From Geodermatophilus siccatus (GTDB taxonomy: Bacteria; Actinomycetota; Actinomycetes; Mycobacteriales; Geodermatophilaceae): 64,000 bases of DNA. This document shows, piece by piece, positions 1 through 64,000 of this stretch. The translations under genes and the position numbers were made by a program. The stretch covers positions 396,109 through 460,108 of the forward strand of contig NZ_FNHE01000001.1 in NCBI RefSeq assembly GCF_900103785.1, written 5' to 3'. The notes below the pieces were generated by a model. It was given only the letters and a program-made list of their open reading frames with translations. It was not told the DNA's origin and did no database searches. Numbering within the stretch: position 1 is the stretch's first letter; each line of letters begins with the position of its first letter.

Positions 1-235
1 GGTGGTGCTCGACACCGACGTGCTCGACGACGGCAGCGTGCCGCTGGCCCGCGTCCTGCCCGCGCACCGGGACGGCGCCCGGGAGGTGCCGCCGCGGATC
101 GTCGTCTACCGCCGGCCGCTGGAGCTGCGCGCGCACGACCGCGACGACCTCGCCGACCTGGTGCGCGACGTCGTCGTGGACCAGGTCGCCGTGCTGCTCG
201 GGCGCGACCCGGAGGAGATCGACCCCACCGGTTGA
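1..235 (+). CDS. C-terminal part of Rv3259-like protein (zincin-related family)
   Basis: Only the last 77 or so codons are in the window; the reading frame is open to the left edge and the first full codon begins at base 2. The segment resembles, from memory, the C-terminus of M. tuberculosis Rv3259 (LARLIPAG..., VLFRKPIE..., DPSVIDPT), which also lies just upstream of whiB2 and fbiA. The family is often labelled metallopeptidase (PF06262), but where that family has HExxH this protein reads VVVDQVA, so zinc peptidase activity is unlikely. The function is unknown. A palindromic repeat starts two bases after the stop codon. Confidence 0.7.
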   Translation, partial: VVLDTDVLDDGSVPLARVLPAHRDGAREVPPRIVVYRRPLELRAHDRDDLADLVRDVVVDQVAVLLGRDPEEIDPTG

Positions 236-237
236 CG

Positions 238-292
238 GGCCCCTCTGCCCCCCACCGCTCGCGAGCTCGCGGCGGGACCCTGCAGCAGGGCC
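238..292 (+). repeat. Palindromic 3'-end repeat, copy A
   Basis: About 55 bp with partly complementary outer arms (GGCCCCTCTGC near the start, GCAGCAGGGCC at the end) around the core CCACCGCTCGCGAGCTCGCG. It is the most diverged of four copies (also 2337-2391, 3925-3980, 41673-41727). It starts two bases after the stop codon of the upstream gene. It could fold as a transcript hairpin, but no U-tract follows. Confidence 0.8.
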
Positions 293-374
293 GTTCCAGC
301 ACGTCACCACGCTCGGGGCGGTGCCCCCGGACGGGGCCGGGACCCCGCAGGGGGGCCTGCGATGCTCTGTCGCG

Positions 375-1376
375 ATGGACTCCTCCGCGCCGGCCGCCGT
401 CCCGTGGGTCGTGCTGGTCCTGGCGCTGCTCGCACTCGCCGGCCTGGCCGTGGTCGCGCTGAGCCGTCCGCGACCCCCCGCTCCCCCTGCCGATCCGGCG
501 CCGGCACGCCCCGCCCGCCCGGCTCCGCGCTGGCCGGACGACGACCTCCCCGGCTTCCTCGACGCCCCGCCCGGCACGCCGCCCCCGCCGCCCGCGCCGG
601 TCGCCGCACCCCCGGAGGAGGACGACCCGGGCCCCGCGCGCCCGGACGGCAGCGGCCGGGCCGTGGCCGGGATGGCCGCCGCGGCGCTGGTGCTCGTCGC
701 GGCGCTGGCCGGTGTCGCCGGGGCCACCGGCGACGGCGGCGAGCCGGCCGCGACCCCCGCGCCCGAACCGGTGGCACCGTCCCCGCCGGACACCCCGACC
801 CCCACCCCGGCGCCGCCGCCGCTGCCGGCCGTGCCCGCGGACCCGCTGCCGGGCGAGGGCGGCGCGGGGGTGCTGGCCGCCCGCTCGGTGCCGCTGGGCG
901 AGGACGGCGTCGTGGCCCGGCTGGCCTTCGGCGGCCTCGTCGTCGAGCGGCAGGCGGTGGGGACGACGGTGGCCTACCCGATGGTGAGCGTCACCGCGGC
1001 CGGGGACGGCGGGGCGGCGCTCGCCCACGTGCGGCTGCCGACCTGGAACTGCCTGGCCGCCGAGGCGCCCGAGGACCCGGCGGCCGCGGGCTGCGTGCGG
1101 TCGCGCACCGAGTACGCCGACCTGCCCTCCCCCGCCCTGACCGTGACCCGGGACGGCGAGGGCCTGCGGCTGGCCGGCCGCTTCCCGACCTACACCCGGC
1201 CGATCGGCACCGCACCGGCCTACACGGGCCGGGTGTACGACCTGGCGGTCACCGTCTCCCCCGCCGGGCCGGTGCGCGACGGCACCGCTCCGGCCGAGGG
1301 CACCCTCTTCCTCGGCACCGACCGCGCCGAGAGCGTCGACGAGCCGGGGCTCAACGTCGTCCGCCACGCCCGCTGA
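375..1376 (+). CDS. Two-TM proline-rich membrane protein, unknown function
   Basis: The protein is 333 residues. It has a hydrophobic segment at about 10-29, a long Pro/Ala-rich linker at about 31-90, a second hydrophobic segment at about 95-116, another Pro/Thr/Ala linker at about 122-160, and a C-terminal globular part at about 165-333. The C-terminal part contains two cysteines (in WNCLAA and AGCVRS) that could form a disulfide outside the membrane. ATG 375 was chosen over an earlier in-frame start at 321 because it puts the first membrane segment close to the N-terminus. I do not recognise the family. The gene stands alone between a rightward gene and a leftward gene. Long overlapping open frames on the same strand are GC-driven shadows. 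Confidence 0.65.
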   Translation: MDSSAPAAVPWVVLVLALLALAGLAVVALSRPRPPAPPADPAPARPARPAPRWPDDDLPGFLDAPPGTPPPPPAPVAAPPEEDDPGPARPDGSGRAVAGMAAAALVLVAALAGVAGATGDGGEPAATPAPEPVAPSPPDTPTPTPAPPPLPAVPADPLPGEGGAGVLAARSVPLGEDGVVARLAFGGLVVERQAVGTTVAYPMVSVTAAGDGGAALAHVRLPTWNCLAAEAPEDPAAAGCVRSRTEYADLPSPALTVTRDGEGLRLAGRFPTYTRPIGTAPAYTGRVYDLAVTVSPAGPVRDGTAPAEGTLFLGTDRAESVDEPGLNVVRHAR

Positions 1377-1431
1377 GAACCCGGTGGCCATCTCCGCGGA
1401 CATGGCCGGGAGAGGCGCGGGGGCCGGGATG

Positions 1432-2244
1432 TCACCGCCGGCCCGGCAGCGCTGCGGGGCCGCCGCCGGACAGCGTCAGCGAGACCAGGGGCGCACCCAT
1501 CTCGGTGCGCCAGGCCGCATCGGGGGTGCCCCACCACGGCCGCCGGTCGGCGCCGTCGACGAGGGTCAGCAGGCCCCGGTCGCCGTCGGCCCCGACGGCC
1601 AGCTCGACCTGCCCGATCGCGGCGTGCAGCCGGGCGGTGACGCGCAGGGCAGTCCGGGTGCGACGGTCGGGCTCGCGGGCGAGCAGCGCGGGCAGCCGGC
1701 GGTCCAGCTCGGCGGGGTCCCGGGTGCGGTGCACCGCGCCGGCGCCGTCGAGGTCGTCGACCAGGCGGGCGCTGCGGGCGTTGGTGAACGCCGCCTCGGG
1801 CCGCCGCCGGCCGATCGCGCGCAGCGTGGGGTCGCCCAGCGGCAGGCCGGTCAGCCGCAGCGTCCAGGGGCGGAGCACCCGGTCGAGCAGGCCCAGCACG
1901 CCGGCGGCCAGCTGCTCGGCGGCGTCGTCGTCGCGGGCCGGGAGGCGGGCCGGGGCCGCCCCGGCGGGTACCGGCAGCCCGTCCCCGAGCAGCGTGGCCG
2001 TGAGCCGCGGGCCACCGCGCAGGACCAGGGTCGCCAGCGCCCGCGGGACGCCCGTGCCGCCGGGCGGGTCGACCACGACGGCGACCGGCCGGGGGCCGGC
2101 GCGGCGGGCGCCGTCCAGGGCGAGCGCGGCGGTCAGCCAGGGAGCACGGGCGGTCACCGGCGCACGCACCGCCGCCAGCAGCGGTCCGGCCGCGCGGAGC
2201 TCCCGGACCACGCCGGCCCGGCCGGTCACCACACGCGTCGTCAT
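1432..2244 (-). CDS. Conserved hypothetical protein, unknown function
   Basis: The protein is 270 residues, starting at the ATG at 2244 (MTTRVVTGRAGVV). It is Ala/Arg/Leu-rich, with no signal peptide and no clear membrane segment. A patch at about 60-95 (PVAVVVDPPGG, LATLVLRGG) looks like an alpha/beta core. The C-terminus contains ADRRPWWGTPDAAWRTEMG. I recognise no catalytic motif and assign no function. It is transcribed leftward behind whiB but is separated from it by a repeat and a 14-bp hairpin, so it may have its own promoter. A longer open frame running up to 2673 is rejected because it would run through the repeat and antisense to conserved whiB codons. Confidence 0.6.
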   Translation of the reverse strand: MTTRVVTGRAGVVRELRAAGPLLAAVRAPVTARAPWLTAALALDGARRAGPRPVAVVVDPPGGTGVPRALATLVLRGGPRLTATLLGDGLPVPAGAAPARLPARDDDAAEQLAAGVLGLLDRVLRPWTLRLTGLPLGDPTLRAIGRRRPEAAFTNARSARLVDDLDGAGAVHRTRDPAELDRRLPALLAREPDRRTRTALRVTARLHAAIGQVELAVGADGDRGLLTLVDGADRRPWWGTPDAAWRTEMGAPLVSLTLSGGGPAALPGRR

Positions 2245-2259
2245 GCCCCGAACGACACC

Positions 2260-2290
2260 ACAGCCGCCGACGGGATCCGTCGGCGGCTGT
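2260..2290 (-). terminator. Perfect 14-bp hairpin downstream of whiB
   Basis: ACAGCCGCCGACGG, a three-base loop (GAT), then CCGTCGGCGGCTGT. It lies between the whiB stop codon and the start of the next leftward gene. The stem is strong but no T-run follows on either strand, as is common for actinobacterial terminators. It could also act on the 5' side of the gene starting at 2244. Confidence 0.5.
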
Positions 2291-2336
2291 AGGGACAGCT
2301 CGGAGCTGGTGTCACACGGCGCTGTGTGCGGTGAGG

Positions 2337-2391
2337 AGCCCTCCTGCAGGGCCCCGCCCCGAGCCTGCGAGGGGTGGGGGCAGGAGGGTCC
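2337..2391 (-). repeat. Palindromic 3'-end repeat, copy D (inverted)
   Basis: This is the reverse-complement form of the repeat, with outer arms CCCTCCTGCAGGG and GGCAGGAGGGTCC. Read along whiB it begins four bases after the stop codon, the same position and orientation relative to its gene as copies B and C. The central part is diverged from the others. Confidence 0.8.
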
Positions 2392-2395
2392 GCCC

Positions 2396-2728
2396 TCAGC
2401 CGGCGCGGCGGCGCAGGCGGCGGCGCTCACGCTCGGAGAGCCCGCCCCAGATGCCGAAGCGCTCGTCGTTGGCCAGCGCGTACTCCAGGCACTCGGCCTT
2501 GACCTCGCAGCCGGTGCAGATCTTCTTGGCCTCGCGGGTGGAGCCGCCCTTCTCCGGGAAGAACGCCTCGGGGTCGGTCTCGGCGCACAGCGCGCGCTCC
2601 TGCCAGGACTGCAGCTCGGCGTCCAGGCCCATGCTCCACAGGCCCGCGAAGCCCTGGGCCTGGCCCGTGGCACCGCGGTCGCGCTCGGAGGCGTTCACGT
2701 AGTCGCTCAACCACGAGACCTCTGCCAT
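2396..2728 (-). CDS. whiB2: WhiB-family iron-sulfur transcription regulator (WhiB2/WhmD type)
   Basis: The 110-residue protein has the four cysteines that bind the [4Fe-4S] cluster at about 48, 71, 74 and 80 (C, then CTGC, then EC), followed by the turn FGIWGG at 91-96 and a basic C-terminus (ERERRRLRRR). The stretch from DPEAFFPEKGGSTREAKKIC onward matches WhiB2 of mycobacteria and WhiB of streptomycetes, which control septation and sporulation. The start at 2728 (MAEVSWLSDY) is preceded by a GAGAGGGG ribosome site; a start at 2806 would add 26 non-conserved residues. Position next to fbiA, divergently transcribed, is the same as in M. tuberculosis. Confidence 0.93.
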   Translation of the reverse strand: MAEVSWLSDYVNASERDRGATGQAQGFAGLWSMGLDAELQSWQERALCAETDPEAFFPEKGGSTREAKKICTGCEVKAECLEYALANDERFGIWGGLSERERRRLRRRAG

Positions 2729-2883
2729 GACGATGCGTCCCCTCTCGCTGTCGTCCCGATGTGCGTTCCACGGGACGTTCCCGGGCCGCTCGGCACTCGT
2801 TGACACCGCGGGAATTACACGCGTGTCGTTGTGGGGCCGTCAACTCCGCCCGGTGTAAGCACCCGGTCCCATCAGCCACTCCG

Positions 2884-2902
2884 GTCACACGGTGTTCGTC
2901 AC
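2884..2902. promoter_or_regulatory. Direct GTCAC repeat in the whiB-fbiA intergenic region
   Basis: GTCACAC at 2884 and GTCAC at 2898, 14 bases start to start, lie in the 232-bp gap between divergent whiB and fbiA. Spaced GTCAC-type direct repeats resemble boxes for response regulators such as MtrA, but that link is only suggestive. A six-bp hairpin (GTGCCC-ATC-GGGCAC, 2945-2959) ends one base before the fbiA ATG, and no clear ribosome site is seen for fbiA. Confidence 0.3.
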
Positions 2903-2960
2903 TTCTCGCTGCGCACCTCGACACGCCCGGCGAACAGTGGACAAGTGCCCATCGGGCACG

Positions 2961-3920
2961 ATGACTTTCGTGCACATCGTCGTCCTCGCCGGAGGGGTCG
3001 GCGGGGCCCGGTTCCTGGCCGGCCTCCGCTCCGCCGTGCCCGACGCCCGGCTCACCGCGGTCGTCAACACGGGGGACGACGTGACGATGCACGGGCTGCG
3101 GATCTGCCCCGACCTCGACACCGTCATGTACACCCTCGGCGGCGGCATCGACCCCGAGCGCGGGTGGGGCCGGGCCGGTGAGAGCTGGACGGTCAAGGAG
3201 GAGCTGGCCGCCTACGGGGCCGAGCCGACGTGGTTCGGCCTGGGCGACCGCGACCTGGCCACCCACCTCGTCCGCACCCGGATGCTGGACGCCGGCTACC
3301 CGCTGTCCCAGGTGACCGCGGCGCTGGCCGACCGCTGGCGGCCCGGCGTCGAGCTGCTGCCGATGAGCGACCAGCGGGTGGAGACCCACGTCGTGGTCGC
3401 CGACCCGGGAACCGGGCGGCAGCAGGCGCTGCACTTCCAGGAGTGGTGGGTGCGCCACCAGGCCGAGCCCGAACCCCGCGCCTTCGTGCAGGTCGGGGTG
3501 GACGCCGCGGAGCCGGCACCGGGCGTGGCCGAGGCCTTCGCCACGGCCGACGCCGTGCTGCTGGCGCCCTCGAACCCCGTGGTGTCGATCGGCACCGTCC
3601 TCGGCGTCCCGGGGCTGCGGCAGGCGCTGCTGGCCACGCCGGGCCGGGTCGTCGGGATCTCGCCGATCGTCGGGGGCAGCGTCGTGCGGGGGATGGCCGA
3701 CCGCTGCCTGCCGGTCCTCGGCGTGGAGGTCAGCGCGGAGGGGGTGGGGCGGCACTACGGCGCCCGGTCCGCCGGCGGGCTGCTCGACGCCTGGCTGGTG
3801 CACACCGGCGACCGCGCCGACGTCCCCGGCGTCGACGTCCGCGCCGTCCCGCTGCTCATGTCCTCCCCCGAGGCGGCCGCGGCGATGGCGCGGGCCGCGC
3901 TGGACGCGGCCCGTGTCTGA
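2961..3920 (+). CDS. fbiA: 2-phospho-L-lactate/PEP transferase, F420 biosynthesis (FbiA/CofD)
   Basis: The 319-residue protein opens with [18 protein letters not shown], the nucleotide-binding start of the CofD family, and contains [20 protein letters not shown] and [11 protein letters not shown], both family hallmarks. The enzyme transfers the phosphoenolpyruvyl (or phospholactyl) group from the guanosine-linked donor to FO, giving (dehydro)F420-0. ATG 2961 places the GGVGG loop at residues 10-14, as in homologues; an upstream in-frame start at 2892 would add unrelated sequence. fbiB follows with an 8-base overlap, so the two are probably translationally coupled. FbiC and FbiD are not in the window. 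Confidence 0.95.
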
Positions 3921-5025
3921 GGAAGGACCCTCCTGCCCCCCACCGCTCGCGAGCTCGCGGCGGGACCCTGCAGGAGGGCCACCCAGCGGCCTCCAGGTCC
4001 ACCCGGTGCCCGGGCTGCCGGAGTTCTCCCCCGGCGACGACCTCGCCGCGGCGGTGGCGGGTGCGGCACCGTGGCTGGCCGACGGCGACGTCGTCGTGGT
4101 GACCTCCAAGGTGGTGTCCAAGGTCGAGGGCCGGCTGGTGCCCGTCGCGCCCGGCGAGGACCGCGAGGCCGCCCGGCAGCGGGCCATCGACGAGCAGACG
4201 GTGCGTCTGGTTGCCCGGCGCGGCCCGTTGAAGATCGTCGAGACGCCGCAGGGCTGGGTGGTCGCCGCTGCCGGGATCGACGCCTCCAACGTGCCCGGCG
4301 ACGCGCTCGTGCTGCTGCCGGAGGACGCCGACGCCTCGGCCCGCGCCCTGCGCGCCCGGCTGCGCGAGCTCCTCGGCGTCGAGGTCGCCGTCATCGTCAG
4401 TGACACCTTCGGCCGGACCTGGCGGGACGGGCTGACCGACGTCGCCGTCGGCTCGGCGGGGATCCCCGCACTGGTCGACCACCGCGGCGCGGTCGACGCG
4501 CACGGCAACCGGCTGGAGACCACCCAGATCGCCGTCGTCGACGAGCTGGCGTCCGCGGCGGACCTGGTGAAGGGCAAGCTGGCCGGCATCCCGGTGGCCG
4601 TCGTCCGCGGGCTGCCGTTCGACCCGCCCGAGGACGACGTCGGCACCCGGCCGCTGGTCCGCCTCGGTCCCGGCGACCTGTTCCCCTACGGCAGCCGCGA
4701 CCTGGTGGCGACCCGGGCGCCCGGCGCGGACCTGGTCCCCCGCCCCGGCGAGCTCGACGCCGTCGCCGCGGCGTTCCGGGTGGCGACGGCGGCGCTGCCG
4801 GAGTTCCCGGTCGTGCTGCGCTACGGCGGCGAGGGCGACGGGGTGGTCGACGTGCACCTGCCGGAGCGGGCCACCACGACGGCGGCGCTCAACCTCGGGG
4901 CCCTGGTCGGCGCGGCCGTGGTGCAGCTGCACGCCGAGGGCTGGACGACCCGCTGGGAGCCGGTGGGCACCCCGGGCGGCACCTCACTCGTCGGGAGGTT
5001 GTGGCTCGGGTCGCCCGCGTCCTGA
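3913..5025 (+). CDS. fbiB: Coenzyme F420-0:L-glutamate ligase (FbiB/CofE)
   Basis: The protein is 370 residues from the GTG at 3913, which overlaps the fbiA stop. Residues from about 28 onward ([22 protein letters not shown]) match the CofE fold, with [37 protein letters not shown], and [16 protein letters not shown]. The enzyme adds gamma-linked glutamates to F420-0. Two oddities are visible. Codons from about 5 to 23 are encoded by copy B of the dispersed palindromic repeat, so the true N-terminus is not conserved. The C-terminal part (about 275-370) is only about 95 residues and does not look like the roughly 200-residue FMN nitroreductase domain of mycobacterial FbiB. No better start codon exists before the conserved region. 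Confidence 0.9.
3925..3980 (+). repeat. Palindromic 3'-end repeat, copy B, inside the fbiB reading frame
   Basis: This 56-bp copy has arms GGACCCTCCTGC and GCAGGAGGGCC around the core CCACCGCTCGCGAGCTCGCG. It begins four bases after the fbiA stop codon. It lies within the only plausible fbiB frame and would encode a non-conserved Ser/Pro/Arg-rich stretch of the N-terminus. Confidence 0.85.
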
Positions 5026-5040
5026 GCCGCGGAGCGCCGG

Positions 5041-5046
5041 TAGCGT
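5041..5046 (+). promoter_or_regulatory. Leaderless -10 element for rmlA (TAGCGT)
   Basis: TAGCGT lies 8 bases before the ATG at 5055, the spacing expected when transcription starts at the start codon. No Shine-Dalgarno sequence is present. Confidence 0.55.
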
Positions 5047-5054
5047 CGCCGGAC

Positions 5055-5927
5055 ATGCGGGGGATCATCCTGGCCGGGGGTACCGGCACGCGCCTGTTCC
5101 CGATCACGCAGGCGGTCAGCAAGCAGCTGATGCCGGTCTACGACAAGCCAATGGTCTACTACCCGCTCTCGACGCTGATGATGGCCGGCGTCCGCGAGGT
5201 CCTGGTGATCACCACCCCCGGCGACCAGGAGGCGTTCCGCGCGCTGCTGGGCGACGGCAGCCGGCTGGGCATGCGCATCGAGTACGCCGTCCAGCCGCGA
5301 CCCGAGGGGCTGGCCCAGGCCTTCCTCATCGGTGCGGACTTCGTCGGTGACCAGTCGGTGGCCCTGGTGCTGGGCGACAACATCTTCTACGGCGCGGGGC
5401 TGGGCACGGCGCTGGGCCGGCTGCCCGACCCCGACGGCGGGCACGTCTTCGCCTACCACGTGGCCAACCCGCAGGAGTACGGCGTCGTCGAGTTCGACGC
5501 CGACCGCCGCGTGCTGTCCATCGAGGAGAAGCCGGCGGCGCCGAAGAGCTCGTACGCCGTGCCCGGGCTGTACTTCTACGAGTCGTCGGTGGTCGACGTG
5601 GCCCGCAGCATCCGGCCCAGCGCCCGCGGTGAGCTGGAGATCACCGCGGTCAACGAGCACTACCTGCACCAGGGCCGGCTCACCGTCACCGTCCTCGACC
5701 GCGGCACGGCCTGGCTGGACACCGGGACCTTCGCCTCGCTGCGCCAGGCCACCGAGTTCGTGTCGGTGGTCGAGGAGCGGCAGGGGCTCAAGATCGGCTG
5801 CATCGAGGAGGTCGCCTGGCGGCAGGGCTGGCTGGACGACGACGGGCTGCGCCGCGCCGCCGAGCCGCTGGGCAAGAGCGGCTACGGCGACTACCTGCTC
5901 CGCCTGCTCGACGACCCGGTGATGTGA
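5055..5927 (+). CDS. rmlA: Glucose-1-phosphate thymidylyltransferase
   Basis: The 290-residue length is typical of RmlA. The nucleotide loop [16 protein letters not shown] is at about 3-18, followed by [36 protein letters not shown] and [10 protein letters not shown], all diagnostic of RmlA. It makes dTDP-glucose from dTTP and glucose 1-phosphate, the first step to dTDP-rhamnose. RmlB and RmlD are encoded at 34986-36886; rmlC is not in the window. ATG 5055 fits both the conserved N-terminus and the -10 element just upstream; the longer frame from 5001 overlaps fbiB. It ends before a large palindrome shared with the convergent gtrA gene. Confidence 0.97.
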
Positions 5928-5941
5928 GGGGGTCCCCCGGT

Positions 5942-6021
5942 GATCAGCTGAGCTGGTCGTCGGGGGTCCTGGCTCACCACCGGCGCTGAGCCAGGACACC
6001 CGACCGTGGGCTCAGCTGATC
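5942..6021. terminator. Nested palindrome between convergent rmlA and gtrA
   Basis: An outer pair GATCAGCTGAGC (5942-5953) and GCTCAGCTGATC (6010-6021) encloses an inner pair GTCCTGGCTCA (5966-5976) and TGAGCCAGGAC (5987-5997) with a 10-base loop, plus a short CGGG/CCCG extension. The 80-bp element can fold into a long two-stage stem from either strand, which suits a bidirectional terminator. The outer arms are unusually exact. Confidence 0.6.
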
Positions 6022-6051
6022 GTCGGGAGACGGTCGCCGCGGTTCGCGTGG

Positions 6052-6480
6052 TCAGGCCACCGGTGCTGCCACCGGCGCGACCGGGGACGGCTCCCGTGCC
6101 GCCACCGGCCGCTCAGCCATCGCCCACGTCGTCAGCACGAACGCGACGGGCATCGTGACCGCGACCGCCGCCGGTGGGGCGAGCTGCTCGGGGAGCGACA
6201 ACGGCGTGACCAGCAGCCAGACCACCGCTGTCCGCACGAGGATCGTCGTCCCGTTGGCGACGAGGTACCGCAGCAGCGACCCGCGCGACGGAGCCACCCC
6301 GAAGGCCCAGCGGGCGTTCGCGGCGTAGGCCGCCAGCACCGCCACGACGAGCGCGACGGTGTTGGCCACCAGGTACGGGGCGACCAGCAGCAGGAGCAGG
6401 TAGAGCCCCCAGTACAGGCCCGTGTTGAGGACGTTGACCAGCACGAACCGGCCGAGGACGGCGAGCCGGTCGCGGCTCAC
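6052..6480 (-). CDS. GtrA-family membrane protein
   Basis: The 142-residue protein has four hydrophobic helices (from about residue 9 to 122) and the GtrA-type motif AAYAANARWAFG between helices two and three. GtrA proteins are thought to flip undecaprenyl-phosphate-linked sugars across the membrane for O-antigen or wall glycosylation. The GTG start at 6480 overlaps the upstream glycosyltransferase stop by four bases (GTGA), so the two are coupled, matching the usual pairing of GtrA with a DPM-type glycosyltransferase. The larger open frame upstream is a shadow. The alanine/proline-rich tail is not conserved. Confidence 0.85.
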   Translation of the reverse strand: MSRDRLAVLGRFVLVNVLNTGLYWGLYLLLLLVAPYLVANTVALVVAVLAAYAANARWAFGVAPSRGSLLRYLVANGTTILVRTAVVWLLVTPLSLPEQLAPPAAVAVTMPVAFVLTTWAMAERPVAAREPSPVAPVAAPVA

Positions 6481-7298
6481 CCGCGCGTCCCGGGCGCGTC
6501 GTACCGCCCCAGCGCGGCCCGCAGCAGGATCTCCACCAGCGCGAACTGCGCACGCCGGCCGTGGATCTTCGTGGGCACCGCACCGGCGTCCGGGTAGGCG
6601 CGGGTGACCGGGACCTCCGTGCACCGGTGGCCCAGGCGCGCGGCCCGGATGGGCAGGTACGCGAGGAGTTCGTAGGTGTCGAAGACCTCTCGCATCGGAG
6701 CGACCCGCGGGTCCAGCAGCAGCGCCCGCGAGTGGCCGCGGAAGCCGTTGGTCGTGTCGGTGTACCGGGTGCGGGCAGCCAGCGACGTCACCGGGGCGTG
6801 GAAGTACGTGATCGCCAGGTGTCGCTCACGCGGGGTGTTGACCGCCCTGCCGCCGGGGACGTAGCGAGAGCCCTGGACGAAGCCGGCGCCCGCGTCGAGC
6901 GCCGCGACGAAGCGGGGCAGCGCCGAGACGTCGTCCTTGCCGTTGCCGTCGACGGTGATGACGCCCTCGTAGCCCTCGGTGAGGGCGAAGGCGAAGCCCA
7001 TGCGCAGCTGGGCGCTGAGCTTGCCGCGGTCGCGCTTCACCAGCAGGGCGCGGACGCCGAGCCCGCGGAGCAGGTCCGGGTCGGCGGAGCCGTCGGTGCT
7101 GCCGCCGTCGGCGACGACGACGTCGAGGCCCAGACCCAGGTCGCGCAGGCGGCGCAGCTGCCCGAGCAGGCGCTCGCCCTCGTTGATCACCGGGATGAGG
7201 ACGCAGTACCGGCTCGTCCGGGGTGCCAGGACGTGCACGTCGCCGCGGGGGACGGCCCAGCCGGTGGTGTCGGGGGTGGCCTGCAGGTCGCTGGTCAC
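6477..7298 (-). CDS. Family 2 glycosyltransferase (DPM/GtrB-like)
   Basis: The 273-residue protein has the GT-A signature YCVLIPVINEGERLLGQL near residue 32, DVVVADGGSTDGS, and ITVDGNGKDDVS, where the metal-binding aspartates of dolichol-phosphate-mannose-synthase-like enzymes lie, then FVQGSRYVPGG. No C-terminal membrane helix pair is present; the following GtrA protein supplies the membrane part. The likely reaction is transfer of a sugar from a nucleotide donor to polyprenyl phosphate. GTG 7298 overlaps the stop of the preceding gene by four bases. It belongs to a leftward coupled cassette running from 11073 to 6052. Confidence 0.85.
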   Translation of the reverse strand: MTSDLQATPDTTGWAVPRGDVHVLAPRTSRYCVLIPVINEGERLLGQLRRLRDLGLGLDVVVADGGSTDGSADPDLLRGLGVRALLVKRDRGKLSAQLRMGFAFALTEGYEGVITVDGNGKDDVSALPRFVAALDAGAGFVQGSRYVPGGRAVNTPRERHLAITYFHAPVTSLAARTRYTDTTNGFRGHSRALLLDPRVAPMREVFDTYELLAYLPIRAARLGHRCTEVPVTRAYPDAGAVPTKIHGRRAQFALVEILLRAALGRYDAPGTRG

Positions 7299-8110
7299 GA
7301 GTAGGTCTTCCTCACGAAGTCGGCGGTGCGCCGGACGGCGCCGGTCAGGTCGTCCTCGCCGGGCGGCAGCATCTCGACGGAGACGTGCCCGTCGTAGTCC
7401 ACGGCGCGCAGGGCGCCCGCGACCGCCTCGTGGTCGACCGGGCCGTCGGGCCCGACCGGGCCCAGCTGCGGGGCGCTGGCGTGCACGTGCGCCAGGACGT
7501 CGGCGCCGGCGCGGACCCGCTCGGCGGCGTCGTCCCCGGCCAGCGCCATGCAGGCGGTGTCCAGGTGCAGCCGCACGCCGGGCGAGTCGACGGCGCGGAC
7601 GAACGCGGTGGAGGCGACCGCGTCGGTCAGCCAGTCGCACCCGTAGTCGGTCGGGTTGGCCTCGATGCAGAAGCAGACGCCGGCCTCGGCGGCGCGTGCG
7701 CCGAGGCCGGCGAACACCTCGGCGGCGATCTCGTCGGCGTGCGCCACGGGCAGGTCGCCGCGGCGCCGGTTCCCCGGTGAGCCGAACACGAGGCGGGTCG
7801 CGCCGAGGCCGGCGGCCAGCCCGGCCATCGCGGACAGGTGGTCGGCGAGGCCCCGGCGCGCCTCGGCGTCGCCGAACAGCTGGAACTGCGGGCGGCCGAA
7901 CAGCAGCGACTGCAGCGCGACGACGCGCAGCCCGCGCGCCTCGACCGCGGCGCGGGCCGCGGCGACCTCGTCGGCGTCCTGGGCGAGCGGGTCCGCCCAC
8001 AGCCGGGTGGGGGCCACCTCGAGGGAGCCGAAGCCCCACCCGGGCAGCTCGGGCAGCACGGCGGCGTCGAGGTCGGCCGGCCAGGCCAGGTTGGAGAAGG
8101 CCAGCCTCAT
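7295..8110 (-). CDS. Sugar phosphate isomerase/epimerase (xylose isomerase-like TIM barrel)
   Basis: The 271-residue protein begins MRLAFSNLAWPADLD and shows AP_endonuc_2/xylose isomerase-like features: GFGSLEVAPTRLW, LRVVALQSLLFG, CFCIEANPTDYGCDW, VRLHLDTACMAL, LAHVHAS and DGHVSVEML. Conserved Glu, Asp, His and Glu at these places would bind a divalent metal. It probably isomerises or epimerises a sugar or sugar phosphate for the same product as its neighbours; the substrate is unknown. The ATG start overlaps the upstream epimerase stop (ATGA), and the next gene starts in a GTGA overlap. Confidence 0.8.
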   Translation of the reverse strand: MRLAFSNLAWPADLDAAVLPELPGWGFGSLEVAPTRLWADPLAQDADEVAAARAAVEARGLRVVALQSLLFGRPQFQLFGDAEARRGLADHLSAMAGLAAGLGATRLVFGSPGNRRRGDLPVAHADEIAAEVFAGLGARAAEAGVCFCIEANPTDYGCDWLTDAVASTAFVRAVDSPGVRLHLDTACMALAGDDAAERVRAGADVLAHVHASAPQLGPVGPDGPVDHEAVAGALRAVDYDGHVSVEMLPPGEDDLTGAVRRTADFVRKTYS

Positions 8111-8892
8111 GCCCGCGCCTCCACGAGCCGGGCACCCCAGGTGCGGATGCCGGTCAGCACCTCGTCGGCCGAGCGCAGGTAGGGCCCCTCGCGGCCGGCG
8201 AGCGCGGCGGCGTGGGAGGTGCGCAGGTCGTAGGCCACCGGCGGCCGGTCGTCGCAGCGGTAGTCGACCCCGAAGCACTCGCGGGCGACCTGCGCCGACG
8301 TGACCGGTTCGGTCGCGAGGTTGACCACCGACAGCCCGGCGTCGCGGGCGAGCAACACGTGTCCCCACAGGTCGCGCACGTCGTAGAACTGGAAGCTCGA
8401 GTCCTGGTGGGCGAAGCGCGCCCCGGGCTGGTGGACGAGGTCGTACACGAGGTTCTTCTTCAGCCCGGGGCCGTACATGCCCGGCAGCCGGACGACGAGG
8501 ACGTCGTCGAACCGCCGGCGGACGAACTCCTCGAGCTCCGCCCGGTGCCGCCCGTAGGCCTGCTCCTGCGTGGTGTCGGCGGGTGTGGTCTCGTCCACCC
8601 CGCGGGAGTCGGCGAAGACGTCGACGGTCGACACCAGGACGCAGGAGCCGGCCCGGCTGCCGTCGAGGGCGTCCATCAAGCGGTGGATCCCGGCCCGGTC
8701 GGCCTCCGGCTCGGCGTTGGCGCGCCACTTCTCCGCCGGCGCGCCGGCGCAGACGACCTCGTCGACGTCGACGGCGGGCAACTGGTGGACGTCGGTGCTG
8801 CGGAAGCGGGCGACCGGGGCGATCCGCTGGTCGAGGGAGCCGCCGACGAACCCGCTCCAGCCGACCAGCGCCCGGCGGACGCGGGCGGTCAC
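8107..8892 (-). CDS. NAD-dependent epimerase/dehydratase-like protein
   Basis: The 261-residue protein starts at GTG 8892 with an atypical Rossmann loop, ALVGWSGFVGGSL. It has VLVSTVDVFAD, then AYGRHRAELEEFV (YxxxK-like position read as YGRHR, with the Lys replaced by Arg), VVRLPGMYGPGLKKN, and FQFYDVRDLWGHV. This is the extended SDR fold, but the replaced lysine leaves catalysis uncertain; it might be a reductase with altered chemistry or a non-classical member. It sits third in the cassette with GTGA and ATGA overlaps on both sides, so stoichiometric coexpression is expected. Confidence 0.75.
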   Translation of the reverse strand: MTARVRRALVGWSGFVGGSLDQRIAPVARFRSTDVHQLPAVDVDEVVCAGAPAEKWRANAEPEADRAGIHRLMDALDGSRAGSCVLVSTVDVFADSRGVDETTPADTTQEQAYGRHRAELEEFVRRRFDDVLVVRLPGMYGPGLKKNLVYDLVHQPGARFAHQDSSFQFYDVRDLWGHVLLARDAGLSVVNLATEPVTSAQVARECFGVDYRCDDRPPVAYDLRTSHAAALAGREGPYLRSADEVLTGIRTWGARLVEARA

Positions 8893-9962
8893 GGCCGGAC
8901 CCCGCCGTCGACGACCTGCACGGCGCCGGCCTCGGCGTCGACGTTGAGCGTGTCGCGGGCGGCCAGCACCGAGCTCGTCGCCTCGAAGGCGACCCGGTAG
9001 ATGGGCCGCTCGTTGGTGGTCTCGTTCGACTGGAACATGAACTCGGCCATGATCGCGATGACCACGCTGAGCATGAAGAACATGAAGCTCATCTGCAGGC
9101 TCATCGACGTCCAGCCCTCGACGGCCCCCCGGAACAGCCCGACGGCCACCACGTAGAGCGCGTAGAGCATGTTGACCAGGCTGGTGAGCAGCGCGAGGCC
9201 CACCGCGACCCGCAGCGGCCGCCCGCTGGCGTAGAAGATCGAGCGCACGACCTGCCGGAAGCTGCTGGCCGGTCGCGGGTGCTGGCGCTCCCCCGACTCG
9301 TAGGGCAGGACCGCCCACGGGTAGCCCGAGATCGACGGCAGCATGCGCAGCACCCGGTCCCGGTCCCGGCGGGGCAGCCACGCGTCGAGGGCCGGCCGGC
9401 TGTAGCCGCGCAGCCCCAGGCTGACCGTGGCGATCTCCTCGCCCAGGCTCCGGCTGGCCAGCGCGCGGCTCAGCCGCAGGGCGACCCGCCGGCCGGCCGG
9501 AGCGCGCCGGTCCACGCCCACGACCACGGCCGTCTCGTCGTTGACCATGCCCGCGCAGCGGAGGACGTCCTCGGGGGCGTCCACGCCGAGGCGCGCGGTG
9601 ACGACGACGTCGCCGAGGGCTCCGTCGAGACCGGCGGTGAACGCCACCTCGTCGCGGACCGGCTGCACGAGGCCGATCACCTGGAGGTTCGGCTGCCGCT
9701 CGGCGAGCGCGCGGGCCCAGGCCAGCCGGCCGCGGGACCCGGAGAGGACGAGCACCAGCTCGTGGACCGGGTGGTCGCGGGCGACGGCGACGTCGAGCGC
9801 AGCGAGGTCCCGCTCGATCTCCGCGGAGGCCCCGTCGGCGACGACGACCACGCTCAGGAAGGTACCGCTCCGCCCCGGCGGCGCCGGCGTGCGGACGACG
9901 ACGTCGGCCCGCGGCCCCCCGACCTCGCTCCCGCAGGGGCGGGAGGTCTCAAACAGCGTCAC
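8889..9962 (-). CDS. Family 2 glycosyltransferase-like protein with C-terminal membrane helices
   Basis: The 357-residue protein has an N-terminal alpha/beta domain resembling a GT2 fold (FLSVVVVADGASAEIERDL, ELVLVLSGSRGRLAWARAL, LGDVVVTARLGVDAPED) and two strong C-terminal hydrophobic segments (VGLALLTSLVNMLYALYVVA and LQMSFMFFMLSVVIAIMAEF). The usual DXD is not obvious, so donor binding may differ or activity may be lost. GTG 9962 overlaps the FAD oxidoreductase gene by 14 bases, and its stop overlaps the next start. It probably sits at the inner face of the membrane. Confidence 0.7.
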   Translation of the reverse strand: MTLFETSRPCGSEVGGPRADVVVRTPAPPGRSGTFLSVVVVADGASAEIERDLAALDVAVARDHPVHELVLVLSGSRGRLAWARALAERQPNLQVIGLVQPVRDEVAFTAGLDGALGDVVVTARLGVDAPEDVLRCAGMVNDETAVVVGVDRRAPAGRRVALRLSRALASRSLGEEIATVSLGLRGYSRPALDAWLPRRDRDRVLRMLPSISGYPWAVLPYESGERQHPRPASSFRQVVRSIFYASGRPLRVAVGLALLTSLVNMLYALYVVAVGLFRGAVEGWTSMSLQMSFMFFMLSVVIAIMAEFMFQSNETTNERPIYRVAFEATSSVLAARDTLNVDAEAGAVQVVDGGVRP

Positions 9963-11073
9963 GGAGGTGCTCCTCAGCCACTCGGAGTGCGTCACCGATG
10001 TTGTCGATCTTGCTGCCCAGCAGGGACAGCACGCGTCCGCCGTCGGACCGGCGCAGGACGATGGGCCGGGCGTCGTCACCGTCACGCCGCGCCGGCACGG
10101 TCTTCACGCCCCACAGCGACTCCCGGTGGACGGCGCCGGCCAGCGCGGGCACGTAGCGCGCCGCGTCGCGGACCATCCAGTCCGCCCGGGTGGTCAGCCC
10201 CGCACGCAGCGCCGCCGCGGCCTGCTCGTACGTCGGGTACGAGCCGTGCGGCGTGTACCGGACGTGGCTGAGCGTGTGGTAGGGCGTGGACGGGAAGGGC
10301 ATCAGCGAGAAGTAGGGGCCGTCCATGACGGTGATCCCCCGCCCGCGCAGCGGCTCGGGGAGGTCGACCAGCGCCATCTCGCACGGCTCGCAGTGCAGAC
10401 CGGCGTAGCCGACACCCCGCGGCAGGTCGTCGATCCCCTCGCCGTAGGTGCACACCAGCACCCGGTCGCCGGCCAGGACCTCGCCCGTCTCGAGGGTGAC
10501 GAGCGCGCCGGACGCGGTCTCCGCCACGCCGGCGACCGGGGCCCCGAGCCGCACGGTCACCCCGGCGTCGGCCATCTCCTCGCGGACCAGCTCGCGCAGC
10601 CGCACCGCGTCGAAGACCGCCTCGCGCGTCACCCACGAGGCCTCGACCGTCGCCGGGTTGAACAGCCGGCGCACCGAGGCCGGCGCCTCCATCAGCGGCG
10701 CCCCGATGTGGTCGCAGACGCGGCGGAACCTGCGGGCGTTGGTCAGCGAGCCGCGGGCCACGGCGTAGACGCACAGGAAGTCGTCGACGACGCAGGAGGC
10801 GTAGCGCGCCGTGAAGGACGCGTAGGAGGCCTGGCTGCGGCCGGCCGTCCGCAGCGAGCGCGGGTAGTGGTAGCCGCCGTGCACGCGGGCCTGGTTGAAG
10901 TAGCTGGCGCCGCCGAGGAGGTCCGCCCGGGCCTCGAGCACGGTCACCCGCGCGCCCTGGCGGGCCAGGTGGGTGGCCAGCGAGCAGCCGTAGAAACCGC
11001 CGCCCACGACCAGGACGCTGCCGTGGGACCCCTCGCCGCCGGCCGTGCGGTCCACGCGGGACGATCGGGACAC
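9949..11073 (-). CDS. FAD-dependent oxidoreductase (DAO family)
   Basis: The 374-residue protein has the FAD dinucleotide motif SVLVVGGGFYGCSLATHLA at about 19-37 and VTVLEARADLLGGAS, then ARVHGGYHYPRS, typical of glycine-oxidase-like (DAO) flavoproteins. The C-terminus has RVLSLLGSKIDNIGDAL, a second FAD contact region. It would oxidise an amino, hydroxyl or lactate-type group on a small substrate, probably the sugar handled by the downstream cassette; this is inference. GTG 11073 follows an AGGAAG ribosome site at good spacing. It is the first gene of the leftward coupled cassette. Confidence 0.8.
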   Translation of the reverse strand: MSRSSRVDRTAGGEGSHGSVLVVGGGFYGCSLATHLARQGARVTVLEARADLLGGASYFNQARVHGGYHYPRSLRTAGRSQASYASFTARYASCVVDDFLCVYAVARGSLTNARRFRRVCDHIGAPLMEAPASVRRLFNPATVEASWVTREAVFDAVRLRELVREEMADAGVTVRLGAPVAGVAETASGALVTLETGEVLAGDRVLVCTYGEGIDDLPRGVGYAGLHCEPCEMALVDLPEPLRGRGITVMDGPYFSLMPFPSTPYHTLSHVRYTPHGSYPTYEQAAAALRAGLTTRADWMVRDAARYVPALAGAVHRESLWGVKTVPARRDGDDARPIVLRRSDGGRVLSLLGSKIDNIGDALRVAEEHLRDAV

Positions 11074-11126
11074 TCAGCGGTCTTCCTGCTCGGGGACGGT
11101 GCCCGCACGCACCACGGGCTCCCTGG

Positions 11127-11155
11127 AGAGTACGTGCACCACCACGTTGCGTCAC
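11127..11155 (-). promoter_or_regulatory. Candidate promoter of the FAD oxidoreductase-GtrA cassette
   Basis: On the minus strand GTGACG (11155-11150), a 17-base spacer, and TACTCT (11132-11127) lie about 54 bases before the first gene. The 161-bp gap that holds it separates the cassette from the large membrane protein gene. Confidence 0.35.
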
Positions 11156-11234
11156 GTCGACGTGTCGACACGGCGCCGCACCCGGCTCCTGCGGGCACAC
11201 CCGCCACGAGCGTCGCAGGGGACCCGCTCCGGGC

Positions 11235-13310
11235 TCACCCGCCGTCGGCCGGTGGAGCCGGTGTGAGCAGGCGACCGTAGAGGGCCGCCGTGTCGGCTCC
11301 CGCCGGGTGGGCGATCGACGAGGCCGAACACGACTCCAGGGTGGTCAGCGGGCCGCCGTCCCCCGGGACGTCGCGGGTCGCGAGCACGGTCGCGCCCGAC
11401 CCGGGATCGCGCACCGCCACGGGGAAGCGCTGCTCGCGGGCGCCGGGGTCCAGCGACACGAAGCCGCCGGCGTCCACGGCGACGTTGATGTCGTTCTGCA
11501 CCATCGTGAAGGCACGGGCACCCTGGCCGGGGCCCTGGTAGCGCAGCGTGACCTCGTAGAGGCCAGCCGCGGGCGCCTCGACGACGACCTGCGAGCCCTC
11601 CGTGCGGCACGGGACCTGCGCCCAGGTCGCCGGCTCGGCCGGCGTCCAGCCGAGGGTCAGCGGCGAGGTCCGGACCGGGGCGTACCCCCGGAACAGGTCC
11701 CGGTAGAACCACCAGTTGGCGCTGAGGTTCCAGGTCACCCAGTCGTTGACCTCCGGCGCCGTCGTCACCACCAGCCCCGGCCGGTCGGCCAGGCGCGCCC
11801 CGAAGGCCTCCCGTTGCCGGCCGAGCGCGGCGATCACCGAGTCCACCGAGGCGGACGGCGGGCCGTCGACCACGCCGGACAGACCGAGGTACTCCTCGAC
11901 GACCGGCGCCTCGCGCTCCCGCGCCGCCTGCACCTGCGGCGCGAAGGCGGCGTCGAGGTAGCCGCCGAGTCCTGCGTCGTACACGAACCGGGGGTCCGCG
12001 GCGAACAGCCCGCCCCTCTGCCGCGCGTCCTGCACGGCGGCCGTCCCGGCCACGGCCAGGACGGCGACCGTCGCGGCGGCCCCGGTCAGCCGGAGCGCCG
12101 TGCCCGGGGTGCGCAGCGCGGGCAGGCGCGCGAGCGCGAGGGCGGCGAGCCGCACCGCGCCCACGGCGGTGACCGCGTACCCCCAGAGGACGAAGGCCCA
12201 GAAGTAGTCGGCGGCGTGGCCGCCGACGGTCCCGATCAGCCCGCCGAGGAAGGTCGCCGTCCCGAGGTAGGTGACCAGCAGCGAGCCCAGGCCGCGGCGG
12301 ACCAGGGCGTAGACCACCACCCCCGCGAGGACGGGGAGCGGGTACAGCGACAGCTCGTCGGCCATGATCCGCAGCAGGTCGCCGACCGAGAAGACCCGGA
12401 ACGGCTCGGTCCAGGGGCCGAAGTACCAGAACTGGTCGTTGCGGACGTCGAGGAAGTTGTAGGCCAGCAGCGACGGCAGGTGGCCGGCGGTCGCCACGAG
12501 ACCGGCGACGAGGTACCCGACGGCGGCCGCGGCCCACAGCGCGGCCAGTCCGGGCAGCCGCGGGACCCATCCCCGGCGCAGCACCTGGTAGGTCACCACC
12601 GCGAGCAGCAGGCCCCCGGACACCGGCCCGTAGTCGTTGGACCAGAGCGCCGCCACCACCCCGGCGGCGGCGCCGACGGCCGCGGCACGCCGGACGGTCC
12701 ACCCCCTGCGCAGCAGGACGTAGGCGACCGCGGCCAGCACGTACGGGGCGAACCCCCGGATCGGGCGCAGGCTGTTCCCGGGGAGGGCAGCGGCGCCCAG
12801 CAGGCCGTTCCAGGCGCCCCAGAGCCCCGGCGCCCAGAGCTCGGCGACCACCACCAGCAGCGCGGCGGCGGCGGCCCCCCAGGCCAGGGCGCGCAGCGGA
12901 CGCCGTCCCGCGACGAGCACCGCCAGGAGCCCGACGACCGCCTCGAACGACAGCAGTGACACGAGGCGCGAGGCGAAGACCGTGTCGGTGAGCTCGCCGC
13001 CGAGGAGGGCGAACACCGGGTACAGGACCAGCACCGGCGCGATGCCGAGGTAGGGGAAGAAGTCCCGCCCCGGCCACTGCCCGTCGGCCAGCCGGTAGAG
13101 CCCGCTGGCCGTCTGGAACGCCCCGTCCATGTGCAACGTCGGCACCTCGTGCCACCAGCGCCAGGCCTGCGTGACCGCGACGACGAGGGCGAACAGCAGC
13201 AGGGCGGCGGGCAGGGCGGCGAGCAGCCGGGACGGGCGTCCGGCGTCGTCCTCGCGGGGGTCGGTGTCGAGCAGCTCGGGCGCGGAACTGGTGGAGGTGG
13301 AGGTGGCCAT
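11235..13310 (-). CDS. Large polytopic membrane protein, possible GT-C glycosyltransferase
   Basis: The 691-residue protein starts at the ATG at 13310 (MATSTSTSSAPELL). It has a cytoplasmic N-terminus, a first helix at about 30-47, the periplasmic loop EVPTLHMDGAFQTASGLYRL, then about ten further hydrophobic helices to roughly residue 430, and a C-terminal soluble domain of about 240 residues ending in beta-type sequence (GLYEVTLRYQGPG, FVSLDPGAREQRF). The loop FFPYLGIAPVLVLYPVFAL and the overall layout resemble GT-C polyprenyl-phosphate-sugar glycosyltransferases or EmbC-like proteins, but no diagnostic motif is certain. It lies between the alkA-like gene (14 bases upstream) and the sugar cassette. 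Confidence 0.7.
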   Translation of the reverse strand: MATSTSTSSAPELLDTDPREDDAGRPSRLLAALPAALLLFALVVAVTQAWRWWHEVPTLHMDGAFQTASGLYRLADGQWPGRDFFPYLGIAPVLVLYPVFALLGGELTDTVFASRLVSLLSFEAVVGLLAVLVAGRRPLRALAWGAAAAALLVVVAELWAPGLWGAWNGLLGAAALPGNSLRPIRGFAPYVLAAVAYVLLRRGWTVRRAAAVGAAAGVVAALWSNDYGPVSGGLLLAVVTYQVLRRGWVPRLPGLAALWAAAAVGYLVAGLVATAGHLPSLLAYNFLDVRNDQFWYFGPWTEPFRVFSVGDLLRIMADELSLYPLPVLAGVVVYALVRRGLGSLLVTYLGTATFLGGLIGTVGGHAADYFWAFVLWGYAVTAVGAVRLAALALARLPALRTPGTALRLTGAAATVAVLAVAGTAAVQDARQRGGLFAADPRFVYDAGLGGYLDAAFAPQVQAAREREAPVVEEYLGLSGVVDGPPSASVDSVIAALGRQREAFGARLADRPGLVVTTAPEVNDWVTWNLSANWWFYRDLFRGYAPVRTSPLTLGWTPAEPATWAQVPCRTEGSQVVVEAPAAGLYEVTLRYQGPGQGARAFTMVQNDINVAVDAGGFVSLDPGAREQRFPVAVRDPGSGATVLATRDVPGDGGPLTTLESCSASSIAHPAGADTAALYGRLLTPAPPADGG

Positions 13311-13324
13311 CGTCGGTCGGCGCC

Positions 13325-14254
13325 TCAGAACCGGCGGTAGTTCGTCGGCGCGACGCGCGGGCCGCGCCTGGGCGGGCGGCTGCCTCCGATGCCGAGCAGC
13401 CGGACGACGCGCTGCCGCTGTCCGCGCCAGGGTTCGAGCAACTCCATCATCCCGTCGTCGTCGGTCCTGCGGCCGGCCAGCGACCAGCCCACCAGGTTCT
13501 TCAGGTGGTAGTCGCCGTAGCTGACCGTGTCCGGGCAGCCGAACACCCGCTGCACCACCTCGGCCGCCGTCCAGACGCCGATGCCCGGCACCGTCTGCAG
13601 CCGGCGCTGCAGGTCGGGGCAGTCCACGGCCTCCTCGGGCTCCAGCCGCGCCGCGACGCTGGCCACCGCCCGCAGCGCCCGGCGGCGGGCGCCGTCCAGG
13701 CCGCAGCGGTGCCACTCCCAGTCGGTGACCGCCAGCACCCGCTGCGGGGTCGGCGGCACGCGCATCCCCTCGGGGGCGGGACCCGGCGCGGGCTCGCCGG
13801 CCAGCCGCAGCAGCGCGCGCCACACGCGGTGCGCCTCGATGACGGTCACCTTCTGCTCGAGGACGGCGGGCACCAGCGCGTCCCAGGTGCGCCCGGTGCG
13901 GCCCAGCCGCAGCCAGGGCGAGGCCCGGTGCACGCGGCTGAGCAGCGGGTGCGCGCCGGGCTCGAACTCCTCGGGGCGGTCCTCGGCGCCCAGCCACGCG
14001 GGCACCGCCGCCCCGGCCCGCTCGGCGCCGGGCCCCCACGCCGTCACCCGCACCTCGCCGCCGCGGACGGTCAGGTGCACCGTCGCCGGCCCGTCGGGCG
14101 TGTTCACCACCCGCCAGCACCCGTCGTCGACGTGGCGCAGCGCCGGGTCGCCGGCGCTGCGCTGGTGCGGGAAGAGGGTGCGGCGGACGTCGAGCGGCCA
14201 GTCCGGCCGCCAGACGTCCTCGAACGCCGGGGCCTCGAGGGTGGTGCTGGTCAG
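13325..14254 (-). CDS. DNA-3-methyladenine glycosylase II family protein (AlkA-like)
   Basis: About 309 residues. It has the helix-hairpin-helix-GPD motif VPGIGVWTAAEVVQRVFG and the catalytic-aspartate segment TVSYGDYHLKN, as in AlkA-type enzymes that remove alkylated bases. The N-terminal part (FEDVWRPDWPLDVRRTL) matches actinobacterial homologues. The start is uncertain: a CTG at 14254 follows an AGGGAG ribosome site by six bases and overlaps the upstream stop as CTGA, like neighbouring pairs. A GTG at 14335 would overlap the upstream gene by 85 bases. I favour the CTG. It is unrelated by function to its membrane-protein neighbours. Confidence 0.8.
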   Translation of the reverse strand: MTSTTLEAPAFEDVWRPDWPLDVRRTLFPHQRSAGDPALRHVDDGCWRVVNTPDGPATVHLTVRGGEVRVTAWGPGAERAGAAVPAWLGAEDRPEEFEPGAHPLLSRVHRASPWLRLGRTGRTWDALVPAVLEQKVTVIEAHRVWRALLRLAGEPAPGPAPEGMRVPPTPQRVLAVTDWEWHRCGLDGARRRALRAVASVAARLEPEEAVDCPDLQRRLQTVPGIGVWTAAEVVQRVFGCPDTVSYGDYHLKNLVGWSLAGRRTDDDGMMELLEPWRGQRQRVVRLLGIGGSRPPRRGPRVAPTNYRRF

Positions 14255-15888
14255 GACGTGCTCCCTGGGGAAGAGGGCCGCGCAGGCGCCACCCGCGCTG
14301 GGGCGAGGGTAGGCCCGGGGCCCTGCCCCGCCCACGCCGAGTGCGCCCGCGGCGGGGACGCCGGCTCGGCGACCGGGCGGAGGTCCAGCGGCGCGGTCGC
14401 GTCCGTCACCGGCGGCTCGCCGGCGACCTCCGGCTCAGCGGCGACCGCCGGGCCGGGGTCCGCGCCGGCCGCCGCCGTCCGCCGGTCCAGCAGCAGCAGG
14501 ACCACGGCCACGCTCACCGCGATGGCCGGCCAGTAGACGTACCGGTAGTCGTACCCGATCACCATCGGCAGGTAGGTCACGACGTAGAGGACCGAGGACG
14601 CCGCCAGGGCCAGCACGACGCCCGCGTGCTCCGCCGACGCCCGCCTCCGCCAGCCCAGCCCGAGCACGACGAGCGCCGCCAGCAACCAGGCCCACGGCAT
14701 GAAGACGAAGCCGAAGTCGCGCGCCGTGGCGCCCACGTAGGTCTCCAGCGCCCGTGACGCCGGGTTCGGGTCGAACGCCAGGCCGTACGGGTTGGCGCCG
14801 ATGGTGGACCAGGTGACGAAGACCTCGTCCGGCGGCGTGTGGAGGAACTCGCCGAAGACGCGGAGGCGGAAGGCGGCGTAGTCCAGCGGGTGCTCGGCGA
14901 TGCCGCGCAGGTAGAGCCCCTGCAGCTCGTCGGCGTGCGTCAGGAAGACCGCGGGGATGGTCCCCGTCGTGTTGGCGCACCGCCACGTGTAGTTGACGTC
15001 GCGGGTCTCCGGCGGGCACGTGGTGGCGAGGGTGACCAGGTAGTCGCGCAGCGGTGGGGCGACGTCCGCCGCCCGGAGCTCGTCGAGGCTGTACAGGTGC
15101 AGGACGTCGTCGAGCATCACGCTGGCGGCCGGGTGCGTCTCCTGCACCGGGCGGACGGCGTCGATGACGGGCGTGGCCACGAGCGCCCCGACCACGGCGG
15201 CGCCGGCGAGCGCGACCCGGTACCGCCGGGCCCGCCGCGCCCCGGGCCAGGTCAGCAGGAACAGCAGCGGGATGATCGCCGGCAGCGCGTTGTAGCGGAC
15301 CGCGCCGGCGTAGGCCAGCAGCAGGACGGCGACGGCCACCGCGGTCCAGCGGAGCCAGGGACGCTCGACCCCGCGGCGGACGACCAGCAGGAGGACGACC
15401 GCGCCGAGCAGCGCGAACGCGAGCTGGCCGTCCTTCCAGATCACGGCGGACGTGCTGGCGACGTGCGGCAGCACGCCCAGCAGCAGTGGCAGCAGGGAGA
15501 GCAGCCGGCGACCGCTGCGCCGGAAGACGTACACCGCCAGCAGGGTCAGGCCCGCCCAGAGCAGGCCCAGCTGCGCGACCAGCATGCTGCCGACGCTGCC
15601 GCCGGTCAGCGCCATCAGCAGCCACCACAGCGCCGTCATGACCGGGGGGTGCCAGTCGGCCAGCGTCGACGGGTCCAGCGCCTGCCCCAGCTGCATGATC
15701 GAGTCGAAGGACATGAAGCCCGGGTGGAGGGGCAGCACGTTGCCGACCAGGAGCACCACGCCGAGGACGACCAGGGTGGGCGTCCAGTGCCGCGCCGGCC
15801 AGGAGCGCTCGACCCGGGCCCGCACCGCGCGGCGCCGGTCGGACGCCTGCCCCGGTGCGGGATCGGTCGCCGTGGTGGTGTTCGCCAT
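14251..15888 (-). CDS. Polytopic membrane protein, GT-C/DUF6020-like
   Basis: The 545-residue protein has a basic N-terminus, a helix at about 37-53, then FMSFDSIMQLGQALDPSTLA and DWHPPVMTALWWLLMAL, which resemble the acidic first loop of GT-C membrane glycosyltransferases and DUF6020-type proteins. About ten helices follow, with MVIGYDYRYVYWPAIAVS near residue 440. A Pro/Ala-rich cytoplasmic tail covers about 470-545. Its donor would be a polyprenyl-phosphate sugar if the family guess is right. Its stop codon overlaps the favoured start of the alkA-like gene. The 175-bp upstream gap shows no strong signal. Confidence 0.7.
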   Translation of the reverse strand: MANTTTATDPAPGQASDRRRAVRARVERSWPARHWTPTLVVLGVVLLVGNVLPLHPGFMSFDSIMQLGQALDPSTLADWHPPVMTALWWLLMALTGGSVGSMLVAQLGLLWAGLTLLAVYVFRRSGRRLLSLLPLLLGVLPHVASTSAVIWKDGQLAFALLGAVVLLLVVRRGVERPWLRWTAVAVAVLLLAYAGAVRYNALPAIIPLLFLLTWPGARRARRYRVALAGAAVVGALVATPVIDAVRPVQETHPAASVMLDDVLHLYSLDELRAADVAPPLRDYLVTLATTCPPETRDVNYTWRCANTTGTIPAVFLTHADELQGLYLRGIAEHPLDYAAFRLRVFGEFLHTPPDEVFVTWSTIGANPYGLAFDPNPASRALETYVGATARDFGFVFMPWAWLLAALVVLGLGWRRRASAEHAGVVLALAASSVLYVVTYLPMVIGYDYRYVYWPAIAVSVAVVLLLLDRRTAAAGADPGPAVAAEPEVAGEPPVTDATAPLDLRPVAEPASPPRAHSAWAGQGPGPTLAPARVAPARPSSPGSTS

Positions 15889-16063
15889 GCCTCCGGAACC
15901 GCTCCCTGTGGTGGACGGCTCCGCCGGCCATCACCTCCGGGCGCCGCTCCTCAGCGGGCCCGGGGAGCGACTGTAGGTGGGTCCGGCGGCGCCGCGGCGG
16001 GTCCTGCTCCGTGTCCGCACCACCCGCCCCACGCGGCCCGTGCGTGCACCAGCGGGCGGCGGG

Positions 16064-16834
16064 TCAGCGCGGCGCCATCCGCAGCGCGCCGTCCATCCGG
16101 ATGACCTCGCCGTTGAGGTAGCCGTGCTCCACGATGTCGAGCGCCAGCTGCGCGAAGTCCTCGGGGCGACCGAGGCGCTTGGGGAACGGGATGCCGGCCG
16201 CCAGCGCCTGCCGCGCCTCCTCGGGCAGGCTGCCCAGCAGCGGGGTGTCCACCAACCCGGGGGCGATGGTGCAGACCCGGACGCCGACGGTGGACAGGTC
16301 ACGTGCCGCCGGCAGGGTCATGCCGACGATGCCGCCCTTGGACGCCGAGTAGGCCACCTGCCCGATCTGCCCGTCGTAGGCGGCGATCGAGGCGGTGTTC
16401 ACGACCACCCCGCGCTCGCCGTCCTCCTCCGGCTCGGTGGCGGCCATCGCGGCGGCGGCCAGCCGCAGCACGTTGAAGGTGCCGACCAGGTTCACCATGA
16501 CGGTGCGGACGAACGGGTCGAGGTCGTGCGGGACGTTGCCCTTGCCCACCGTGCGCTGGGCCCAGCCGATGCCGGCGCAGTTGACCGCGATGCGCAGCGG
16601 CCGGTCCTTGCCGGTGGCGTCGGCGACCGCGGCCTGCACCGAGTCGGCGTCGGTGACGTCGGTGCGGACGAAGGTGGTGTGCCCGCCCAGCTCGGCGGCG
16701 AGCTCCTTCCCCTTCTCCTCCTGCAGGTCGAGGACGGTCACGGCCGCGCCCCGCGCGGCCAGGGCCCGGACGGTGGCCTCCCCGAGGCCGGAGGCCCCAC
16801 CGGAGACGACAGCGGCGACGTCGAAGCTCTTCAC
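16064..16834 (-). CDS. Short-chain dehydrogenase (3-hydroxyacyl-CoA dehydrogenase type-2-like)
   Basis: The 256-residue protein has the NAD(P) loop [17 protein letters not shown] at about 9-25, the NCAGIG motif, [30 protein letters not shown] (Tyr and Lys of the catalytic triad) and [11 protein letters not shown]. Its closest familiar relatives are HSD17B10-type 3-hydroxy-2-methylbutyryl-CoA dehydrogenases that act on branched or short acyl-CoAs. A GTG start at 16834 is preceded by TAGCCT with seven bases between, so the transcript is probably leaderless. It is monocistronic and convergent to nothing; the gene downstream is 16 kb-side membrane protein in the same direction, about 175 bases away. 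Confidence 0.9.
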
Positions 16835-16841
16835 GTCCCGG

Positions 16842-16847
16842 AGGCTA
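16842..16847 (-). promoter_or_regulatory. Leaderless -10 element for the SDR gene (TAGCCT)
   Basis: On the minus strand TAGCCT lies seven bases before the GTG at 16834, and no ribosome site is present. Confidence 0.5.
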
Positions 16848-16856
16848 TCGGCGCCT

Positions 16857-17978
16857 TCAGCTGAACCGTGACCCGTGTCTCTCCTCGACGGCGGCGAGCA
16901 GCTGCTTGACCCGCTCGGCGTCGGACACCGGGCAGACCATCGTGACGTCGGCGGTGTGCACCACGACGCTGTCGCGGACGCCGACGAGGGCCACCAGGTG
17001 GTCGGGGTCGTCGCTGAAGACGATGTTGCCGGCGCTGTCGAGGCCGACCACGAGCCCTGCGACGGCGTCCTCCCCCACCCGCTCGAGCGTCTGCGCCAGG
17101 GCTGGCCACGAGCCGACGTCGAGCCAGTCGACGTCGAGGTCGGCGACCAGCACCCGCCCCGGCTCGGTCGCCGCGGGCTCCAGGAGGGCGTAGTCGACGC
17201 TGGTCTTCGGCAGCGCGGGGAAGACCTCGGCCAGGACGGCGTCCCGCTGCGGCCCGGCCGGGACGGCGACCACGCGGGCCAGGCCCTCGGCGGTCGCGGG
17301 CAGGTGCTCGGCCAGCGCCTGCAGCACGGTGGACGCCCGCCAGACGAACGTGCCCGAGTTCCACAGGTACTCCCCCGAGGCCAGGTAGGCCTCGGCGGTG
17401 GCGCGGTCGGGCTTCTCGCGGAACGACGTCACCTCGGCGACGCCGGGGACCCCGGTCGGCGCGCCGCGCTGCACGTACCCGAAGCCGGTGGCCGGTGCGG
17501 TGGGCCGGATGCCCAGGGTCACCAGGGACCGGGGCCGCGCGGTGACGGCGTCGTAGGCGGTGGTCAGGGCCGCGGCGAACCGCTCGACCGGCCGGATGAC
17601 GTGGTCGGCGCTGACCACGGCCAGCTCGGCGTCGGGGTCGACGTCGGCGACGAGGGCCGCGGCCAGGCCGACGGCGTTGGCGGTGTCGCGGGCGACCGGC
17701 TCGAGCACCAGCCGGTCCGGGCGCAGCCGCGGCAGGGCGGCGCGCACCTGCTCGCCGAAGCGGGCCGCGGTGCACACCCAGATCCGGTCGGCCGGCAGCA
17801 CCGTCTCCAGCCGGGCGAAGGCCTCGGCCAGCAGGCTGTGCGGCGGGCCGTCCCCGCTCGCCACGACACCGCCGACGCTGTCGCTGAGGACGTCGAGCAG
17901 CTGCTTGGGCCGCCCGCTGCGCGACAGCGGCCACAGCCGCGTCCCCGAACCGCCGGCCATGACGACCGCGTGCCGCAC
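16857..17978 (-). CDS. manC: Mannose-1-phosphate guanylyltransferase
   Basis: The 373-residue protein starts [20 protein letters not shown], with the [11 protein letters not shown] pyrophosphorylase signature at about 10-20 and RPKQLL immediately after. SADHVIRP and [14 protein letters not shown] follow, as in GDP-mannose pyrophosphorylases. It lacks the C-terminal phosphomannose isomerase domain of bifunctional ManC. It makes GDP-mannose for lipomannan, PIMs and glycoprotein mannosylation. GTG 17978 lies one base after the wbbL stop, so the pair form an operon, the same order as Rv3265c-Rv3264c in M. tuberculosis (there named manB). Confidence 0.93.
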
Positions 17979-17979
17979 C

Positions 17980-20266
<2,287 letters not shown>

Positions 20267-20271
20267 CCCCC

Positions 20272-22191
20272 ATGACGACCACCGAGGTGTCCCCCGACGT
20301 CGTGGCCGACCTCGCCGCCGAGGACCTGGCCCCCGGCCGGGCGGTCACCCTGCTGCAGCGCGTCCTCATGCCGCGGGTCGCCGACCCGCGCAAGGTGCGC
20401 GCCCTGTACCTCGACGAGGTCCGGTCCGAGAAGGTGCACGTCACCTCCCGGTCGACCGGGCACCTCTCGGCCGGTGACGAGGTCTCCTTCGCCACCTACT
20501 TCAACGCCTTCCCGGCGGGCTACTGGCGGCGCTGGACCTCGCTGACCAGCATCACCCTGCAGCTGCGCGTCTCGGGCACCTGCCGCATCGACGTCTACCG
20601 CACCAAGGGCAACGGCGACGTGCTGCACGCCCTGGGCACCACCGTCGAGGGCACCGGCCGGACGGTCGAGCTGGACCTGGACCTCACCCCCTTCGTCGAG
20701 GGCGGCTGGTACTGGTTCGACGTCACCGCCGACGAGGACACGATCATCGAGGACGCCGGCTGGTACGCCGACCGGGAGCCGCTGCGCCCGGGCCGGCTGG
20801 CCGTGGGCATCTGCACCTTCAACCGCCCGGTCGACTGCGTCGCCGCACTGCAGACCGTCGCCGCGGACCCGGTCCTCGGCGCCGAGCTCGCCGCGGTGGT
20901 CGTGGCCGACCAGGGCAACCTCAAGGTGCGCGACGAGGCCTCGTTCCCCGAGGTGGCCGGCCTGCTCGGCGACCGCCTGCACCTGGTGGAGCAGGGCAAC
21001 CTCGGCGGCAGCGGCGGCTTCGCCCGCGCCATGCACGAGACGCTCACCCGGACCGACGCCACCCACCTGGTGTTCCTCGACGACGACGTCCAGCTCGAGG
21101 CCGACAGCCTGCACCGGGCGCTGACCTTCGCCCGGTTCACCGACGAGCCGACCCTCGTCGGCGGGCAGATGCTGACCCTGCAGGACCGCTCGGTGCTGCA
21201 CACCATGGGCGAGAGCGTCGACCGCCGGCTGATGCGGTACCGCCCGGCGCCGTACGCCGCGGTGGGTCACGACTTCGCGCACTGGTCGCTGCGCGACGCC
21301 CGGCACCTGCACCGCCGGGTCGACGTCGACTACAACGCCTGGTGGATGTGCCTGATCCCCCGCGAGGTGGCCGAGGAGATCGGGCTGCCGCTCCCGCTGT
21401 TCATCAAGTGGGACGACGCCGAGTACGGCCTGCGGGCCGGCGCCGCCGGGTACCGCACGGTCACCCTCCCCGGTGCGGCGATCTGGCACCTGTCCTGGAC
21501 CGACAAGGACGACTCGACCGACTGGCAGGCGTACTTCCACGCGCGCAACCAGCTCGTGATCGCCGCCCTGCATAGCCCGCTCAAGCGCGCCGAGGACATC
21601 GTCAAGGAGAACATCCGGGCCGACATCCGGCACCTGTTCCGCCTCGAGTACTCCGCGGTCGCGCTGCACCTGAAGGCCTACCGCGACTTCCTCGCCGGCC
21701 CGGACAACCTCTTCCCGCAGCTGCCCGGCGTGCTGGCGGAGGTCCGTGCGGAGCGGGCGCGGTACTCCGACGGCCAGGTCATCACCGAGCGGTCGCGCAT
21801 CCCGCTGCCGCGGATGGGCCAGGACGCGACCGAGGGCATGGTGCACCCGCCGGTGGCCAAGCGGGCGATCGCCCGCGCGGCGCTGCAGGCGCTGCGCAAC
21901 AACGTCCGGCCGGTCCAGGACGGCGAGGACCGGCCGCAGGTCGAGCTCCCCGCCCGGGACGCGCAGTGGTTCGTGCTGGCCCAGCTGGACAGCGCCTCGG
22001 TCGCCACCGCGGACGGCCGCGGCGTCACGGTCCGCCGCCGCGACCCGGCGACGTTCTGGCGCCTGGCCCGCGAGTCGGTGCGGCTGAACCTGGAGATCGC
22101 CCGGCGCTTCCCCCGCGCGAAGCAGCAGTACCGCGACTCCTACGCCGACCTGACCTCGGCGCAGAACTGGGAGAAGGTCTTCACCTCGTGA
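20272..22191 (+). CDS. glfT2: Galactofuranosyltransferase GlfT2
   Basis: The 639-residue protein has the GlfT2 layout: an N-terminal beta-sandwich domain (about 30-165), a GT-A domain starting near RLAVGICTFNRPVDCV with LVFLDDDVQLE (DDD motif), ADQGNL, QGNLGGSGGFARAM, WWMCLIPRE, KWDDAEYGLR and the acceptor-side IWHLSW, and a helical C-terminal part. It polymerises galactan by adding alternating beta-1,5 and beta-1,6 galactofuranose. It follows glf in an operon. A second GlfT2-like gene is at 24934-26796. The gene ends before two strong hairpins shared with convergent glfT1. Confidence 0.95.
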   Translation: MTTTEVSPDVVADLAAEDLAPGRAVTLLQRVLMPRVADPRKVRALYLDEVRSEKVHVTSRSTGHLSAGDEVSFATYFNAFPAGYWRRWTSLTSITLQLRVSGTCRIDVYRTKGNGDVLHALGTTVEGTGRTVELDLDLTPFVEGGWYWFDVTADEDTIIEDAGWYADREPLRPGRLAVGICTFNRPVDCVAALQTVAADPVLGAELAAVVVADQGNLKVRDEASFPEVAGLLGDRLHLVEQGNLGGSGGFARAMHETLTRTDATHLVFLDDDVQLEADSLHRALTFARFTDEPTLVGGQMLTLQDRSVLHTMGESVDRRLMRYRPAPYAAVGHDFAHWSLRDARHLHRRVDVDYNAWWMCLIPREVAEEIGLPLPLFIKWDDAEYGLRAGAAGYRTVTLPGAAIWHLSWTDKDDSTDWQAYFHARNQLVIAALHSPLKRAEDIVKENIRADIRHLFRLEYSAVALHLKAYRDFLAGPDNLFPQLPGVLAEVRAERARYSDGQVITERSRIPLPRMGQDATEGMVHPPVAKRAIARAALQALRNNVRPVQDGEDRPQVELPARDAQWFVLAQLDSASVATADGRGVTVRRRDPATFWRLARESVRLNLEIARRFPRAKQQYRDSYADLTSAQNWEKVFTS

Positions 22192-22220
22192 GGACCGCCC
22201 CGTAGCGGGCACCCGTACCC

Positions 22221-22266
22221 CCGGACGGCCCGGGCTCCCTCCTCGGAGGGGGCCCGGGCCGTCCGG
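22221..22266. terminator. Bidirectional hairpin after glfT2 and glfT1 (first)
   Basis: Arms CCGGACGGCCCGGGC (22221-22235) and GCCCGGGCCGTCCGG (22252-22266) are exact complements with a short inner TCCCTCC/GGAGGG stem. It sits between convergent genes and fits an intrinsic terminator for glfT2. Confidence 0.7.
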
Positions 22267-22290
22267 CATCCCGGGCAGGCGCGGGCGCAC

Positions 22291-22339
22291 GACGACGGCG
22301 GGGCACCCACCTCGTGGAGGCGGGTGCCCCGCCGTCGTC
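22291..22339. terminator. Bidirectional hairpin after glfT2 and glfT1 (second)
   Basis: Arms GACGACGGCGGGGCACCC (22291-22308) and GGGTGCCCCGCCGTCGTC (22322-22339) are perfect 18-bp complements around a 13-base loop. It lies nearer the glfT1 stop and could serve that gene from the minus strand. Confidence 0.7.
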
Positions 22340-22353
22340 GGAGGGGGGTGCGC

Positions 22354-23280
22354 TCAGGCGGCGGGGGTGAACCGCTCGCGGCGGCCGGCCCGCACCAGGC
22401 GCAGCCACTCGCGGTACCCGGCCACGTCGCGCCGGGTCACCAGGAAGAACCAGGAGAAGCGGACCAGCTCGAGCGGGAAGAGCCAGCGCATCCCGGGCTG
22501 GCGCATCAGGTACCCGCGGTTGCGGTAGGTGTAGTAGCGCTTCCACTCCGCCTCGGGGTACTGCGCGGACAGCCGCCCGCCGAGGATCGGCTTGAACTCG
22601 TCCCGGCCGTTGGGGTGCAGGTAGGTGGCGTCGAGCGCCGTCCCGAAGGGCAGGCCGGCGCGCACCAGCCGGCGGTGGATCTCGGTCTCGTCGCCGCGGG
22701 CGAACAGCCGCAGGTCCGGCACGCCGGTCTGGGCCAGGGTCGCGGCGGCGAAGAGCGCGCCGTTGAACAGGGAGGCGTAACCGGGCAGGAAGTCCTGACC
22801 GCCGAGGCGGTCGCGCTCACCCTTCCAGCGCAGCCCGGTGCGCACCGGGAACGCGAAGCTGCCGGGTGCGTCGATGTCGGCGACGGCGGGCGAGACCTCG
22901 GCCAGCCCGCGCTCGCGGGCCACCGACAGCAGGGTGGCGAGCACGTGCTCGTCGGCGGGCCGCCCGTCGTCGTCGGCGCACCACACCCAGTCCGCGCCCT
23001 CCGCCAGGGCGGTGAGCATGCCCAGGGCGAAGCCGCCGGCCCCGCCGAGGTTGGCCCGGGAGAGCAGGTAGGTGTGCGGCAGCCCGCTGGCGCGCACGAC
23101 CTCCTCGGCCGGCTGGTCGGGCCCGTTGTCGACGACGACGACGGAGTCGACCGGCCGGGTCTGCACCGCCAGCGCCTTCAGCGCCTGGGCGAGGGACTCC
23201 GGCCGGTGCCGGGTGACGATGACCGCGACGACGCGCTCGTCGTCCGGGCGGGCGGGGGTCCGGGGGGCCGCCTCGGACAC
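22354..23280 (-). CDS. glfT1: Galactofuranosyltransferase GlfT1
   Basis: The 308-residue GT2 enzyme has VVAVIVTRHRPESLAQAL, VVVVDNGPDQP, NLGGAGGFALGML, WVWCADDDGRPADE (DDD), SLFNGALFAAATL and FARGDETEIHRRLVRAG, matching mycobacterial GlfT1 (Rv3782), which adds the first two galactofuranose units to the linker. It lies downstream of the galactan exporter genes wzm-wzt, the same three-gene group as Rv3781-Rv3783. Its GTG start at 23280 abuts the wzt stop. The product is a cytosolic or membrane-attached enzyme. Confidence 0.9.
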   Translation of the reverse strand: MSEAAPRTPARPDDERVVAVIVTRHRPESLAQALKALAVQTRPVDSVVVVDNGPDQPAEEVVRASGLPHTYLLSRANLGGAGGFALGMLTALAEGADWVWCADDDGRPADEHVLATLLSVARERGLAEVSPAVADIDAPGSFAFPVRTGLRWKGERDRLGGQDFLPGYASLFNGALFAAATLAQTGVPDLRLFARGDETEIHRRLVRAGLPFGTALDATYLHPNGRDEFKPILGGRLSAQYPEAEWKRYYTYRNRGYLMRQPGMRWLFPLELVRFSWFFLVTRRDVAGYREWLRLVRAGRRERFTPAA

Positions 23281-24042
23281 TCAGCCCCCCGAGGCCGCGT
23301 GCTCGCGGCCCTTGTACGCGTCGAGGACCTCCTCGAGCGGCCCCTGCTGCTTGATGGTGCCGTGCTCCATCCAGAGCGCCGAGGTGCACAGCTGCTTGAG
23401 CAGGTCGTTGGAGTGCGAGGCGAAGACCAGCAGGCCGGCGCGGTCCACGAGGTCCTTCAGCCGCCCCTTCGCGCGCTCGAGGAACGCCGCGTCGACCGCG
23501 CCGATGCCCTCGTCGAGCAGCAGGATCTCGGGGTCGATGCTGGTGACGACGCCCAGCGCCAGCCGCACCCGCATGCCGGTCGAGTAGGTGCGCAACGGCA
23601 TCTGCAGGAAGTTGCCGAGCTCGGTGAACTCGGCGATGTCGTCGACCCGCGCCTCCATCTGCTTGCGGCTCATCCCGAGGAACAGGCCGCGCACGATGAT
23701 GTTCTCCAGGCCGGAGATCTCCGGGTCCATGCCCACGCCGAGGTCGAAGACCGGCGCGACCCGCCCGTTGACCAGCGCCTGGCCGCGGGTCGGCTCGTAG
23801 ATGCCCGACAGCAGCCGCAGCAGGGTGGACTTGCCGGCGCCGTTGTGGCCGACCAGCGCCAGCCGGTCGCCCTCGGAGACGTGCAGGTCGATGTTGCGCA
23901 GCGCCTCGATGACGACGACCTTGCGCTCGTTGGCCGCGACGTTGCCGCCCACCACACCGAGGACGGTGTGCTTCAGCGACCGCGACTTGGCGTCGAAGAT
24001 CGGGAAGTCCACGCTCGCGTCGCGGACGTCGATGCTCACCAC
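23281..24042 (-). CDS. wzt: ABC transporter ATPase for galactan lipid export (Wzt/Rv3781-like)
   Basis: The 253-residue ATPase has Walker A GHNGAGKST, a degenerate signature YSTGMRVRLAL instead of LSGGQ (typical of Wzt/TagH-type exporters), Walker B ILLLDEGIG, and the H-loop ASHSNDLL. An N-terminal segment DASVDFPIFDAKSRSLK is characteristic of the polysaccharide-export subfamily. There is no C-terminal carbohydrate-binding domain, so export is probably not coupled to chain-end recognition. It lies between wzm and glfT1. Confidence 0.92.
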   Translation of the reverse strand: MVSIDVRDASVDFPIFDAKSRSLKHTVLGVVGGNVAANERKVVVIEALRNIDLHVSEGDRLALVGHNGAGKSTLLRLLSGIYEPTRGQALVNGRVAPVFDLGVGMDPEISGLENIIVRGLFLGMSRKQMEARVDDIAEFTELGNFLQMPLRTYSTGMRVRLALGVVTSIDPEILLLDEGIGAVDAAFLERAKGRLKDLVDRAGLLVFASHSNDLLKQLCTSALWMEHGTIKQQGPLEEVLDAYKGREHAASGG

Positions 24043-24055
24043 GGTGGCGTCCTCC

Positions 24056-24925
24056 TCAGACCCAGTACGCCACGCGGCCGCGGTAGCGGCGCATGACCAG
24101 CAACGTCAGGGCCCAGCCGACCACCGCGATGCCGATGACGATGAACCAGGTGTGCCACTCCTGGTCCTGGCCCAGCATCGGCCGGCGGATGAGCTCCACG
24201 AAGTGGAACAGCGGGTTGATCTCGACCCACCGTGCTCGCTCGGCGACGGCCGGGTTGTCCAGCAGGACGTCGTACATCCAGACGATCGGCGTCAGGAAGA
24301 ACAGCAGCTGGACGACGCTCTGGGTCACCGGCGGCAGGTCGCGGAACCGGGTGCTGATGATGCCGATGAGCAGCGCCACCCACATGCCGTTGACGACGAG
24401 CAGGCCGAACGCCAGGAAGACCGAGAGGTCGGTCCACCGCAACGGCTGCGGGAAGACGACCAGCATGACGGCGTAGACGATCAGGTTGTGGGCGAAGAAC
24501 AGCGTCTGGCGCCACACCAGCCGGTACACGTGGATGCTGATCGGCGCCGGCAGGTGGGTGATCAGCCCCGAGTTGGCGACGAACACCTCCGAGCCCTCGC
24601 TGATGCACCCGGAGATGAAGCCCCACACGATCATCCCGACGAGGACGTGCGGCAGCAGCTCCGCCAGCTCGAGGCCGAACAGCGCGGAGTACAGGATGCC
24701 GAGCGCGATGGCGGTGACCGCCATGCTGATCGTGATCCAGATCGGGCCGAGGACCGAGCGCCGGTAGCGCTGGCGGATGTCCTGCCAGCCCAGCTGCAGC
24801 CACAGCTCCCGCTGCTCCCAGCCGCGGCGGAGGTCGCGGAAGGCGGAGCGGAAGTCGCGACCGGGGGGCCGCACGTGCGGCGGGAGGTCGGGCGCGGTGG
24901 CCGTGGTGGTGCTGCTCGTCGACAT
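24056..24925 (-). CDS. wzm: ABC-2 permease for galactan lipid export (Wzm/Rv3783-like)
   Basis: The 289-residue protein has an N-terminal cytosolic part with ELWLQLGWQDIRQRYRRSVLGPIW, the conserved entry to the first helix of polysaccharide ABC-2 permeases, and about six membrane helices. FFLTPIVWMYDVLL and NPLFHFVELIRRPM are also conserved. It forms the channel with the Wzt ATPase for moving lipid-linked galactan across the membrane. ATG 24925 fits this core; a longer frame extends into the next gene. Eight bases separate it from the upstream glfT2-like gene. Confidence 0.92.
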   Translation of the reverse strand: MSTSSTTTATAPDLPPHVRPPGRDFRSAFRDLRRGWEQRELWLQLGWQDIRQRYRRSVLGPIWITISMAVTAIALGILYSALFGLELAELLPHVLVGMIVWGFISGCISEGSEVFVANSGLITHLPAPISIHVYRLVWRQTLFFAHNLIVYAVMLVVFPQPLRWTDLSVFLAFGLLVVNGMWVALLIGIISTRFRDLPPVTQSVVQLLFFLTPIVWMYDVLLDNPAVAERARWVEINPLFHFVELIRRPMLGQDQEWHTWFIVIGIAVVGWALTLLVMRRYRGRVAYWV

Positions 24926-24933
24926 GCCGGGGC

Positions 24934-26796
24934 CTACTCGGCCTCGGCGCCGAAGAGGCGCCGCCAGTTCTCGCGGCTGGTCAGCTGCGGCAGCGCGTCG
25001 CGGTACTGCTGCGCGGCCGCCGGGCCACGCCGCGCCAGCCGGTAGCAGGCCGCGGCGCTCTCGCGCAGCAGCGCGACGGCCCGGTCGCGGTCGAGGTCGC
25101 GGACCCGCACCCCCTCCTGGGAGGCGTCGGTGACGATGGCGCGGCGGTACCGGGAGACGTGCCACCACTGGGCGTCGTCCGCGGTGATGGCGACCGAGCC
25201 GGCGGTGCGGCCGGTCAGCTGCCACAGCAGGCGCTTGGCCAGCACCGCGCGGAACTGCGACGGGTCGGGCAGCGCGCGCTCGATGGTCTCGCCGCGCAGC
25301 GGGACGCCGGGGATCGCGGCGGCGTCGTGCCGCACCGTCTCCGGGTACGCCTTGCGCAGCTCGCGGACCTCACCGAGGACCCGCTGCCCGCCGTCGGCCA
25401 GGACCTCCGGGCCGGCGAGGAAGTCCTCGATGCCCTTGACCACGGTCGCGGCCAGCCCGTACTGCAGCCCGGCGACGTAGGCCACCAGGCGCCCGAACAG
25501 CGTGACCGCGATGGCCCGGCTGTCGAACTCCGTGTGCAGGGCCGAGGTGATCAGGCTGTTGCGGATGCTGAAGTACCGCGACCAGTCGTCCTGGTCCTTC
25601 CAGGTGAAGTCGGCGTGCCAGACGCCGGCCCCGGGGAGGGTGACGGTGGTGAAGCCGTTCTCGCGGGCGCGGTAGCCGTACTCGATGTCGTCCCACTGGA
25701 AGAAGACCGGCAGCGGGTAGCCGGTCGCCGAGACGATCTCCGACGGCAGCAGCGCGCTCCACCAGGCGTTGTAGTCGGCGTCGACCCGCAGCTCCTGGTT
25801 CTCCTCGGTCAGGTCGGCGTTCCACAGCGCGCCGGGCACGACCTTGCCGGCCTGCAGCTTGACCAGGTCGGCGAACTCCGCGCCGGTGTGCAGCCGCTTC
25901 GGGTGCAGCGCGTACAGCATCTGCGCGCCGACGATCACCGGCTCGCGCGCCGAGTTGGCGAACGCGGTCATCCGGATGATCGACTCGGGCTCGAGGACGA
26001 TGTCGTCGTCCATGAACAGCACGTTCGCGTGGTGCTCGGACTCGACCTCGGTGATCTCGTACATGCCGCGGGTGAACCCGCCGGCGCCGCCGAGGTTGGC
26101 CTGGGTGATGTAGCGCAGCCGGCCGGCGAGGGCGGCGGAGACCTGCTCGAAGTCCGGGTGGGCGGAGACCCGCTTGTCGCCCTGGTCGACGACGTAGACG
26201 GTGTCGAGCGCGTCGAGCGCCGGGAGGTCGGCGGCCAGCGTCTGCAGGGTCTTCACGCAGTCCGCGGGGCGGTTGTGCGTGCAGATGACCACGGCGGTGT
26301 TCCGCGGCCGGGGCGGGTGCGGGATCGTCCAGCGCCCCGAGGACACGCGGAGCTCCCCGTCGCCGCTGGAGAAGTCCGCCCACACGGCGCCGCCGTCGAC
26401 GAACCGGTCGAGCGCGACGGTCAGCGAGACCCGGTCCTCCCCCGACACCGTGGTCCCGGTCAGGAACCGCTCCTCCCCGGTGGGGTCGCTGGCGTACAGC
26501 TCGACCCGGCCCTCCCCCGAGGTCTCGGCCTGGAAGGTCATCTCCCGCACGGCGGTCCAGCGCTGCCAGTAGGAGGCGGGGACGCGGCCGGAGTAGGTGT
26601 TGGTCGTCAGCACCGAGTGCGGCGCGAGCCGGAACGAGGTGCGCTCCAGGTCCACGTGACCGCGGAGGCGCTTGGCGTACAGCTCGACCGGCAGACCCGG
26701 CGCGGGCGGCAGCGTCAGGAGGCGCTGCGCCAGCCCGGCGACGCCGGGCGTCGACTCGGTCTCGGCGACGGGCGGCTCGGCGGAGGTGGTGGTCAT
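24934..26796 (-). CDS. Second GlfT2-like galactofuranosyltransferase
   Basis: The 620-residue protein has the GlfT2 layout: an N-terminal beta domain with SYWQRWTAVREMTF, a GT-A domain with VVICTHNRPADCVKTLQ, VYVVDQGDK, ANLGGAGGFTRGMYE, VLFMDDDIVLE (DDD), ADYNAWWSALLPSE, FFQWDDIEYGYRA and VWHADFTWK, and a helical C-terminus. The catalytic-type residues are intact, so it is probably an active second galactan polymerase or one with altered linkage or acceptor use. It starts the leftward operon glfT2-like, wzm, wzt, glfT1. Whether both GlfT2 copies are used is not known. A weak GAGGAC ribosome site precedes ATG 26796. Confidence 0.9.
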   Translation of the reverse strand: MTTTSAEPPVAETESTPGVAGLAQRLLTLPPAPGLPVELYAKRLRGHVDLERTSFRLAPHSVLTTNTYSGRVPASYWQRWTAVREMTFQAETSGEGRVELYASDPTGEERFLTGTTVSGEDRVSLTVALDRFVDGGAVWADFSSGDGELRVSSGRWTIPHPPRPRNTAVVICTHNRPADCVKTLQTLAADLPALDALDTVYVVDQGDKRVSAHPDFEQVSAALAGRLRYITQANLGGAGGFTRGMYEITEVESEHHANVLFMDDDIVLEPESIIRMTAFANSAREPVIVGAQMLYALHPKRLHTGAEFADLVKLQAGKVVPGALWNADLTEENQELRVDADYNAWWSALLPSEIVSATGYPLPVFFQWDDIEYGYRARENGFTTVTLPGAGVWHADFTWKDQDDWSRYFSIRNSLITSALHTEFDSRAIAVTLFGRLVAYVAGLQYGLAATVVKGIEDFLAGPEVLADGGQRVLGEVRELRKAYPETVRHDAAAIPGVPLRGETIERALPDPSQFRAVLAKRLLWQLTGRTAGSVAITADDAQWWHVSRYRRAIVTDASQEGVRVRDLDRDRAVALLRESAAACYRLARRGPAAAQQYRDALPQLTSRENWRRLFGAEAE

Positions 26797-27037
26797 AGGC
26801 TTGTGCAGTCCTCAGGACGACGGCATGACGGGTCCAGGTCGCGCGGCGGTCGACCGGGCGTGGACCACCCACCGGTCACGGCAGCGACACGCGTCCCCCG
26901 ACCGGTTTCGATGACCGCAGCATAGCCGCGTCGTCCCCCGGCGGCCCGAGGCCCGGCGGAACGGGACCCCATCCGTCACATCACCCTCAGGAGGGCCGGA
27001 CCACCCCGGCGGAACCCGTCCGTCCCACCCTGCTTGC

Positions 27038-27043
27038 TACCGT
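27038..27043 (+). promoter_or_regulatory. Leaderless -10 element for the GT29-like gene (TACCGT)
   Basis: TACCGT lies seven bases before ATG 27051 and no ribosome site is seen. The gene is divergent from the glfT2-like gene across a 254-bp region, which also has GTCACA at 26975. Confidence 0.55.
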
Positions 27044-27050
27044 CGCGCCG

Positions 27051-27737
27051 ATGGCAGTCGCAGATCCCGAGGTCGGGGCGCCGACCCCCGTGCGGAACGG
27101 ACTGGAGGTCGTCGCCGGACTGGTCGACGCCTACGCCGGGCGCACCCCCGTGGAGTCGGTCGCCGTCGTCGGCAACGCCCCCGTGCCCGCCGATCCCGAG
27201 CGGGCCGCGGCGATCGACGCGGCCGACCTGGTGGTCCGCGTGAACGGCTTCGCCCTCGACGGTCCGCAGCACCCCCGGGGGCTGGGCACGCGCGCCGACG
27301 TCGTCGTCACCCAGTGGGCCCTTGAGGCCACGCCGTGGGTCTTCGCCGACTACCGGTCCCGGCTCTACCTCTACAACGAGCCCGGGATGATGTACGCCGA
27401 CGTCGAGCGGCTGCCCGCCTGGTGGCCCCCGGACCTCGGCCTGGTGCCGATCCCCAACCGCGAGGTCAACCAGCCGCTGTCCCGCGCGCTCGGCTTCGAC
27501 CCGGCCCAGCCGCGGTGGGCGACGACGGGCACGGTCGCGGCCTGGCTGGTGCGCCGGCTCTACCCGGAGGCGCGGCTGCTGCTCGCCGGGTTCTCCTTCA
27601 TCTGGACCCCGGTGCAGTCGACCTGGGACCACGCCTACGGCGGGGCCTCGGTCCTGACCGGGGACCACGAGCTCATCGCGGAGGCCACCATGCTGCGCAG
27701 CTGGATCGAGGACGGCAGCGCGGAGTACCTCCGGTGA
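27051..27737 (+). CDS. GT29-like (sialyltransferase family) glycosyltransferase
   Basis: The 228-residue protein has the sequence pattern of GT29 enzymes. SVAVVGNAP... with DLVVRVNGFALDG and GLGTRADVVVTQ fits sialylmotif L. ATTGTVAAWLVRRLYPEARL with LLLAGFSF fits sialylmotif S. DHELIAE gives the HX4E of motif VS, where the catalytic His lies. It is shorter than animal sialyltransferases and has no signal or membrane helix, so it would act in the cytosol. NeuC, NeuB and NeuA in the same window could supply a CMP-nonulosonate donor, but the acceptor is unknown. GTGA overlap couples it to the next gene. Homology rests on motif reading only. Confidence 0.7.
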   Translation: MAVADPEVGAPTPVRNGLEVVAGLVDAYAGRTPVESVAVVGNAPVPADPERAAAIDAADLVVRVNGFALDGPQHPRGLGTRADVVVTQWALEATPWVFADYRSRLYLYNEPGMMYADVERLPAWWPPDLGLVPIPNREVNQPLSRALGFDPAQPRWATTGTVAAWLVRRLYPEARLLLAGFSFIWTPVQSTWDHAYGGASVLTGDHELIAEATMLRSWIEDGSAEYLR

Positions 27738-28315
27738 GCGGCCCCCTGCGCCGGCTCGCGGTCGCGGCCCGGGTGAACCCGGTGTGGGCGCGCGTGCAGC
27801 GCAAGCTCGACGCCGTCGTCGCCGTCCGCACCGAGCCGGCCCTGCAGGGCGTGCGCGAGCGCGTGGAGCACGTCGACGCCGGCCTGCGTGCGGAGCTGCG
27901 GGCCGAGCTGCAGGCCGCCCTCGACGGGCTGCGCCGCACCGTCGACGAGCGCTGCGACGCCCTCGCCGGTGACGTCCGGCGTCTCGAGGACGAGGTGCGC
28001 CGGGTGTCCGGCGAACTGGCCGAGCTGCGCGAGCAGCACGGCCGGGTCTCCTTCGACGTCGACCGGCTGGGGCCGCACGTGGCCGCCCTCGAGGTCCGGA
28101 TCGCCGACCGGGAGCGCGCGGAGGGGCCGGTCGAGGTCGGCTCCCCGGAGGACGTCCCGGAGGCGCGCCGCCTGCTCGACGAGGTGGTCCGCGAGCACGA
28201 GCGGATCCGGGTGCGGTTGAGCGGCATCGCGCTCTACGAGGAGCGGCTGCGCAAGCTGGAGGCCGCCCGCTGGCCCGGCGCCGCCACCGGCTCCGACGGC
28301 GCCGGCACCGCCTGA
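27734..28315 (+). CDS. Coiled-coil protein, unknown function
   Basis: The 193-residue protein is mostly charged heptad-type sequence from about residue 25 to 125 (ALQGVRERVEHVDAGLRAEL, RRLEDEVRRVSGELAELREQ) and again at the C-terminus (LYEERLRKLEAARW), so it is probably a helical coiled coil. No enzyme motif or membrane segment is seen. GTG 27734 overlaps the stop of the GT29-like gene (GTGA), which points to a shared job, perhaps positioning or oligomerising the transferase. I do not recognise the family. Confidence 0.75.
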   Translation: MSGPLRRLAVAARVNPVWARVQRKLDAVVAVRTEPALQGVRERVEHVDAGLRAELRAELQAALDGLRRTVDERCDALAGDVRRLEDEVRRVSGELAELREQHGRVSFDVDRLGPHVAALEVRIADRERAEGPVEVGSPEDVPEARRLLDEVVREHERIRVRLSGIALYEERLRKLEAARWPGAATGSDGAGTA

Positions 28316-28327
28316 CCGACCGCGCAC

Positions 28328-28377
28328 ACGACCGCGGCCGCCGGTCCCCTCGGGAGGGGGCCGGCGGCCGCGGTCGT
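28328..28377. terminator. Bidirectional hairpin between coiled-coil gene and LGFP gene
   Basis: Arms ACGACCGCGGCCGCCGG (28328-28344) and CCGGCGGCCGCGGTCGT (28361-28377) are exact 17-bp complements enclosing a smaller TCCCCTC/GAGGGGG stem. It sits between two convergent stops. Confidence 0.75.
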
Positions 28378-28385
28378 CGTACCGG

Positions 28386-31247
28386 TCAGCGCCGGGAGGC
28401 GCTGGCCACCTGCTGGTCGGTCACGTCGATGACGCCGTGCTCGAACTCGGTGTGCGTCCCCTCGGGGGTCTCCTCCGTGTCGGAGATCGGGTAGCCCAGC
28501 CAGGACGTCGTCTCACCCAGCTCGACGTAGTGGTCGGCGGCCTCGCCCACCACCACGTGGGCGCCGGTCGCCGGCGACCAGTAGAGGGCGCCCCCCTGCA
28601 GCGCCACCTTGGCGCCGCCGCCACCGGGCGCGGGCCCGTCGTCGGCCGTCGGGTAGCCCAGTGCCTGCGGGCCCCCGACGGCGAGGTAGTGCTCGAGCAG
28701 GGCGCCGCGCACCACCTTCGCGCCGGCGGCCGGCGACCAGTACACGGTGCCGCCGCGGAAGCTGGTCAGGTACCCGCCGTTCGGGCCAGCGGTGTCGTCC
28801 CCGGTCGGGTAGCCCAGTGCCCCGGACTCCGCGCCCCACTGCCGCCACTTCGCCAGGATCTCGCCGCGCACGACCCGCGCGCCGGTGGCCGACGACCAGT
28901 AGATCGCGCCGCCCTGCAGCTCGATCTTGGCGCCGCCGCCTGCCGCGGCGACGTCGTCGGTGCTCGGGTAGCCCAGCGCCGCGGGGCCACCGGCGGCCAC
29001 GTAGCGCTCGAGGATCGCCCCGCGCACCACCTTGGCGCCGGTCGGCTGCGACCAGTAGACGGTGCCGCCGCGGAAGGTGGTGAGGTACCCGCCGTTCGCG
29101 GCGGCCGCGTCGTCCCCGGTCGGGTAGCCCAGTGCCCCGGACTCCGCGCCCCACTGCCGCCACTTCGCCAGGATGTTCCCGCGGACGACGTGCGCACCGG
29201 TCGCCTGCGACCAGTAGATCGCGCCGCCCTGCACCTCGGCCTTGGCGCCGCCGCCCGCCGCCGCGACGTCGTCGGTCGTCGGGTAGCCCAGGACCCGCGG
29301 CCCGCCGTGGGCGACGTAGCGGTCGAGGATCGCCCCGCGCAGCACCTTCGCGCCGGTCGGCTGCGACCACCAGATCGTGCCGCCGCGGAAGGTGGTGAGG
29401 TACCCGCCGTTCGGCGCGGCCGCGTCGTCACCGGTCGGGTAGCCCAGCGCACCGGACTCGGCACCCCACTGCCGCCACCGGGCGAGGATGTCGCCGCGGA
29501 CGACGTGGGCACCCGTGGCCGACGACCAGTAGATCGCGCCGCCCTGCACCTCGGCCTTGGCGCCGCCGCCCGCCGCGGCGACGTCGTCGGTCGTCGGGAA
29601 GCCGAGCACCGGCGCGCCGCCGTGGGCGAGGTAGCGGTCCAGGATCGCGCCGCGCAGCACGTGCGCCCCGGTCGGTGCCGACCAGTAGACGTGCCCGCCC
29701 TGGAAGGTGGTCCGGAAGCCGGAGGCGTGGGCCTGGTCGTCGCCGGTCGGGTAGCCGAGCACCCCGGCCTCCGCGCCCCACTGCCGGTAGGTCGCCAGGA
29801 TGTCCCCGCGGACGACGCGTGCGCCGGTCGCCGAACTCCAGTAGACGGCCCCGCCGGTCAGGTCGACGGCCGCGCCGTTGCGCGCCGTGGGCCGCTCGTC
29901 GGCCACCGGGAAGCCGATCACCCGGGGACCGCCGGCGGCCTCGTACCGTTCGAGCAGCGCGCCGCGGATCATCCGGGCGCCGGTGGCCTGCGACCAGTAG
30001 AGCGTCCCGCCCTGGAACCGGCTGCGGAAGCCGCCGGGGACCGCCTCGTCGCCGCCGACCGGGTAGCCGAGGACCCCGGACTGGGCGCCCTTGGCGCGCC
30101 ACGCGGCGAGCAGGTTGCCGCGCACCTCACGAGCCCCGGTCGCCTGCGACCAGTAGATCGACCCGCCCTGGAAGTCGGTGAAGTACCCGGGGTTCACCGG
30201 GGCCGCGGTGTCGTCGCCGGTCGGGTAGCCGAGGAACGGCACCCCGCCGAGGGCGAGGAAGTGCTGCAGGATCGCGCCGCGGACGACGTGGGCGCCTGTG
30301 TAGCGGGACCAGAAGATGGTGCCGCCCTGCCAGCTGCCGCGGCAGCCGCCGTTGGGCAGGTCGCAGATCACGCCCGTGGTCTGCGCGCCCAGGTCCACGC
30401 CGGACGCCTTGAGCTGGTCGTACTTGCCCCGGATCGACTCCTCCCCCGACGCCTGGGTGCTGCCGAACCAGTCGGTGAAGTAGAGGTAGAAGTTGCGGTT
30501 GCCGTAGGCCGAGCAGCCGTCGCCGGTCCCGTAGCCGGCGTCCAGCGCGGCCCTGTTGGGCGTGTACGGGGTGTAGTTGTAGAGCCCCGCGGTGGCCTGG
30601 TTCTGGATGTAGACCGGCACGGTGCCGCACGCCGCGTTCGGGTGGTAGCGGACGTTGTTGACCACGCCCACCCGGTGACCGAACGAGCCGGGGTGCGCCC
30701 GGTAGTACTGGAAGCGGTGTGCCGCGTTGTACAGCTGGTTGTAGAAGCCGTAGTACTGCGCGTCGCAGGGTGCGGTGTCCGGGCAGCCGTAGCCCACCGC
30801 CTTGCGGAGCTTCTCCTCCGTCGGGGCCGACGTCTTGATCAGGCTCTGCTCCTTCTGCAGCATCACCAGGAGCACCTGGGGGTTGACCCCGCAGGCGCGG
30901 CCGACCTTGGCGATGATCTGAGCCGCCCGCTCGCCCACCACCCCCTCGTAGCTCCCGCAGTAGCCGTCGGCGGCACGGGTCCAGGTGTCCTGCCGCAGGT
31001 TCTTCAGGCACAGGCTGCTGGTGCAGCTGGCACCCTCGCGCTCGAGGAACGCCTGGACCTGCGCGGTGTCCATCGTGGCGGGGTCGTAGAAGACGCTGTC
31101 GCTGATGATGTTGCCCGGGTCGAACGACCGCGCGTCGGCCGACTCGTGCAGGCTCTGCTGCTGGGGTGAGGAGCCGGCGACGAAGGCGAGGGCGAGCGCC
31201 AGGGCGACCAGACAGGGCGCGAGCAGGCGGAGGCGGGACGACCTCAC
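28386..31247 (-). CDS. Secreted LGFP-repeat cell-wall protein with N-terminal hemagglutinin-like domain
   Basis: The 953-residue protein starts at GTG 31247 (GTGA overlap with the upstream gene) with a signal peptide (VRSSRLRLLAPCLVALALAL). A domain of about 230 residues follows (FDPGNIISDSVFYDPATM, VNPQVLLVMLQKEQSLI, YGFYNQLYNAAHRFQYYRA), seen in actinobacterial wall proteins sometimes labelled hemagglutinin; the AQVQAFLE and QKEQ parts hint at a lysozyme-like fold. Six or more cysteines suggest disulfides. About twelve LGFP units follow (GYPTGDD, GFPTTDD types), which in corynebacteria anchor proteins to the wall or mycomembrane. Its central units are nearly identical at the DNA level. Confidence 0.88.
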   Translation of the reverse strand: MRSSRLRLLAPCLVALALALAFVAGSSPQQQSLHESADARSFDPGNIISDSVFYDPATMDTAQVQAFLEREGASCTSSLCLKNLRQDTWTRAADGYCGSYEGVVGERAAQIIAKVGRACGVNPQVLLVMLQKEQSLIKTSAPTEEKLRKAVGYGCPDTAPCDAQYYGFYNQLYNAAHRFQYYRAHPGSFGHRVGVVNNVRYHPNAACGTVPVYIQNQATAGLYNYTPYTPNRAALDAGYGTGDGCSAYGNRNFYLYFTDWFGSTQASGEESIRGKYDQLKASGVDLGAQTTGVICDLPNGGCRGSWQGGTIFWSRYTGAHVVRGAILQHFLALGGVPFLGYPTGDDTAAPVNPGYFTDFQGGSIYWSQATGAREVRGNLLAAWRAKGAQSGVLGYPVGGDEAVPGGFRSRFQGGTLYWSQATGARMIRGALLERYEAAGGPRVIGFPVADERPTARNGAAVDLTGGAVYWSSATGARVVRGDILATYRQWGAEAGVLGYPTGDDQAHASGFRTTFQGGHVYWSAPTGAHVLRGAILDRYLAHGGAPVLGFPTTDDVAAAGGGAKAEVQGGAIYWSSATGAHVVRGDILARWRQWGAESGALGYPTGDDAAAPNGGYLTTFRGGTIWWSQPTGAKVLRGAILDRYVAHGGPRVLGYPTTDDVAAAGGGAKAEVQGGAIYWSQATGAHVVRGNILAKWRQWGAESGALGYPTGDDAAAANGGYLTTFRGGTVYWSQPTGAKVVRGAILERYVAAGGPAALGYPSTDDVAAAGGGAKIELQGGAIYWSSATGARVVRGEILAKWRQWGAESGALGYPTGDDTAGPNGGYLTSFRGGTVYWSPAAGAKVVRGALLEHYLAVGGPQALGYPTADDGPAPGGGGAKVALQGGALYWSPATGAHVVVGEAADHYVELGETTSWLGYPISDTEETPEGTHTEFEHGVIDVTDQQVASASRR
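28640..29900 (-). repeat. Tandem LGFP array with 315-bp higher-order period
   Basis: Inside the 953-residue LGFP gene, the identical block beginning CCGGTCGGGTAGCCCAG recurs at 28801, 29116 and 29431 (315 bases apart), with a diverged copy at 29743. Each 315-bp unit holds two LGFP repeats of 52 to 53 residues, so repeats alternate in A-B pairs. Positions given are approximate ends of the homogenised part. Confidence 0.8.
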
Positions 31248-31855
31248 GGCACCACCACCTCGCCGGCCGAGGACTCCCCGACCGACGTGTCCGACGTGTA
31301 GCTGAGCACCGCCTCCCACGTCCCCGAGGTCAGCGCGTCGCCGCCGACCCGCACCTCGCCGCAGTCGGTCGTGGTCACGTCGGCCGTGCCGAGCGACTCG
31401 CCGCGCAGCTCCACGCCGCCGCGACGGAGGACCAGGGTGCAGGTGGCGTCCTCCTCCACGACGCCGTCGGCGTACCCGCCGGCGACCACGGCCCCGGCAG
31501 CGGTGTCGTAGCCCGTGTAGCTCAGCGAGACGGCGACCGCGGCCAGCCCGCCGTCGTCCTCCTCCTCGGGCTCCGGCGCGGAGGTGGTCGCGGTCCGGCG
31601 GGACGGCGGCCCCTCGTCGGCCACCTCCTCCGTGCCGGTGTCGGGGTCCTCCTCCGCCGGCGCGTCCGACGCTGCCTCCGTCGACGGCACGCCCGCGGAC
31701 GGCGCGGCCGCCGACGTCGTCGGCGTCGGGGTCCCGGCCGAGGCCGGGGCGGGCTCCCCCGACCGGCTCCAGAGCACGAACGCCCCGGCGGCCAGCACCA
31801 GGGTCACGAGGACCAGGAGGGGACGACGGCGGCTACGACGGGTCCTGCGGGACAT
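31244..31855 (-). CDS. Small membrane-anchored protein with Thr/Ser/Glu-rich stalk, unknown
   Basis: The 203-residue protein starts at ATG 31855 after a GGGAG ribosome site five bases away. It has a basic N-terminus (MSRRTRRSRRRPLL), one hydrophobic segment at about 14-30, a low-complexity Thr/Pro/Ala/Glu stalk at about 33-98, and a beta-type C-terminal domain of about 100 residues with two cysteines (ATCTLVL and TTDCGEV). It probably sits on the outer face of the membrane. Coupled to the LGFP gene by a GTGA overlap, it may be its partner in the wall. I do not recognise the domain. A start at 31894 is possible but lacks a ribosome site. Confidence 0.7.
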   Translation of the reverse strand: MSRRTRRSRRRPLLVLVTLVLAAGAFVLWSRSGEPAPASAGTPTPTTSAAAPSAGVPSTEAASDAPAEEDPDTGTEEVADEGPPSRRTATTSAPEPEEEDDGGLAAVAVSLSYTGYDTAAGAVVAGGYADGVVEEDATCTLVLRRGGVELRGESLGTADVTTTDCGEVRVGGDALTSGTWEAVLSYTSDTSVGESSAGEVVVP

Positions 31856-32026
31856 GGGCACTCCCAGGTCGACCCACGGCGGGGGGTCGGTCATCGGCGT
31901 CCGGGCGGCGGACGGCGCTGTCCGCTCGCGCGGTGGTCGCGGCCGCACGTCCGCGACCGTGCCCGGGAGGCTACTGCCAGTCACGACTCGCGCCGTGGAG
32001 CGACGCGGGAGCCGCGCCGCCTGAGG

Positions 32027-34816
32027 TCACTGGGACACGGCGACGGCCCCGCTGGTGGCGTTCCACGTCATCGAGCCGTGCTCGAAGTCGGTGCGCATCC
32101 CGCCGGTGATCGCGTAGCTGGACCGGGTCGGGAAGCCCAGCGCCGAGGCGCTGCCGCCCCGCTGCCAGTAGGTCCTGGCCATCGCGCCGGAGACCACCTG
32201 GGTGCCGGTCGCCGGCGACCAGTACACGTCGCCGCCGGTGAAGCGGACGACGTAGCCGCGGCCGTCGGCGGTCTTCGCGTCGCTGGTGGTCGGGAAGCCC
32301 AGCGGGCCGGTCGCGCCCCCGGCGGCCAGCCAGGTGGACAGGATGGAGCCACGCACCACCTGGGTGCCGGTCGTCGGCGACCAGTACACGTCACCGCCCT
32401 GGAAGCGCACGAAGTAGCCGCGGCCGTCCGCGGTCGCCGCGTCGCTCGTGGTCGGGAAGCCCAGCGGGCCGGTCGCCCCGCCGGTGGCCAGCCAGGTGGA
32501 CAGGATCGAGCCGCGCACGATGCGGGGGCCGGTGGCGGCGGACCAGTAGACGTCGCCGCCCTGGAACCGCACGAAGTAGCCGCGGCCGTCGGTGGTCGCC
32601 GCGTCGCTGGTGGTCGGGAAACCGAGGTAGCCGGTCGCCCCGCCGGTGGCCAGCCAGGCGTTCAGGATCTCGCCGCGCACGATCCGGGTGCCGGTGGTCG
32701 GCGACCAGTAGACGTCGCCGCCCTGGAAGCGGACGTAGGCGCCCTTGCCGGGGACGGGGGTGTCGCTGGTGGTCGGGAAGCCCAGGTAGCCCCCCGGGCC
32801 GCCGGTGGCCAGCCAGGTGTCCCGGATCGAGCCGAGGACGGTGCGGGCGCCGGTGGCCTGCGACCAGTAGACGTCGCCGCGCTGGAAGCGGACGAAGTAG
32901 CCGCGACCGTCCGGCGTGGGCGCGTCGCTCGTGGTGGGGAAGCCCAGGCCCCCGGTCGGCCCGCCGGCGGCGCGGTAGGCGTCGAGGATGTCGCCGCGCA
33001 CGATGCGGGTGCCGGTCGTCGGCGACCACAGCACCTCGCCGCCCTGGAAGCGGACGTAGGCGCCCGTGCCGGCGGGGGTGTCGCTCGTCGTCGGGAAGCC
33101 GAGGAAGCCCGTCGGCCCTCCTGCGGCCAGCCAGGTGTCGCGGATCGAGCCGAGGACGGTGCGGGCGCCGGTGGCCTGCGACCAGTAGACGTCGCCCCGC
33201 TCGAAGCGGACGAAGTAGCCGCCGCCCCCCGGCGTGGGCGCGTCGCTCGTGGTCGGGAAGCCCAGCCCCCCGGTGGCGCCGCCGGCGGCGAGCCAGGCGG
33301 CCAGGATGTCGCCGCGGACCAGCTGCGAGCCGGTCGCCGGCGACCAGTAGACGTCGCCGTGCTGGAAGCGGACGAAGGCACCGCGCCCCCCGGGGGTCGG
33401 CGCGTCGTCGGTGATCGGTGGCCCGAGCACCGCCGGCCCGCCCGCAGCGAGGTAGCGGTCCAGGATGCCGCCGAGCACCAGCCGGACGCCGCCGAGCGGC
33501 GAGGAGTACAGCCGGGCGCCGTTCGCGTAGACCTGCCAGGTGACGCCGGCCGCCGACTGCTCACCGCCCACCGGCGCGCCGAGCCACGCCCGCAGGCCGG
33601 CGTCGGAGTCGTAGCGGGTCGCGATCGGGGACTTGGTGTTCGCCATCCGGGCGGCCGCCTTGTCGCGGATCTCGCCCAGCCGCGCGTAGCCGTACCGCCC
33701 GGGGCACGCGGTGCTCTTGGTGTCGCGGTGCCCGAACACCGTCGGCAGGGTCACCCGGGCACCCGCGGCGTACTTGTCCGTGCCGCCCGACGTGAGCGTC
33801 GTCGTCCCCTTGGGGTTGACGCCGTACAGGGAGAACTTCCAGGCGATGATCGCCGCGACCGAGTCGATCATGGCCTGGGGCGTGTCGACGACGTCGTAGT
33901 TGCCCATCATCGACACCCCGAAGGTCGAGGTGTTGAAGCCGCCCGCGTGCGCGCCGACCACGGTGCTCGCCAGGCCGCCGGAGCGGCCCTCCCAGAGCCG
34001 GCCGAACTTGTCGACGAGGACGTTGTAGCCGATGTCGCCCCAGCCCAGGCTCTGCGCGTGGTACGTGTAGGTCGAGCGCAGGATCGCCGGCACCTGGTCG
34101 GCGGTGTAGTTGTTCGACCCGGCGGTGTGGTGCAGCGTCGCGGCCTTGATGGTGCTGGCGTACTGCGGGGTCCACCTCATGAGGTTCTCGTCGGCGCCCC
34201 ACTGCGCCCGGGAGAAGACAGGCGGCATCGCCACCGCCGCGTCGGCGGTCTCGGTGATGTCGGGGTCGCCGAGCGAGGCGTCGGCCGGGCTCTCGCCCGG
34301 GTCGACCAGGTCCAGCTGCACGTCGGTGGGCTGCGCGCCGGAGCGGGTCACCAGCTCGGCCTCCACCGCGGTCGCCGGACCGGTCCACAGCGGCGCCGTC
34401 CCGCCCCGGACGGGGTGGCCGGTGTCCGTCTCGGCCTCCTGCTCGGCCGCCTCCGCGCTGACCTCCGTCCACGTCCCCCAGGCGCCGTCGGAGTCGCGGA
34501 CCCGCACCTGCACGACGGTGTCGGTGACCGCCGGGTCGTACGCCCAGGTGACCCCGACCAGCGAGAACTCGGCGACGTCGGTGGCGCTCACCGACAGCGC
34601 CGGGACGGTGTCGGGCACGCCGGCGACCGGGTCGGTGGTGCCCTCCTGCACCTGCGCCTCGGGCGCGGGGGCGCTGAAGGACCCCATCGCGACCTCCTCC
34701 ACCGACGTCTCGACGGGCACGGCCTCGGGGTCCGGCTCGGCGTAGACGGGCAGCACCAGGACGACCCCGGTGAGGGCGACGAAGGCGGTGGTTCCGGCGA
34801 GCAAGCGGCGACGCAC
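32027..34816 (-). CDS. LGFP-repeat N-acetylmuramoyl-L-alanine amidase (PGRP-type), secreted
   Basis: The 929-residue protein starts at GTG 34816, eight bases after a GGAGG ribosome site. It has a signal segment (LLAGTTAFVALTGVVLVLPV), a pro-region ending about residue 190, then an amidase_2/PGRP domain: SRAQWGADENLMRW, ATLHHTAGSNNYT (zinc His), GYNVLVDKFGRLWEGR, and FGHRDTKSTACPG (second His and Cys). About ten LGFP units follow from residue 435 or so (GLGFPTTSD, YLGFPTTSD). It would cleave the bond between MurNAc and L-Ala at the wall while bound there. It lies 169 bases downstream of rmlD, same direction. Confidence 0.93.
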   Translation of the reverse strand: MRRRLLAGTTAFVALTGVVLVLPVYAEPDPEAVPVETSVEEVAMGSFSAPAPEAQVQEGTTDPVAGVPDTVPALSVSATDVAEFSLVGVTWAYDPAVTDTVVQVRVRDSDGAWGTWTEVSAEAAEQEAETDTGHPVRGGTAPLWTGPATAVEAELVTRSGAQPTDVQLDLVDPGESPADASLGDPDITETADAAVAMPPVFSRAQWGADENLMRWTPQYASTIKAATLHHTAGSNNYTADQVPAILRSTYTYHAQSLGWGDIGYNVLVDKFGRLWEGRSGGLASTVVGAHAGGFNTSTFGVSMMGNYDVVDTPQAMIDSVAAIIAWKFSLYGVNPKGTTTLTSGGTDKYAAGARVTLPTVFGHRDTKSTACPGRYGYARLGEIRDKAAARMANTKSPIATRYDSDAGLRAWLGAPVGGEQSAAGVTWQVYANGARLYSSPLGGVRLVLGGILDRYLAAGGPAVLGPPITDDAPTPGGRGAFVRFQHGDVYWSPATGSQLVRGDILAAWLAAGGATGGLGFPTTSDAPTPGGGGYFVRFERGDVYWSQATGARTVLGSIRDTWLAAGGPTGFLGFPTTSDTPAGTGAYVRFQGGEVLWSPTTGTRIVRGDILDAYRAAGGPTGGLGFPTTSDAPTPDGRGYFVRFQRGDVYWSQATGARTVLGSIRDTWLATGGPGGYLGFPTTSDTPVPGKGAYVRFQGGDVYWSPTTGTRIVRGEILNAWLATGGATGYLGFPTTSDAATTDGRGYFVRFQGGDVYWSAATGPRIVRGSILSTWLATGGATGPLGFPTTSDAATADGRGYFVRFQGGDVYWSPTTGTQVVRGSILSTWLAAGGATGPLGFPTTSDAKTADGRGYVVRFTGGDVYWSPATGTQVVSGAMARTYWQRGGSASALGFPTRSSYAITGGMRTDFEHGSMTWNATSGAVAVSQ
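32170..33440 (-). repeat. Tandem LGFP array with 159/162-bp period
   Basis: Inside the amidase gene the block CGCTSGTGGTCGGG recurs at 32281, 32443, 32605, 32764 and 32926, each 162 or 159 bases apart, encoding 54- or 53-residue LGFP units. Neighbouring units share long near-identical stretches. End points are approximate. Confidence 0.8.
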
Positions 34817-34985
34817 GGGCTGGTCCTCCGGTGGAGCGCGGCGGCTGCGCCCCGCACGAGGGCGCATCTGTCCACGGAGACCATCGGCCCGGCCACGGCC
34901 GGTGTTGAGCCGACGCGGCCGACGATCTCCGGAGATCCCGTCCGTCGCGACCCGGGGACCACTCGGGTCCCACGGCTCACACGCC

Positions 34986-35882
34986 TCAGCGGGGCGGCCA
35001 CTCCTGCAGCGCGAGGTGCAGCGCCGTCCGCCACGGCCGCGGCGCCGGCAGCCCGGCGGCCAGCCACGCGCTGCCGTCGAGCACCGACCACGCCGGGCGG
35101 GGCGCCGGGCGCGGGAACGCCTCGGTCGTCGTCGGGGTGACCAGGCACGGGTCGGCGCCGACCTCCTCGTAGACGGCGCGCGCCAGGCCGTACCAGCTGA
35201 CCGCGCCGGCGTCGGTGCGGTGCAGCACCGGCGGCACGGGCCCCGGCCGGGCGCCGAGCGCCACGAGACCGGTGGCCAGGTCGGCCGCCCACGTCGGCGA
35301 GCCGACCTGGTCGTCGACCACGGAGGACGGGGCGCCGTCGAGGGCGCGGCCGGCCATGGTGCGCACGAAGTTGGCGCCGTGCGCGCCGTACACCCAGGCG
35401 GTGCGGACGACCGTGGCGTCGCCCCCGGCGGCCGCGACCGCGCGCTCCCCCGCCGCCTTGGTCCGGCCGTAGGCCGAGCGCGGCGCGACCGGGGCGTCCA
35501 CCCGGTAGGGCTCGGTGGCCTCGCCGTCGAAGACGTAGTCGGTGGAGACGTGCACCAGCCGCCCGCGCCCGGCCAGCTCCTCGGCCAGCCAGCCGGGTGC
35601 GCGGCCGTTGACCAGCAGCGCGGTCTCCTCGTCGGTCTCCGCGGCGTCCACGGCGGTGTAGGCGGCGGCGTTGAGGACGACGGGGCGGGCCCCGCGGACG
35701 CCGTCCAGCCAGCGGCGGACGACGTCGCGCACCTGCCGCTCGTCGGTCAGGTCGAGCTCGGCGCGGCCCAGCGCGGTGACGCGGTCCCCGGGCCGGCCGG
35801 CCAGGACGGCGAGCAGGTCGCCGCCGAGCTGCCCGCGGGCGCCGGTGACCAGCCAGGCGGTCGGGTGGTCCGGTCCGGTCAT
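34986..35882 (-). CDS. rmlD: dTDP-4-dehydrorhamnose reductase
   Basis: The 298-residue SDR has WLVTGARGQLGGDLL at about 9-23, LNAAAYTAVDAAETDE, LVHVSTDYVFDG, PRSAYGRTKAAGE (YxxxK) and VVDDQVGSPTWAADLA, all RmlD hallmarks. It makes dTDP-L-rhamnose, the donor for WbbL and possibly other rhamnosyltransferases. ATG 35882 overlaps the rmlB stop (ATGA). Order rmlB-rmlD with WbbL at 17980 fits the Rv3264c-Rv3266c region, here separated by the galactan and LGFP blocks. Confidence 0.97.
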   Translation of the reverse strand: MTGPDHPTAWLVTGARGQLGGDLLAVLAGRPGDRVTALGRAELDLTDERQVRDVVRRWLDGVRGARPVVLNAAAYTAVDAAETDEETALLVNGRAPGWLAEELAGRGRLVHVSTDYVFDGEATEPYRVDAPVAPRSAYGRTKAAGERAVAAAGGDATVVRTAWVYGAHGANFVRTMAGRALDGAPSSVVDDQVGSPTWAADLATGLVALGARPGPVPPVLHRTDAGAVSWYGLARAVYEEVGADPCLVTPTTTEAFPRPAPRPAWSVLDGSAWLAAGLPAPRPWRTALHLALQEWPPR

Positions 35883-36886
35883 GCGCGGGCGGGAGCCGCC
35901 GTGTCCACGAGCCGGGCCTTGAGCGGCTCCCACCAGGCCCGGTTGTCCCGGTACCACTGCACGGTGAGGGCGAGCCCGTCCTCGAAGCCCATCCGCGGCG
36001 CGTAGCCGAGCGCGGCGGTCTTGGAGTAGTCCACCGAGTAGCGCAGGTCGTGGCCGCCGCCGCGCGGGTCCACGATGTTCTCGACGTAGCTCCAGTCGCG
36101 GCCGGTGGCCTCGAGCAGCTTCTCGGTCAGCTCCCGGTTGGACAGCTCCCGGCCGCCGCCGATGTTGTAGAACTCGCCGGGCTGCCCCTTCTCCACGACC
36201 AGCTGGATGCCGCGGCAGTGGTCGTCGACGAACAGCCAGTCGCGCACGTTGGCCCCCTCGCCGTACAGCGGCACCTTGTGCCCGTCGAGCAGGTTGGTGA
36301 CGAACAGCGGGATGACCTTCTCGGGGAAGTGGTACGGCCCGTAGTTGTTGCTGCACCGGGTGATGGAGATGTCCAGCCCGTAGGTCTTCGCGTAGGCGCG
36401 GGCGATCAGGTCCCCGCCGGCCTTGGCCGCCGAGTACGGCGAGTTCGGCTCCAGGACGTGGTCCTCGGTCCACGAGCCCTCGTCGATCGAGCCGTAGACC
36501 TCGTCGGTGGAGACGTGCACGACCCGGCGGACGCCGTGCCGCAGGCAGGCCTCGAACACCTGCTGGGCGCCGAGCACGTTGGTCAGCACGAACTCCGAGG
36601 CGCCGGTGATCGAGCGGTCGACGTGCGACTCGGCGGCGAAGTTGACGACGACGTCGTGGCCGGGCAGGGCGGCGTCGAGGTCGGCGGCGCTGCAGATGTC
36701 ACCCCGCACGAACCGGTAGCGCGGCGAGTCGGCCACCGGCGTCAGGTTGGCCGGGTTGCCGGCGTAGGTGAGCTTGTCGAAGACGGTCACCTCGGCGTCC
36801 TCGAAGCCCGGGTAACCGCCGGTCAGCATGGTCCGGACGTAGTGCGAGCCGATGAAGCCCGCTCCCCCGGTGACGAGCACGCGCAT
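35879..36886 (-). CDS. rmlB: dTDP-glucose 4,6-dehydratase
   Basis: The 335-residue enzyme opens MRVLVTGGAGFIGSHYVRTM and has NFAAESHVDRS, VHVSTDEVYGSI, PYSAAKAGGDLIARAY (YxxxK) and SNNYGPYHFPEKVIP, as in RmlB. It converts dTDP-glucose to the 4-keto-6-deoxy sugar. ATG 36886 lies seven bases after a GGAGGA ribosome site. It is divergent from neuA across 83 bases. rmlC, the 3,5-epimerase, is missing from the window and must lie elsewhere. Confidence 0.97.
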   Translation of the reverse strand: MRVLVTGGAGFIGSHYVRTMLTGGYPGFEDAEVTVFDKLTYAGNPANLTPVADSPRYRFVRGDICSAADLDAALPGHDVVVNFAAESHVDRSITGASEFVLTNVLGAQQVFEACLRHGVRRVVHVSTDEVYGSIDEGSWTEDHVLEPNSPYSAAKAGGDLIARAYAKTYGLDISITRCSNNYGPYHFPEKVIPLFVTNLLDGHKVPLYGEGANVRDWLFVDDHCRGIQLVVEKGQPGEFYNIGGGRELSNRELTEKLLEATGRDWSYVENIVDPRGGGHDLRYSVDYSKTAALGYAPRMGFEDGLALTVQWYRDNRAWWEPLKARLVDTAAPARA

Positions 36887-36956
36887 GGGGCGATCCTCCC
36901 GTGCCGGGCCGGCGGGGTCATCCTCCCGCGGGGTGAGGCGTGTCGCCCAGCGCTGT

Positions 36957-36962
36957 TAGCGT
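36957..36962 (+). promoter_or_regulatory. Leaderless -10 element for neuA (TAGCGT)
   Basis: TAGCGT followed by CGCCCGC (seven bases) leads directly into the GTG at 36970. It matches the rmlA element in its TAGCGTCGCC core. Confidence 0.6.
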
Positions 36963-36969
36963 CGCCCGC

Positions 36970-37662
36970 GTGCCGGGTCCGGGGAACGCACCGCGGGTGG
37001 TCGCCGTCGTCCCGGCCCGGGCCGGCTCGCAGGGCCTGCCCGGCAAGAACCTCGCCCGGATCGGTGGGCTCTCCCTCGTCGGCCACGCCGCCCGCGCCGC
37101 CCGGGACGCCGGCGTCGACGAGGTCGTCGTCACCACCGACGGCGCCGGCATCGCGGCCGAGGCCCGGGCGCTCGGGTGCACCGTCGTCGACCGGCCGGCC
37201 GAGCTGGCCACCGGTGACAGCCGCACGGTGGACGCCGTCCTGCACGCCGTGCGGACGCTGGCGCTGCCCGACGACACCCTCGTGCTGCTCCTGCAGCCCA
37301 CCTCGCCGCTGCGCACCGGGGACGACGTGCGCGCCGTCCTGGACCGGCACGCGGCCGGGGGCGTGGGCAGCACGCTCACCGGCTGCGCGGTCGCCCACCA
37401 CCCGCTCAAGCAGCTGCTCGTCGACGACGCGGGGACGGCGTCCCCGGTGCGCACCTGGGCCGACCTCGAGGCACCGCGCCAGCAGCTGCCCCGCGCGCTG
37501 CGCCCGAACGGCGCGGTCTACGTGACCGCTGCCGGCGCCATGGCCGCGGCCGGGGCCGTCCTGGTGCCCCCGCTCGCCGTGGTCGAGATGCCCGAGGAAC
37601 GCAGCCTCGACGTCGACACCGCCGAGGACCTCGCCGCCGCCCGGGCGGCCCTGGAGGGCTAG
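36970..37662 (+). CDS. neuA: CMP-nonulosonate (sialic acid) cytidylyltransferase
   Basis: The 230-residue protein begins near VVAVVPARAGSQGLPGKNL, the CTP-binding motif of NeuA/KdsB-like enzymes, then VVVTTDGAGIAAEAR, LLLQPTSPLRTGDDVRAVL and RALRPNGAVYVTAAG, typical of the NeuA/LegF/PseF group. It activates a nonulosonic acid as its CMP derivative. GTG 36970 is preferred to 36940 because of the -10 element and the conserved start. It is rightward and convergent with neuC, with both stop codons inside a 12-bp palindrome. Whether the sugar is Neu5Ac or a legionaminate cannot be told from sequence. Confidence 0.88.
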   Translation: MPGPGNAPRVVAVVPARAGSQGLPGKNLARIGGLSLVGHAARAARDAGVDEVVVTTDGAGIAAEARALGCTVVDRPAELATGDSRTVDAVLHAVRTLALPDDTLVLLLQPTSPLRTGDDVRAVLDRHAAGGVGSTLTGCAVAHHPLKQLLVDDAGTASPVRTWADLEAPRQQLPRALRPNGAVYVTAAGAMAAAGAVLVPPLAVVEMPEERSLDVDTAEDLAAARAALEG

Positions 37663-37668
37663 GGCGCC

Positions 37669-38826
37669 CTACCCGCCCTCGGCGAGCGGCCGGTCGACGA
37701 AGCGCTTCTGCAGCCCGAGGTCCCACACCTCGTCCCCGCAGACGGCCTCGACGATCCGCGCGGCGGCGCCGACGGACCCGAAGTGCTCCTCGGGCCGGCT
37801 GCGCCCCGCCGCCCGGGCCTCCCGGATCGCGCCGGCCACCTCCGCGGCGACCGCCGGCACGTGCCGGACCGAGGCCGCCGGGGAGCGGTCGGTCTGCCGC
37901 GACCCGACGTCCACCGACGGCGTCCCGAGCACCGGCGCCTCCCGGACGCCGCTGCTGGAGTTGCCGACGACGACCTCGGCGTGCCGGACCAGCGTCAGGT
38001 AGGCGGGGAAGCGCATCGACGGCAGGCGGACGACGTCCGGGCGGCCGTCGAGGCGCTCGAGCGCGGCCCGGACGTCGTGGGTGCCCTCGTCGTTGTTGGG
38101 GTCGATGACCACCCACGAGCCGCCGGCGGCGAGCACGCCGTCGACGACCGCCTCGGCGTGCCGGCGGTTGAGCTCGAGCTCGGTGGTCACCGGGTGCAGC
38201 GCCAGGACGCCGTAGGGCGGGGCCGGGGTGCCGTAGTGGTCGCGCACCGGGGCCAGGTCCGAGTCCGCCGCCACCGCGAGCGCGTCGGCCTCCGGGCTGC
38301 CGACGACCAGCACCCGCTCGGCCTCCTCACCCAGCTGCAGCAGCCGGGCGCGGGCGTGGTCGTTGGCCACGAAGTGCACGTGGGCGTGCTTGCTCAGCGA
38401 GTGCCGGATGGCGTCGTCGATCGTCCCGGAGACCTCACCGCCCTCGACGTGGGCGACGCGGGTATTGGTGAGGCTGCCGGCCAGCGCCCCGGCCAGGGCC
38501 TCGACCCGGTCGCCGTGCACCAGCACCATGTCCGCCGACTCCGCGAGCAGCAGCCGGGTGATCGAGTTGATGCTGTTGGCCAGCACCAGCGCCATCGGCT
38601 CGTCCTCGACCTGGTTGGGCACGTGGTGCAGCGCCCGCAGGCCGGCCCGCTCGATCTCCCGCAGCGTGTAGCCGTACCGGTGCAGCAGGTGCATGCCGGT
38701 GACCACGAGCGAGAACTCGATGCCCGGGGCCGCCTGCAGCCCCAGGTAGACGTCGCGCATCTTGCCGAAGTCCGCGCGCGTGCCGGTGAGGCCGACGACG
38801 CGCCGGGGCCGTCCGAGAGCCGTCAC
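37669..38826 (-). CDS. neuC: UDP-N-acetylglucosamine 2-epimerase, hydrolysing type
   Basis: The 385-residue protein has VVGLTGTRADFGKMRDVYLG, MVLVHGDRVEALAGA, VAHVEGGEVSGTIDDAIRH, LALHPVTTE and GNSSSGVREAPVLGTPSVDVG, diagnostic of hydrolysing NeuC/LegG-type epimerases that release ManNAc (or its diacetamido analogue) from the UDP sugar. GTG 38826 overlaps the neuB stop (GTGA), so neuB-neuC are coupled. Together with neuB and neuA it completes a CMP-nonulosonate pathway. Confidence 0.9.
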   Translation of the reverse strand: MTALGRPRRVVGLTGTRADFGKMRDVYLGLQAAPGIEFSLVVTGMHLLHRYGYTLREIERAGLRALHHVPNQVEDEPMALVLANSINSITRLLLAESADMVLVHGDRVEALAGALAGSLTNTRVAHVEGGEVSGTIDDAIRHSLSKHAHVHFVANDHARARLLQLGEEAERVLVVGSPEADALAVAADSDLAPVRDHYGTPAPPYGVLALHPVTTELELNRRHAEAVVDGVLAAGGSWVVIDPNNDEGTHDVRAALERLDGRPDVVRLPSMRFPAYLTLVRHAEVVVGNSSSGVREAPVLGTPSVDVGSRQTDRSPAASVRHVPAVAAEVAGAIREARAAGRSRPEEHFGSVGAAARIVEAVCGDEVWDLGLQKRFVDRPLAEGG

Positions 38827-39872
38827 GCTTCAGCCAGGTCGGACCACGCCACCTGCACGTCGGCGGGCAGGTCGCGGCTCGCCCGCCGGCCGAGCAGCTC
38901 GTCGTAGTGCTTGGCCACGACCTCGCCGGTGCCGGGGCGCTTGACCCACAGGTTGTCGACGGTGAACTCCTCACCGGCGCCGACCGGCTTGGTCGTCACG
39001 ACGCAGGCGTAGGCGAAGTCGATGGTGGGCTGCTCCTCCGGGAGGATCTCCTTGCGCCCGCCGCGGGCCATGCCGAGCACGTCGGCGCCCTCGATGAGCC
39101 GGGCGAACTCCTCCGGGGTGCTCGAGATCGGGATGTCCGGCCCGCTCCAGGTCAGGTCCGAGGTGAAGTGCCGCTCGAGCACCGCGGCACCGACGGCGAC
39201 CGCGCCGAGGCAGGCGTAGATCGACGTGGTGTGGTCCGACAGGCCCAGGACGGCGTCGGGGAAGGCCTCCCCCAGCTCGGTGATCCCGCCGAGGCGGACC
39301 TTCTCCGGCGGGGTCGGGTACATGCTCGTGCAGTGCATCAGCGCGAACGGCACCCCGCTGGCGCGCAGCAGCTCCACCGACGGGCGGATGGTGCTGACGT
39401 CGTTCATCCCGGTGCTCAGCAGCACCGGCTTGCCGAACGAGGCGATGTGCCGGACCAGCGGGTAGTTGTTGCACTCCCCCGAGCCGATCTTGAACGCGGG
39501 GACGTCGAGCTCGGCCAGCCGGTCGGCCGCGGCCCGGCTGAACGGCGTGGACAGCGCCAGCATCCCGCGCTCGTGCGCGTGGGCGAACACCTCGCGCTCC
39601 TCGCTCGCCGAGAGCGCACAGCGCTGCATCATCCCGTAGATCGACTCGTCGGCGTTCCCGGGCACGACGTCGTTGGGGATCATCTCGTCCTCGACGACGT
39701 GCGACTGGAACTTGACGCACTCCACCCCCGCGTCGGCGGCGTCGTCGATCATGCGGTGCATCCGGTCGAGGTCGCCGTCGTGGTTGATGCCGAGCTCGGC
39801 GATCACCAGAGGTCGCTCGCCGGGACCGACCCGGCGGGCGCCGATGGACAGGGTCCCCGGGGTGTTCGTCAT
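38823..39872 (-). CDS. neuB: N-acetylneuraminate/nonulosonate synthase
   Basis: The 349-residue enzyme has PLVIAELGINHDGDLDRM at about 21-38, VKFQSHVVEDEM, FKIGSGECNNYPLV, STGMNDVSTI, HCTSMYPTPPEKVRLG, LSDHTTSIYA and VLERHFTSD, then a C-terminal SAF antifreeze-like domain (FAYACVVTTKPVGAGEEFTV onward). NeuB condenses ManNAc (or an analogue) with phosphoenolpyruvate to give the nonulosonic acid. ATG 39872 is preceded by TACCGT six bases upstream, suggesting a leaderless start. Paired with neuC. Confidence 0.93.
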   Translation of the reverse strand: MTNTPGTLSIGARRVGPGERPLVIAELGINHDGDLDRMHRMIDDAADAGVECVKFQSHVVEDEMIPNDVVPGNADESIYGMMQRCALSASEEREVFAHAHERGMLALSTPFSRAAADRLAELDVPAFKIGSGECNNYPLVRHIASFGKPVLLSTGMNDVSTIRPSVELLRASGVPFALMHCTSMYPTPPEKVRLGGITELGEAFPDAVLGLSDHTTSIYACLGAVAVGAAVLERHFTSDLTWSGPDIPISSTPEEFARLIEGADVLGMARGGRKEILPEEQPTIDFAYACVVTTKPVGAGEEFTVDNLWVKRPGTGEVVAKHYDELLGRRASRDLPADVQVAWSDLAEA

Positions 39873-39878
39873 GCCGCC

Positions 39879-39884
39879 ACGGTA
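39879..39884 (-). promoter_or_regulatory. Leaderless -10 element for neuB (TACCGT)
   Basis: On the minus strand TACCGT lies six bases before the ATG at 39872. Confidence 0.5.
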
Positions 39885-39989
39885 CGAGCCGGACCCCCGC
39901 CGCCCGCGACTGCTGCGTCGCCCCAGCACCGCTGGTCACACCCGTCCCGTTTCGCCACGTGACGCGAGCCGGGCGCGGCTCACGGCACC

Positions 39990-39995
39990 TAGCAT
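39990..39995 (+). promoter_or_regulatory. Candidate -10 element for the LCP gene (TAGCAT)
   Basis: TAGCAT followed by CGCCC resembles the other -10 elements of the window but lies 116 bases before the GTG at 40112, implying a 5' leader of about 110 bases. A motif shared with the glf upstream region starts at 39935. Confidence 0.35.
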
Positions 39996-40111
39996 CGCCC
40001 TCAGCCTCCGGGTCGACGCCCGCCGCTCTCGACGGCAGCCGCACCCAGGCCGGCCCCGGTCACGACGGATCGGCGTCGTGTCCGCGCGGACGAGCACGAG
40101 GAAGGACCCCC

Positions 40112-41668
40112 GTGAGACGAGAGAACCCCGGAGCGGGTGGCGACCGGCAGCTGCCGGCGCGCCTGGACCCCCGGGCCGGCCGCGCCGGCTCTCCCCGCGC
40201 CCGGTCCCGCTCCCAGGCGGCGGACGAGCCCGCCGAGGAGGGTCCGGCGCCGCGCCGGCGCACCGGCCGCGCCGCCACCGCGGCTCGCGCCGTCGCCGGG
40301 GTGCTGTCGGTCGTGCTGCTCGCCGGGTCCGGCTGGGGCTGGTACCTCGGCCAGGTCGCCGAGGCGACGGTCAACCGCACCGACGCCATCCCGACCGACG
40401 GCAACGACGACACCGGGAACGCGCCCGAGGCGGTGAACCTGCTGCTGGTCGGCAACGACAGCCGCGCCAACCTCAGCGACGAGCAGCTGGCCAGCCTCAA
40501 CGCCGGCACCGACTCGGGCATCAACACCGACACGATGATCCTGGTGCACATCCCGGCCGACGGGTCGCGCGCCTCCTTCGTCTCCTTCCCCCGCGACTCC
40601 TACGTGGAGATCCCCGGCTACGGGATGGACAAGCTCAACGCCGCCTACGCGTACGGCTACGCCGACACCCCGGAGACCGCCTCCACCGAGGTCCGCCAGG
40701 CCGGCGGGGCCCAGCTGCTGGTGCAGACGATCAGCGGGCTGACCGGCCTGCAGATCGACCACTACGCCGAGGTCGACCTGCTCGGCTTCTTCAACCTCAG
40801 CTCCGTCGTCGGCGGCGTCGAGGTCAACCTGTGCGAGGCCGTCGACGACTCCGAGTGGTCCGGCGCGGTGTTCCCCGCCGGCGTCCAGACGATCAGCGGC
40901 GCCGACGCGCTGAAGTTCGTCCGCCAGCGGCACGGCCTGCCCCGCGGCGACTTCGACCGGATCGTCCGCCAGCAGGTCTTCATCGCCGGCGTGCTGCGCA
41001 AGATGCTCTCCGACGAGGTCATGCTGAACCTGGGCAAGCAGCGGGAGCTGGTCGAGGCGGCGTCCCAGTCGCTGACCATCGACCAGGGCCTGGACCTGTT
41101 CCAGCTGGCCGAGCAGATGCAGTCGGTGACCGCCGGCAGCATCGAGTTCCAGACCATCCCCTACGTCGGCACCGACCGCGACGAGCAGGACCGCTCGATC
41201 ATCCGGCTCGAGGACGAGGACACCCTCCACGCCTTCTTCGCCGACCTGTCCGCCGAGCCCGCGGCACCGGCCGGGACCACGCCCGCCGCGCCCGAGACGG
41301 TCGCGCCGTCCGCGGTGACCGTCGACGTCCTCAACGGCTCGGGCACCTCCGGGCTCGCCGCCCAGGCCGCCGCCGCGCTGGAGACCGCCGGGTTCGCCGT
41401 CGGGACGACCGGCAACGCCGACTCCTCCGGCTACGACACCACCGTCGTCCGCTACGCCGCCGGCGACGAGACCCTGGCCGCCACGCTGGCCGCGGCGGTG
41501 CCGGGCGCGGTCGTCGAGGAGGACGCGGACGCCGTCTCCGGCACCGTGCAGCTGGTGCTCGGCTCGGACTTCAACGCGGTGGGCCAGGCCGTCGACCCGG
41601 CCGCCCCGTCGGAGCCGGTCGAGGGCGAGGACGCCCGCACCGCGGCCGACACCGGCTGCATCAACTGA
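40112..41668 (+). CDS. LytR-CpsA-Psr (LCP) family wall-polymer ligase with LytR_C domain
   Basis: The 518-residue protein has a basic, Arg/Pro-rich cytosolic start, a membrane helix near 58-77 (AVAGVLSVVLLAGSGWGWYL), an LCP domain from about 105 (VNLLLVGNDSR, TDTMILVHIPADG, SFPRDSYVEIPG, ADALKFVRQRHGLPRGDFDR), and a C-terminal LytR_C domain at about 400-475 (VTVDVLNGSGTSGLAAQA). It transfers lipid-linked wall polymers, here probably arabinogalactan, to peptidoglycan, as Rv3267 (Lcp1) does. GTG 40112 follows a GAGGAAGGA ribosome site. Confidence 0.94.
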   Translation: MRRENPGAGGDRQLPARLDPRAGRAGSPRARSRSQAADEPAEEGPAPRRRTGRAATAARAVAGVLSVVLLAGSGWGWYLGQVAEATVNRTDAIPTDGNDDTGNAPEAVNLLLVGNDSRANLSDEQLASLNAGTDSGINTDTMILVHIPADGSRASFVSFPRDSYVEIPGYGMDKLNAAYAYGYADTPETASTEVRQAGGAQLLVQTISGLTGLQIDHYAEVDLLGFFNLSSVVGGVEVNLCEAVDDSEWSGAVFPAGVQTISGADALKFVRQRHGLPRGDFDRIVRQQVFIAGVLRKMLSDEVMLNLGKQRELVEAASQSLTIDQGLDLFQLAEQMQSVTAGSIEFQTIPYVGTDRDEQDRSIIRLEDEDTLHAFFADLSAEPAAPAGTTPAAPETVAPSAVTVDVLNGSGTSGLAAQAAAALETAGFAVGTTGNADSSGYDTTVVRYAAGDETLAATLAAAVPGAVVEEDADAVSGTVQLVLGSDFNAVGQAVDPAAPSEPVEGEDARTAADTGCIN

Positions 41669-41672
41669 AGAG

Positions 41673-41727
41673 GGACCCTCCTGCCCCCACCGCTCGCGCG
41701 CTCGCGGCGGGCCCCTGCAGGAGGGCC
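41673..41727 (+). repeat. Palindromic 3'-end repeat, copy C
   Basis: A 55-bp copy beginning GGACCCTCCTGC four bases after the LCP stop codon and ending GCAGGAGGGCC; it has one C fewer and CGCGCGCTCGCG in the core. It ends 21 bases before the next start codon, so it could act as a hairpin between the two genes. Confidence 0.85.
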
Positions 41728-41748
41728 GCCACCTGGGAGGCTCGAGGC

Positions 41749-42549
41749 ATGCTCGACTCCCCACGGACCCCCGCCGACCTGCTCGCCGCGACGCTGCGCC
41801 GCGCACCGGCGGCGCCGCTGCTGACCTCCTACGACGACCTCGGCGGTGGGCGGGTCGAGCTGTCGGCGGCCACCCTGGCCAACTGGGTGGCCAAGACGGC
41901 GAACCTGCTGCAGGACGAGTTCGACGTCACCGGTGGCAGCACGGTCGCCGTGGCGCTGCCGGTGCACTGGCAGACCGCGGCGGTGCTGCTGGGGGTGTGG
42001 AGCTGCGGGGCCACGGTCCTCGACACCGCGGCCGAGGACGACGGCCGGCTCGACGACGCCGACGTCGTCCTGGCCGCGCAGGACCGGCTCCCGCCGCTCG
42101 AGGAGCAGGGGCTGCCCGAGCTGCTCGGCCTCTCCCTCCACCCGCTGGGGATGGGCATGACCGGCTACACCGGCCCGGCCCGCGACTTCGCCCTCGAGGT
42201 CCGCGGGCACGGCGACGTCTTCACCCCCTGGCAACGGCCCGACCCGGCCGCGCCCGGCCTGCTGCTGGGCGGCCTGGAGCTGACCCTCGGCGGCCTGGTG
42301 GACACCGCTCGCGAGCTCGCGCGGCGGCTGGGGCTGGTCGAGGGCGACCGGGTGCTGGTCGACGACCGCACCGCCGCCGAGGCCGGCCCGGTCGCGTGGC
42401 TGCTGGCCCCCCTGGCCGCCGGTGCGTCGATCGTGCTCGTCCGCTCCCCCGACCCCTCCCTGCTGCCGGGCCGCGCCACAGCGGAGAGGGTCACCGCTAC
42501 GCTCGGCCGGACGATCGACGGCATCCGCGAGCTGGGCCGTTCTGCCTGA
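41749..42549 (+). CDS. TIGR03089 family protein (truncated AMP-binding-like), unknown
   Basis: The 266-residue protein starts at ATG 41749 after a GGGAGG ribosome site. TPADLLAATLRRAPAAPLLTSYDD, RVELSAATLANWVAKTANLL, and LPVHWQTAAVLLGVWSCGATV match the small actinobacterial family TIGR03089 (Rv3268), which looks like the N-terminal part of acyl-CoA synthetases without the adenylation motifs. DRLPPLEEQGLPELLGLSL and VRSPDPSLLP follow. The function is unknown. It follows the LCP gene, the same order as Rv3267-Rv3268. Confidence 0.88.
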   Translation: MLDSPRTPADLLAATLRRAPAAPLLTSYDDLGGGRVELSAATLANWVAKTANLLQDEFDVTGGSTVAVALPVHWQTAAVLLGVWSCGATVLDTAAEDDGRLDDADVVLAAQDRLPPLEEQGLPELLGLSLHPLGMGMTGYTGPARDFALEVRGHGDVFTPWQRPDPAAPGLLLGGLELTLGGLVDTARELARRLGLVEGDRVLVDDRTAAEAGPVAWLLAPLAAGASIVLVRSPDPSLLPGRATAERVTATLGRTIDGIRELGRSA

Positions 42550-42591
42550 CGCAGCTCCCCAGCCGCCCGGACGGACGGACGGTGTACCTGC

Positions 42592-43401
42592 ATGGACAAG
42601 GTGGTCGGCAGCGCCGCTGAGGCGGTCGCGGACATCAGGGACGGCGCGGTGCTCGCCGTCGGCGGTTTCGGCTTGTGCGGCGTGCCCATCAAGCTGATCG
42701 ACGCGCTGCTCGAGCAGGGCGCGTCCGGGCTGACGACGATCAGCAACAACTGCGGCGTCGACGACCAGGCGCTGGGCGTGCTGCTCTACGCCGGGCGCAT
42801 CAGCCGGACGATCAGCTCGTTCGTCGGCGGCAACAAGGAGCTGGCCCGCCTCTACCTGTCCGGCCAGCTGACGGTGGAGCTGACCCCGCAGGGCACGCTG
42901 GCCGAGCGGCTGCGCGCCGGCGGCACCGGCATCCCGGCCTTCTACACCCCCACCGGGGTGGGCACGATGGTCGCCGACGGCGGCATCCCGGTGCACTACG
43001 ACGCCGACGGCAACGTCGTCGAGACGTCCCGCCCCAAGGAGATCCGGGAGTTCGACGGCCGGCAGTACGTGCTGGAGACCGCGCTGACCGCCGACTTCGG
43101 CCTGGTCCGCGCCGCGGTCGGCGACCGGCACGGCAACCTGGTGTTCCACGAGTCCGCGCGCAACTTCAACCCGCTGGCCGGCATGGCCGGGCGGGTCACC
43201 ATCGCCGAGGTCGAGGAGCTCGTCGAACCCGGCGAGATCCGACCTGAGGACGTGCACCTGCCCGGGGTCTTTGTCAACCGGGTGGTCGTCGTCGGCCCGG
43301 AGGGCAAGGGGATCGAGAACCGCACCACCCGCCCGCGCACCGACCGCTCCGCCGCGCCGGCCGCCGCCGGCGACGAGGCCACCGAAGGGGATGCCCGATG
43401 A
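42592..43401 (+). CDS. scoA: 3-oxoacid CoA-transferase subunit A
   Basis: The 269-residue protein opens [18 protein letters not shown] and has [52 protein letters not shown] and [12 protein letters not shown], as in SCOT alpha subunits. It moves CoA from succinyl-CoA to a 3-oxo acid such as acetoacetate. scoB follows in an ATGA overlap, and the pair should be one complex. The C-terminus is low complexity. Upstream bases carry a GGAC tetranucleotide repeat rather than a clear ribosome site. Confidence 0.93.
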
Positions 43402-44066
43402 GCCTGACCCGCGACCAGCTCGCCGCCCGGGTCGCCCTCGAGCTCGAGGACGGCCAGTACGTCAACCTCGGCATCGGGATGCCGACCCTGGTGCCGAACT
43501 TCGTCCCCGACGACGTGCACGTCGTGCTGCACTCGGAGAACGGCATCCTCGGCGTGGGCCCCTACCCCTTCGAGGGCGAGGAGGACCCGGACCTGATCAA
43601 CGCCGGCAAGGAGACGGTGACGATCCTGCCCGGGGCCAGCTTCTTCGACTCCTCGCTGAGCTTCGGCATGATCCGCGGCCAGCACCTCGACGTGGCCGTG
43701 CTCGGCGCGATGCAGGTCAACCCCCGCGGCGACCTGGCCAACTGGCTGATCCCCGGCAAGATGGTCAACGGCATGGGCGGGGCGATGGACCTCGTCCACG
43801 GCGCCCGCACGGTGATCATCATGATGGAGCACGTCGCCCGCGACGGGTCGCCCAAGCTGGTCGAGGAGTGCACCCTGCCGCTCACCGGCAAGGCCTGCGT
43901 GGACCGGGTGGTCACGGACCTGGCCGTCGTCGACGTCACCCCCGGCGGCTTCCTGCTCCGCGAGACCGCCCCCGGCGTCAGCGTCGAGGAGGTCCAGGCC
44001 GCCACCGGGGCCCCGCTCACCGTCGCCGACGACGTCCGCGAGATGCCGCTCCCGGCTGCTGTGTGA
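43398..44066 (+). CDS. scoB: 3-oxoacid CoA-transferase subunit B
   Basis: The 222-residue beta subunit has [16 protein letters not shown], then [16 protein letters not shown] with the catalytic Glu of SENG that forms the glutamyl-CoA thioester, and [19 protein letters not shown]. It overlaps scoA by four bases. It pairs with ScoA in ketone-body or branched-chain breakdown; acyl-CoA dehydrogenase and a CitE-like lyase are close by. Confidence 0.95.
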
Positions 44067-44127
44067 GGGCACCCGGGGACACAGCCCCGCAGGTCACGGG
44101 GTCGACGGGCGCCCGCGAGGCGGTGCC

Positions 44128-44949
44128 GTGACCTTCTCGGTCGTCGCGCGGGACCCGGCGACCGGCGAGCTGGGCATCGCGGTGTCGTCGTGCATCCTCG
44201 CCGTCGGCCGGGCGGTGCCCAGCGCGCGGCCGGGGATCGGGGTGGTCGCGGTCCAGGCGCGCAGCCGGCGGGGCCTGGGCCAGTCGCTGATGGCCGGCCT
44301 CGCCGACGGCGCCGACCCGGCCGACCTGGTGCGCGCGGCGGCGCACGCGGCCGAGGACGTCGACCGGCAGATCGCCGTCCTCGACCCCACCGGTCGCGTC
44401 GCCGCCGACACCGGGCGCGGCTCGTTCCCGGTCAGCGGCCACCTGGTCGGCGACCAGATGAGCGTGCAGGGCAACATGCTCGCCTCACCGGAGGTGCTGC
44501 CGGCGATGGCGCAGGCCTACACCGCCGCCCGCGGCGACCTGCCCGACCGACTGCTCGCCGCGCTGACCGCCGGGCAGGACGCCGGCGGCGACGTCCGCGG
44601 CCGGCAGTCCGCGGCGCTGCTGGTGGTCAGCGGGACACCGGCCAGCGAGGAGGACGACGGCGTCCGGATGGACCTGCGGGTCGACGACTCGGGCGACCCG
44701 GTCGCGCAGCTGCGGATGCTGCGCAACCTGCAGCGCGCCTACGACGAGCGCGACTACGAGACCCTCGCGTTGTTCGCCCCGGAGGGCGCCCGCGACCTCT
44801 ACGCCGCGCTGGCCGCCTCGCAGCGCGGGGACCGCGACGCGGCCCGGGCGGCGCTGGAGGCGCTGCGGGCCCGACCGGGCTGGGCGGCGTGGCTGGCCGC
44901 GATGGCCGGCGACACCCGGCTCGCGGGGGTGTCCCGGCTGCTCGAGTGA
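44128..44949 (+). CDS. DUF1028 family protein (Ntn-hydrolase-like fold), unknown
   Basis: The 273-residue protein opens TFSVVARDPATGELGIAVSS, has GVVAVQARSRRGLGQSLM, LDPTGRVAADTG and GDQMSVQGNMLASPEVLPAM, hallmarks of DUF1028. The fold is thought to resemble Ntn hydrolases, but the expected start nucleophile is not obvious. Its C-terminus has an extra helical tail with LFAPEGARDLYAALAASQRG. The start at GTG 44128 is 61 bases after scoB. The function is not known. Confidence 0.85.
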   Translation: MTFSVVARDPATGELGIAVSSCILAVGRAVPSARPGIGVVAVQARSRRGLGQSLMAGLADGADPADLVRAAAHAAEDVDRQIAVLDPTGRVAADTGRGSFPVSGHLVGDQMSVQGNMLASPEVLPAMAQAYTAARGDLPDRLLAALTAGQDAGGDVRGRQSAALLVVSGTPASEEDDGVRMDLRVDDSGDPVAQLRMLRNLQRAYDERDYETLALFAPEGARDLYAALAASQRGDRDAARAALEALRARPGWAAWLAAMAGDTRLAGVSRLLE

Positions 44950-44979
44950 GGGCGGGGGGCTGGGCCAGCCCCCCGCCCT
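44949..44979. terminator. Bidirectional hairpin after the DUF1028 gene and CitE-like gene
   Basis: AGGGCGGGGGGCT (44949-44961), a GGGCC-type loop, then AGCCCCCCGCCCT (44967-44979) sits at the DUF1028 stop codon between convergent genes. Confidence 0.65.
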
Positions 44980-45001
44980 CCCCCGGCGGCCCCCGGCGCG
45001 G

Positions 45002-45838
45002 TCAGGCCGGTTCGACGCCGAAGGTCTGCGCCAGCCGCTCGATCTTGCGGGCGCGGCCGAGCCGGGGCTTGTCGCTGCCGTCGCGGATGACCCGGCCGCG
45101 GGCCTCGAAGTCGGCCAGGAAGTCCCGCGCCCACGCGACGTCCGACGGCGTAGGGCTGATGACCTCGTTGATCACCGGCGTCTGCTCGGGGTCCAGGCAC
45201 AGCTTGCCGGTGAGCCCGAGGGAGACGGTGACGGCGGTCTGCTCGCGCAGCACCGGGTGGCTGCTGCTCACCGTCGGGCCGTCGATGGGCCCGGGCAGGC
45301 CGCCGATCCTGCTGGCCAGGACCAGCCGGGAGCGCGGGTAGGCCATGGCCAGGTCGTCGGCGCTGGTGCCGGTGTCGCGGCGGTAGTCACCGCTGCCGAA
45401 GGCCAGCCGGAAGGCGCCGCGGGCACGGGCGATGGAGACGGCCTCCTCGATGCCCAGCGCGGACTCGACCAGCGCCAGGACGGGCGTGGAGCCGCCGAGC
45501 CGGTCGGCGGTCTCGGTGACCTGCTCCCCGGCCTCGGTCTTGGCCAGCATCACGCCGAGCAGGCCGGGCGCCCCGGCGAGCTTGGCGACGTCGTCGTCCC
45601 AGAACTCCGTCGAGCGGTCGTTGATCCGCACCCAGGCCGACCGGTCGCCGCGCGAGAGCCACTCGATGACGCCGGCGCGGGCCTGGTCCTTGTGCGCTGG
45701 GTCCACCGCGTCCTCGATGTCGAGCACGATCTGGTCGGCTCGCGACTCCGAGGCCCGGTCGAACAGGTCGGTACGGGCACCGTTGACCAGCAGCCAGGAA
45801 CGTGCGTCCTCCGGACCCACCTTGCGTTGTCTCACCAC
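45002..45838 (-). CDS. CitE-like HpcH/HpaI aldolase family lyase
   Basis: The 278-residue protein has SWLLVNGARTDLFDRA, ADQIVLDIEDAVDPAHKDQAR (metal-binding Glu/Asp), WVRINDRSTEFWDDD, LGVMLAKTEAGEQV and LVESALGIEEAVSIARA, as in citrate lyase beta subunits and malyl- or citramalyl-CoA lyases. No citrate lyase alpha or gamma genes are nearby, so it is probably a stand-alone lyase of an acyl-CoA (for example citramalyl-CoA). It is convergent to the DUF1028 gene. GTG start with MVRQRKVGPEDARS; the exact first codon is not certain. Confidence 0.85.
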   Translation of the reverse strand: MVRQRKVGPEDARSWLLVNGARTDLFDRASESRADQIVLDIEDAVDPAHKDQARAGVIEWLSRGDRSAWVRINDRSTEFWDDDVAKLAGAPGLLGVMLAKTEAGEQVTETADRLGGSTPVLALVESALGIEEAVSIARARGAFRLAFGSGDYRRDTGTSADDLAMAYPRSRLVLASRIGGLPGPIDGPTVSSSHPVLREQTAVTVSLGLTGKLCLDPEQTPVINEVISPTPSDVAWARDFLADFEARGRVIRDGSDKPRLGRARKIERLAQTFGVEPA

Positions 45839-45909
45839 ACCCCCATCCTCGTACCGTGTCCTGGGCCACTCGGGACCGGGGCGGGGGCGCAGGCGGCTCG
45901 GGCGGTGCG

Positions 45910-47067
45910 CTACCGGAGGAGGCTGCGGGCGATCACCATGCGCTGCACCTGGTTGGTGCCCTCGTAGATTTGGGTGATCTTGGCGTCGCGCATCATGCGC
46001 TCGACCGGGAAGTCCTGGGTGTAGCCGGCACCGCCGAAGAGCTGGACGGCGTCGGTGGTCACCTGCATGGCGACGTCGGAGGCGAAGGCCTTGGCCGAGG
46101 CGGAGACCCGGGTGACGTCGGGACGGCCCTGCTCACCGGCGGCCGCGGCGACGTAGACGAGGTGGCGGGCCGCCTCGATCTTCATCTCCATGTCGGCGAG
46201 CATGAACTGCACGCCCTGGAACTCGGAGATGGCCTTCCCGAACTGCCGGCGCTCCTTGACGTAGGCCACCGAGGCGTCGAGCGCGCCCTGGGCGATGCCG
46301 ACGGCCTGCGCGCCGATGGTCGGCCGGGTGAAGTCCAGCGTCCGCAGCGCGGTCTTGAAACCGGTGCCGGGCTCGCCGATGACCCGGTCGGCCGGGATGG
46401 TGCAGTCGGTGAGGTAGAGCTCGCAGGTGGGCGATCCCTTGATGCCCATCTTGCGCTCCTTGGGACCGACCGCGAAGCCGGGGTCGTCGCGGTGGACGGC
46501 GAAGGCGGAGATGCCGTTGGCGCCCTTCTCCGGGTCGGTGACCGCCATGACCGTGTACCACTCGGAGACCCCGGAGTTGGTGATCCAGGCCTTGGTGCCG
46601 TTGAGCACCCAGCTGTCGCCGTCGAGCCGGGCGCGGGTCCGCATCGCGGCGGCGTCGGAGCCGGCCTCCCGCTCGGAGAGCCCGTAGCTGATCATCGCGT
46701 CGCCGGCGGCGATCGGCCGCAGCACCCGCTGCTTGAGGTCCTCGGACGCCGAGAGGATGACCGGCATCGAACCGAGCTTGTTGACCGCCGGGATCAGCGA
46801 GGCCGACGCGTCGACCCGGGCGACCTCCTCGATGACGATGCAGGTCGCGATCGCGTCCGCGCCCTCCCCGCCGTAGGCCTCGGGGATGTGGGTGGCGTGG
46901 AAGCCGGCGGCGGTCAGCGCCTTCTGCGCCTCGATCGGGTAGCGGGAGTCGGCGTCCACCTCGGCGGCGTACGGGGCGATCTCCCGCTCGGCGAGGTCGC
47001 GGACCGCCTCGCGGACCGCCTCGTGCTCCTCGGTCAGGGCGTACAGCCCGGCAGCGTTGTTACCCAC
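45910..47067 (-). CDS. fadE25: Acyl-CoA dehydrogenase (FadE25-like)
   Basis: The 385-residue flavoenzyme has IPEAYGGEGADAIA, MISYGLSEREAGSDAAAMRT, WVLNGTKAWITN, RQFGKAISEFQGVQFMLADM, LFGGAGYTQDFPVERMMRDAK and YEGTNQVQRMVIARSLL, with the Glu of YEGTNQ (about 369) as catalytic base for short/branched acyl-CoAs. It oxidises acyl-CoA to 2-enoyl-CoA. GTG 47067 lies six bases after TAGGAT, so the transcript is probably leaderless. Its neighbour purE is reversed order as in Rv3274c-Rv3275c. Confidence 0.95.
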   Translation of the reverse strand: MGNNAAGLYALTEEHEAVREAVRDLAEREIAPYAAEVDADSRYPIEAQKALTAAGFHATHIPEAYGGEGADAIATCIVIEEVARVDASASLIPAVNKLGSMPVILSASEDLKQRVLRPIAAGDAMISYGLSEREAGSDAAAMRTRARLDGDSWVLNGTKAWITNSGVSEWYTVMAVTDPEKGANGISAFAVHRDDPGFAVGPKERKMGIKGSPTCELYLTDCTIPADRVIGEPGTGFKTALRTLDFTRPTIGAQAVGIAQGALDASVAYVKERRQFGKAISEFQGVQFMLADMEMKIEAARHLVYVAAAAGEQGRPDVTRVSASAKAFASDVAMQVTTDAVQLFGGAGYTQDFPVERMMRDAKITQIYEGTNQVQRMVIARSLLR

Positions 47068-47073
47068 GGGTAG

Positions 47074-47079
47074 ATCCTA
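47074..47079 (-). promoter_or_regulatory. Leaderless -10 element for fadE25 (TAGGAT)
   Basis: On the minus strand TAGGAT lies six bases before the GTG at 47067, and no ribosome site is present. Confidence 0.5.
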
Positions 47080-47093
47080 GGGCTGGCGGCGAC

Positions 47094-47594
47094 TCAGGAG
47101 GAAGCGAGCCGCTCCTGCAGCGTGGCGTCCCGGGCGGCGACGGACTCGGCGAGGTCGGCCTGGAACCGCTCGACCGCGGCCCGCAGCTCCGGGTCGCCGG
47201 CGGCGAGGATGCGCACCGCGAGCAGTCCGGCGTTGCGGCCGCCCCCGATGGAGACCGTCGCGACCGGCACCCCGGCGGGCATCTGCACGATCGACAGCAG
47301 GCTGTCCAGCCCGTCGAGGCGGTCCAGCGGCCGGGGGACGCCGATCACCGGCAGCGGCGTGGCCGCGGCGACCATCCCGGGCAGGTGGGCCGCTCCCCCG
47401 GCGCCGGCGATGACCACCCGCAGGCCACGACCGGCGGCGCTCTCGGCGTACTCGAGCATCCGGCGCGGGGTGCGGTGCGCGGAGACGACGTGCGCCTCGT
47501 ACGGGACGCCGAACTCGGTCAGCGCCGCCGCCGCGGGTTCCATCACCGGCCAGTCGGAGTCGCTGCCCATGACGATGCCGACGATCGGGTCCAC
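47094..47594 (-). CDS. purE: N5-carboxyaminoimidazole ribonucleotide mutase
   Basis: The 166-residue protein has [73 protein letters not shown] and [22 protein letters not shown], complete PurE motifs. Note PRPL instead of the usual TxPL. It converts N5-CAIR to CAIR in purine synthesis. The GTG start at 47594 follows an AGGAG ribosome site. It sits 27 bases behind purK. Confidence 0.97.
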
Positions 47595-47621
47595 GCGGGG
47601 CTCCTCGCTGCTCGGTCGGGG

Positions 47622-48827
47622 TCAGTGCTCGGTCGGGAAGGCGAACGCCGGGTCGACCTCGCCGTCGGCCAGGTAGCGGGCGGCCGCGGTGGCCCGGGCG
47701 CGCACCTCGTCGAGGTCGGTGCCCAGCGCGGTCACGTGGCCCAACTTGCGGCCGGGGCGCTGCCCCTTGCCGTACCAGTGCAGCTTCACGTCGGGCCAGT
47801 GGGCCATCAGGTGGTGCACCCGCTCGTCGAGGCCGGGGCCGGTCCAGCCCTCCTCGGTGGCGCGCCCGCCGAGCACGTTGGCCATCACCACGACCGGCGC
47901 GGCCATCGCCGTGGCACCCAGCGGGTAGTCGAGGACGGCGCGCAGGTGCTGCTCGAACTGGCTGGTCCGCGAGCCCTCGATGGTCCAGTGCCCGGAGTTG
48001 TGCGGCCGCATCGCCAGCTCGTTGACCAGGACGCCGTCCGCCGTCTGGAACAGCTCGACGGCCATGACCCCGACGACGCCGACCCGGTCGGCCACCCGCA
48101 CCGCGAGCTCCTGGGCGGCGGTCGCGGTGTCCTCGTCCAGCCCGGGCGCGGGCGCGAGCACCTCGGTGTTGATGCCGTCGCGCTGCACGGTCTCGACCAC
48201 GGGCCAGACGGAGACCTGCCCGAAGGGCGAGCGGGCGACCAGCGCGGAGAGCTCCCTGACCATCGGGACCCGCTGCTCGGCGAGCAGGACGTCGTACCGG
48301 GCGAGGAGCTCGGCGACGTCGTCCGGCCGGTCGACGACGAACACCCCGCGCCCGTCGTAGCCGCCGCGCGGCGTCTTGACGACCACCGGCCAGCCGTGCC
48401 GGTCACCGAAGGCCGCGACCTCGTCGACGGAGGCGACCTCGGCCCAGGCCGGCTGCGGCTCGCCGGCGGCGGCCAGCGCCCGGCGCAGGACCAGCTTGTC
48501 CTGCGCGTGCACCAGCGCGTCGGGGCCGGGGGCGACCCGGTGACCGGCCGACTCCAGAGCGCGCAGGTGCTCGGTGGGCACGTGCTCGTGGTCGAAGGTG
48601 ACCACGGTGGCGCCGTCGGCGAGGGCGAGGAGGGCGTCGAGGTCGCGGTGGTCGCCGAGGCGGACGTCGGCGGCCACCAGCGCGGCGGACTCGTCGGGGC
48701 CGGTGGAGAGGACCCGCAGCGACTGGCCGAGCGCGATGGCTGCCTGGTGGGTCATCCGGGCCAGCTGGCCACCGCCGACCATGGCGACGACGGGCAGTCC
48801 GGTGCGCGGGTCGACGGGGGTGGCCAC
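47622..48827 (-). CDS. purK: N5-carboxyaminoimidazole ribonucleotide synthase
   Basis: The 401-residue ATP-grasp enzyme has VAMVGGGQLARMTHQAA, VVTFDHEHVPTEHLRAL, VVKTPRGGYDGRGVFVV, VRELSALVARS, VNELAMRPHNSGHWTIEGSRTSQFEQHL and GKGQRPGRKLGHVTALG, the PurK signature set. It makes N5-CAIR from AIR, ATP and bicarbonate. TAGGGT ends eight bases before the GTG at 48827, which makes that codon a better start than the GTG two codons upstream at 48833. Operon with purE. Confidence 0.96.
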   Translation of the reverse strand: MATPVDPRTGLPVVAMVGGGQLARMTHQAAIALGQSLRVLSTGPDESAALVAADVRLGDHRDLDALLALADGATVVTFDHEHVPTEHLRALESAGHRVAPGPDALVHAQDKLVLRRALAAAGEPQPAWAEVASVDEVAAFGDRHGWPVVVKTPRGGYDGRGVFVVDRPDDVAELLARYDVLLAEQRVPMVRELSALVARSPFGQVSVWPVVETVQRDGINTEVLAPAPGLDEDTATAAQELAVRVADRVGVVGVMAVELFQTADGVLVNELAMRPHNSGHWTIEGSRTSQFEQHLRAVLDYPLGATAMAAPVVVMANVLGGRATEEGWTGPGLDERVHHLMAHWPDVKLHWYGKGQRPGRKLGHVTALGTDLDEVRARATAAARYLADGEVDPAFAFPTEH

Positions 48828-48835
48828 GGGCACCC

Positions 48836-48841
48836 ACCCTA
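48836..48841 (-). promoter_or_regulatory. Leaderless -10 element for purK (TAGGGT)
   Basis: On the minus strand TAGGGT lies eight bases before GTG 48827 and decides between two in-frame GTG codons. Confidence 0.5.
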
Positions 48842-48860
48842 GAGGTGGCTCCCGGCGGGC

Positions 48861-49598
48861 TCAGCCGAGCGCGGCGAGCGAGCGGCCGATGCGGCCGCCG
48901 ACCGCGGCGGCCACGGCCGGGGTCGGGTGGACACCGTCCGGTGAGGCGCCGAAGGCGAACGCCCCGCCGGCGTCGACCTCGCCCCACGGGTCCAGGTAGG
49001 TCCAGCCGTTGCGGCTGGCCAGGTCCGCGAGCGCGGCGTTGTACCCGTTGCGCGCCGCCGCGCGCGGGTCGTTGGGCGCGATGGCGACGACCACGACGGT
49101 CGGCGCGCCGGCGGCCGCCACGACGCCCTCGATGTCGGCGGCCGACTGCTCCCACGGGAGGCCGCGGACCAGGTCGTTGGTGCCGGCCATCACGACGAGC
49201 ACGTCGGCCGTCCAGTCGGTGCGCTCGACGCCGGCCAGCATGTCCGCGGTGGTGGCCCCGGGGATCGCCCAGCCGGCCACGAGGTCGAGGCCGCTCTCCT
49301 GCTCGGCGGCCGGCAGCCAGGAGGCATCCCCCTGGACGCGGTCACCGACGAGCGGCTGCGACACGTCCGTGGCGCCGGCGGTGATCGAGTCGCCGACCGC
49401 GGCGAAGGTGCGCGGCTCGGCGGCGGCGCTCGTCGCGGGCGCCGCGCTGCTGGGCGGCGCGGGCGTCGGGGCGGCCGGCTGCGCGTCGTCCGGCGACGGG
49501 CCGCAGCCGGCCACGACGGCCGGCAGGACGACGGCCACTGCCGCCCGCAGGAGGGCCCGTCGAGGGCGGAGCCGCGTCACGCGACGAGTCTCGGTCAC
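48861..49598 (-). CDS. SGNH/GDSL-hydrolase lipoprotein
   Basis: The 245-residue protein has a basic start, a hydrophobic segment and the lipobox VVAGC with Cys32, then a Pro/Ala/Thr linker to about residue 60. The SGNH fold follows: FAAVGDSITAGA (block I Ser), AGTNDLVRGLPW (block III), and SPDGVHPTPAVA (Asp and His of block V). It would remove acyl or acetyl groups from an envelope glycan or lipid. It lies between purK and a leftward acyltransferase-3 gene, so a pair of acyl-adding and acyl-removing enzymes is possible. Confidence 0.88.
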   Translation of the reverse strand: MTETRRVTRLRPRRALLRAAVAVVLPAVVAGCGPSPDDAQPAAPTPAPPSSAAPATSAAAEPRTFAAVGDSITAGATDVSQPLVGDRVQGDASWLPAAEQESGLDLVAGWAIPGATTADMLAGVERTDWTADVLVVMAGTNDLVRGLPWEQSAADIEGVVAAAGAPTVVVVAIAPNDPRAAARNGYNAALADLASRNGWTYLDPWGEVDAGGAFAFGASPDGVHPTPAVAAAVGGRIGRSLAALG

Positions 49599-49637
49599 CA
49601 GGCCGTGCGGCGCGGGGGAGGCGGCCCGCCGGCGCCG

Positions 49638-50996
49638 TCAGGCGCTCAGCGTCCGCTGCGCCGGCACCGGAGCGGCGGGCTGCGCCGGCGGGACCTCGGC
49701 GTTGCGCCCGGCGAGCAGGGCCGCCGTGGCCGGCGTCAGCGGCCGGTCGCCCCGGACGACGGCGACCCGCGCCTGGGCCGGCGCCAGCTGCGCCGCGGTC
49801 TCGGCCGGACGGCGGGCCGGGACGACCCGGCGCAGCTGCTGGCGGGCCGGCTCCTCGACGAACCGGTGGGCGAGGTGGGCCAGGACGAACGTCGAGAGGA
49901 GCACGGGGGCGAGCAGCAGCGCCCACAGCGAGGTGCCGGCGGCGATCCTCGGCCACCAGTCCATGAGGGTCCAGAAGACCTCGAACACCGGGATGTGCAC
50001 CAGGTAGAGGCCGAAGGAGATCCGGCCACCGTGCACCACCGGCCCCCGGGACAGCAGGGCGCTCAGGCCGGTGCGGGAGAGGGCGAGCGCGCCGACGAGC
50101 ACCGGGAAGAAGACGACGACGATGCCGCCGAACGCGGAGTGGTCGTTGTCGATCCCCCGCCAGTCGCCCCACCACAGGCCGACGGCGATGGCGCCGACGC
50201 TGGCCAGGGCCCAGGCGGCGGCGGCCTCCTCCACCCGCGGCGTCCGGCGCACCCGCCGGACCACCAGGCAGGTCAGGGCGCCGGCCAGGAAGGCCGCGCC
50301 GATGCGCAGCAGCCAGGACCAGGCGATCACCGGCCCGCCGTGGACGTAGGTGGTGTAGCCCAGCGGCACCATCAGCAGGACGGCGGTGGCGCCGAGCAGC
50401 ACCAGGGGCGCGTTGCGGATGCGCCACAGCAGCACCGCGACCAGCGGGAAGGCGACGTAGGCCAGCCACTCGGCGCTGATCGACCACGCCGAGCCCATCC
50501 ACGACTCGCCGCCCGAGGCGGGGTGCCACCACAGCTGGACCATCGTGAGCTGCAGGAGGAAGTGCCAGACGTCGAGCACCGGCTGCTGGACCTGGTAGGC
50601 GACGACCCCGTCGGTGACCCGGGTGGCCTTGACCAGCAGCCAGCCGCCGTAGACGACGGTGACCAGCGCGTACACGGGCCAGATCCGGCACACCCGGGCC
50701 CACAGGAAGGTCCCCGCCTCGCGCACCGAGGGCCGGCGGCCGACGCGCTCGAGGTAGGTCAGCGTGATCACGAAGCCGCTGAGGACGAAGAAGAGGTCCA
50801 CGCCGGTGGCACCGGCACGGATGACCGGCCGGAGCGGCTCCCAGTAGCCGTCGTAGCCGAGGCCGGGCGTGAAGTGGAAGTGGTAGACGACCACCCAGAC
50901 GGCCGCGACCGCCCGCAGCCCGGTCAGCGACCGGATCTCCCCCGACCCGACCGACTGCTCGCCGTCGGTCCCCGTCGCGTGGGCACGTGTGGACAC
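49638..50996 (-). CDS. Acyltransferase-3 family membrane protein (OafA/YrhL type)
   Basis: The 452-residue protein starts at GTG 50996 after an AGGAGG ribosome site. It has RSLTGLRAVAAVWVVVYHFHF (His of the family motif), VDLFFVLSGFVITLTYLERV, CRIWPVYALVTVVYGG, SAWSISAEWLAYVAFPLVAV and ISFGLYLVHIPVFEVF, with about ten membrane helices and an Ala/Pro-rich C-terminal tail. Members O-acetylate or acylate surface polysaccharides and glycolipids. A similar protein is at 51899-53329. It is divergent from gtrA with a 250-bp gap. Confidence 0.92.
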   Translation of the reverse strand: MSTRAHATGTDGEQSVGSGEIRSLTGLRAVAAVWVVVYHFHFTPGLGYDGYWEPLRPVIRAGATGVDLFFVLSGFVITLTYLERVGRRPSVREAGTFLWARVCRIWPVYALVTVVYGGWLLVKATRVTDGVVAYQVQQPVLDVWHFLLQLTMVQLWWHPASGGESWMGSAWSISAEWLAYVAFPLVAVLLWRIRNAPLVLLGATAVLLMVPLGYTTYVHGGPVIAWSWLLRIGAAFLAGALTCLVVRRVRRTPRVEEAAAAWALASVGAIAVGLWWGDWRGIDNDHSAFGGIVVVFFPVLVGALALSRTGLSALLSRGPVVHGGRISFGLYLVHIPVFEVFWTLMDWWPRIAAGTSLWALLLAPVLLSTFVLAHLAHRFVEEPARQQLRRVVPARRPAETAAQLAPAQARVAVVRGDRPLTPATAALLAGRNAEVPPAQPAAPVPAQRTLSA

Positions 50997-51033
50997 GCGG
51001 TCCTCCTCTGTCGGGCCGTCGATGACGAGGCGA

Positions 51034-51056
51034 TTACGTCTCGTGACAGAACGTAA
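51034..51056. promoter_or_regulatory. TTACGT inverted repeat upstream of the acyltransferase gene
   Basis: TTACGT (51034-51039) and ACGTAA (51051-51056) are exact 6-bp inverted arms with an 11-base spacer, 38 bases upstream of GTG 50996 in the gap shared with gtrA. It could be an operator. AT-rich bases are unusual here. Confidence 0.3.
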
Positions 51057-51232
51057 CTCGACCGCTGGGGTGTGTTGAGTCGACGACCCACCAGAGTCCG
51101 CGACCGGATCCGGCAACAGGTGACGAACCGGCTCCCCTCCCGCGCGCCTGCTGGACACCGGTGGCGGCAGCGGATCGGACCGCCGGGCACCGGCCCCGTG
51201 CTCGTCGCCCGGTGCGGGATGCCGCCGGCGCG

Positions 51233-51238
51233 TACCCT
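51233..51238 (+). promoter_or_regulatory. Leaderless -10 element for gtrA (TACCCT)
   Basis: TACCCT lies eight bases before GTG 51247; no ribosome site is visible. Confidence 0.55.
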
Positions 51239-51246
51239 GGCGCTTC

Positions 51247-51702
51247 GTGACTGCCGTCCCCGCGCCCACGCAGCCCCGCAGCCGCTCCCTGTGGTCCGTC
51301 GTCCGTCACCTCGGGGCGTTCGGCGTCGTCGGCGGCATCGGCTTCGTGATCGAGGTGGGGCTGTTCCAGCTGCTCTACGGGCACCTCGGCAGCGGCGCGG
51401 TCGTCGCGAAGGCGGTGGCGACCATCGTGGCGATGACCGTCGCCTTCTTCGGCCACCGCCACTGGTCGTTCGCCCACCGGGCGCGCACCGGGTTCAAGCG
51501 CGAGTACCCGATGTTCCTGGTCATCAACGGGCTGACGCTGCTGATGGGCCTGGGGATCGTCGCCTTCGCCCGGTACGGCCTCGACCTGACCAGCGCCTGG
51601 GCCCTGCAGGGCGCCAACCTCGTCTCCATCGCCGTGGGCACCGTCGTGCGCTACCTCCTGTACCGCCAGTGGGTCTTCCCCGCGGCTGATCCCGCCGCCT
51701 GA
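51247..51702 (+). CDS. GtrA-family membrane protein (Rv3277-like)
   Basis: The 151-residue protein has four hydrophobic helices, with FGVVGGIGFVIEVGLFQLLY at the first, VAFFGHRHWSFAHRARTGF (the GtrA family motif N/HRHWxF) and IAVGTVVRYLLYRQWVF near the end. It would flip lipid-linked sugars. It lies between the acyltransferase genes and near birA as in the Rv3277 position. It is a separate paralogue of the gtrA at 6052. Its start is set by the -10 element. Confidence 0.88.
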   Translation: MTAVPAPTQPRSRSLWSVVRHLGAFGVVGGIGFVIEVGLFQLLYGHLGSGAVVAKAVATIVAMTVAFFGHRHWSFAHRARTGFKREYPMFLVINGLTLLMGLGIVAFARYGLDLTSAWALQGANLVSIAVGTVVRYLLYRQWVFPAADPAA

Positions 51703-51898
51703 CCTCGGGTCCCACCCGGCCGGGTCCGGCAGCGGGGCCGGACGACGCGCCGCCCGGGGCGCCGCGCGACCGGCTGGGTCGCACCGGCCGTGCTCCGCGC
51801 CGGCCCGGTGGCGGGTGCCCGTGGTCCGCGTGACCGGTCCGGTCCGCGGCGGGTCCCGGCGCCCGGTGAGCTGAGCTCGCCTTCGCGGACGTCGGGCC

Positions 51899-53329
51899 TC
51901 AGCCGCGCGGGCCGGCGGCCCACCGGTCCCCGGCGACCAGCCGGGCGCTCGCGGAGAGGCCTGCCGGAGCCGCGGCCCGCGGCCGCGGCGGCGTGTCGAG
52001 GGGCCACGGACGGGCGGAGACGCCGGACAGCGGCGGCACCCGGCGCGCGGTGGCGGGCTCCCCCGTGGGCGTCGGGACGGCGGTCGGGAGCGACCGACGC
52101 GCCGGAGCCGCCCCGACCGCACGCGGGCCGCTCCAGAGGCGGACCAGCCGGCGACGGGCCGGCTCCTCGATCCCGTGGTGGAGTGCGGCGGCACTGAGGA
52201 AGGACACGACGACGAGAGCGGGGACGAGCAGCACCACGCCGGGGGCGCGCGCCCCGGCAGCCGACGCGTGGTGCCAGATGACGCCCAGGCCGATGTCCTT
52301 CACCAGTGCGTGCGTCAGGTAGAGGCAGTAGGAGACGCGGCCGCCGTAGACCATGGCGTCCCGCGCCAGGAACCGCGCGAGCCGACCGTCGGTCAGCGCC
52401 AGGCCGGTGATGAGCACCGGCCAGCACAGCACGGCCACTCCGCCGTACACGCCCACGTGGCCGCCCGCGAGGACGTCCTGGGCGGTCCGCCAGTGGGCCC
52501 AGAGGAGCACGGTGCCGACCGTGGCGAGGGCGCCGAGGGTGAGGGGCTGCCCCCAGCGCCGGCCGCGCTCGGTGTCCTCCAGGTCGGCGGAGGCACAGGC
52601 GGCCAGCATGCCGGCGGTGAAGCTGCAGGCGATGCGCAGCAACCAGTACATCTCGACGTCGTCGGTGCCGTGCAGGAAGGACGTCACGGCCAGCGGCGAC
52701 ATCGCCGCGGTCGCGAGGACGAGGGTGGCCGCCGGGTGCGCGCGCAGGAGGGGACGCACCGCCAGGGCGAGGAGCGGGAAGGCGAGGTAGGCCAGCCACT
52801 CGGCGCTGATCGACCAGCCCGGCGTGACGTAGCTGGTCCCGAGCAGGGACTCCGCGCCCCACATCTGCGTCATCGTGAGCTGGCGCAGCAGCGACACCAC
52901 GTCGATCGGCGGGTAGAGGTCCGCGACGCGGCCTCGGAGGCCCATCAGGTCGGCCGTGACGAACCAGGCACAGGCGAGCAGCGTGACCGTGGCCCAGGCC
53001 GGCCACACCCGGGCGAAGCGGTTGGCCACGAACCGGGCCGCCCCCGCGGTCGACCAGCGCTGGCCGAACTGCTCCAGGTAGCCGCGCGCGATGACGAAGC
53101 CGCTGAGCACGAAGAACAGCTCCACCCCGATCCAACCGGCGCTCAGGACGGCGATGGCCCCGGGGAGCTGCTCCAGGTAGGGCGTCAGCTCGGGGACGAA
53201 GTGGTACAGGACCACCCACATCGCCGCGACGATGCGCAGCCCGGTCAGCGCCCGGATCTCGGACCGCGACCGGCGCACGGCACCCGTCGCCGGTGGGCGG
53301 GGCGCGGCTGTGCGCGGTGCGACGGACAT
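51899..53329 (-). CDS. Acyltransferase-3 family membrane protein, second copy
   Basis: The 476-residue protein has EIRALTGLRIVAAMWVVLYHF (catalytic-type His), WIGVELFFVLSGFVIARGYLEQF, NRFARVWPAWATVTLL, PGWSISAEWLAYLAFPLLAL and VSYCLYLTHALVKD, with about ten membrane helices and an 80-residue disordered Pro/Ala tail. It parallels the acyltransferase at 49638-50996, so the two may be duplicates with different acceptors. The start at 53329 (MSVAPRTA) follows a GGAGAC site. The 196-bp gap on the gtrA side is unannotated and shows no clear gene. Confidence 0.9.
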   Translation of the reverse strand: MSVAPRTAAPRPPATGAVRRSRSEIRALTGLRIVAAMWVVLYHFVPELTPYLEQLPGAIAVLSAGWIGVELFFVLSGFVIARGYLEQFGQRWSTAGAARFVANRFARVWPAWATVTLLACAWFVTADLMGLRGRVADLYPPIDVVSLLRQLTMTQMWGAESLLGTSYVTPGWSISAEWLAYLAFPLLALAVRPLLRAHPAATLVLATAAMSPLAVTSFLHGTDDVEMYWLLRIACSFTAGMLAACASADLEDTERGRRWGQPLTLGALATVGTVLLWAHWRTAQDVLAGGHVGVYGGVAVLCWPVLITGLALTDGRLARFLARDAMVYGGRVSYCLYLTHALVKDIGLGVIWHHASAAGARAPGVVLLVPALVVVSFLSAAALHHGIEEPARRRLVRLWSGPRAVGAAPARRSLPTAVPTPTGEPATARRVPPLSGVSARPWPLDTPPRPRAAAPAGLSASARLVAGDRWAAGPRG

Positions 53330-53523
53330 CGGCGTCTCCCGGGGAGGACGTGGAGGCGTGCTCCGGACCTGTGGACCCCCTGGACGCTAGTGACGGTCCG
53401 TGCACGGGTGTTGACTCGAAAAGCACCGAAAGACCCCGCCTCTGGGGCGAGAACTGCCAGACTCCGTGCTCCTCCGTCACACCCCTCCCGGCCGTCCCGC
53501 CGGCCCCGTCCGCCGGTCGGGGG

Positions 53524-56484
53524 TCAGCCGGCCAGACGGGACCCGTGCCGGCCGGCGACGACCTCCAGCCGGGTGGGGATGCGGGTGCGCAGCTCCTCCA
53601 GGTGGCTGATGACGCCGACCGTGCGGCCGCCGCGGCGCAGCTCGTCGAGCACGTTCATGACGGCGTCGAGGGCCAGCGCGTCGAGCGTGCCGAACCCCTC
53701 GTCGACGAACAGCGTGTCCATCTGGATGCCGCCGGCCTCGGCGGTGACGACGTCGGCGAGACCGAGGGCCAGCGCCAGCGACGCCATGAAGCTCTCCCCG
53801 CCGGAGAGGGTCTTCGTCGGCCTGCGGGTGCCGGTGTACTCGTCGAAGACGTCCAGCCCCAGCCCGCCGCGGGCCCCGTGCCGGGCCTGCGCGTCGCTGT
53901 GCAGGAAGGTGTACCGGCCCGCGGACATCTCCTGCAGCCGCCGGCTGGCGACCTCGGCGACCTGCTCGAGCCGGGCGGCCAGCACGAAGGACTGCAGCCG
54001 CATCCGCAGCGTGTTGGCGCCGCGGCCGTTGACCAGGTCGGCCAGGCCGGCGACCCGCCCGGCCCAGGCGCGGCGCTCGGCGAGCTGCACCTCGGCGGAG
54101 ACCACGTCCCCGGCCAGGGCGTCGAGGGCGCCCGCGCAGCGCCGGGCCTGCTCCAGCGCGGCGACCGCCTCCTCCCGCCGGGCGGTCAGCTCCGCGCAGC
54201 GCTGCTGCAGCGCGGCGACGTCGGGCCGCGGGGGCAGGTCGGTGAGCTCCGGGTCGGCGAGGGTGGCGGCGACGACCGAGCGGGCCTCGTCGTGCTCCCG
54301 CAGGCGGCGCTCGAGCCGGGTCAGCTCCCCGGCGTCGAGCAGGGCGTCCGCGGCGTCGCGCAGGTCGGCGAACCCGGCGGTCGCGGCCCGCTCCCCCGCG
54401 GTCGCCCGCGCGGTTCCGGCGGCCGTGCGGGCGCGCAGCTCCTCGGCCTCGGCGGACAGCACCGCCTCGCAGCGCTCCGCGGCCTCGGTCAGCCGCCGGA
54501 CCCGCGCCGGCAGGTCGGCGTCCTCCCCGCGGGCGGCGTCGAGCCGTGCGGTGAGCTCGGTCAGCGCCTCGGCGCGGCCGTCCCGCTCGGCGGTGCGCCG
54601 CTGCAGCTCCTCCCGGTCGGCGGCGAGCTGCGCGGCCGCGGCGTCGCGGCCGGCCTCGCGGGCGGCCAGCTCCCGGCGGGCGGCCTCGACGCCCCCGGCG
54701 AGCGCGGCGACCTCGTCCCGCTCGGCGCGGGCCTGCTCGGCGCGGGCGGCCAGCTCGGCCGCCGGCAGCTCCCCGGCCCGCTCGAGGAGGACGGCGAGCT
54801 GCCGCTCCCGGTCCTCGACGGCCCGGCGGGCATCGGCGGTGCGCTCCTCGGCCGCGTCGACGACCGCCCGCGCCCGCTCCTCGTCGTCGGCGGAGACCCG
54901 CGGGCCGGTGTGCGTGGCCGGCCGCGGGTGCTCCGTGGCGCCGCACACGGGGCAGTCGGCACCGGGCGCCAGGCCCGCCGCGAGCTCGGCGGCCATGCCG
55001 TCGAGGCGGGCGGCGCGCACCTCCACGAGGGCCTCGCGGGCGTCGACCCACGCGGTGCGCGCGGCCTCCGCGGTCTCCCGGGCCGCGGCGAGGTCGGCGG
55101 CGACCCGCTCGGCGCGGGTGGCGGCGTCCAGTGCCGTGCGGGCGGCGTCGGCGGCGGCGGCGAGGCCCGGCAGCCGGGCGGCGGCAGCCGAGGCGGCGTC
55201 GAGCCGGCGCTGCGCGGCGGCGACGCGGTCGGGCCAGCCCGCCGCGGTGCGGGCGCCCTCCTCGCAGCGGGCCGTGAGCGCCTCGACGTCCCGGCCCAGC
55301 CGGGTGAGCTCGCGGGCCAGGCCGGCAGCCCGGTCGGCCTCGGGCACCAGGGCGCGGGCCGCCGCGGCCTCGTCCCGCAGCCCGCGGGCCACGAGCGTGT
55401 CGGCGTCGCGCTCGTCGGCCACCTCGGCCCACGCGGCGCGCGCCGACCCCAGGGCGGCGGCCGCGGCCTCGGCGGCCAGCGCGGTCCGGCCGGCGGTCTC
55501 CAGGACGTCGCGCAGCGCCTCGGCCCGGCGTCCGGCGTCGGCCCGGGTCCGCAGCGGGCCGAGCTGCTCCTCCTCGGCGGTGAGCCGGGCCAGGTCGCCA
55601 CGGGCGCGGTCGCGTCGGGCGTGCCGGTCGGCCAGGGCCCGGGCGTCGGCCAGCTCGGCGTCCAGGCGGGCGCCCTCCGCGGCCGCGGCCTGGGCCGCCG
55701 TGGTGGCGGCGGTGAGGTCACCGGCGGCCCGGGTGCGCACGGCGGCGACCCACCCGTTGACCGAGGCGCCGGGCTGGGCGCCGACCAGCTCGGGGGCCAG
55801 CTCCTCGGGCACCGCGACGTCGGCGATCTGGGCCACGCGGTGCAGCAGGGTGCTGATCCGGTGCCGGTCGGCCCGCAGCGTCTCCTCGGCGGCGCGACGC
55901 TCGGCGGCCAGCCAGTCCTCGGCGCGGGCGAAGCGGCCCACGTCGAAGAGGGTGCGCAGCAGCCTGGCGCGGTCCTCGGGCTCGGCGCGCAGGAAGCGGG
56001 CGAAGTCGCCCTGCGGCAGCAGCACCACCTGGCAGAACTGCTCGGCGGACAGGCCCAGCCGCACCCGCAGGTACTCCGAGCCCTCGTCGATGCGGGTGCT
56101 CACCGGCTGCCACGCGGCACCGTCCCAGCGCTGCACGGTGAGCCGGGCCTGCTCGGTCGTCTCGCCGGCGCCGCGCTTCTTCGGCCGGGTCTGCTCGGGC
56201 CGGCGGACGACCAGCAGCCGCTCGCCGGCCAGGGTGAGCTCGCAGGAGACCTCGGTGCGGGTGGCGGGGTCGGCGTGGTCGCTGCGCAGCCGCTTCTCCT
56301 CGCCGCGGGCCCCCGGGACGGTCCCGTAGAGGGCGTAGACGACGGCGTCGAGCAGCGTCGTCTTGCCCGCGCCGGTGGGGCCCCACAGCAGGAAGAGCCC
56401 GTCGCGGGCGACGGCGTCGACGTCGACGGTCTCGGTGCCGGCGAACGGCCCGAACGCGGTGATCGACAGGGAGTGCAGCCTCAC
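53524..56484 (-). CDS. sbcC: Exonuclease SbcCD subunit C (SMC-like ATPase)
   Basis: The 986-residue protein has Walker A LLWGPTGAGKTTLLDAV at 32-48, then long coiled-coil arms rich in Ala/Arg/Glu, a zinc hook CPVC at about 511-514, a second coiled coil, and the C-terminal signature TLSGGESFMASLALALGLAD with Walker B-type DTLFVDEGFGTLD. With SbcD it forms the Mre11-Rad50-like nuclease that opens hairpins and blocked ends. GTG 56484 overlaps the sbcD stop (GTGA). The opposite strand carries long shadow frames that are not genes. Confidence 0.96.
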   Translation of the reverse strand: MRLHSLSITAFGPFAGTETVDVDAVARDGLFLLWGPTGAGKTTLLDAVVYALYGTVPGARGEEKRLRSDHADPATRTEVSCELTLAGERLLVVRRPEQTRPKKRGAGETTEQARLTVQRWDGAAWQPVSTRIDEGSEYLRVRLGLSAEQFCQVVLLPQGDFARFLRAEPEDRARLLRTLFDVGRFARAEDWLAAERRAAEETLRADRHRISTLLHRVAQIADVAVPEELAPELVGAQPGASVNGWVAAVRTRAAGDLTAATTAAQAAAAEGARLDAELADARALADRHARRDRARGDLARLTAEEEQLGPLRTRADAGRRAEALRDVLETAGRTALAAEAAAAALGSARAAWAEVADERDADTLVARGLRDEAAAARALVPEADRAAGLARELTRLGRDVEALTARCEEGARTAAGWPDRVAAAQRRLDAASAAAARLPGLAAAADAARTALDAATRAERVAADLAAARETAEAARTAWVDAREALVEVRAARLDGMAAELAAGLAPGADCPVCGATEHPRPATHTGPRVSADDEERARAVVDAAEERTADARRAVEDRERQLAVLLERAGELPAAELAARAEQARAERDEVAALAGGVEAARRELAAREAGRDAAAAQLAADREELQRRTAERDGRAEALTELTARLDAARGEDADLPARVRRLTEAAERCEAVLSAEAEELRARTAAGTARATAGERAATAGFADLRDAADALLDAGELTRLERRLREHDEARSVVAATLADPELTDLPPRPDVAALQQRCAELTARREEAVAALEQARRCAGALDALAGDVVSAEVQLAERRAWAGRVAGLADLVNGRGANTLRMRLQSFVLAARLEQVAEVASRRLQEMSAGRYTFLHSDAQARHGARGGLGLDVFDEYTGTRRPTKTLSGGESFMASLALALGLADVVTAEAGGIQMDTLFVDEGFGTLDALALDAVMNVLDELRRGGRTVGVISHLEELRTRIPTRLEVVAGRHGSRLAG

Positions 56485-57632
56485 CGGGCGAGCTCCTCGC
56501 GGGCCGCCGCGCCCAGGGCCCGGACCAGCAGGTCGCGCTCGGCGTCGGTCATCCCGACGCCGTTGCGGACGTGGGTGACGAACTCCCCGGCGACCTCCAG
56601 GTCGCTGCGGCCGCGCAGCCGCTCCTGGTAGCTGCGCCCGTCGCCACCGCCGGAGCCACCGGTCCACTCCAGGTGCACGCAGTGCGGGAAGCGGGTCTGC
56701 AGCTGCCGCATCGGGTCCGAGGGGCGCACGTCGTCGGTCAGCCGGGCGGAGACGAAGTGCTCCTCGACGCACGCGTGGGCCGGGTCGGCGAGCAGCTCGT
56801 CGAGGGTGCCGGTGAGCACGGTCAGCGGACGCGGGGTGGGCAGCGTCAGGGCGCGCACGCCGGCCAGCCCGGCGGCGTCCAGGTCGACCAGCCACACCTG
56901 CTTCTCCTGCCCGGCCTCGCCGAAGGAGTACGCCAGCGGCGACCCGCTGTAGCGCAGCCGCTCGGTGATCGTCTGCGGCCGGTGCAGGTGCCCGAGGGCG
57001 ACGTAGTCGACCCCGTCGAACACCGGTGCGGGCACCAGGTCGACGCCACCGACGCAGATGTCGCGCTCGCTGTCGCTGGGCACCCCGCCGCCGACGAAGG
57101 CGTGCGCCAGCACGACCGACCGGGCGCCGGGGCGCAGGAACAGGTCGCGGCGCACCCGCTCCATCGCCTCGGTGAGCACCGCCTCGTGGGACCGGGCGCC
57201 CGGCAGACCGAGCTCGTGCCGGGCGATCTCCGGCTCCAGGTACGGCAGCCCGTAGACGGCCACCTCGCCGTGCTCGTCGCGCAGCAGCACCGGCTCGTCG
57301 AGCCCGGCGGTGGTGGCGCGCACGTGCAGCCCGGCGGCCGAGAGCAGGCCGGAGAAGGTGCCCAGGCGGCGCCCGGAGTCGTGGTTGCCCGGCGTCAGGA
57401 CGACGGCCGCCCCGGCCCGCAGCAGCCGCCCGACCACCCGGTCGAGCACGCCGGTCGCGTCCGCCGAGGGCACCGCGCGGTCGTACACGTCACCGGCGAC
57501 GACCACGACGTCGACCGCCTCGGCGCCCACGACGTCGGCCAGCCCGGAGAGCACCTCCTCCTGCTCACGCAGCAGGTCGGCGCCGTGCAGGGAGCGGCCG
57601 ATGTGCCAGTCGGAGGTGTGCAGCAGCCGCAT
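56481..57632 (-). CDS. sbcD: Exonuclease SbcCD subunit D
   Basis: The 383-residue phosphoesterase opens MRLLHTSDWHIGRSLHGADL and has VVVVAGDVYDRAVPSADA, LTPGNHDSGRRLG, VLAHAFVGGG and VALGHLHRPQTI, the Mre11-type metal motifs. Its C-terminal part (FVSARLTDDVRP onward) is the capping domain. It cuts DNA hairpins together with SbcC. ATG 57632 is preceded by TACCTT eight bases upstream, so the mRNA is probably leaderless, and it fixes the start over the frame that extends to 57677. Confidence 0.96.
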   Translation of the reverse strand: MRLLHTSDWHIGRSLHGADLLREQEEVLSGLADVVGAEAVDVVVVAGDVYDRAVPSADATGVLDRVVGRLLRAGAAVVLTPGNHDSGRRLGTFSGLLSAAGLHVRATTAGLDEPVLLRDEHGEVAVYGLPYLEPEIARHELGLPGARSHEAVLTEAMERVRRDLFLRPGARSVVLAHAFVGGGVPSDSERDICVGGVDLVPAPVFDGVDYVALGHLHRPQTITERLRYSGSPLAYSFGEAGQEKQVWLVDLDAAGLAGVRALTLPTPRPLTVLTGTLDELLADPAHACVEEHFVSARLTDDVRPSDPMRQLQTRFPHCVHLEWTGGSGGGDGRSYQERLRGRSDLEVAGEFVTHVRNGVGMTDAERDLLVRALGAAAREELAR

Positions 57633-57640
57633 GGGCGCAG

Positions 57641-57646
57641 AAGGTA
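57641..57646 (-). promoter_or_regulatory. Leaderless -10 element for sbcD (TACCTT)
   Basis: On the minus strand TACCTT lies eight bases before ATG 57632. Confidence 0.5.
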
Positions 57647-57680
57647 GGTCGGGGTGCTGACAGAAGTGCCCAGCCACGCC

Positions 57681-57696
57681 GTGACGGGCCCGTCAC
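57681..57696. promoter_or_regulatory. Perfect 16-bp palindrome downstream of the PH-domain gene
   Basis: GTGACGGGCCCGTCAC lies between sbcD and the PH-domain gene, on the promoter side of sbcD. Part of it, GACGGGCCCGTCACACC, is also found at 19010-19026 upstream of glf. Confidence 0.4.
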
Positions 57697-57703
57697 ACCC
57701 GGC

Positions 57704-58294
57704 TCAGAAGCGGGTCGTGCGGTGCCCGGCGGTCCAGCCGGCGGGGGTCCAGCCGTCGTCGTCCCACCCGTCGCGCGGCAGCGGGGCACCGGCACCGCCG
57801 CGCCGGTCGGCGTCCTCCTCCAGCAGGGCGAACAGCAGCTGCTGGACGCCTTCGCAGTCGGGCACCCGCTCGAGCACGGTGGTCCCGCCCTCCCCCAGGG
57901 TCTCGATGGTGAGCGTCCCCGAGCGGACCAGGCGCTGGCCCAGCGTCTGCCGGTAGGAGACGTCGGCGATCCGGGACAGCGCGATGTCGCGCCCGCGCCG
58001 GGCGAGGACGCCCTCGCGCAGCAGCACCCGGTGGGTCGTGACGACGTGGTGGGTGGTGCGCCAGCGCAGCACCGGCCGGACGACGGCGACGACGAGGACC
58101 ACCAGCGCGAGCCCGGCGAGCACCGTCCGCACGGTGCCCTGCGAGGCCCCGGCGGGCACCAGCGCCGCGCCGAACGAGGTACCGCCCACGACGAGCAGCA
58201 GGACGAGGACCGGACGGACGAGGGTCAGCCAGTGGGGGTGCAGGTGCCGGACGACCTCTTCGTCCTCGGCGAGCAGCTTGTCCGGGTAGGGCAC
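57704..58294 (-). CDS. Membrane protein with bacterial PH domain (Rv3278c-like)
   Basis: The 196-residue protein has a cytosolic start (MPYPDKLLAEDEEVVRHLHP), two hydrophobic segments at about 25-45 and 55-75, and a bPH_2 (DUF304) domain with YRQTLGQRLVRSGTLTIETL. The tail has GWDDDGWTPAGWTAGH, Asp/Trp rich. Such proteins are membrane-associated and of unknown function. It lies between sbcD and birA, as Rv3278c lies by birA. The start at GTG 58294 is supported by a similar N-terminus in homologues. Confidence 0.85.
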   Translation of the reverse strand: MPYPDKLLAEDEEVVRHLHPHWLTLVRPVLVLLLVVGGTSFGAALVPAGASQGTVRTVLAGLALVVLVVAVVRPVLRWRTTHHVVTTHRVLLREGVLARRGRDIALSRIADVSYRQTLGQRLVRSGTLTIETLGEGGTTVLERVPDCEGVQQLLFALLEEDADRRGGAGAPLPRDGWDDDGWTPAGWTAGHRTTRF

Positions 58295-58325
58295 GCGGAC
58301 AGGATGGCGGAGGACGACCCTCCGA

Positions 58326-59165
58326 TCACCGCTCCCGCGCCGGTGCGCGCACGTGTCGCACGTCGCCGCTGGCCAGTTCCACCACGCCCTGCGTCGTCCC
58401 GACGACGAGCCGGCCGTCCCAGTCGACCGACTCCGCGACCCCCTCGAGCGTGGAGCCGTCGGGCAGCGTGACGACGACGTCCGCGCCGACCGTCGAGCAC
58501 CACGCCAGGTAGTCGCGGGCCAGCCCGCTGGACACCGGGTCGCCGAGCGCCTGCGCCCACGCGAGGTAGCGGCGCTCGAAGGTCCGCAGGAACTGCAGCA
58601 GGACCGCCGCGCGGTCGACCGGCCGCCCGGCCTCGAGCGCGAGGGAGGTGCCGGTGTCGGGCAGCTCGTCGGCCCGGGTGGAGACGTTGAGGCCGACGCC
58701 CACGACGACCGCCCCGCTGCCGACCTCGGCGAGGATGCCGGCCAGCTTCGCGCCGCCGGCGGCGAGCAGGTCGTTGGGCCACTTCAGCGAGGTGCGCACG
58801 CCCGGCACCTCGCCCACAGCCTCGGCCAGGGCCACGCCGGTGAGCAGCGGCAGCCACCCGCGGCGCGCGCTCGGGACGTCGGGGCGCAGCAGGAACGAGA
58901 CGGTGACGCCCGCGCCCGGCGGGGAGGTCCAGACCCGGTCCAGCCGCCCACGGCCGGTCACCTGGTGCTCGGCCGCGAGGACCGTCCCCTCGGGGGCGTC
59001 CTCGGCCGCGGCCGCGAGGAGAGCGGCGTTCGTGGAGCCGATCTCGGGTACCACCTCCAGCGAGCGCCACAGGGCGCTCCCGGGGGTCAGCGCAGCCGCC
59101 AGCGACCGGCCGTCGAGCGGGGCCCGGGAGGGGTCGGAGGAGGCGGACGGCAGCGTCTCGGGCAC
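58326..59165 (-). CDS. birA: Biotin-[acetyl-CoA-carboxylase] ligase (monofunctional)
   Basis: The 279-residue enzyme has [35 protein letters not shown] (biotinoyl-AMP loop), [19 protein letters not shown] and [11 protein letters not shown], the BirA catalytic motifs. It lacks an N-terminal helix-turn-helix domain, so it does not repress transcription as E. coli BirA does. It biotinylates the acyl-CoA carboxylase alpha subunit encoded at 61838. GTG 59165 follows TAGCGT by six bases, and it shares a core promoter with accD. Confidence 0.95.
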
Positions 59166-59170
59166 TCTTC

Positions 59171-59177
59171 TACGCTA
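59171..59177. promoter_or_regulatory. Overlapping divergent -10 elements for birA and accD
   Basis: TACGCT (plus, 59171-59176) and TAGCGT (minus, 59177-59172) overlap almost completely. The minus-strand element lies six bases before the birA GTG; the plus-strand element lies nine bases before a GTG at 59186. The two promoters cannot bind polymerase at the same time, so birA and accD expression may be mutually limited. Confidence 0.4.
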
Positions 59178-59232
59178 CGGAACCCGTGAGCGAGGGAGCT
59201 CACTCCCGGGCACGGCAGCGCGTCGACGCGAC

Positions 59233-59345
59233 CGACGAGCCCCAGCGAGGAGAGGTGCGTGAGCGAGCTTGCGAGCTCACCGATGGACGCAGCAGCGCGG
59301 CGCGGACGCGCCGACGAGCGCAGCGAGGAGAGCACGTGAGCGCGG
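59233..59345 (+). repeat. Duplicated ribosome-site/start-codon module before accD
   Basis: CGACGAGC followed by CAGCGAGGAGAG and then GTGAGCG occurs at 59233-59265 and again at 59312-59342, about 79 bases apart; a third GTGAGCG is at 59186. The spacer between includes GAGCGAGCTTGCGAGCTC, a short palindrome. The repeated module brings a GAGGAG ribosome site and a GTG start each time. Confidence 0.65.
59259..59339 (+). CDS. Possible 26-residue leader ORF before accD
   Basis: GTG 59259 follows an AGGAGA ribosome site and opens a 26-codon frame ([20 protein letters not shown], then RSEEST) whose TGA overlaps the GTG at 59336 as GTGA. It is out of frame with accD. It might couple translation into accD. 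The peptide is encoded mainly by the repeat module, so it may only be an accident of the repeat. Confidence 0.25.
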
Positions 59346-60961
59346 CTGAACTGGAGAGCGCCGGGGACTCCGTCCCCGGCGACGTCGACATCCACACGAC
59401 CGCCGGCAAGCTGGCGGACTTCGAGCGACGCGTGCAGGAGGCCACCCACGCGGGCTCCGAACGCGCCGTGGAGAGGCAGCACGCCGCGGGCAAGATGACC
59501 GCCCGCGAGCGGATCGAGGCGCTGCTGGACCCGGGCTCGTTCACCGAGCTCGACGAGTTCGCCCGCCACCGCTCCACCAACTTCGGCATGGAGTCCAAGC
59601 GGCCCTTCGGGGACGGCGTCGTCACCGGCTACGGCACCGTCGACGGGCGCCCGGTCTGCGTCTTCTCCCAGGACGTCACGGTGTTCGGCGGCAGCCTCGG
59701 CGAGGTCTACGGCGAGAAGATCGTCAAGGTCCTCGACCTGGCCATGCGCAACGGCTGCCCGATCATCGGCATCAACGAGGGCGGCGGCGCGCGCATCCAG
59801 GAGGGCGTGGTCTCCCTCGGCCTCTACGGCGAGATCTTCCGGCGCAACGTGCACGCCTCGGGCGTCATCCCGCAGATCTCGCTGGTGATGGGCGCCGCGG
59901 CCGGCGGGCACGTCTACTCCCCCGCGCTGACCGACTTCGTCGTGATGGTCGACCAGACCAGCCAGATGTTCATCACCGGCCCCGACGTCGTGAAGACCGT
60001 GACCGGCGAGGACGTCAGCCTGGAGGAGCTCGGCGGCGCCCGCACGCACAACACCAAGTCCGGTGTCGCGCACTATCTGGCCGAGGACGAGTCCGACGCC
60101 CTCGACTACGTCAAGGCGCTGCTGTCCTACCTGCCGAGCAACAACCTCGACCCGCTGCCGGCCCTCGAGGTCGCGCCGGCCGACACCACGCACGACGGGG
60201 TCACCGACGACGACCGCGAGCTCGACACGTTCGTCCCGGACTCGGCCAACACCCCCTACGACATGCACACCGTCATCGAGCACGTGCTCGACGACGGCGA
60301 GTTCCTCGAGGTGCAGCCGCTGTTCGCGCCCAACATCGTCGTCGGCTTCGGCCGGGTCGAGGGGCGGCCGGTCGGCGTCGTGGCCAACCAGCCCACCCAG
60401 TTCGCCGGCACGCTCGACATCGATGCCAGCGAGAAGGCGGCGCGCTTCGTGCGCACCTGCGACGCCTTCAACATCCCGGTGCTGACCTTCGTCGACGTCC
60501 CCGGCTTCCTGCCCGGGACCTCCCAGGAGTGGGAGGGGATCATCCGCCGCGGCGCCAAGCTGATCTACGCGTACGCCGAGGCGACCGTCCCGAAGATCAC
60601 CGTGATCACCCGCAAGGCCTACGGCGGCGCCTACGACGTCATGGGCTCCAAGCACCTCGGGGCCGACCTCAACCTCGCCTGGCCGACCTCGCAGATCGCC
60701 GTCATGGGCGCCCAGGGCGCGGTCAACATCCTCTACCGGCGGGAGCTGGCCGACGCGGACGACGCCGACGCGCGCCGCGCCGAGCTCATCACCGAGTACG
60801 AGGACGCGCTGCTCTCGCCGTACATCGCGGCCGACCGTGGGTACGTCGACCAGGTGATCCGCCCGTCGGAGACCCGCATCGAGATCACCAAGGGGCTGCG
60901 CCTGCTGGCCAACAAGCGCCAGACCCTGCCCCCGAAGAAGCACGGGAACATCCCGCTGTGA
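59336..60961 (+). CDS. accD5: Acyl-CoA carboxylase carboxyltransferase beta subunit (AccD5-like)
   Basis: The 541-residue protein from GTG 59336 has [38 protein letters not shown] ([20 protein letters not shown]), [75 protein letters not shown] and KKHGNIPL at the end, matching propionyl/acetyl-CoA carboxylase beta subunits of about 548 residues. An earlier in-frame GTG at 59186 would add 50 repeat-encoded residues. It transfers CO2 from biotin to propionyl-CoA or acetyl-CoA. Coupled to accE by a GTGA overlap. Confidence 0.95.
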
Positions 60962-61173
60962 GCGAGTCGGACCGCCCCCTGCTGCGGGTCGTCACGGGCG
61001 AGCCCTCGGCCGAGGAGCTCGCCGCACTCACCGTCGTCGTCGCCGCCCTGTCGCAGCGGCGCACCCGCCGCCGGCCGACCCCGGTCGGGACCTGGGCGTC
61101 GTTCGGGGACCTCCACCGGCGCCCGCTGCGTCCCGGACCCGGTGGCTGGCGCGCCTCAGGGAGGTACGCATGA
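60958..61173 (+). CDS. accE: Acyl-CoA carboxylase epsilon subunit
   Basis: The 71-residue protein has [25 protein letters not shown], the conserved AccE start, then an Arg-rich linker and [20 protein letters not shown], the usual C-terminal tryptophan motif. It stabilises the AccA3-AccD5 complex and fine-tunes activity. Its GTG overlaps the accD stop, and its stop overlaps the maf start (ATGA). Confidence 0.9.
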
Positions 61174-61778
61174 GCGTGGACCGCCGTCTGGTGCTGGCCT
61201 CGGCGTCCCCCGCCCGGCTGGGCCTGCTGCGCCAGGCCGGGCTGACGCCCGAGGTCGTCGTGAGCCAGGTCGACGAGTCGTCGGTGCAGGCCGCGCGGGT
61301 CGGCGAGCTGGTCGCGCTGCTGGCCGCCGCCAAGGCCAAGGCCGTCGCCGAGCAGGAGACCGACGCGCTCGTCGTGGGCGCCGACTCGCTGCTGGAGTTC
61401 CGCGGCCAGGCGCTGGGCAAGCCCACCGACACGCACGACGCCCGGGACCGGTGGCAGCGGATGAGCGGCAAGAGCGGCGTGCTGCACACCGGCCAGGCGC
61501 TCTTCGACGTCCAGGACGGCCAGGTGGTCAGCCGGGACGTCGCCGTCGTCTCCACCGTCGTGCACTTCGCCAGTCCCACGCCGCAGGAGATCGAGGCCTA
61601 CCTCGCCACGGGCGAGCCGCTGGCCGTGGCCGGCGCCTTCACCCTCGACGGGCTGGGCGCGCCGTTCGTCCGCCGGGTGGACGGCGACCCGGCGGCGGTC
61701 GTCGGTCTGTCGCTGGCCACGCTGCGCACCCAGCTCGCCAAGCGCGGGCTGGCGATCACCGACCTCTGGCGGCGCTGA
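61170..61778 (+). CDS. maf: Maf-like nucleotide pyrophosphatase
   Basis: The 202-residue protein has [62 protein letters not shown] and [28 protein letters not shown], the Maf/Ham1-like motifs. It hydrolyses modified or non-canonical nucleoside triphosphates and is linked to septum formation. A ribosome site AGGGAGG precedes the ATG. It is the third gene of the accD operon, as Rv3282 follows Rv3281. Confidence 0.94.
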
Positions 61779-61837
61779 GCTCGCGCTCGCCCGCCCCACC
61801 CGCAGACCGAGCAGTACGAACCCGAGGGAGAACTCCG

Positions 61838-63598
61838 GTGCAGAAGGTCCTGATCGCCAACCGCGGCGAGATCGCGGTGCGCGTCGCCCGCGCCTGCAAG
61901 GACGCCGGCCTCACCAGCGTGGCCGTCTACGCCGAACCCGACCGGGACGCGCTGCACGTGCGCATGGCCGACGAGGCCTTCGCCCTCGGGGGGACGACGC
62001 CCGGCGACTCCTACCTGGTGGTCGACAAGATCCTGGACGCCGCCAAGCGGTCCGGCGCGGACGCGGTCCACCCCGGCTACGGCTTCCTGTCGGAGAACGC
62101 CGGCTTCGCCCAGGCGGTGATCGACGCCGGGCTGACCTGGATCGGCCCCTCTCCCGAGGCGATCATCGCCCTCGGCGACAAGGTGCAGGCCCGGCACATC
62201 GCCATGAAGGCCGGCGCGCCGCTGGTGCCCGGCACCAAGGACCCGGTCGGCGGCGCCGACGAGGTCGTGGCCTTCGCCGAGGAGCACGGCCTGCCGGTCG
62301 CCATCAAGGCGGCGTTCGGGGGCGGCGGGCGCGGGCTGAAGGTGGCCCGCACCGTCGAGGAGATCCCCGAGCTGTTCGACTCCGCCGTCCGCGAGGCCGT
62401 GTCGGCCTTCGGTCGCGGGGAGTGCTTCGTCGAGCGCTTCCTCGACAAGCCCCGGCACGTCGAGGCCCAGGTGCTGGCCGACACCCACGGCAACGTGGTC
62501 GTCGTCGGCACCCGCGACTGCTCCCTGCAGCGGCGCAACCAGAAGCTCGTCGAGGAGGCCCCGGCGCCGTTCCTGACCGACGAGCAGCGGGCGCGCATCC
62601 ACGAGTCGGCCAAGGCCATCTGCGCGGAGGCGGGCTACCACGGGGCCGGCACGGTCGAGTACCTCGTCGGCGTCGACGGCTCGATCTCCTTCCTCGAGGT
62701 CAACACCCGGCTGCAGGTCGAGCACCCGGTGTCGGAGGAGACCAGCGGCCTCGACCTGGTCCGCCAGCAGTTCCGCATCGCCGACGGCCTGCCGCTCGAG
62801 GTCACCTCGGACCCGACCCCGCGCGGGCACAGCATCGAGTTCCGGATCAACGCCGAGGACGCCGGCCGCAACTTCATGCCCGCCCCCGGCCCGGTGACCC
62901 GGCTGGAGATCCCGCAGGGCCCGGGCGTGCGCTGGGACTCCGGTGTCGAGACCGGCGGCGAGGTGGTCGGCGCGTTCGACTCGATGCTGGCCAAGCTCAT
63001 CGTCACCGGCGCCACCCGCCAGGAGGCCCTGCAGCGGGCCCGCCGCGCGCTGGACGAGCTGGTGGTCGAGGGCATGCCGACCGTCGTCCCGTTCCACCGC
63101 GCGGTCGTGCGGGACGAGGCGTTCACCACCGAGCCGTTCACCGTGCACACCCGCTGGATCGAGACCGAGTGGGACAACCAGGTGCAGCCGTACTCCGCGG
63201 CCCCGGTCGGGCACGACGAGGACGAGCCGCGGCAGACCGTCGTCGTCGAGGTCGGCGGACGGCGGCTGGAGGTGTCGCTGCCCGCGGGCCTCGCGGCCGG
63301 TGGCGGCGGGCCTGCCGCGGCCGGCGGGGCCAAGCCGCGCAAGCGCGGCGGCGGGCACGGCGGGGCGGCGGCCTCCGGCGACTCCCTGACCAGCCCGATG
63401 CAGGGCACCATCGCCAAGGTCGCGGTCTCCGACGGGGACACCGTGGCCGAGGGCGACCTGGTCGTCGTCCTCGAGGCGATGAAGATGGAGCAGCCGATCA
63501 CCGCGCACAAGGCCGGCACGGTCAGCGGCCTGTCCGCCGAGGTGGGCGCCTCGGTGACCAGCGGCGCCGTCATCTGCACCATCTCCGACGCGGGCTAG
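61838..63598 (+). CDS. accA3: Acyl-CoA carboxylase alpha subunit: biotin carboxylase and BCCP
   Basis: The 586-residue protein has an N-terminal biotin carboxylase ([67 protein letters not shown]) to about residue 450, a linker, and a C-terminal biotinyl domain with EAMKMEQP, where Lys about 549 is the biotin site. The linker ([14 protein letters not shown]) is flexible. It makes carboxybiotin for AccD5. GTG 61838 follows a GAGGGAG ribosome site. It lies 59 bases after maf and is probably in the same operon as accD-accE-maf. Confidence 0.97.
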
Positions 63599-63612
63599 TC
63601 CCCGGACGACCA

Positions 63613-63644
63613 GGGCCCGCCACCGGTTCTCCGGTGGCGGGCCC
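63613..63644. terminator. Bidirectional hairpin after accA3 and the LGFP gene
   Basis: GGGCCCGCCACCGG (63613-63626), TTCT, then CCGGTGGCGGGCCC (63631-63644). Perfect 14-bp stem between convergent genes; a TCGTCG tract follows instead of a U-run. Confidence 0.75.
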
Positions 63645-63658
63645 TCGTCGACCCCGTC

Positions 63659-64000
63659 TCAGCCGGTGGTCGTCTCGATCGTGCCGTCAGGCCGCTCGGT
63701 GAGCGTGCCGTTCTGGAAGCGGACCTGCCAGCCGCCGCCGTCGGGCAGCGCGACGTGGTCGGTGACCGGGAAGCCGAGCGACCCGGCCGGTCCCCCGTCC
63801 GCCAGCCAGTGCGTGAGGATGCCGCCCCGGACGGCGTGCGCTCCGGTGGACGGTGACCAGTAGACCGACCCGCCCGCGAAGTCCGTCTTCCACCCGCCGG
63901 GCACCGCGGTGTCGTCGCCGGTCGGGTAGCCGAGGACCCCGGTCTGGGCGCCCAGCGAGCGCCAGTGCTCCAGGATCGCGCCCCGCACGTCGTGGGCGCC
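63659..64000 (-). CDS. C-terminal end of an LGFP-repeat protein (partial)
   Basis: The reading frame is open through the right edge; the last 113 codons show two LGFP-type units (VLGYPTGDDTAVPGGW, SLGFPVTDHVALPDGGGW) with the usual YWSPSTGAHAVRGGIL connector and a short tail ending TIETTTG. It is a third LGFP gene in the window, in addition to those at 28386 and 32027. The start lies outside the window, so length and upstream domains are unknown. Confidence 0.9.
   Translation of the reverse strand, partial: GAHDVRGAILEHWRSLGAQTGVLGYPTGDDTAVPGGWKTDFAGGSVYWSPSTGAHAVRGGILTHWLADGGPAGSLGFPVTDHVALPDGGGWQVRFQNGTLTERPDGTIETTTG

What the first reader, a model, noticed from the sequence alone, without database searches (positions are those of the whole stretch)
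36970..39872. Complete NeuA/NeuB/NeuC nonulosonic acid pathway inside an arabinogalactan locus
Hydrolysing epimerase, nonulosonate synthase with SAF domain and CMP-sugar synthase are all intact and sit between rmlBD and the LCP ligase gene. The NeuBCA set converts a UDP-HexNAc to a CMP-nonulosonate. Nonulosonates on actinobacterial envelopes are little studied, and the position beside linker, galactan and ligation genes suggests a wall or glycolipid decoration not described for the arabinogalactan pathway.
Basis: partly seen in the sequence, partly recalled or inferred. Interest (0 to 1): 0.8.

Follow-up and report, generated by a model that had tools for sequence, protein, structure and literature searches.

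The report
Sialic-acid cap for actinobacterial wall galactan
A soil bacterium of the genus Geodermatophilus carries intact genes predicted to make activated sialic acid, and about 9 kb away a gene whose predicted structure matches animal-type (GT29) sialyltransferases and which would likely attach that sugar to the galactan of the cell wall; in relatives the same kind of transferase gene sits beside genes predicted to make other, interchangeable sialic-acid-like sugars.

Summary

GT29 and NeuB occur in the same 15 of 112 family genomes; in an order-wide sample all 23 GT29 genomes of 298 have a strong NeuB. In 80 relatives' loci a homologue of the partner gene follows GT29 in all 80, and 53 also hold GlfT1 and Wzm. 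Beneath this transferase the donor cassette switches between Neu5Ac-type, pseudaminate-type and Kdn-like genes.

Best reading: NeuCBA make CMP-Neu5Ac; the GT29 enzyme, held by its partner, adds it to cytosolic lipid-linked galactan before Wzm-Wzt export. Pathway and GT29 assignment are well supported; galactan as acceptor is inferred from gene position; the cap/ruler role is a hypothesis. Bacterial GT29 was reported in 2018, mainly from Alphaproteobacteria, and some actinobacterial relatives already bear an automatic GT29 label; I found no report tying them to wall galactan.

The parts
36970..37662 (+). neuA: CMP-nonulosonate cytidylyltransferase (GTG start 36970; alternative 36940)
   Evidence: PF02348 68.9 bits; best PDB meningococcal NeuA 1eyr 171.8 bits
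37669..38826 (-). neuC: hydrolysing UDP-GlcNAc 2-epimerase
   Evidence: TIGR03568 331.6 bits over cut-off 235.9; human GNE 181.9 bits against 143.7 for the diNAcBac 2-epimerase 5xvs; 16 of 20 checked GNE positions kept
38823..39872 (-). neuB: N-acetylneuraminate synthase with SAF domain
   Evidence: PF03102 229 bits plus SAF; 53.6% identical to meningococcal NeuB, 17 of 18 checked positions same, N184 is S
27051..27737 (+). GT29-type sialyltransferase gene (P0001, 228 aa, no clear transmembrane stretch)
27734..28315 (+). Partner gene, overlaps GT29 gene by 4 bases; 114-residue helix predicted, likely coiled coil
   Evidence: Homologue follows GT29 at -10 to +63 bases in 80 of 80 loci (tblastn E<=1e-4, start codon chosen by rule), 76 of 80 at E<=1e-6; A2 invariants; model pLDDT 89.3, pTM 0.47
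22354..23280 (-). GlfT1 galactofuranosyltransferase (context: proposed acceptor pathway)
   Evidence: NF050113 486.5 bits, cut-off 330
23281..24042 (-). Wzt-type ATPase of glycan ABC exporter (253 aa)
   Evidence: PF00005 81.2 bits; the name Wzt is inferred from its place beside Wzm and GlfT1
24056..24925 (-). Wzm-type membrane part of glycan ABC exporter
   Evidence: PF01061 56.3 bits
24934..26796 (-). Second GlfT2-like galactofuranosyltransferase, divergent from the GT29 gene
   Evidence: PF19320, PF17994; orthologues of 75-95% in 7 other family genomes, two of them (G052, G059) without NeuB/GT29
20272..22191 (+). GlfT2 galactan polymerase
   Evidence: PF19320 239.2 bits, PF17994 186.2 bits
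34986..36886 (-). rmlD and rmlB, dTDP-rhamnose genes
   Evidence: PF04321 283.5 bits; TIGR01181 407.9 bits
39959..41668 (+). LCP-LytR_C glycopolymer ligase (start may be 40301)
   Evidence: PF03816 141.1 bits, PF13399 72.7 bits

Best explanation
The window holds intact neuC, neuB and neuA genes that are predicted to make CMP-N-acetylneuraminic acid, and about 9 kb away a gene whose predicted structure matches GT29 sialyltransferases and which, with the long-helix partner encoded directly after it, would likely transfer that sugar in the cytoplasm onto lipid-linked wall galactan before Wzm-Wzt export. Steps: NeuC would turn UDP-GlcNAc into ManNAc; NeuB would condense ManNAc with phosphoenolpyruvate to Neu5Ac; NeuA would activate it with CTP; the GT29 enzyme, with His206 as the predicted base, would transfer it to galactan made by GlfT1 and GlfT2; Wzm-Wzt would export the chain and an LCP enzyme would ligate it to peptidoglycan. 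Shown here: gene integrity, family and fold assignment, co-occurrence, gene order. Inferred: enzyme activities, donor identity, galactan as acceptor, the partner's tethering role.
For: Family: GT29 in 15 of 112 genomes, the same 15 that have NeuB (Fisher 6e-19, relatedness not corrected). Order sample: GT29 in 23 of 298, all 23 with NeuB at E<1e-30, against 34 of the other 275 (at the tool's E<=0.001 NeuB is in 109 of 298, again all 23). NeuB lies 110-2670 bases from GT29 in 20 of these 23 and 11.0-11.6 kb away in the 3 Geodermatophilus. In genome contigs, 72 of 80 loci have NeuB in the stretch, and 53 of 80 have GlfT1 (>=50% identity) and Wzm (>=40%) (the 80 are the best of 108, many from Amycolatopsis). 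GT29. No clear transmembrane stretch in the window protein (hydropathy maximum 1.02), which fits a cytosolic enzyme. The donor cassette changes type repeatedly on the GT29 tree. The own genome has no PseB/PglF-type dehydratase: best PF02719 hit 53 bits, which is the window's rmlB. Best LegC-type hit 204 bits, cut-off 420.
Confidence: 0.58

Rival explanations
1. The GT29 enzyme does use the CMP-nonulosonate, but its acceptor is another envelope glycan (a second ABC-exported wall polymer, a glycolipid or a glycoprotein), and the galactan genes are neighbours only because envelope genes cluster.
For: In 9 of the 10 NeuB-bearing Blastococcus and g9 genomes the cassette sits elsewhere than GlfT1; in 10 of the 12 Microbacterium loci the nearby ABC ATPase is only 35-38% identical to the window's Wzt and in 2 none was seen; Streptomyces has a separate Kdn polymer, teichulosonic acid (passages of PMC11481543, PMC7831098).
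Against: GlfT1 and Wzm stand in the stretch with GT29 in 53 of 80 loci, with varied cassettes and gene orders, and in Geodermatophilus GT29 sits next to a GlfT2-like gene.
Confidence: 0.3
2. The pathway makes a legionaminate or other nonulosonate rather than Neu5Ac.
For: NeuB is under the NeuB equivalog cut-off and NeuA's best NCBIfam model is PseF; one aminotransferase of the PseC/LegC superfamily lies about 11 kb upstream of the window.
Against: NeuB is 53.6% identical to meningococcal NeuB; NeuC is closer to GNE than to the diNAcBac epimerase; no PseB/PglF-type protein found in the genome. LegB was not searched genome-wide.
Confidence: 0.12
3. The locus is a decaying or silent remnant without a product.
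For: Patchy distribution: close NeuB orthologues in 8 of 112 family genomes.
Against: All genes open; dN/dS 0.12-0.55; conserved pairs in distant families.
Confidence: 0.04

Closest known systems
GT29 sialyltransferases (ST6GALNAC2, ST3GAL1, ST6GAL1, ST8SIA3) and bacterial GT29 of PMC5811610
   Same: Fold over residues 14-228; residues at the L, S, III and VS motifs including H-x4-E; no transmembrane segment and, in the window protein, no cysteine at all; PMC5811610 says that the transmembrane domain and the disulphide cysteines are missing from bacterial GT29.
   Different: Actinobacterial; 228 aa; followed by a partner gene; next to nonulosonate cassettes and often galactan export genes. PMC5811610 (passages read) used 23 bacterial sequences, 19 from Alphaproteobacteria, and says its trees did not predict function. 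Public databases already name some relatives 'glycosyltransferase family 29' (Prauserella, Schumannella), so the family label itself is not new.
NeuBCA sialic acid synthesis of Neisseria meningitidis
   Same: Hydrolysing epimerase, NeuB with SAF, cytidylyltransferase; best PDB matches for NeuB and NeuA are meningococcal.
   Different: Wall-galactan context in a Gram-positive soil bacterium, with a GT29-type instead of a capsule-type transferase gene; meningococcal gene order is recalled, not compared.
Teichulosonic acid of Streptomyces
   Same: A nonulosonate-containing actinobacterial wall polymer (passages of PMC11481543, PMC7831098).
   Different: A Kdn-galactose repeat polymer; here one transferase beside galactofuranan genes suggests a cap or decoration. 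The Streptomyces enzymes were not compared.
ABC-transporter-dependent O-polysaccharide terminators, e.g. K. pneumoniae O4 CMP-Kdo transferase GT137 with coiled-coil ruler (abstract and passages of PMC11231755)
   Same: CMP-ulosonate-dependent GT plus a long helical rod in an ABC-exported glycan locus.
   Different: GT29 instead of GT137; the rod is a separate protein; Gram-positive galactan; no termination shown; the window's Wzt has only 253 aa, too short for the cap-binding domain of some O-antigen exporters (recalled).

Membership tests
GT29 sialyltransferase | Sialylmotifs L, S, III, VS | tested here: met
   Invariant N42, D56, D59, R63 (L); T158, T159, G160, G180 (S); H194 (III); H206...E211 (VS, H-x4-E) in A1, that is P0001 and 40 of the 120 listed homologues. 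Motif names are from PMC5811610, their placing on this sequence is mine; HMMER aligns the VS stretch with ST8SIA3, weakly (-1.5 bits)
GT29 sialyltransferase | GT29 fold | tested here: met
GT29 sialyltransferase | Pfam PF00777 over gathering score | tested here: inconclusive
   Window protein 14.1 against 23, so not met by itself; 35 of 41 A1 members match at E<=1, best 1.3e-9; 19 of 120 listed homologues carry PF00777
GT29 sialyltransferase | Transfers sialic acid from CMP donor | not testable with these tools
   Needs an enzyme assay
Neu5Ac synthase (NeuB) | NeuB barrel plus SAF with active-site residues | tested here: met
   PF03102 and SAF; 17 of 18 checked positions identical to 1xuu, N184 replaced by S (residue list recalled)
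Neu5Ac synthase (NeuB) | Score over NCBIfam TIGR03569 cut-off | tested here: not met
   337.9 against 399.65, though it is the best NCBIfam match. The label NeuB is therefore used for homology, not as a proven equivalog
Hydrolysing UDP-GlcNAc 2-epimerase (NeuC) | TIGR03568 over cut-off and catalytic residues | tested here: met
   331.6 against 235.9; 16 of 20 checked GNE positions kept, among them D112, R113, E134, D143, D144, R147, H220, S301, S302, E307, R321; S23, K259, H281 and V282 differ (list recalled)
CMP-nonulosonate synthetase (NeuA) | CTP_transf_3 domain and similarity to known CMP-Neu5Ac synthetases | tested here: met
   PF02348 68.9 bits over 22.6; meningococcal NeuA 171.8 bits
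CMP-ulosonate chain terminator with coiled-coil ruler | Long coiled coil linked to the terminating GT | tested here: inconclusive
   Separate gene, 117-211 aa, after GT29 in 80 of 80 loci; a 114-residue helix predicted for the window protein alone; oligomer and binding to GT29 not tested
CMP-ulosonate chain terminator with coiled-coil ruler | Terminates the polymer and sets its length | not testable with these tools
   Needs galactan length analysis of deletion strains

The most novel reading that the evidence does not exclude
Actinobacteria without mycolic acids would end their wall galactan with a sialic-acid-family cap: a GT29 enzyme at the end of a coiled-coil rod (basic N-terminal helix at the membrane, 114-residue helix, conserved C-terminal helix) acts as a length-gauged chain terminator before ABC export, and the sugar used for the cap (Neu5Ac, pseudaminate or Kdn-like) is exchanged between species by cassette swap, much as O-antigen ends vary in Gram-negative bacteria.
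Probability: 0.33. Interest if true: 0.88.

Novelty: new variant of a known kind. Interest (0 to 1): 0.76.

Why it matters
It gives a GT29-type sialyltransferase family of Actinobacteria a predicted donor pathway, a partner protein and a probable glycan acceptor, which the 2018 report of bacterial GT29 could not supply. It suggests that galactan in mycolate-free actinobacteria carries a variable anionic sugar, and it makes the question 'what do bacterial GT29 enzymes do' directly testable in culturable soil species such as Geodermatophilus, Blastococcus and Amycolatopsis. Small soluble GT29 enzymes paired with Neu, Pse or Kdn cassettes could also be useful catalysts, and the set bears on the proposed bacterial origin of the animal sialyltransferases.

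Tried and rejected
Phylum-wide search with A1: 2 of 396 genomes, the window's own included, but only 7 candidates per genome were scored, so it says little about absence; NeuB (PF03102) in the same sample was 221 of 396, many of them weak matches. NeuB alone is thus common without GT29.

GlfT2-like gene 24934-26796 as a strict marker of the system: rejected; orthologues of 75-76% also occur in G052 and G059, which lack NeuB and GT29.

Single-sequence PDB search with P0001: no GT29 hit; the profile search found them, best E 9.2e-4, the others 0.003-1.2.

Pseudaminate pathway in the window's own genome: rejected, no PseB-type protein. Legionaminate not fully excluded; LegB was not searched in the whole genome.

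Literature: searches in the open PMC library. Geodermatophilus with sialic acid: 0 papers. Among the rows shown I saw no paper on actinobacterial GT29 function or on nonulosonates on galactan, but lists were capped (20 of 44, 10 of 444), and subscription papers are not held. I saw listings for all; beyond that, passages only of PMC5811610, PMC11481543, PMC7831098 and PMC11231755; no whole text.

Rows set by hand or dropped: A1 holds 40 of the 120 homologues listed (188 found). For the tree eight duplicate or split loci were dropped, three Geodermatophilus rows were labelled Neu because their NeuB lies beyond the fetched stretch (seen in L035-L037), and three rows labelled Pse lack the PseC gene in the stretch. 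The Kdn label rests on best hits under cut-off (KDN-9-P phosphatase model 116 against 180), and six of the seven Kdn rows are Actinokineospora whose NeuB matched the Pse-type query at 40-42% but sit beside the fused cytidylyltransferase. The E<1e-30 line for a strong NeuB was set after seeing the list. Partner genes were found in 76 of 80 loci at E<=1e-6 and 80 of 80 at 1e-4. The empty-site loci are 15 of the 21 NeuB-less Geodermatophilus genomes. The names purK, purE, sbcC, sbcD and GtrA-like at 47-58 kb are recalled from the sequences, not scanned.
Full report
The observation. The three genes are intact at the stated place. neuB and neuC overlap by four bases on the minus strand, and neuA points towards them from the plus strand. 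rmlB lies on one side and an LCP-LytR_C gene on the other. The window belongs to a Geodermatophilus genome: contigs of three of its same-genus handles match in length with named records of G. africanus, G. obscurus and G. chilensis.

What the pathway makes. NeuB is 53.6% identical to meningococcal NeuB, and 17 of 18 active-site positions that I recalled and checked are the same. NeuC passes its NCBIfam cut-off, keeps 16 of 20 checked positions of human GNE, and is nearer to GNE than to the diacetylbacillosamine epimerase. NeuA is nearest to meningococcal NeuA. Against this, NeuB and NeuA miss their NCBIfam cut-offs. The genome holds no PseB/PglF-type dehydratase over 53 bits and only a sub-cut-off aminotransferase of the PseC/LegC kind. 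Neu5Ac is therefore the best prediction; legionaminate is not fully excluded.

Co-occurrence. GT29 and NeuB-type genes are in the same 15 of 112 family genomes. In an order-wide sample 23 of 298 genomes have GT29, and all 23 have NeuB at E<1e-30, against 34 of the remaining 275; at E<=0.001 NeuB is in 109 of 298, so NeuB is common without GT29 while GT29 was not seen without NeuB. Fisher values are 6e-19 and 4e-19 without correction for relatedness; the two samples share seven GT29 genomes. In 20 of the 23, the two genes are 110-2670 bases apart; in three Geodermatophilus they are 11.0-11.6 kb apart.

Neighbourhoods. Genome contigs gave 108 relatives, of which the best 80 were kept. 72 of 80 have NeuB in the stretch. 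Of the other eight, three are Geodermatophilus with NeuB further off, four have a strong NeuB elsewhere in the genome, and one MAG has only a weak match. GlfT1 and Wzm stand in the stretch in 53 of 80, mostly Pseudonocardiaceae in the order GlfT1-Wzt-Wzm-GT29-partner-NeuB. A homologue of the partner gene, of 117-211 codons, begins -10 to +63 bases from the GT29 stop in 80 of 80, with start codons chosen by rule. That family has eight invariant residues in 32 sequences and a basic N-terminus (positive net charge in 30 of 32); for the window protein a helix of 114 residues is predicted (pLDDT 89.3, pTM 0.47).

Swapped donors. The cassettes are of three kinds. The Neu kind is that of the window. 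The Pse kind has PseB and PseI over their NCBIfam cut-offs and PseC just under, as scanned in one locus, L041. A Kdn-like kind has a fused cytidylyltransferase-phosphatase whose best model is the KDN-9-phosphate phosphatase, under cut-off, as scanned in L048. On a GT29 tree of 88 rows, the Neu label needs 6 changes and the Pse label 6, all forced by supported branches; the Kdn label needs 4, of which 2 are forced. The tool warned of a possible long-branch join between the Geodermatophilus and Actinokineospora rows. Independent of the tree: G021 shares 87% of NeuB but 48% of GT29 with the window, while Blastococcus atacamensis shares 76% of GT29 but 28% of NeuB. So transferase and donor pathway have been paired anew several times.

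Accessory trait. In 15 of the 21 Geodermatophilus genomes without NeuB, I fetched the LCP region; none of the 15 loci holds neu, GT29 or partner genes at E<=1e-8. In the 10 of 15 where rmlB and the LCP gene are both seen there, they are 401-555 bases apart, against 3.4 kb in the window measured the same way.

Mechanism. CMP-sugars and galactan assembly are cytosolic (established knowledge), and the GT29 protein shows no membrane segment, so transfer before Wzm-Wzt export is the simplest order. The Klebsiella O4 system is a working parallel: a CMP-Kdo transferase with a coiled-coil ruler terminates an ABC-exported chain (abstract and passages of PMC11231755). Whether the sugar here is a terminal cap or a side group is open, and galactan as acceptor is inferred from position. 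Against a cap read by the exporter: the window's Wzt has only 253 residues, too short for the cap-binding domain known from some O-antigen exporters (recalled).

Known and new. Bacterial GT29 was first reported in PMC5811610, mainly from Alphaproteobacteria, without a function prediction (passages). Public records already name a few actinobacterial relatives 'glycosyltransferase family 29'. Kdn polymers of Streptomyces are known. My ten literature searches, in an open-access library and with some capped lists, showed no paper on the function of actinobacterial GT29 or on nonulosonate-bearing galactan.

Noticed in passing
28386-31247 and 32027-34804 (-): Two long LGFP-repeat proteins (12 and 10 repeats; the second with an N-acetylmuramoyl-L-alanine amidase domain) stand between the GT29 pair and rmlD. 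An ORF at 63659-63988 reads like another LGFP protein by eye.
   Followed up: no
24934-26796 (-): A second GlfT2-like galactofuranosyltransferase besides 20272-22191; orthologues of 75-95% in 7 other family genomes, two of which lack the sialic-acid genes.
   Followed up: partly
L038-L047, L118, L123, L128: In 9 of the 10 NeuB-bearing Blastococcus and genus g9 genomes the Neu or Pse cassette with GT29 sits at one site between homologues of window genes 47622-48827 (purK-like) and 53524-57632 (sbcCD-like), which looks like a hotspot for exchange of nonulosonate cassettes (gene names recalled).
   Followed up: partly
L048:11267-12448 and L061, L065, L079, L100, L101, L121: Cytidylyltransferase fused to a HAD phosphatase (domains scanned in L048 only) beside a NeuB-type gene and GT29: a likely Kdn-type donor cassette.
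   Followed up: partly
L041:5394-6893 (-): 499-aa protein in the Pse-type cassette without an NCBIfam match at 1e-15; it stands where PseG and PseH functions would be expected.
   Followed up: no
G000:C20:384511-385527 (L152): Aminotransferase of the PseC/LegC superfamily, about 11 kb upstream of the window, under all cut-offs; its sugar is unknown.
   Followed up: no
8889-9995, 11235-13310, 13325-14335, 14251-15825 (-): Four genes in the envelope region without a Pfam match at 1e-3; the first weakly resembles undecaprenyl-phosphate sugar transferases in NCBIfam.
   Followed up: no
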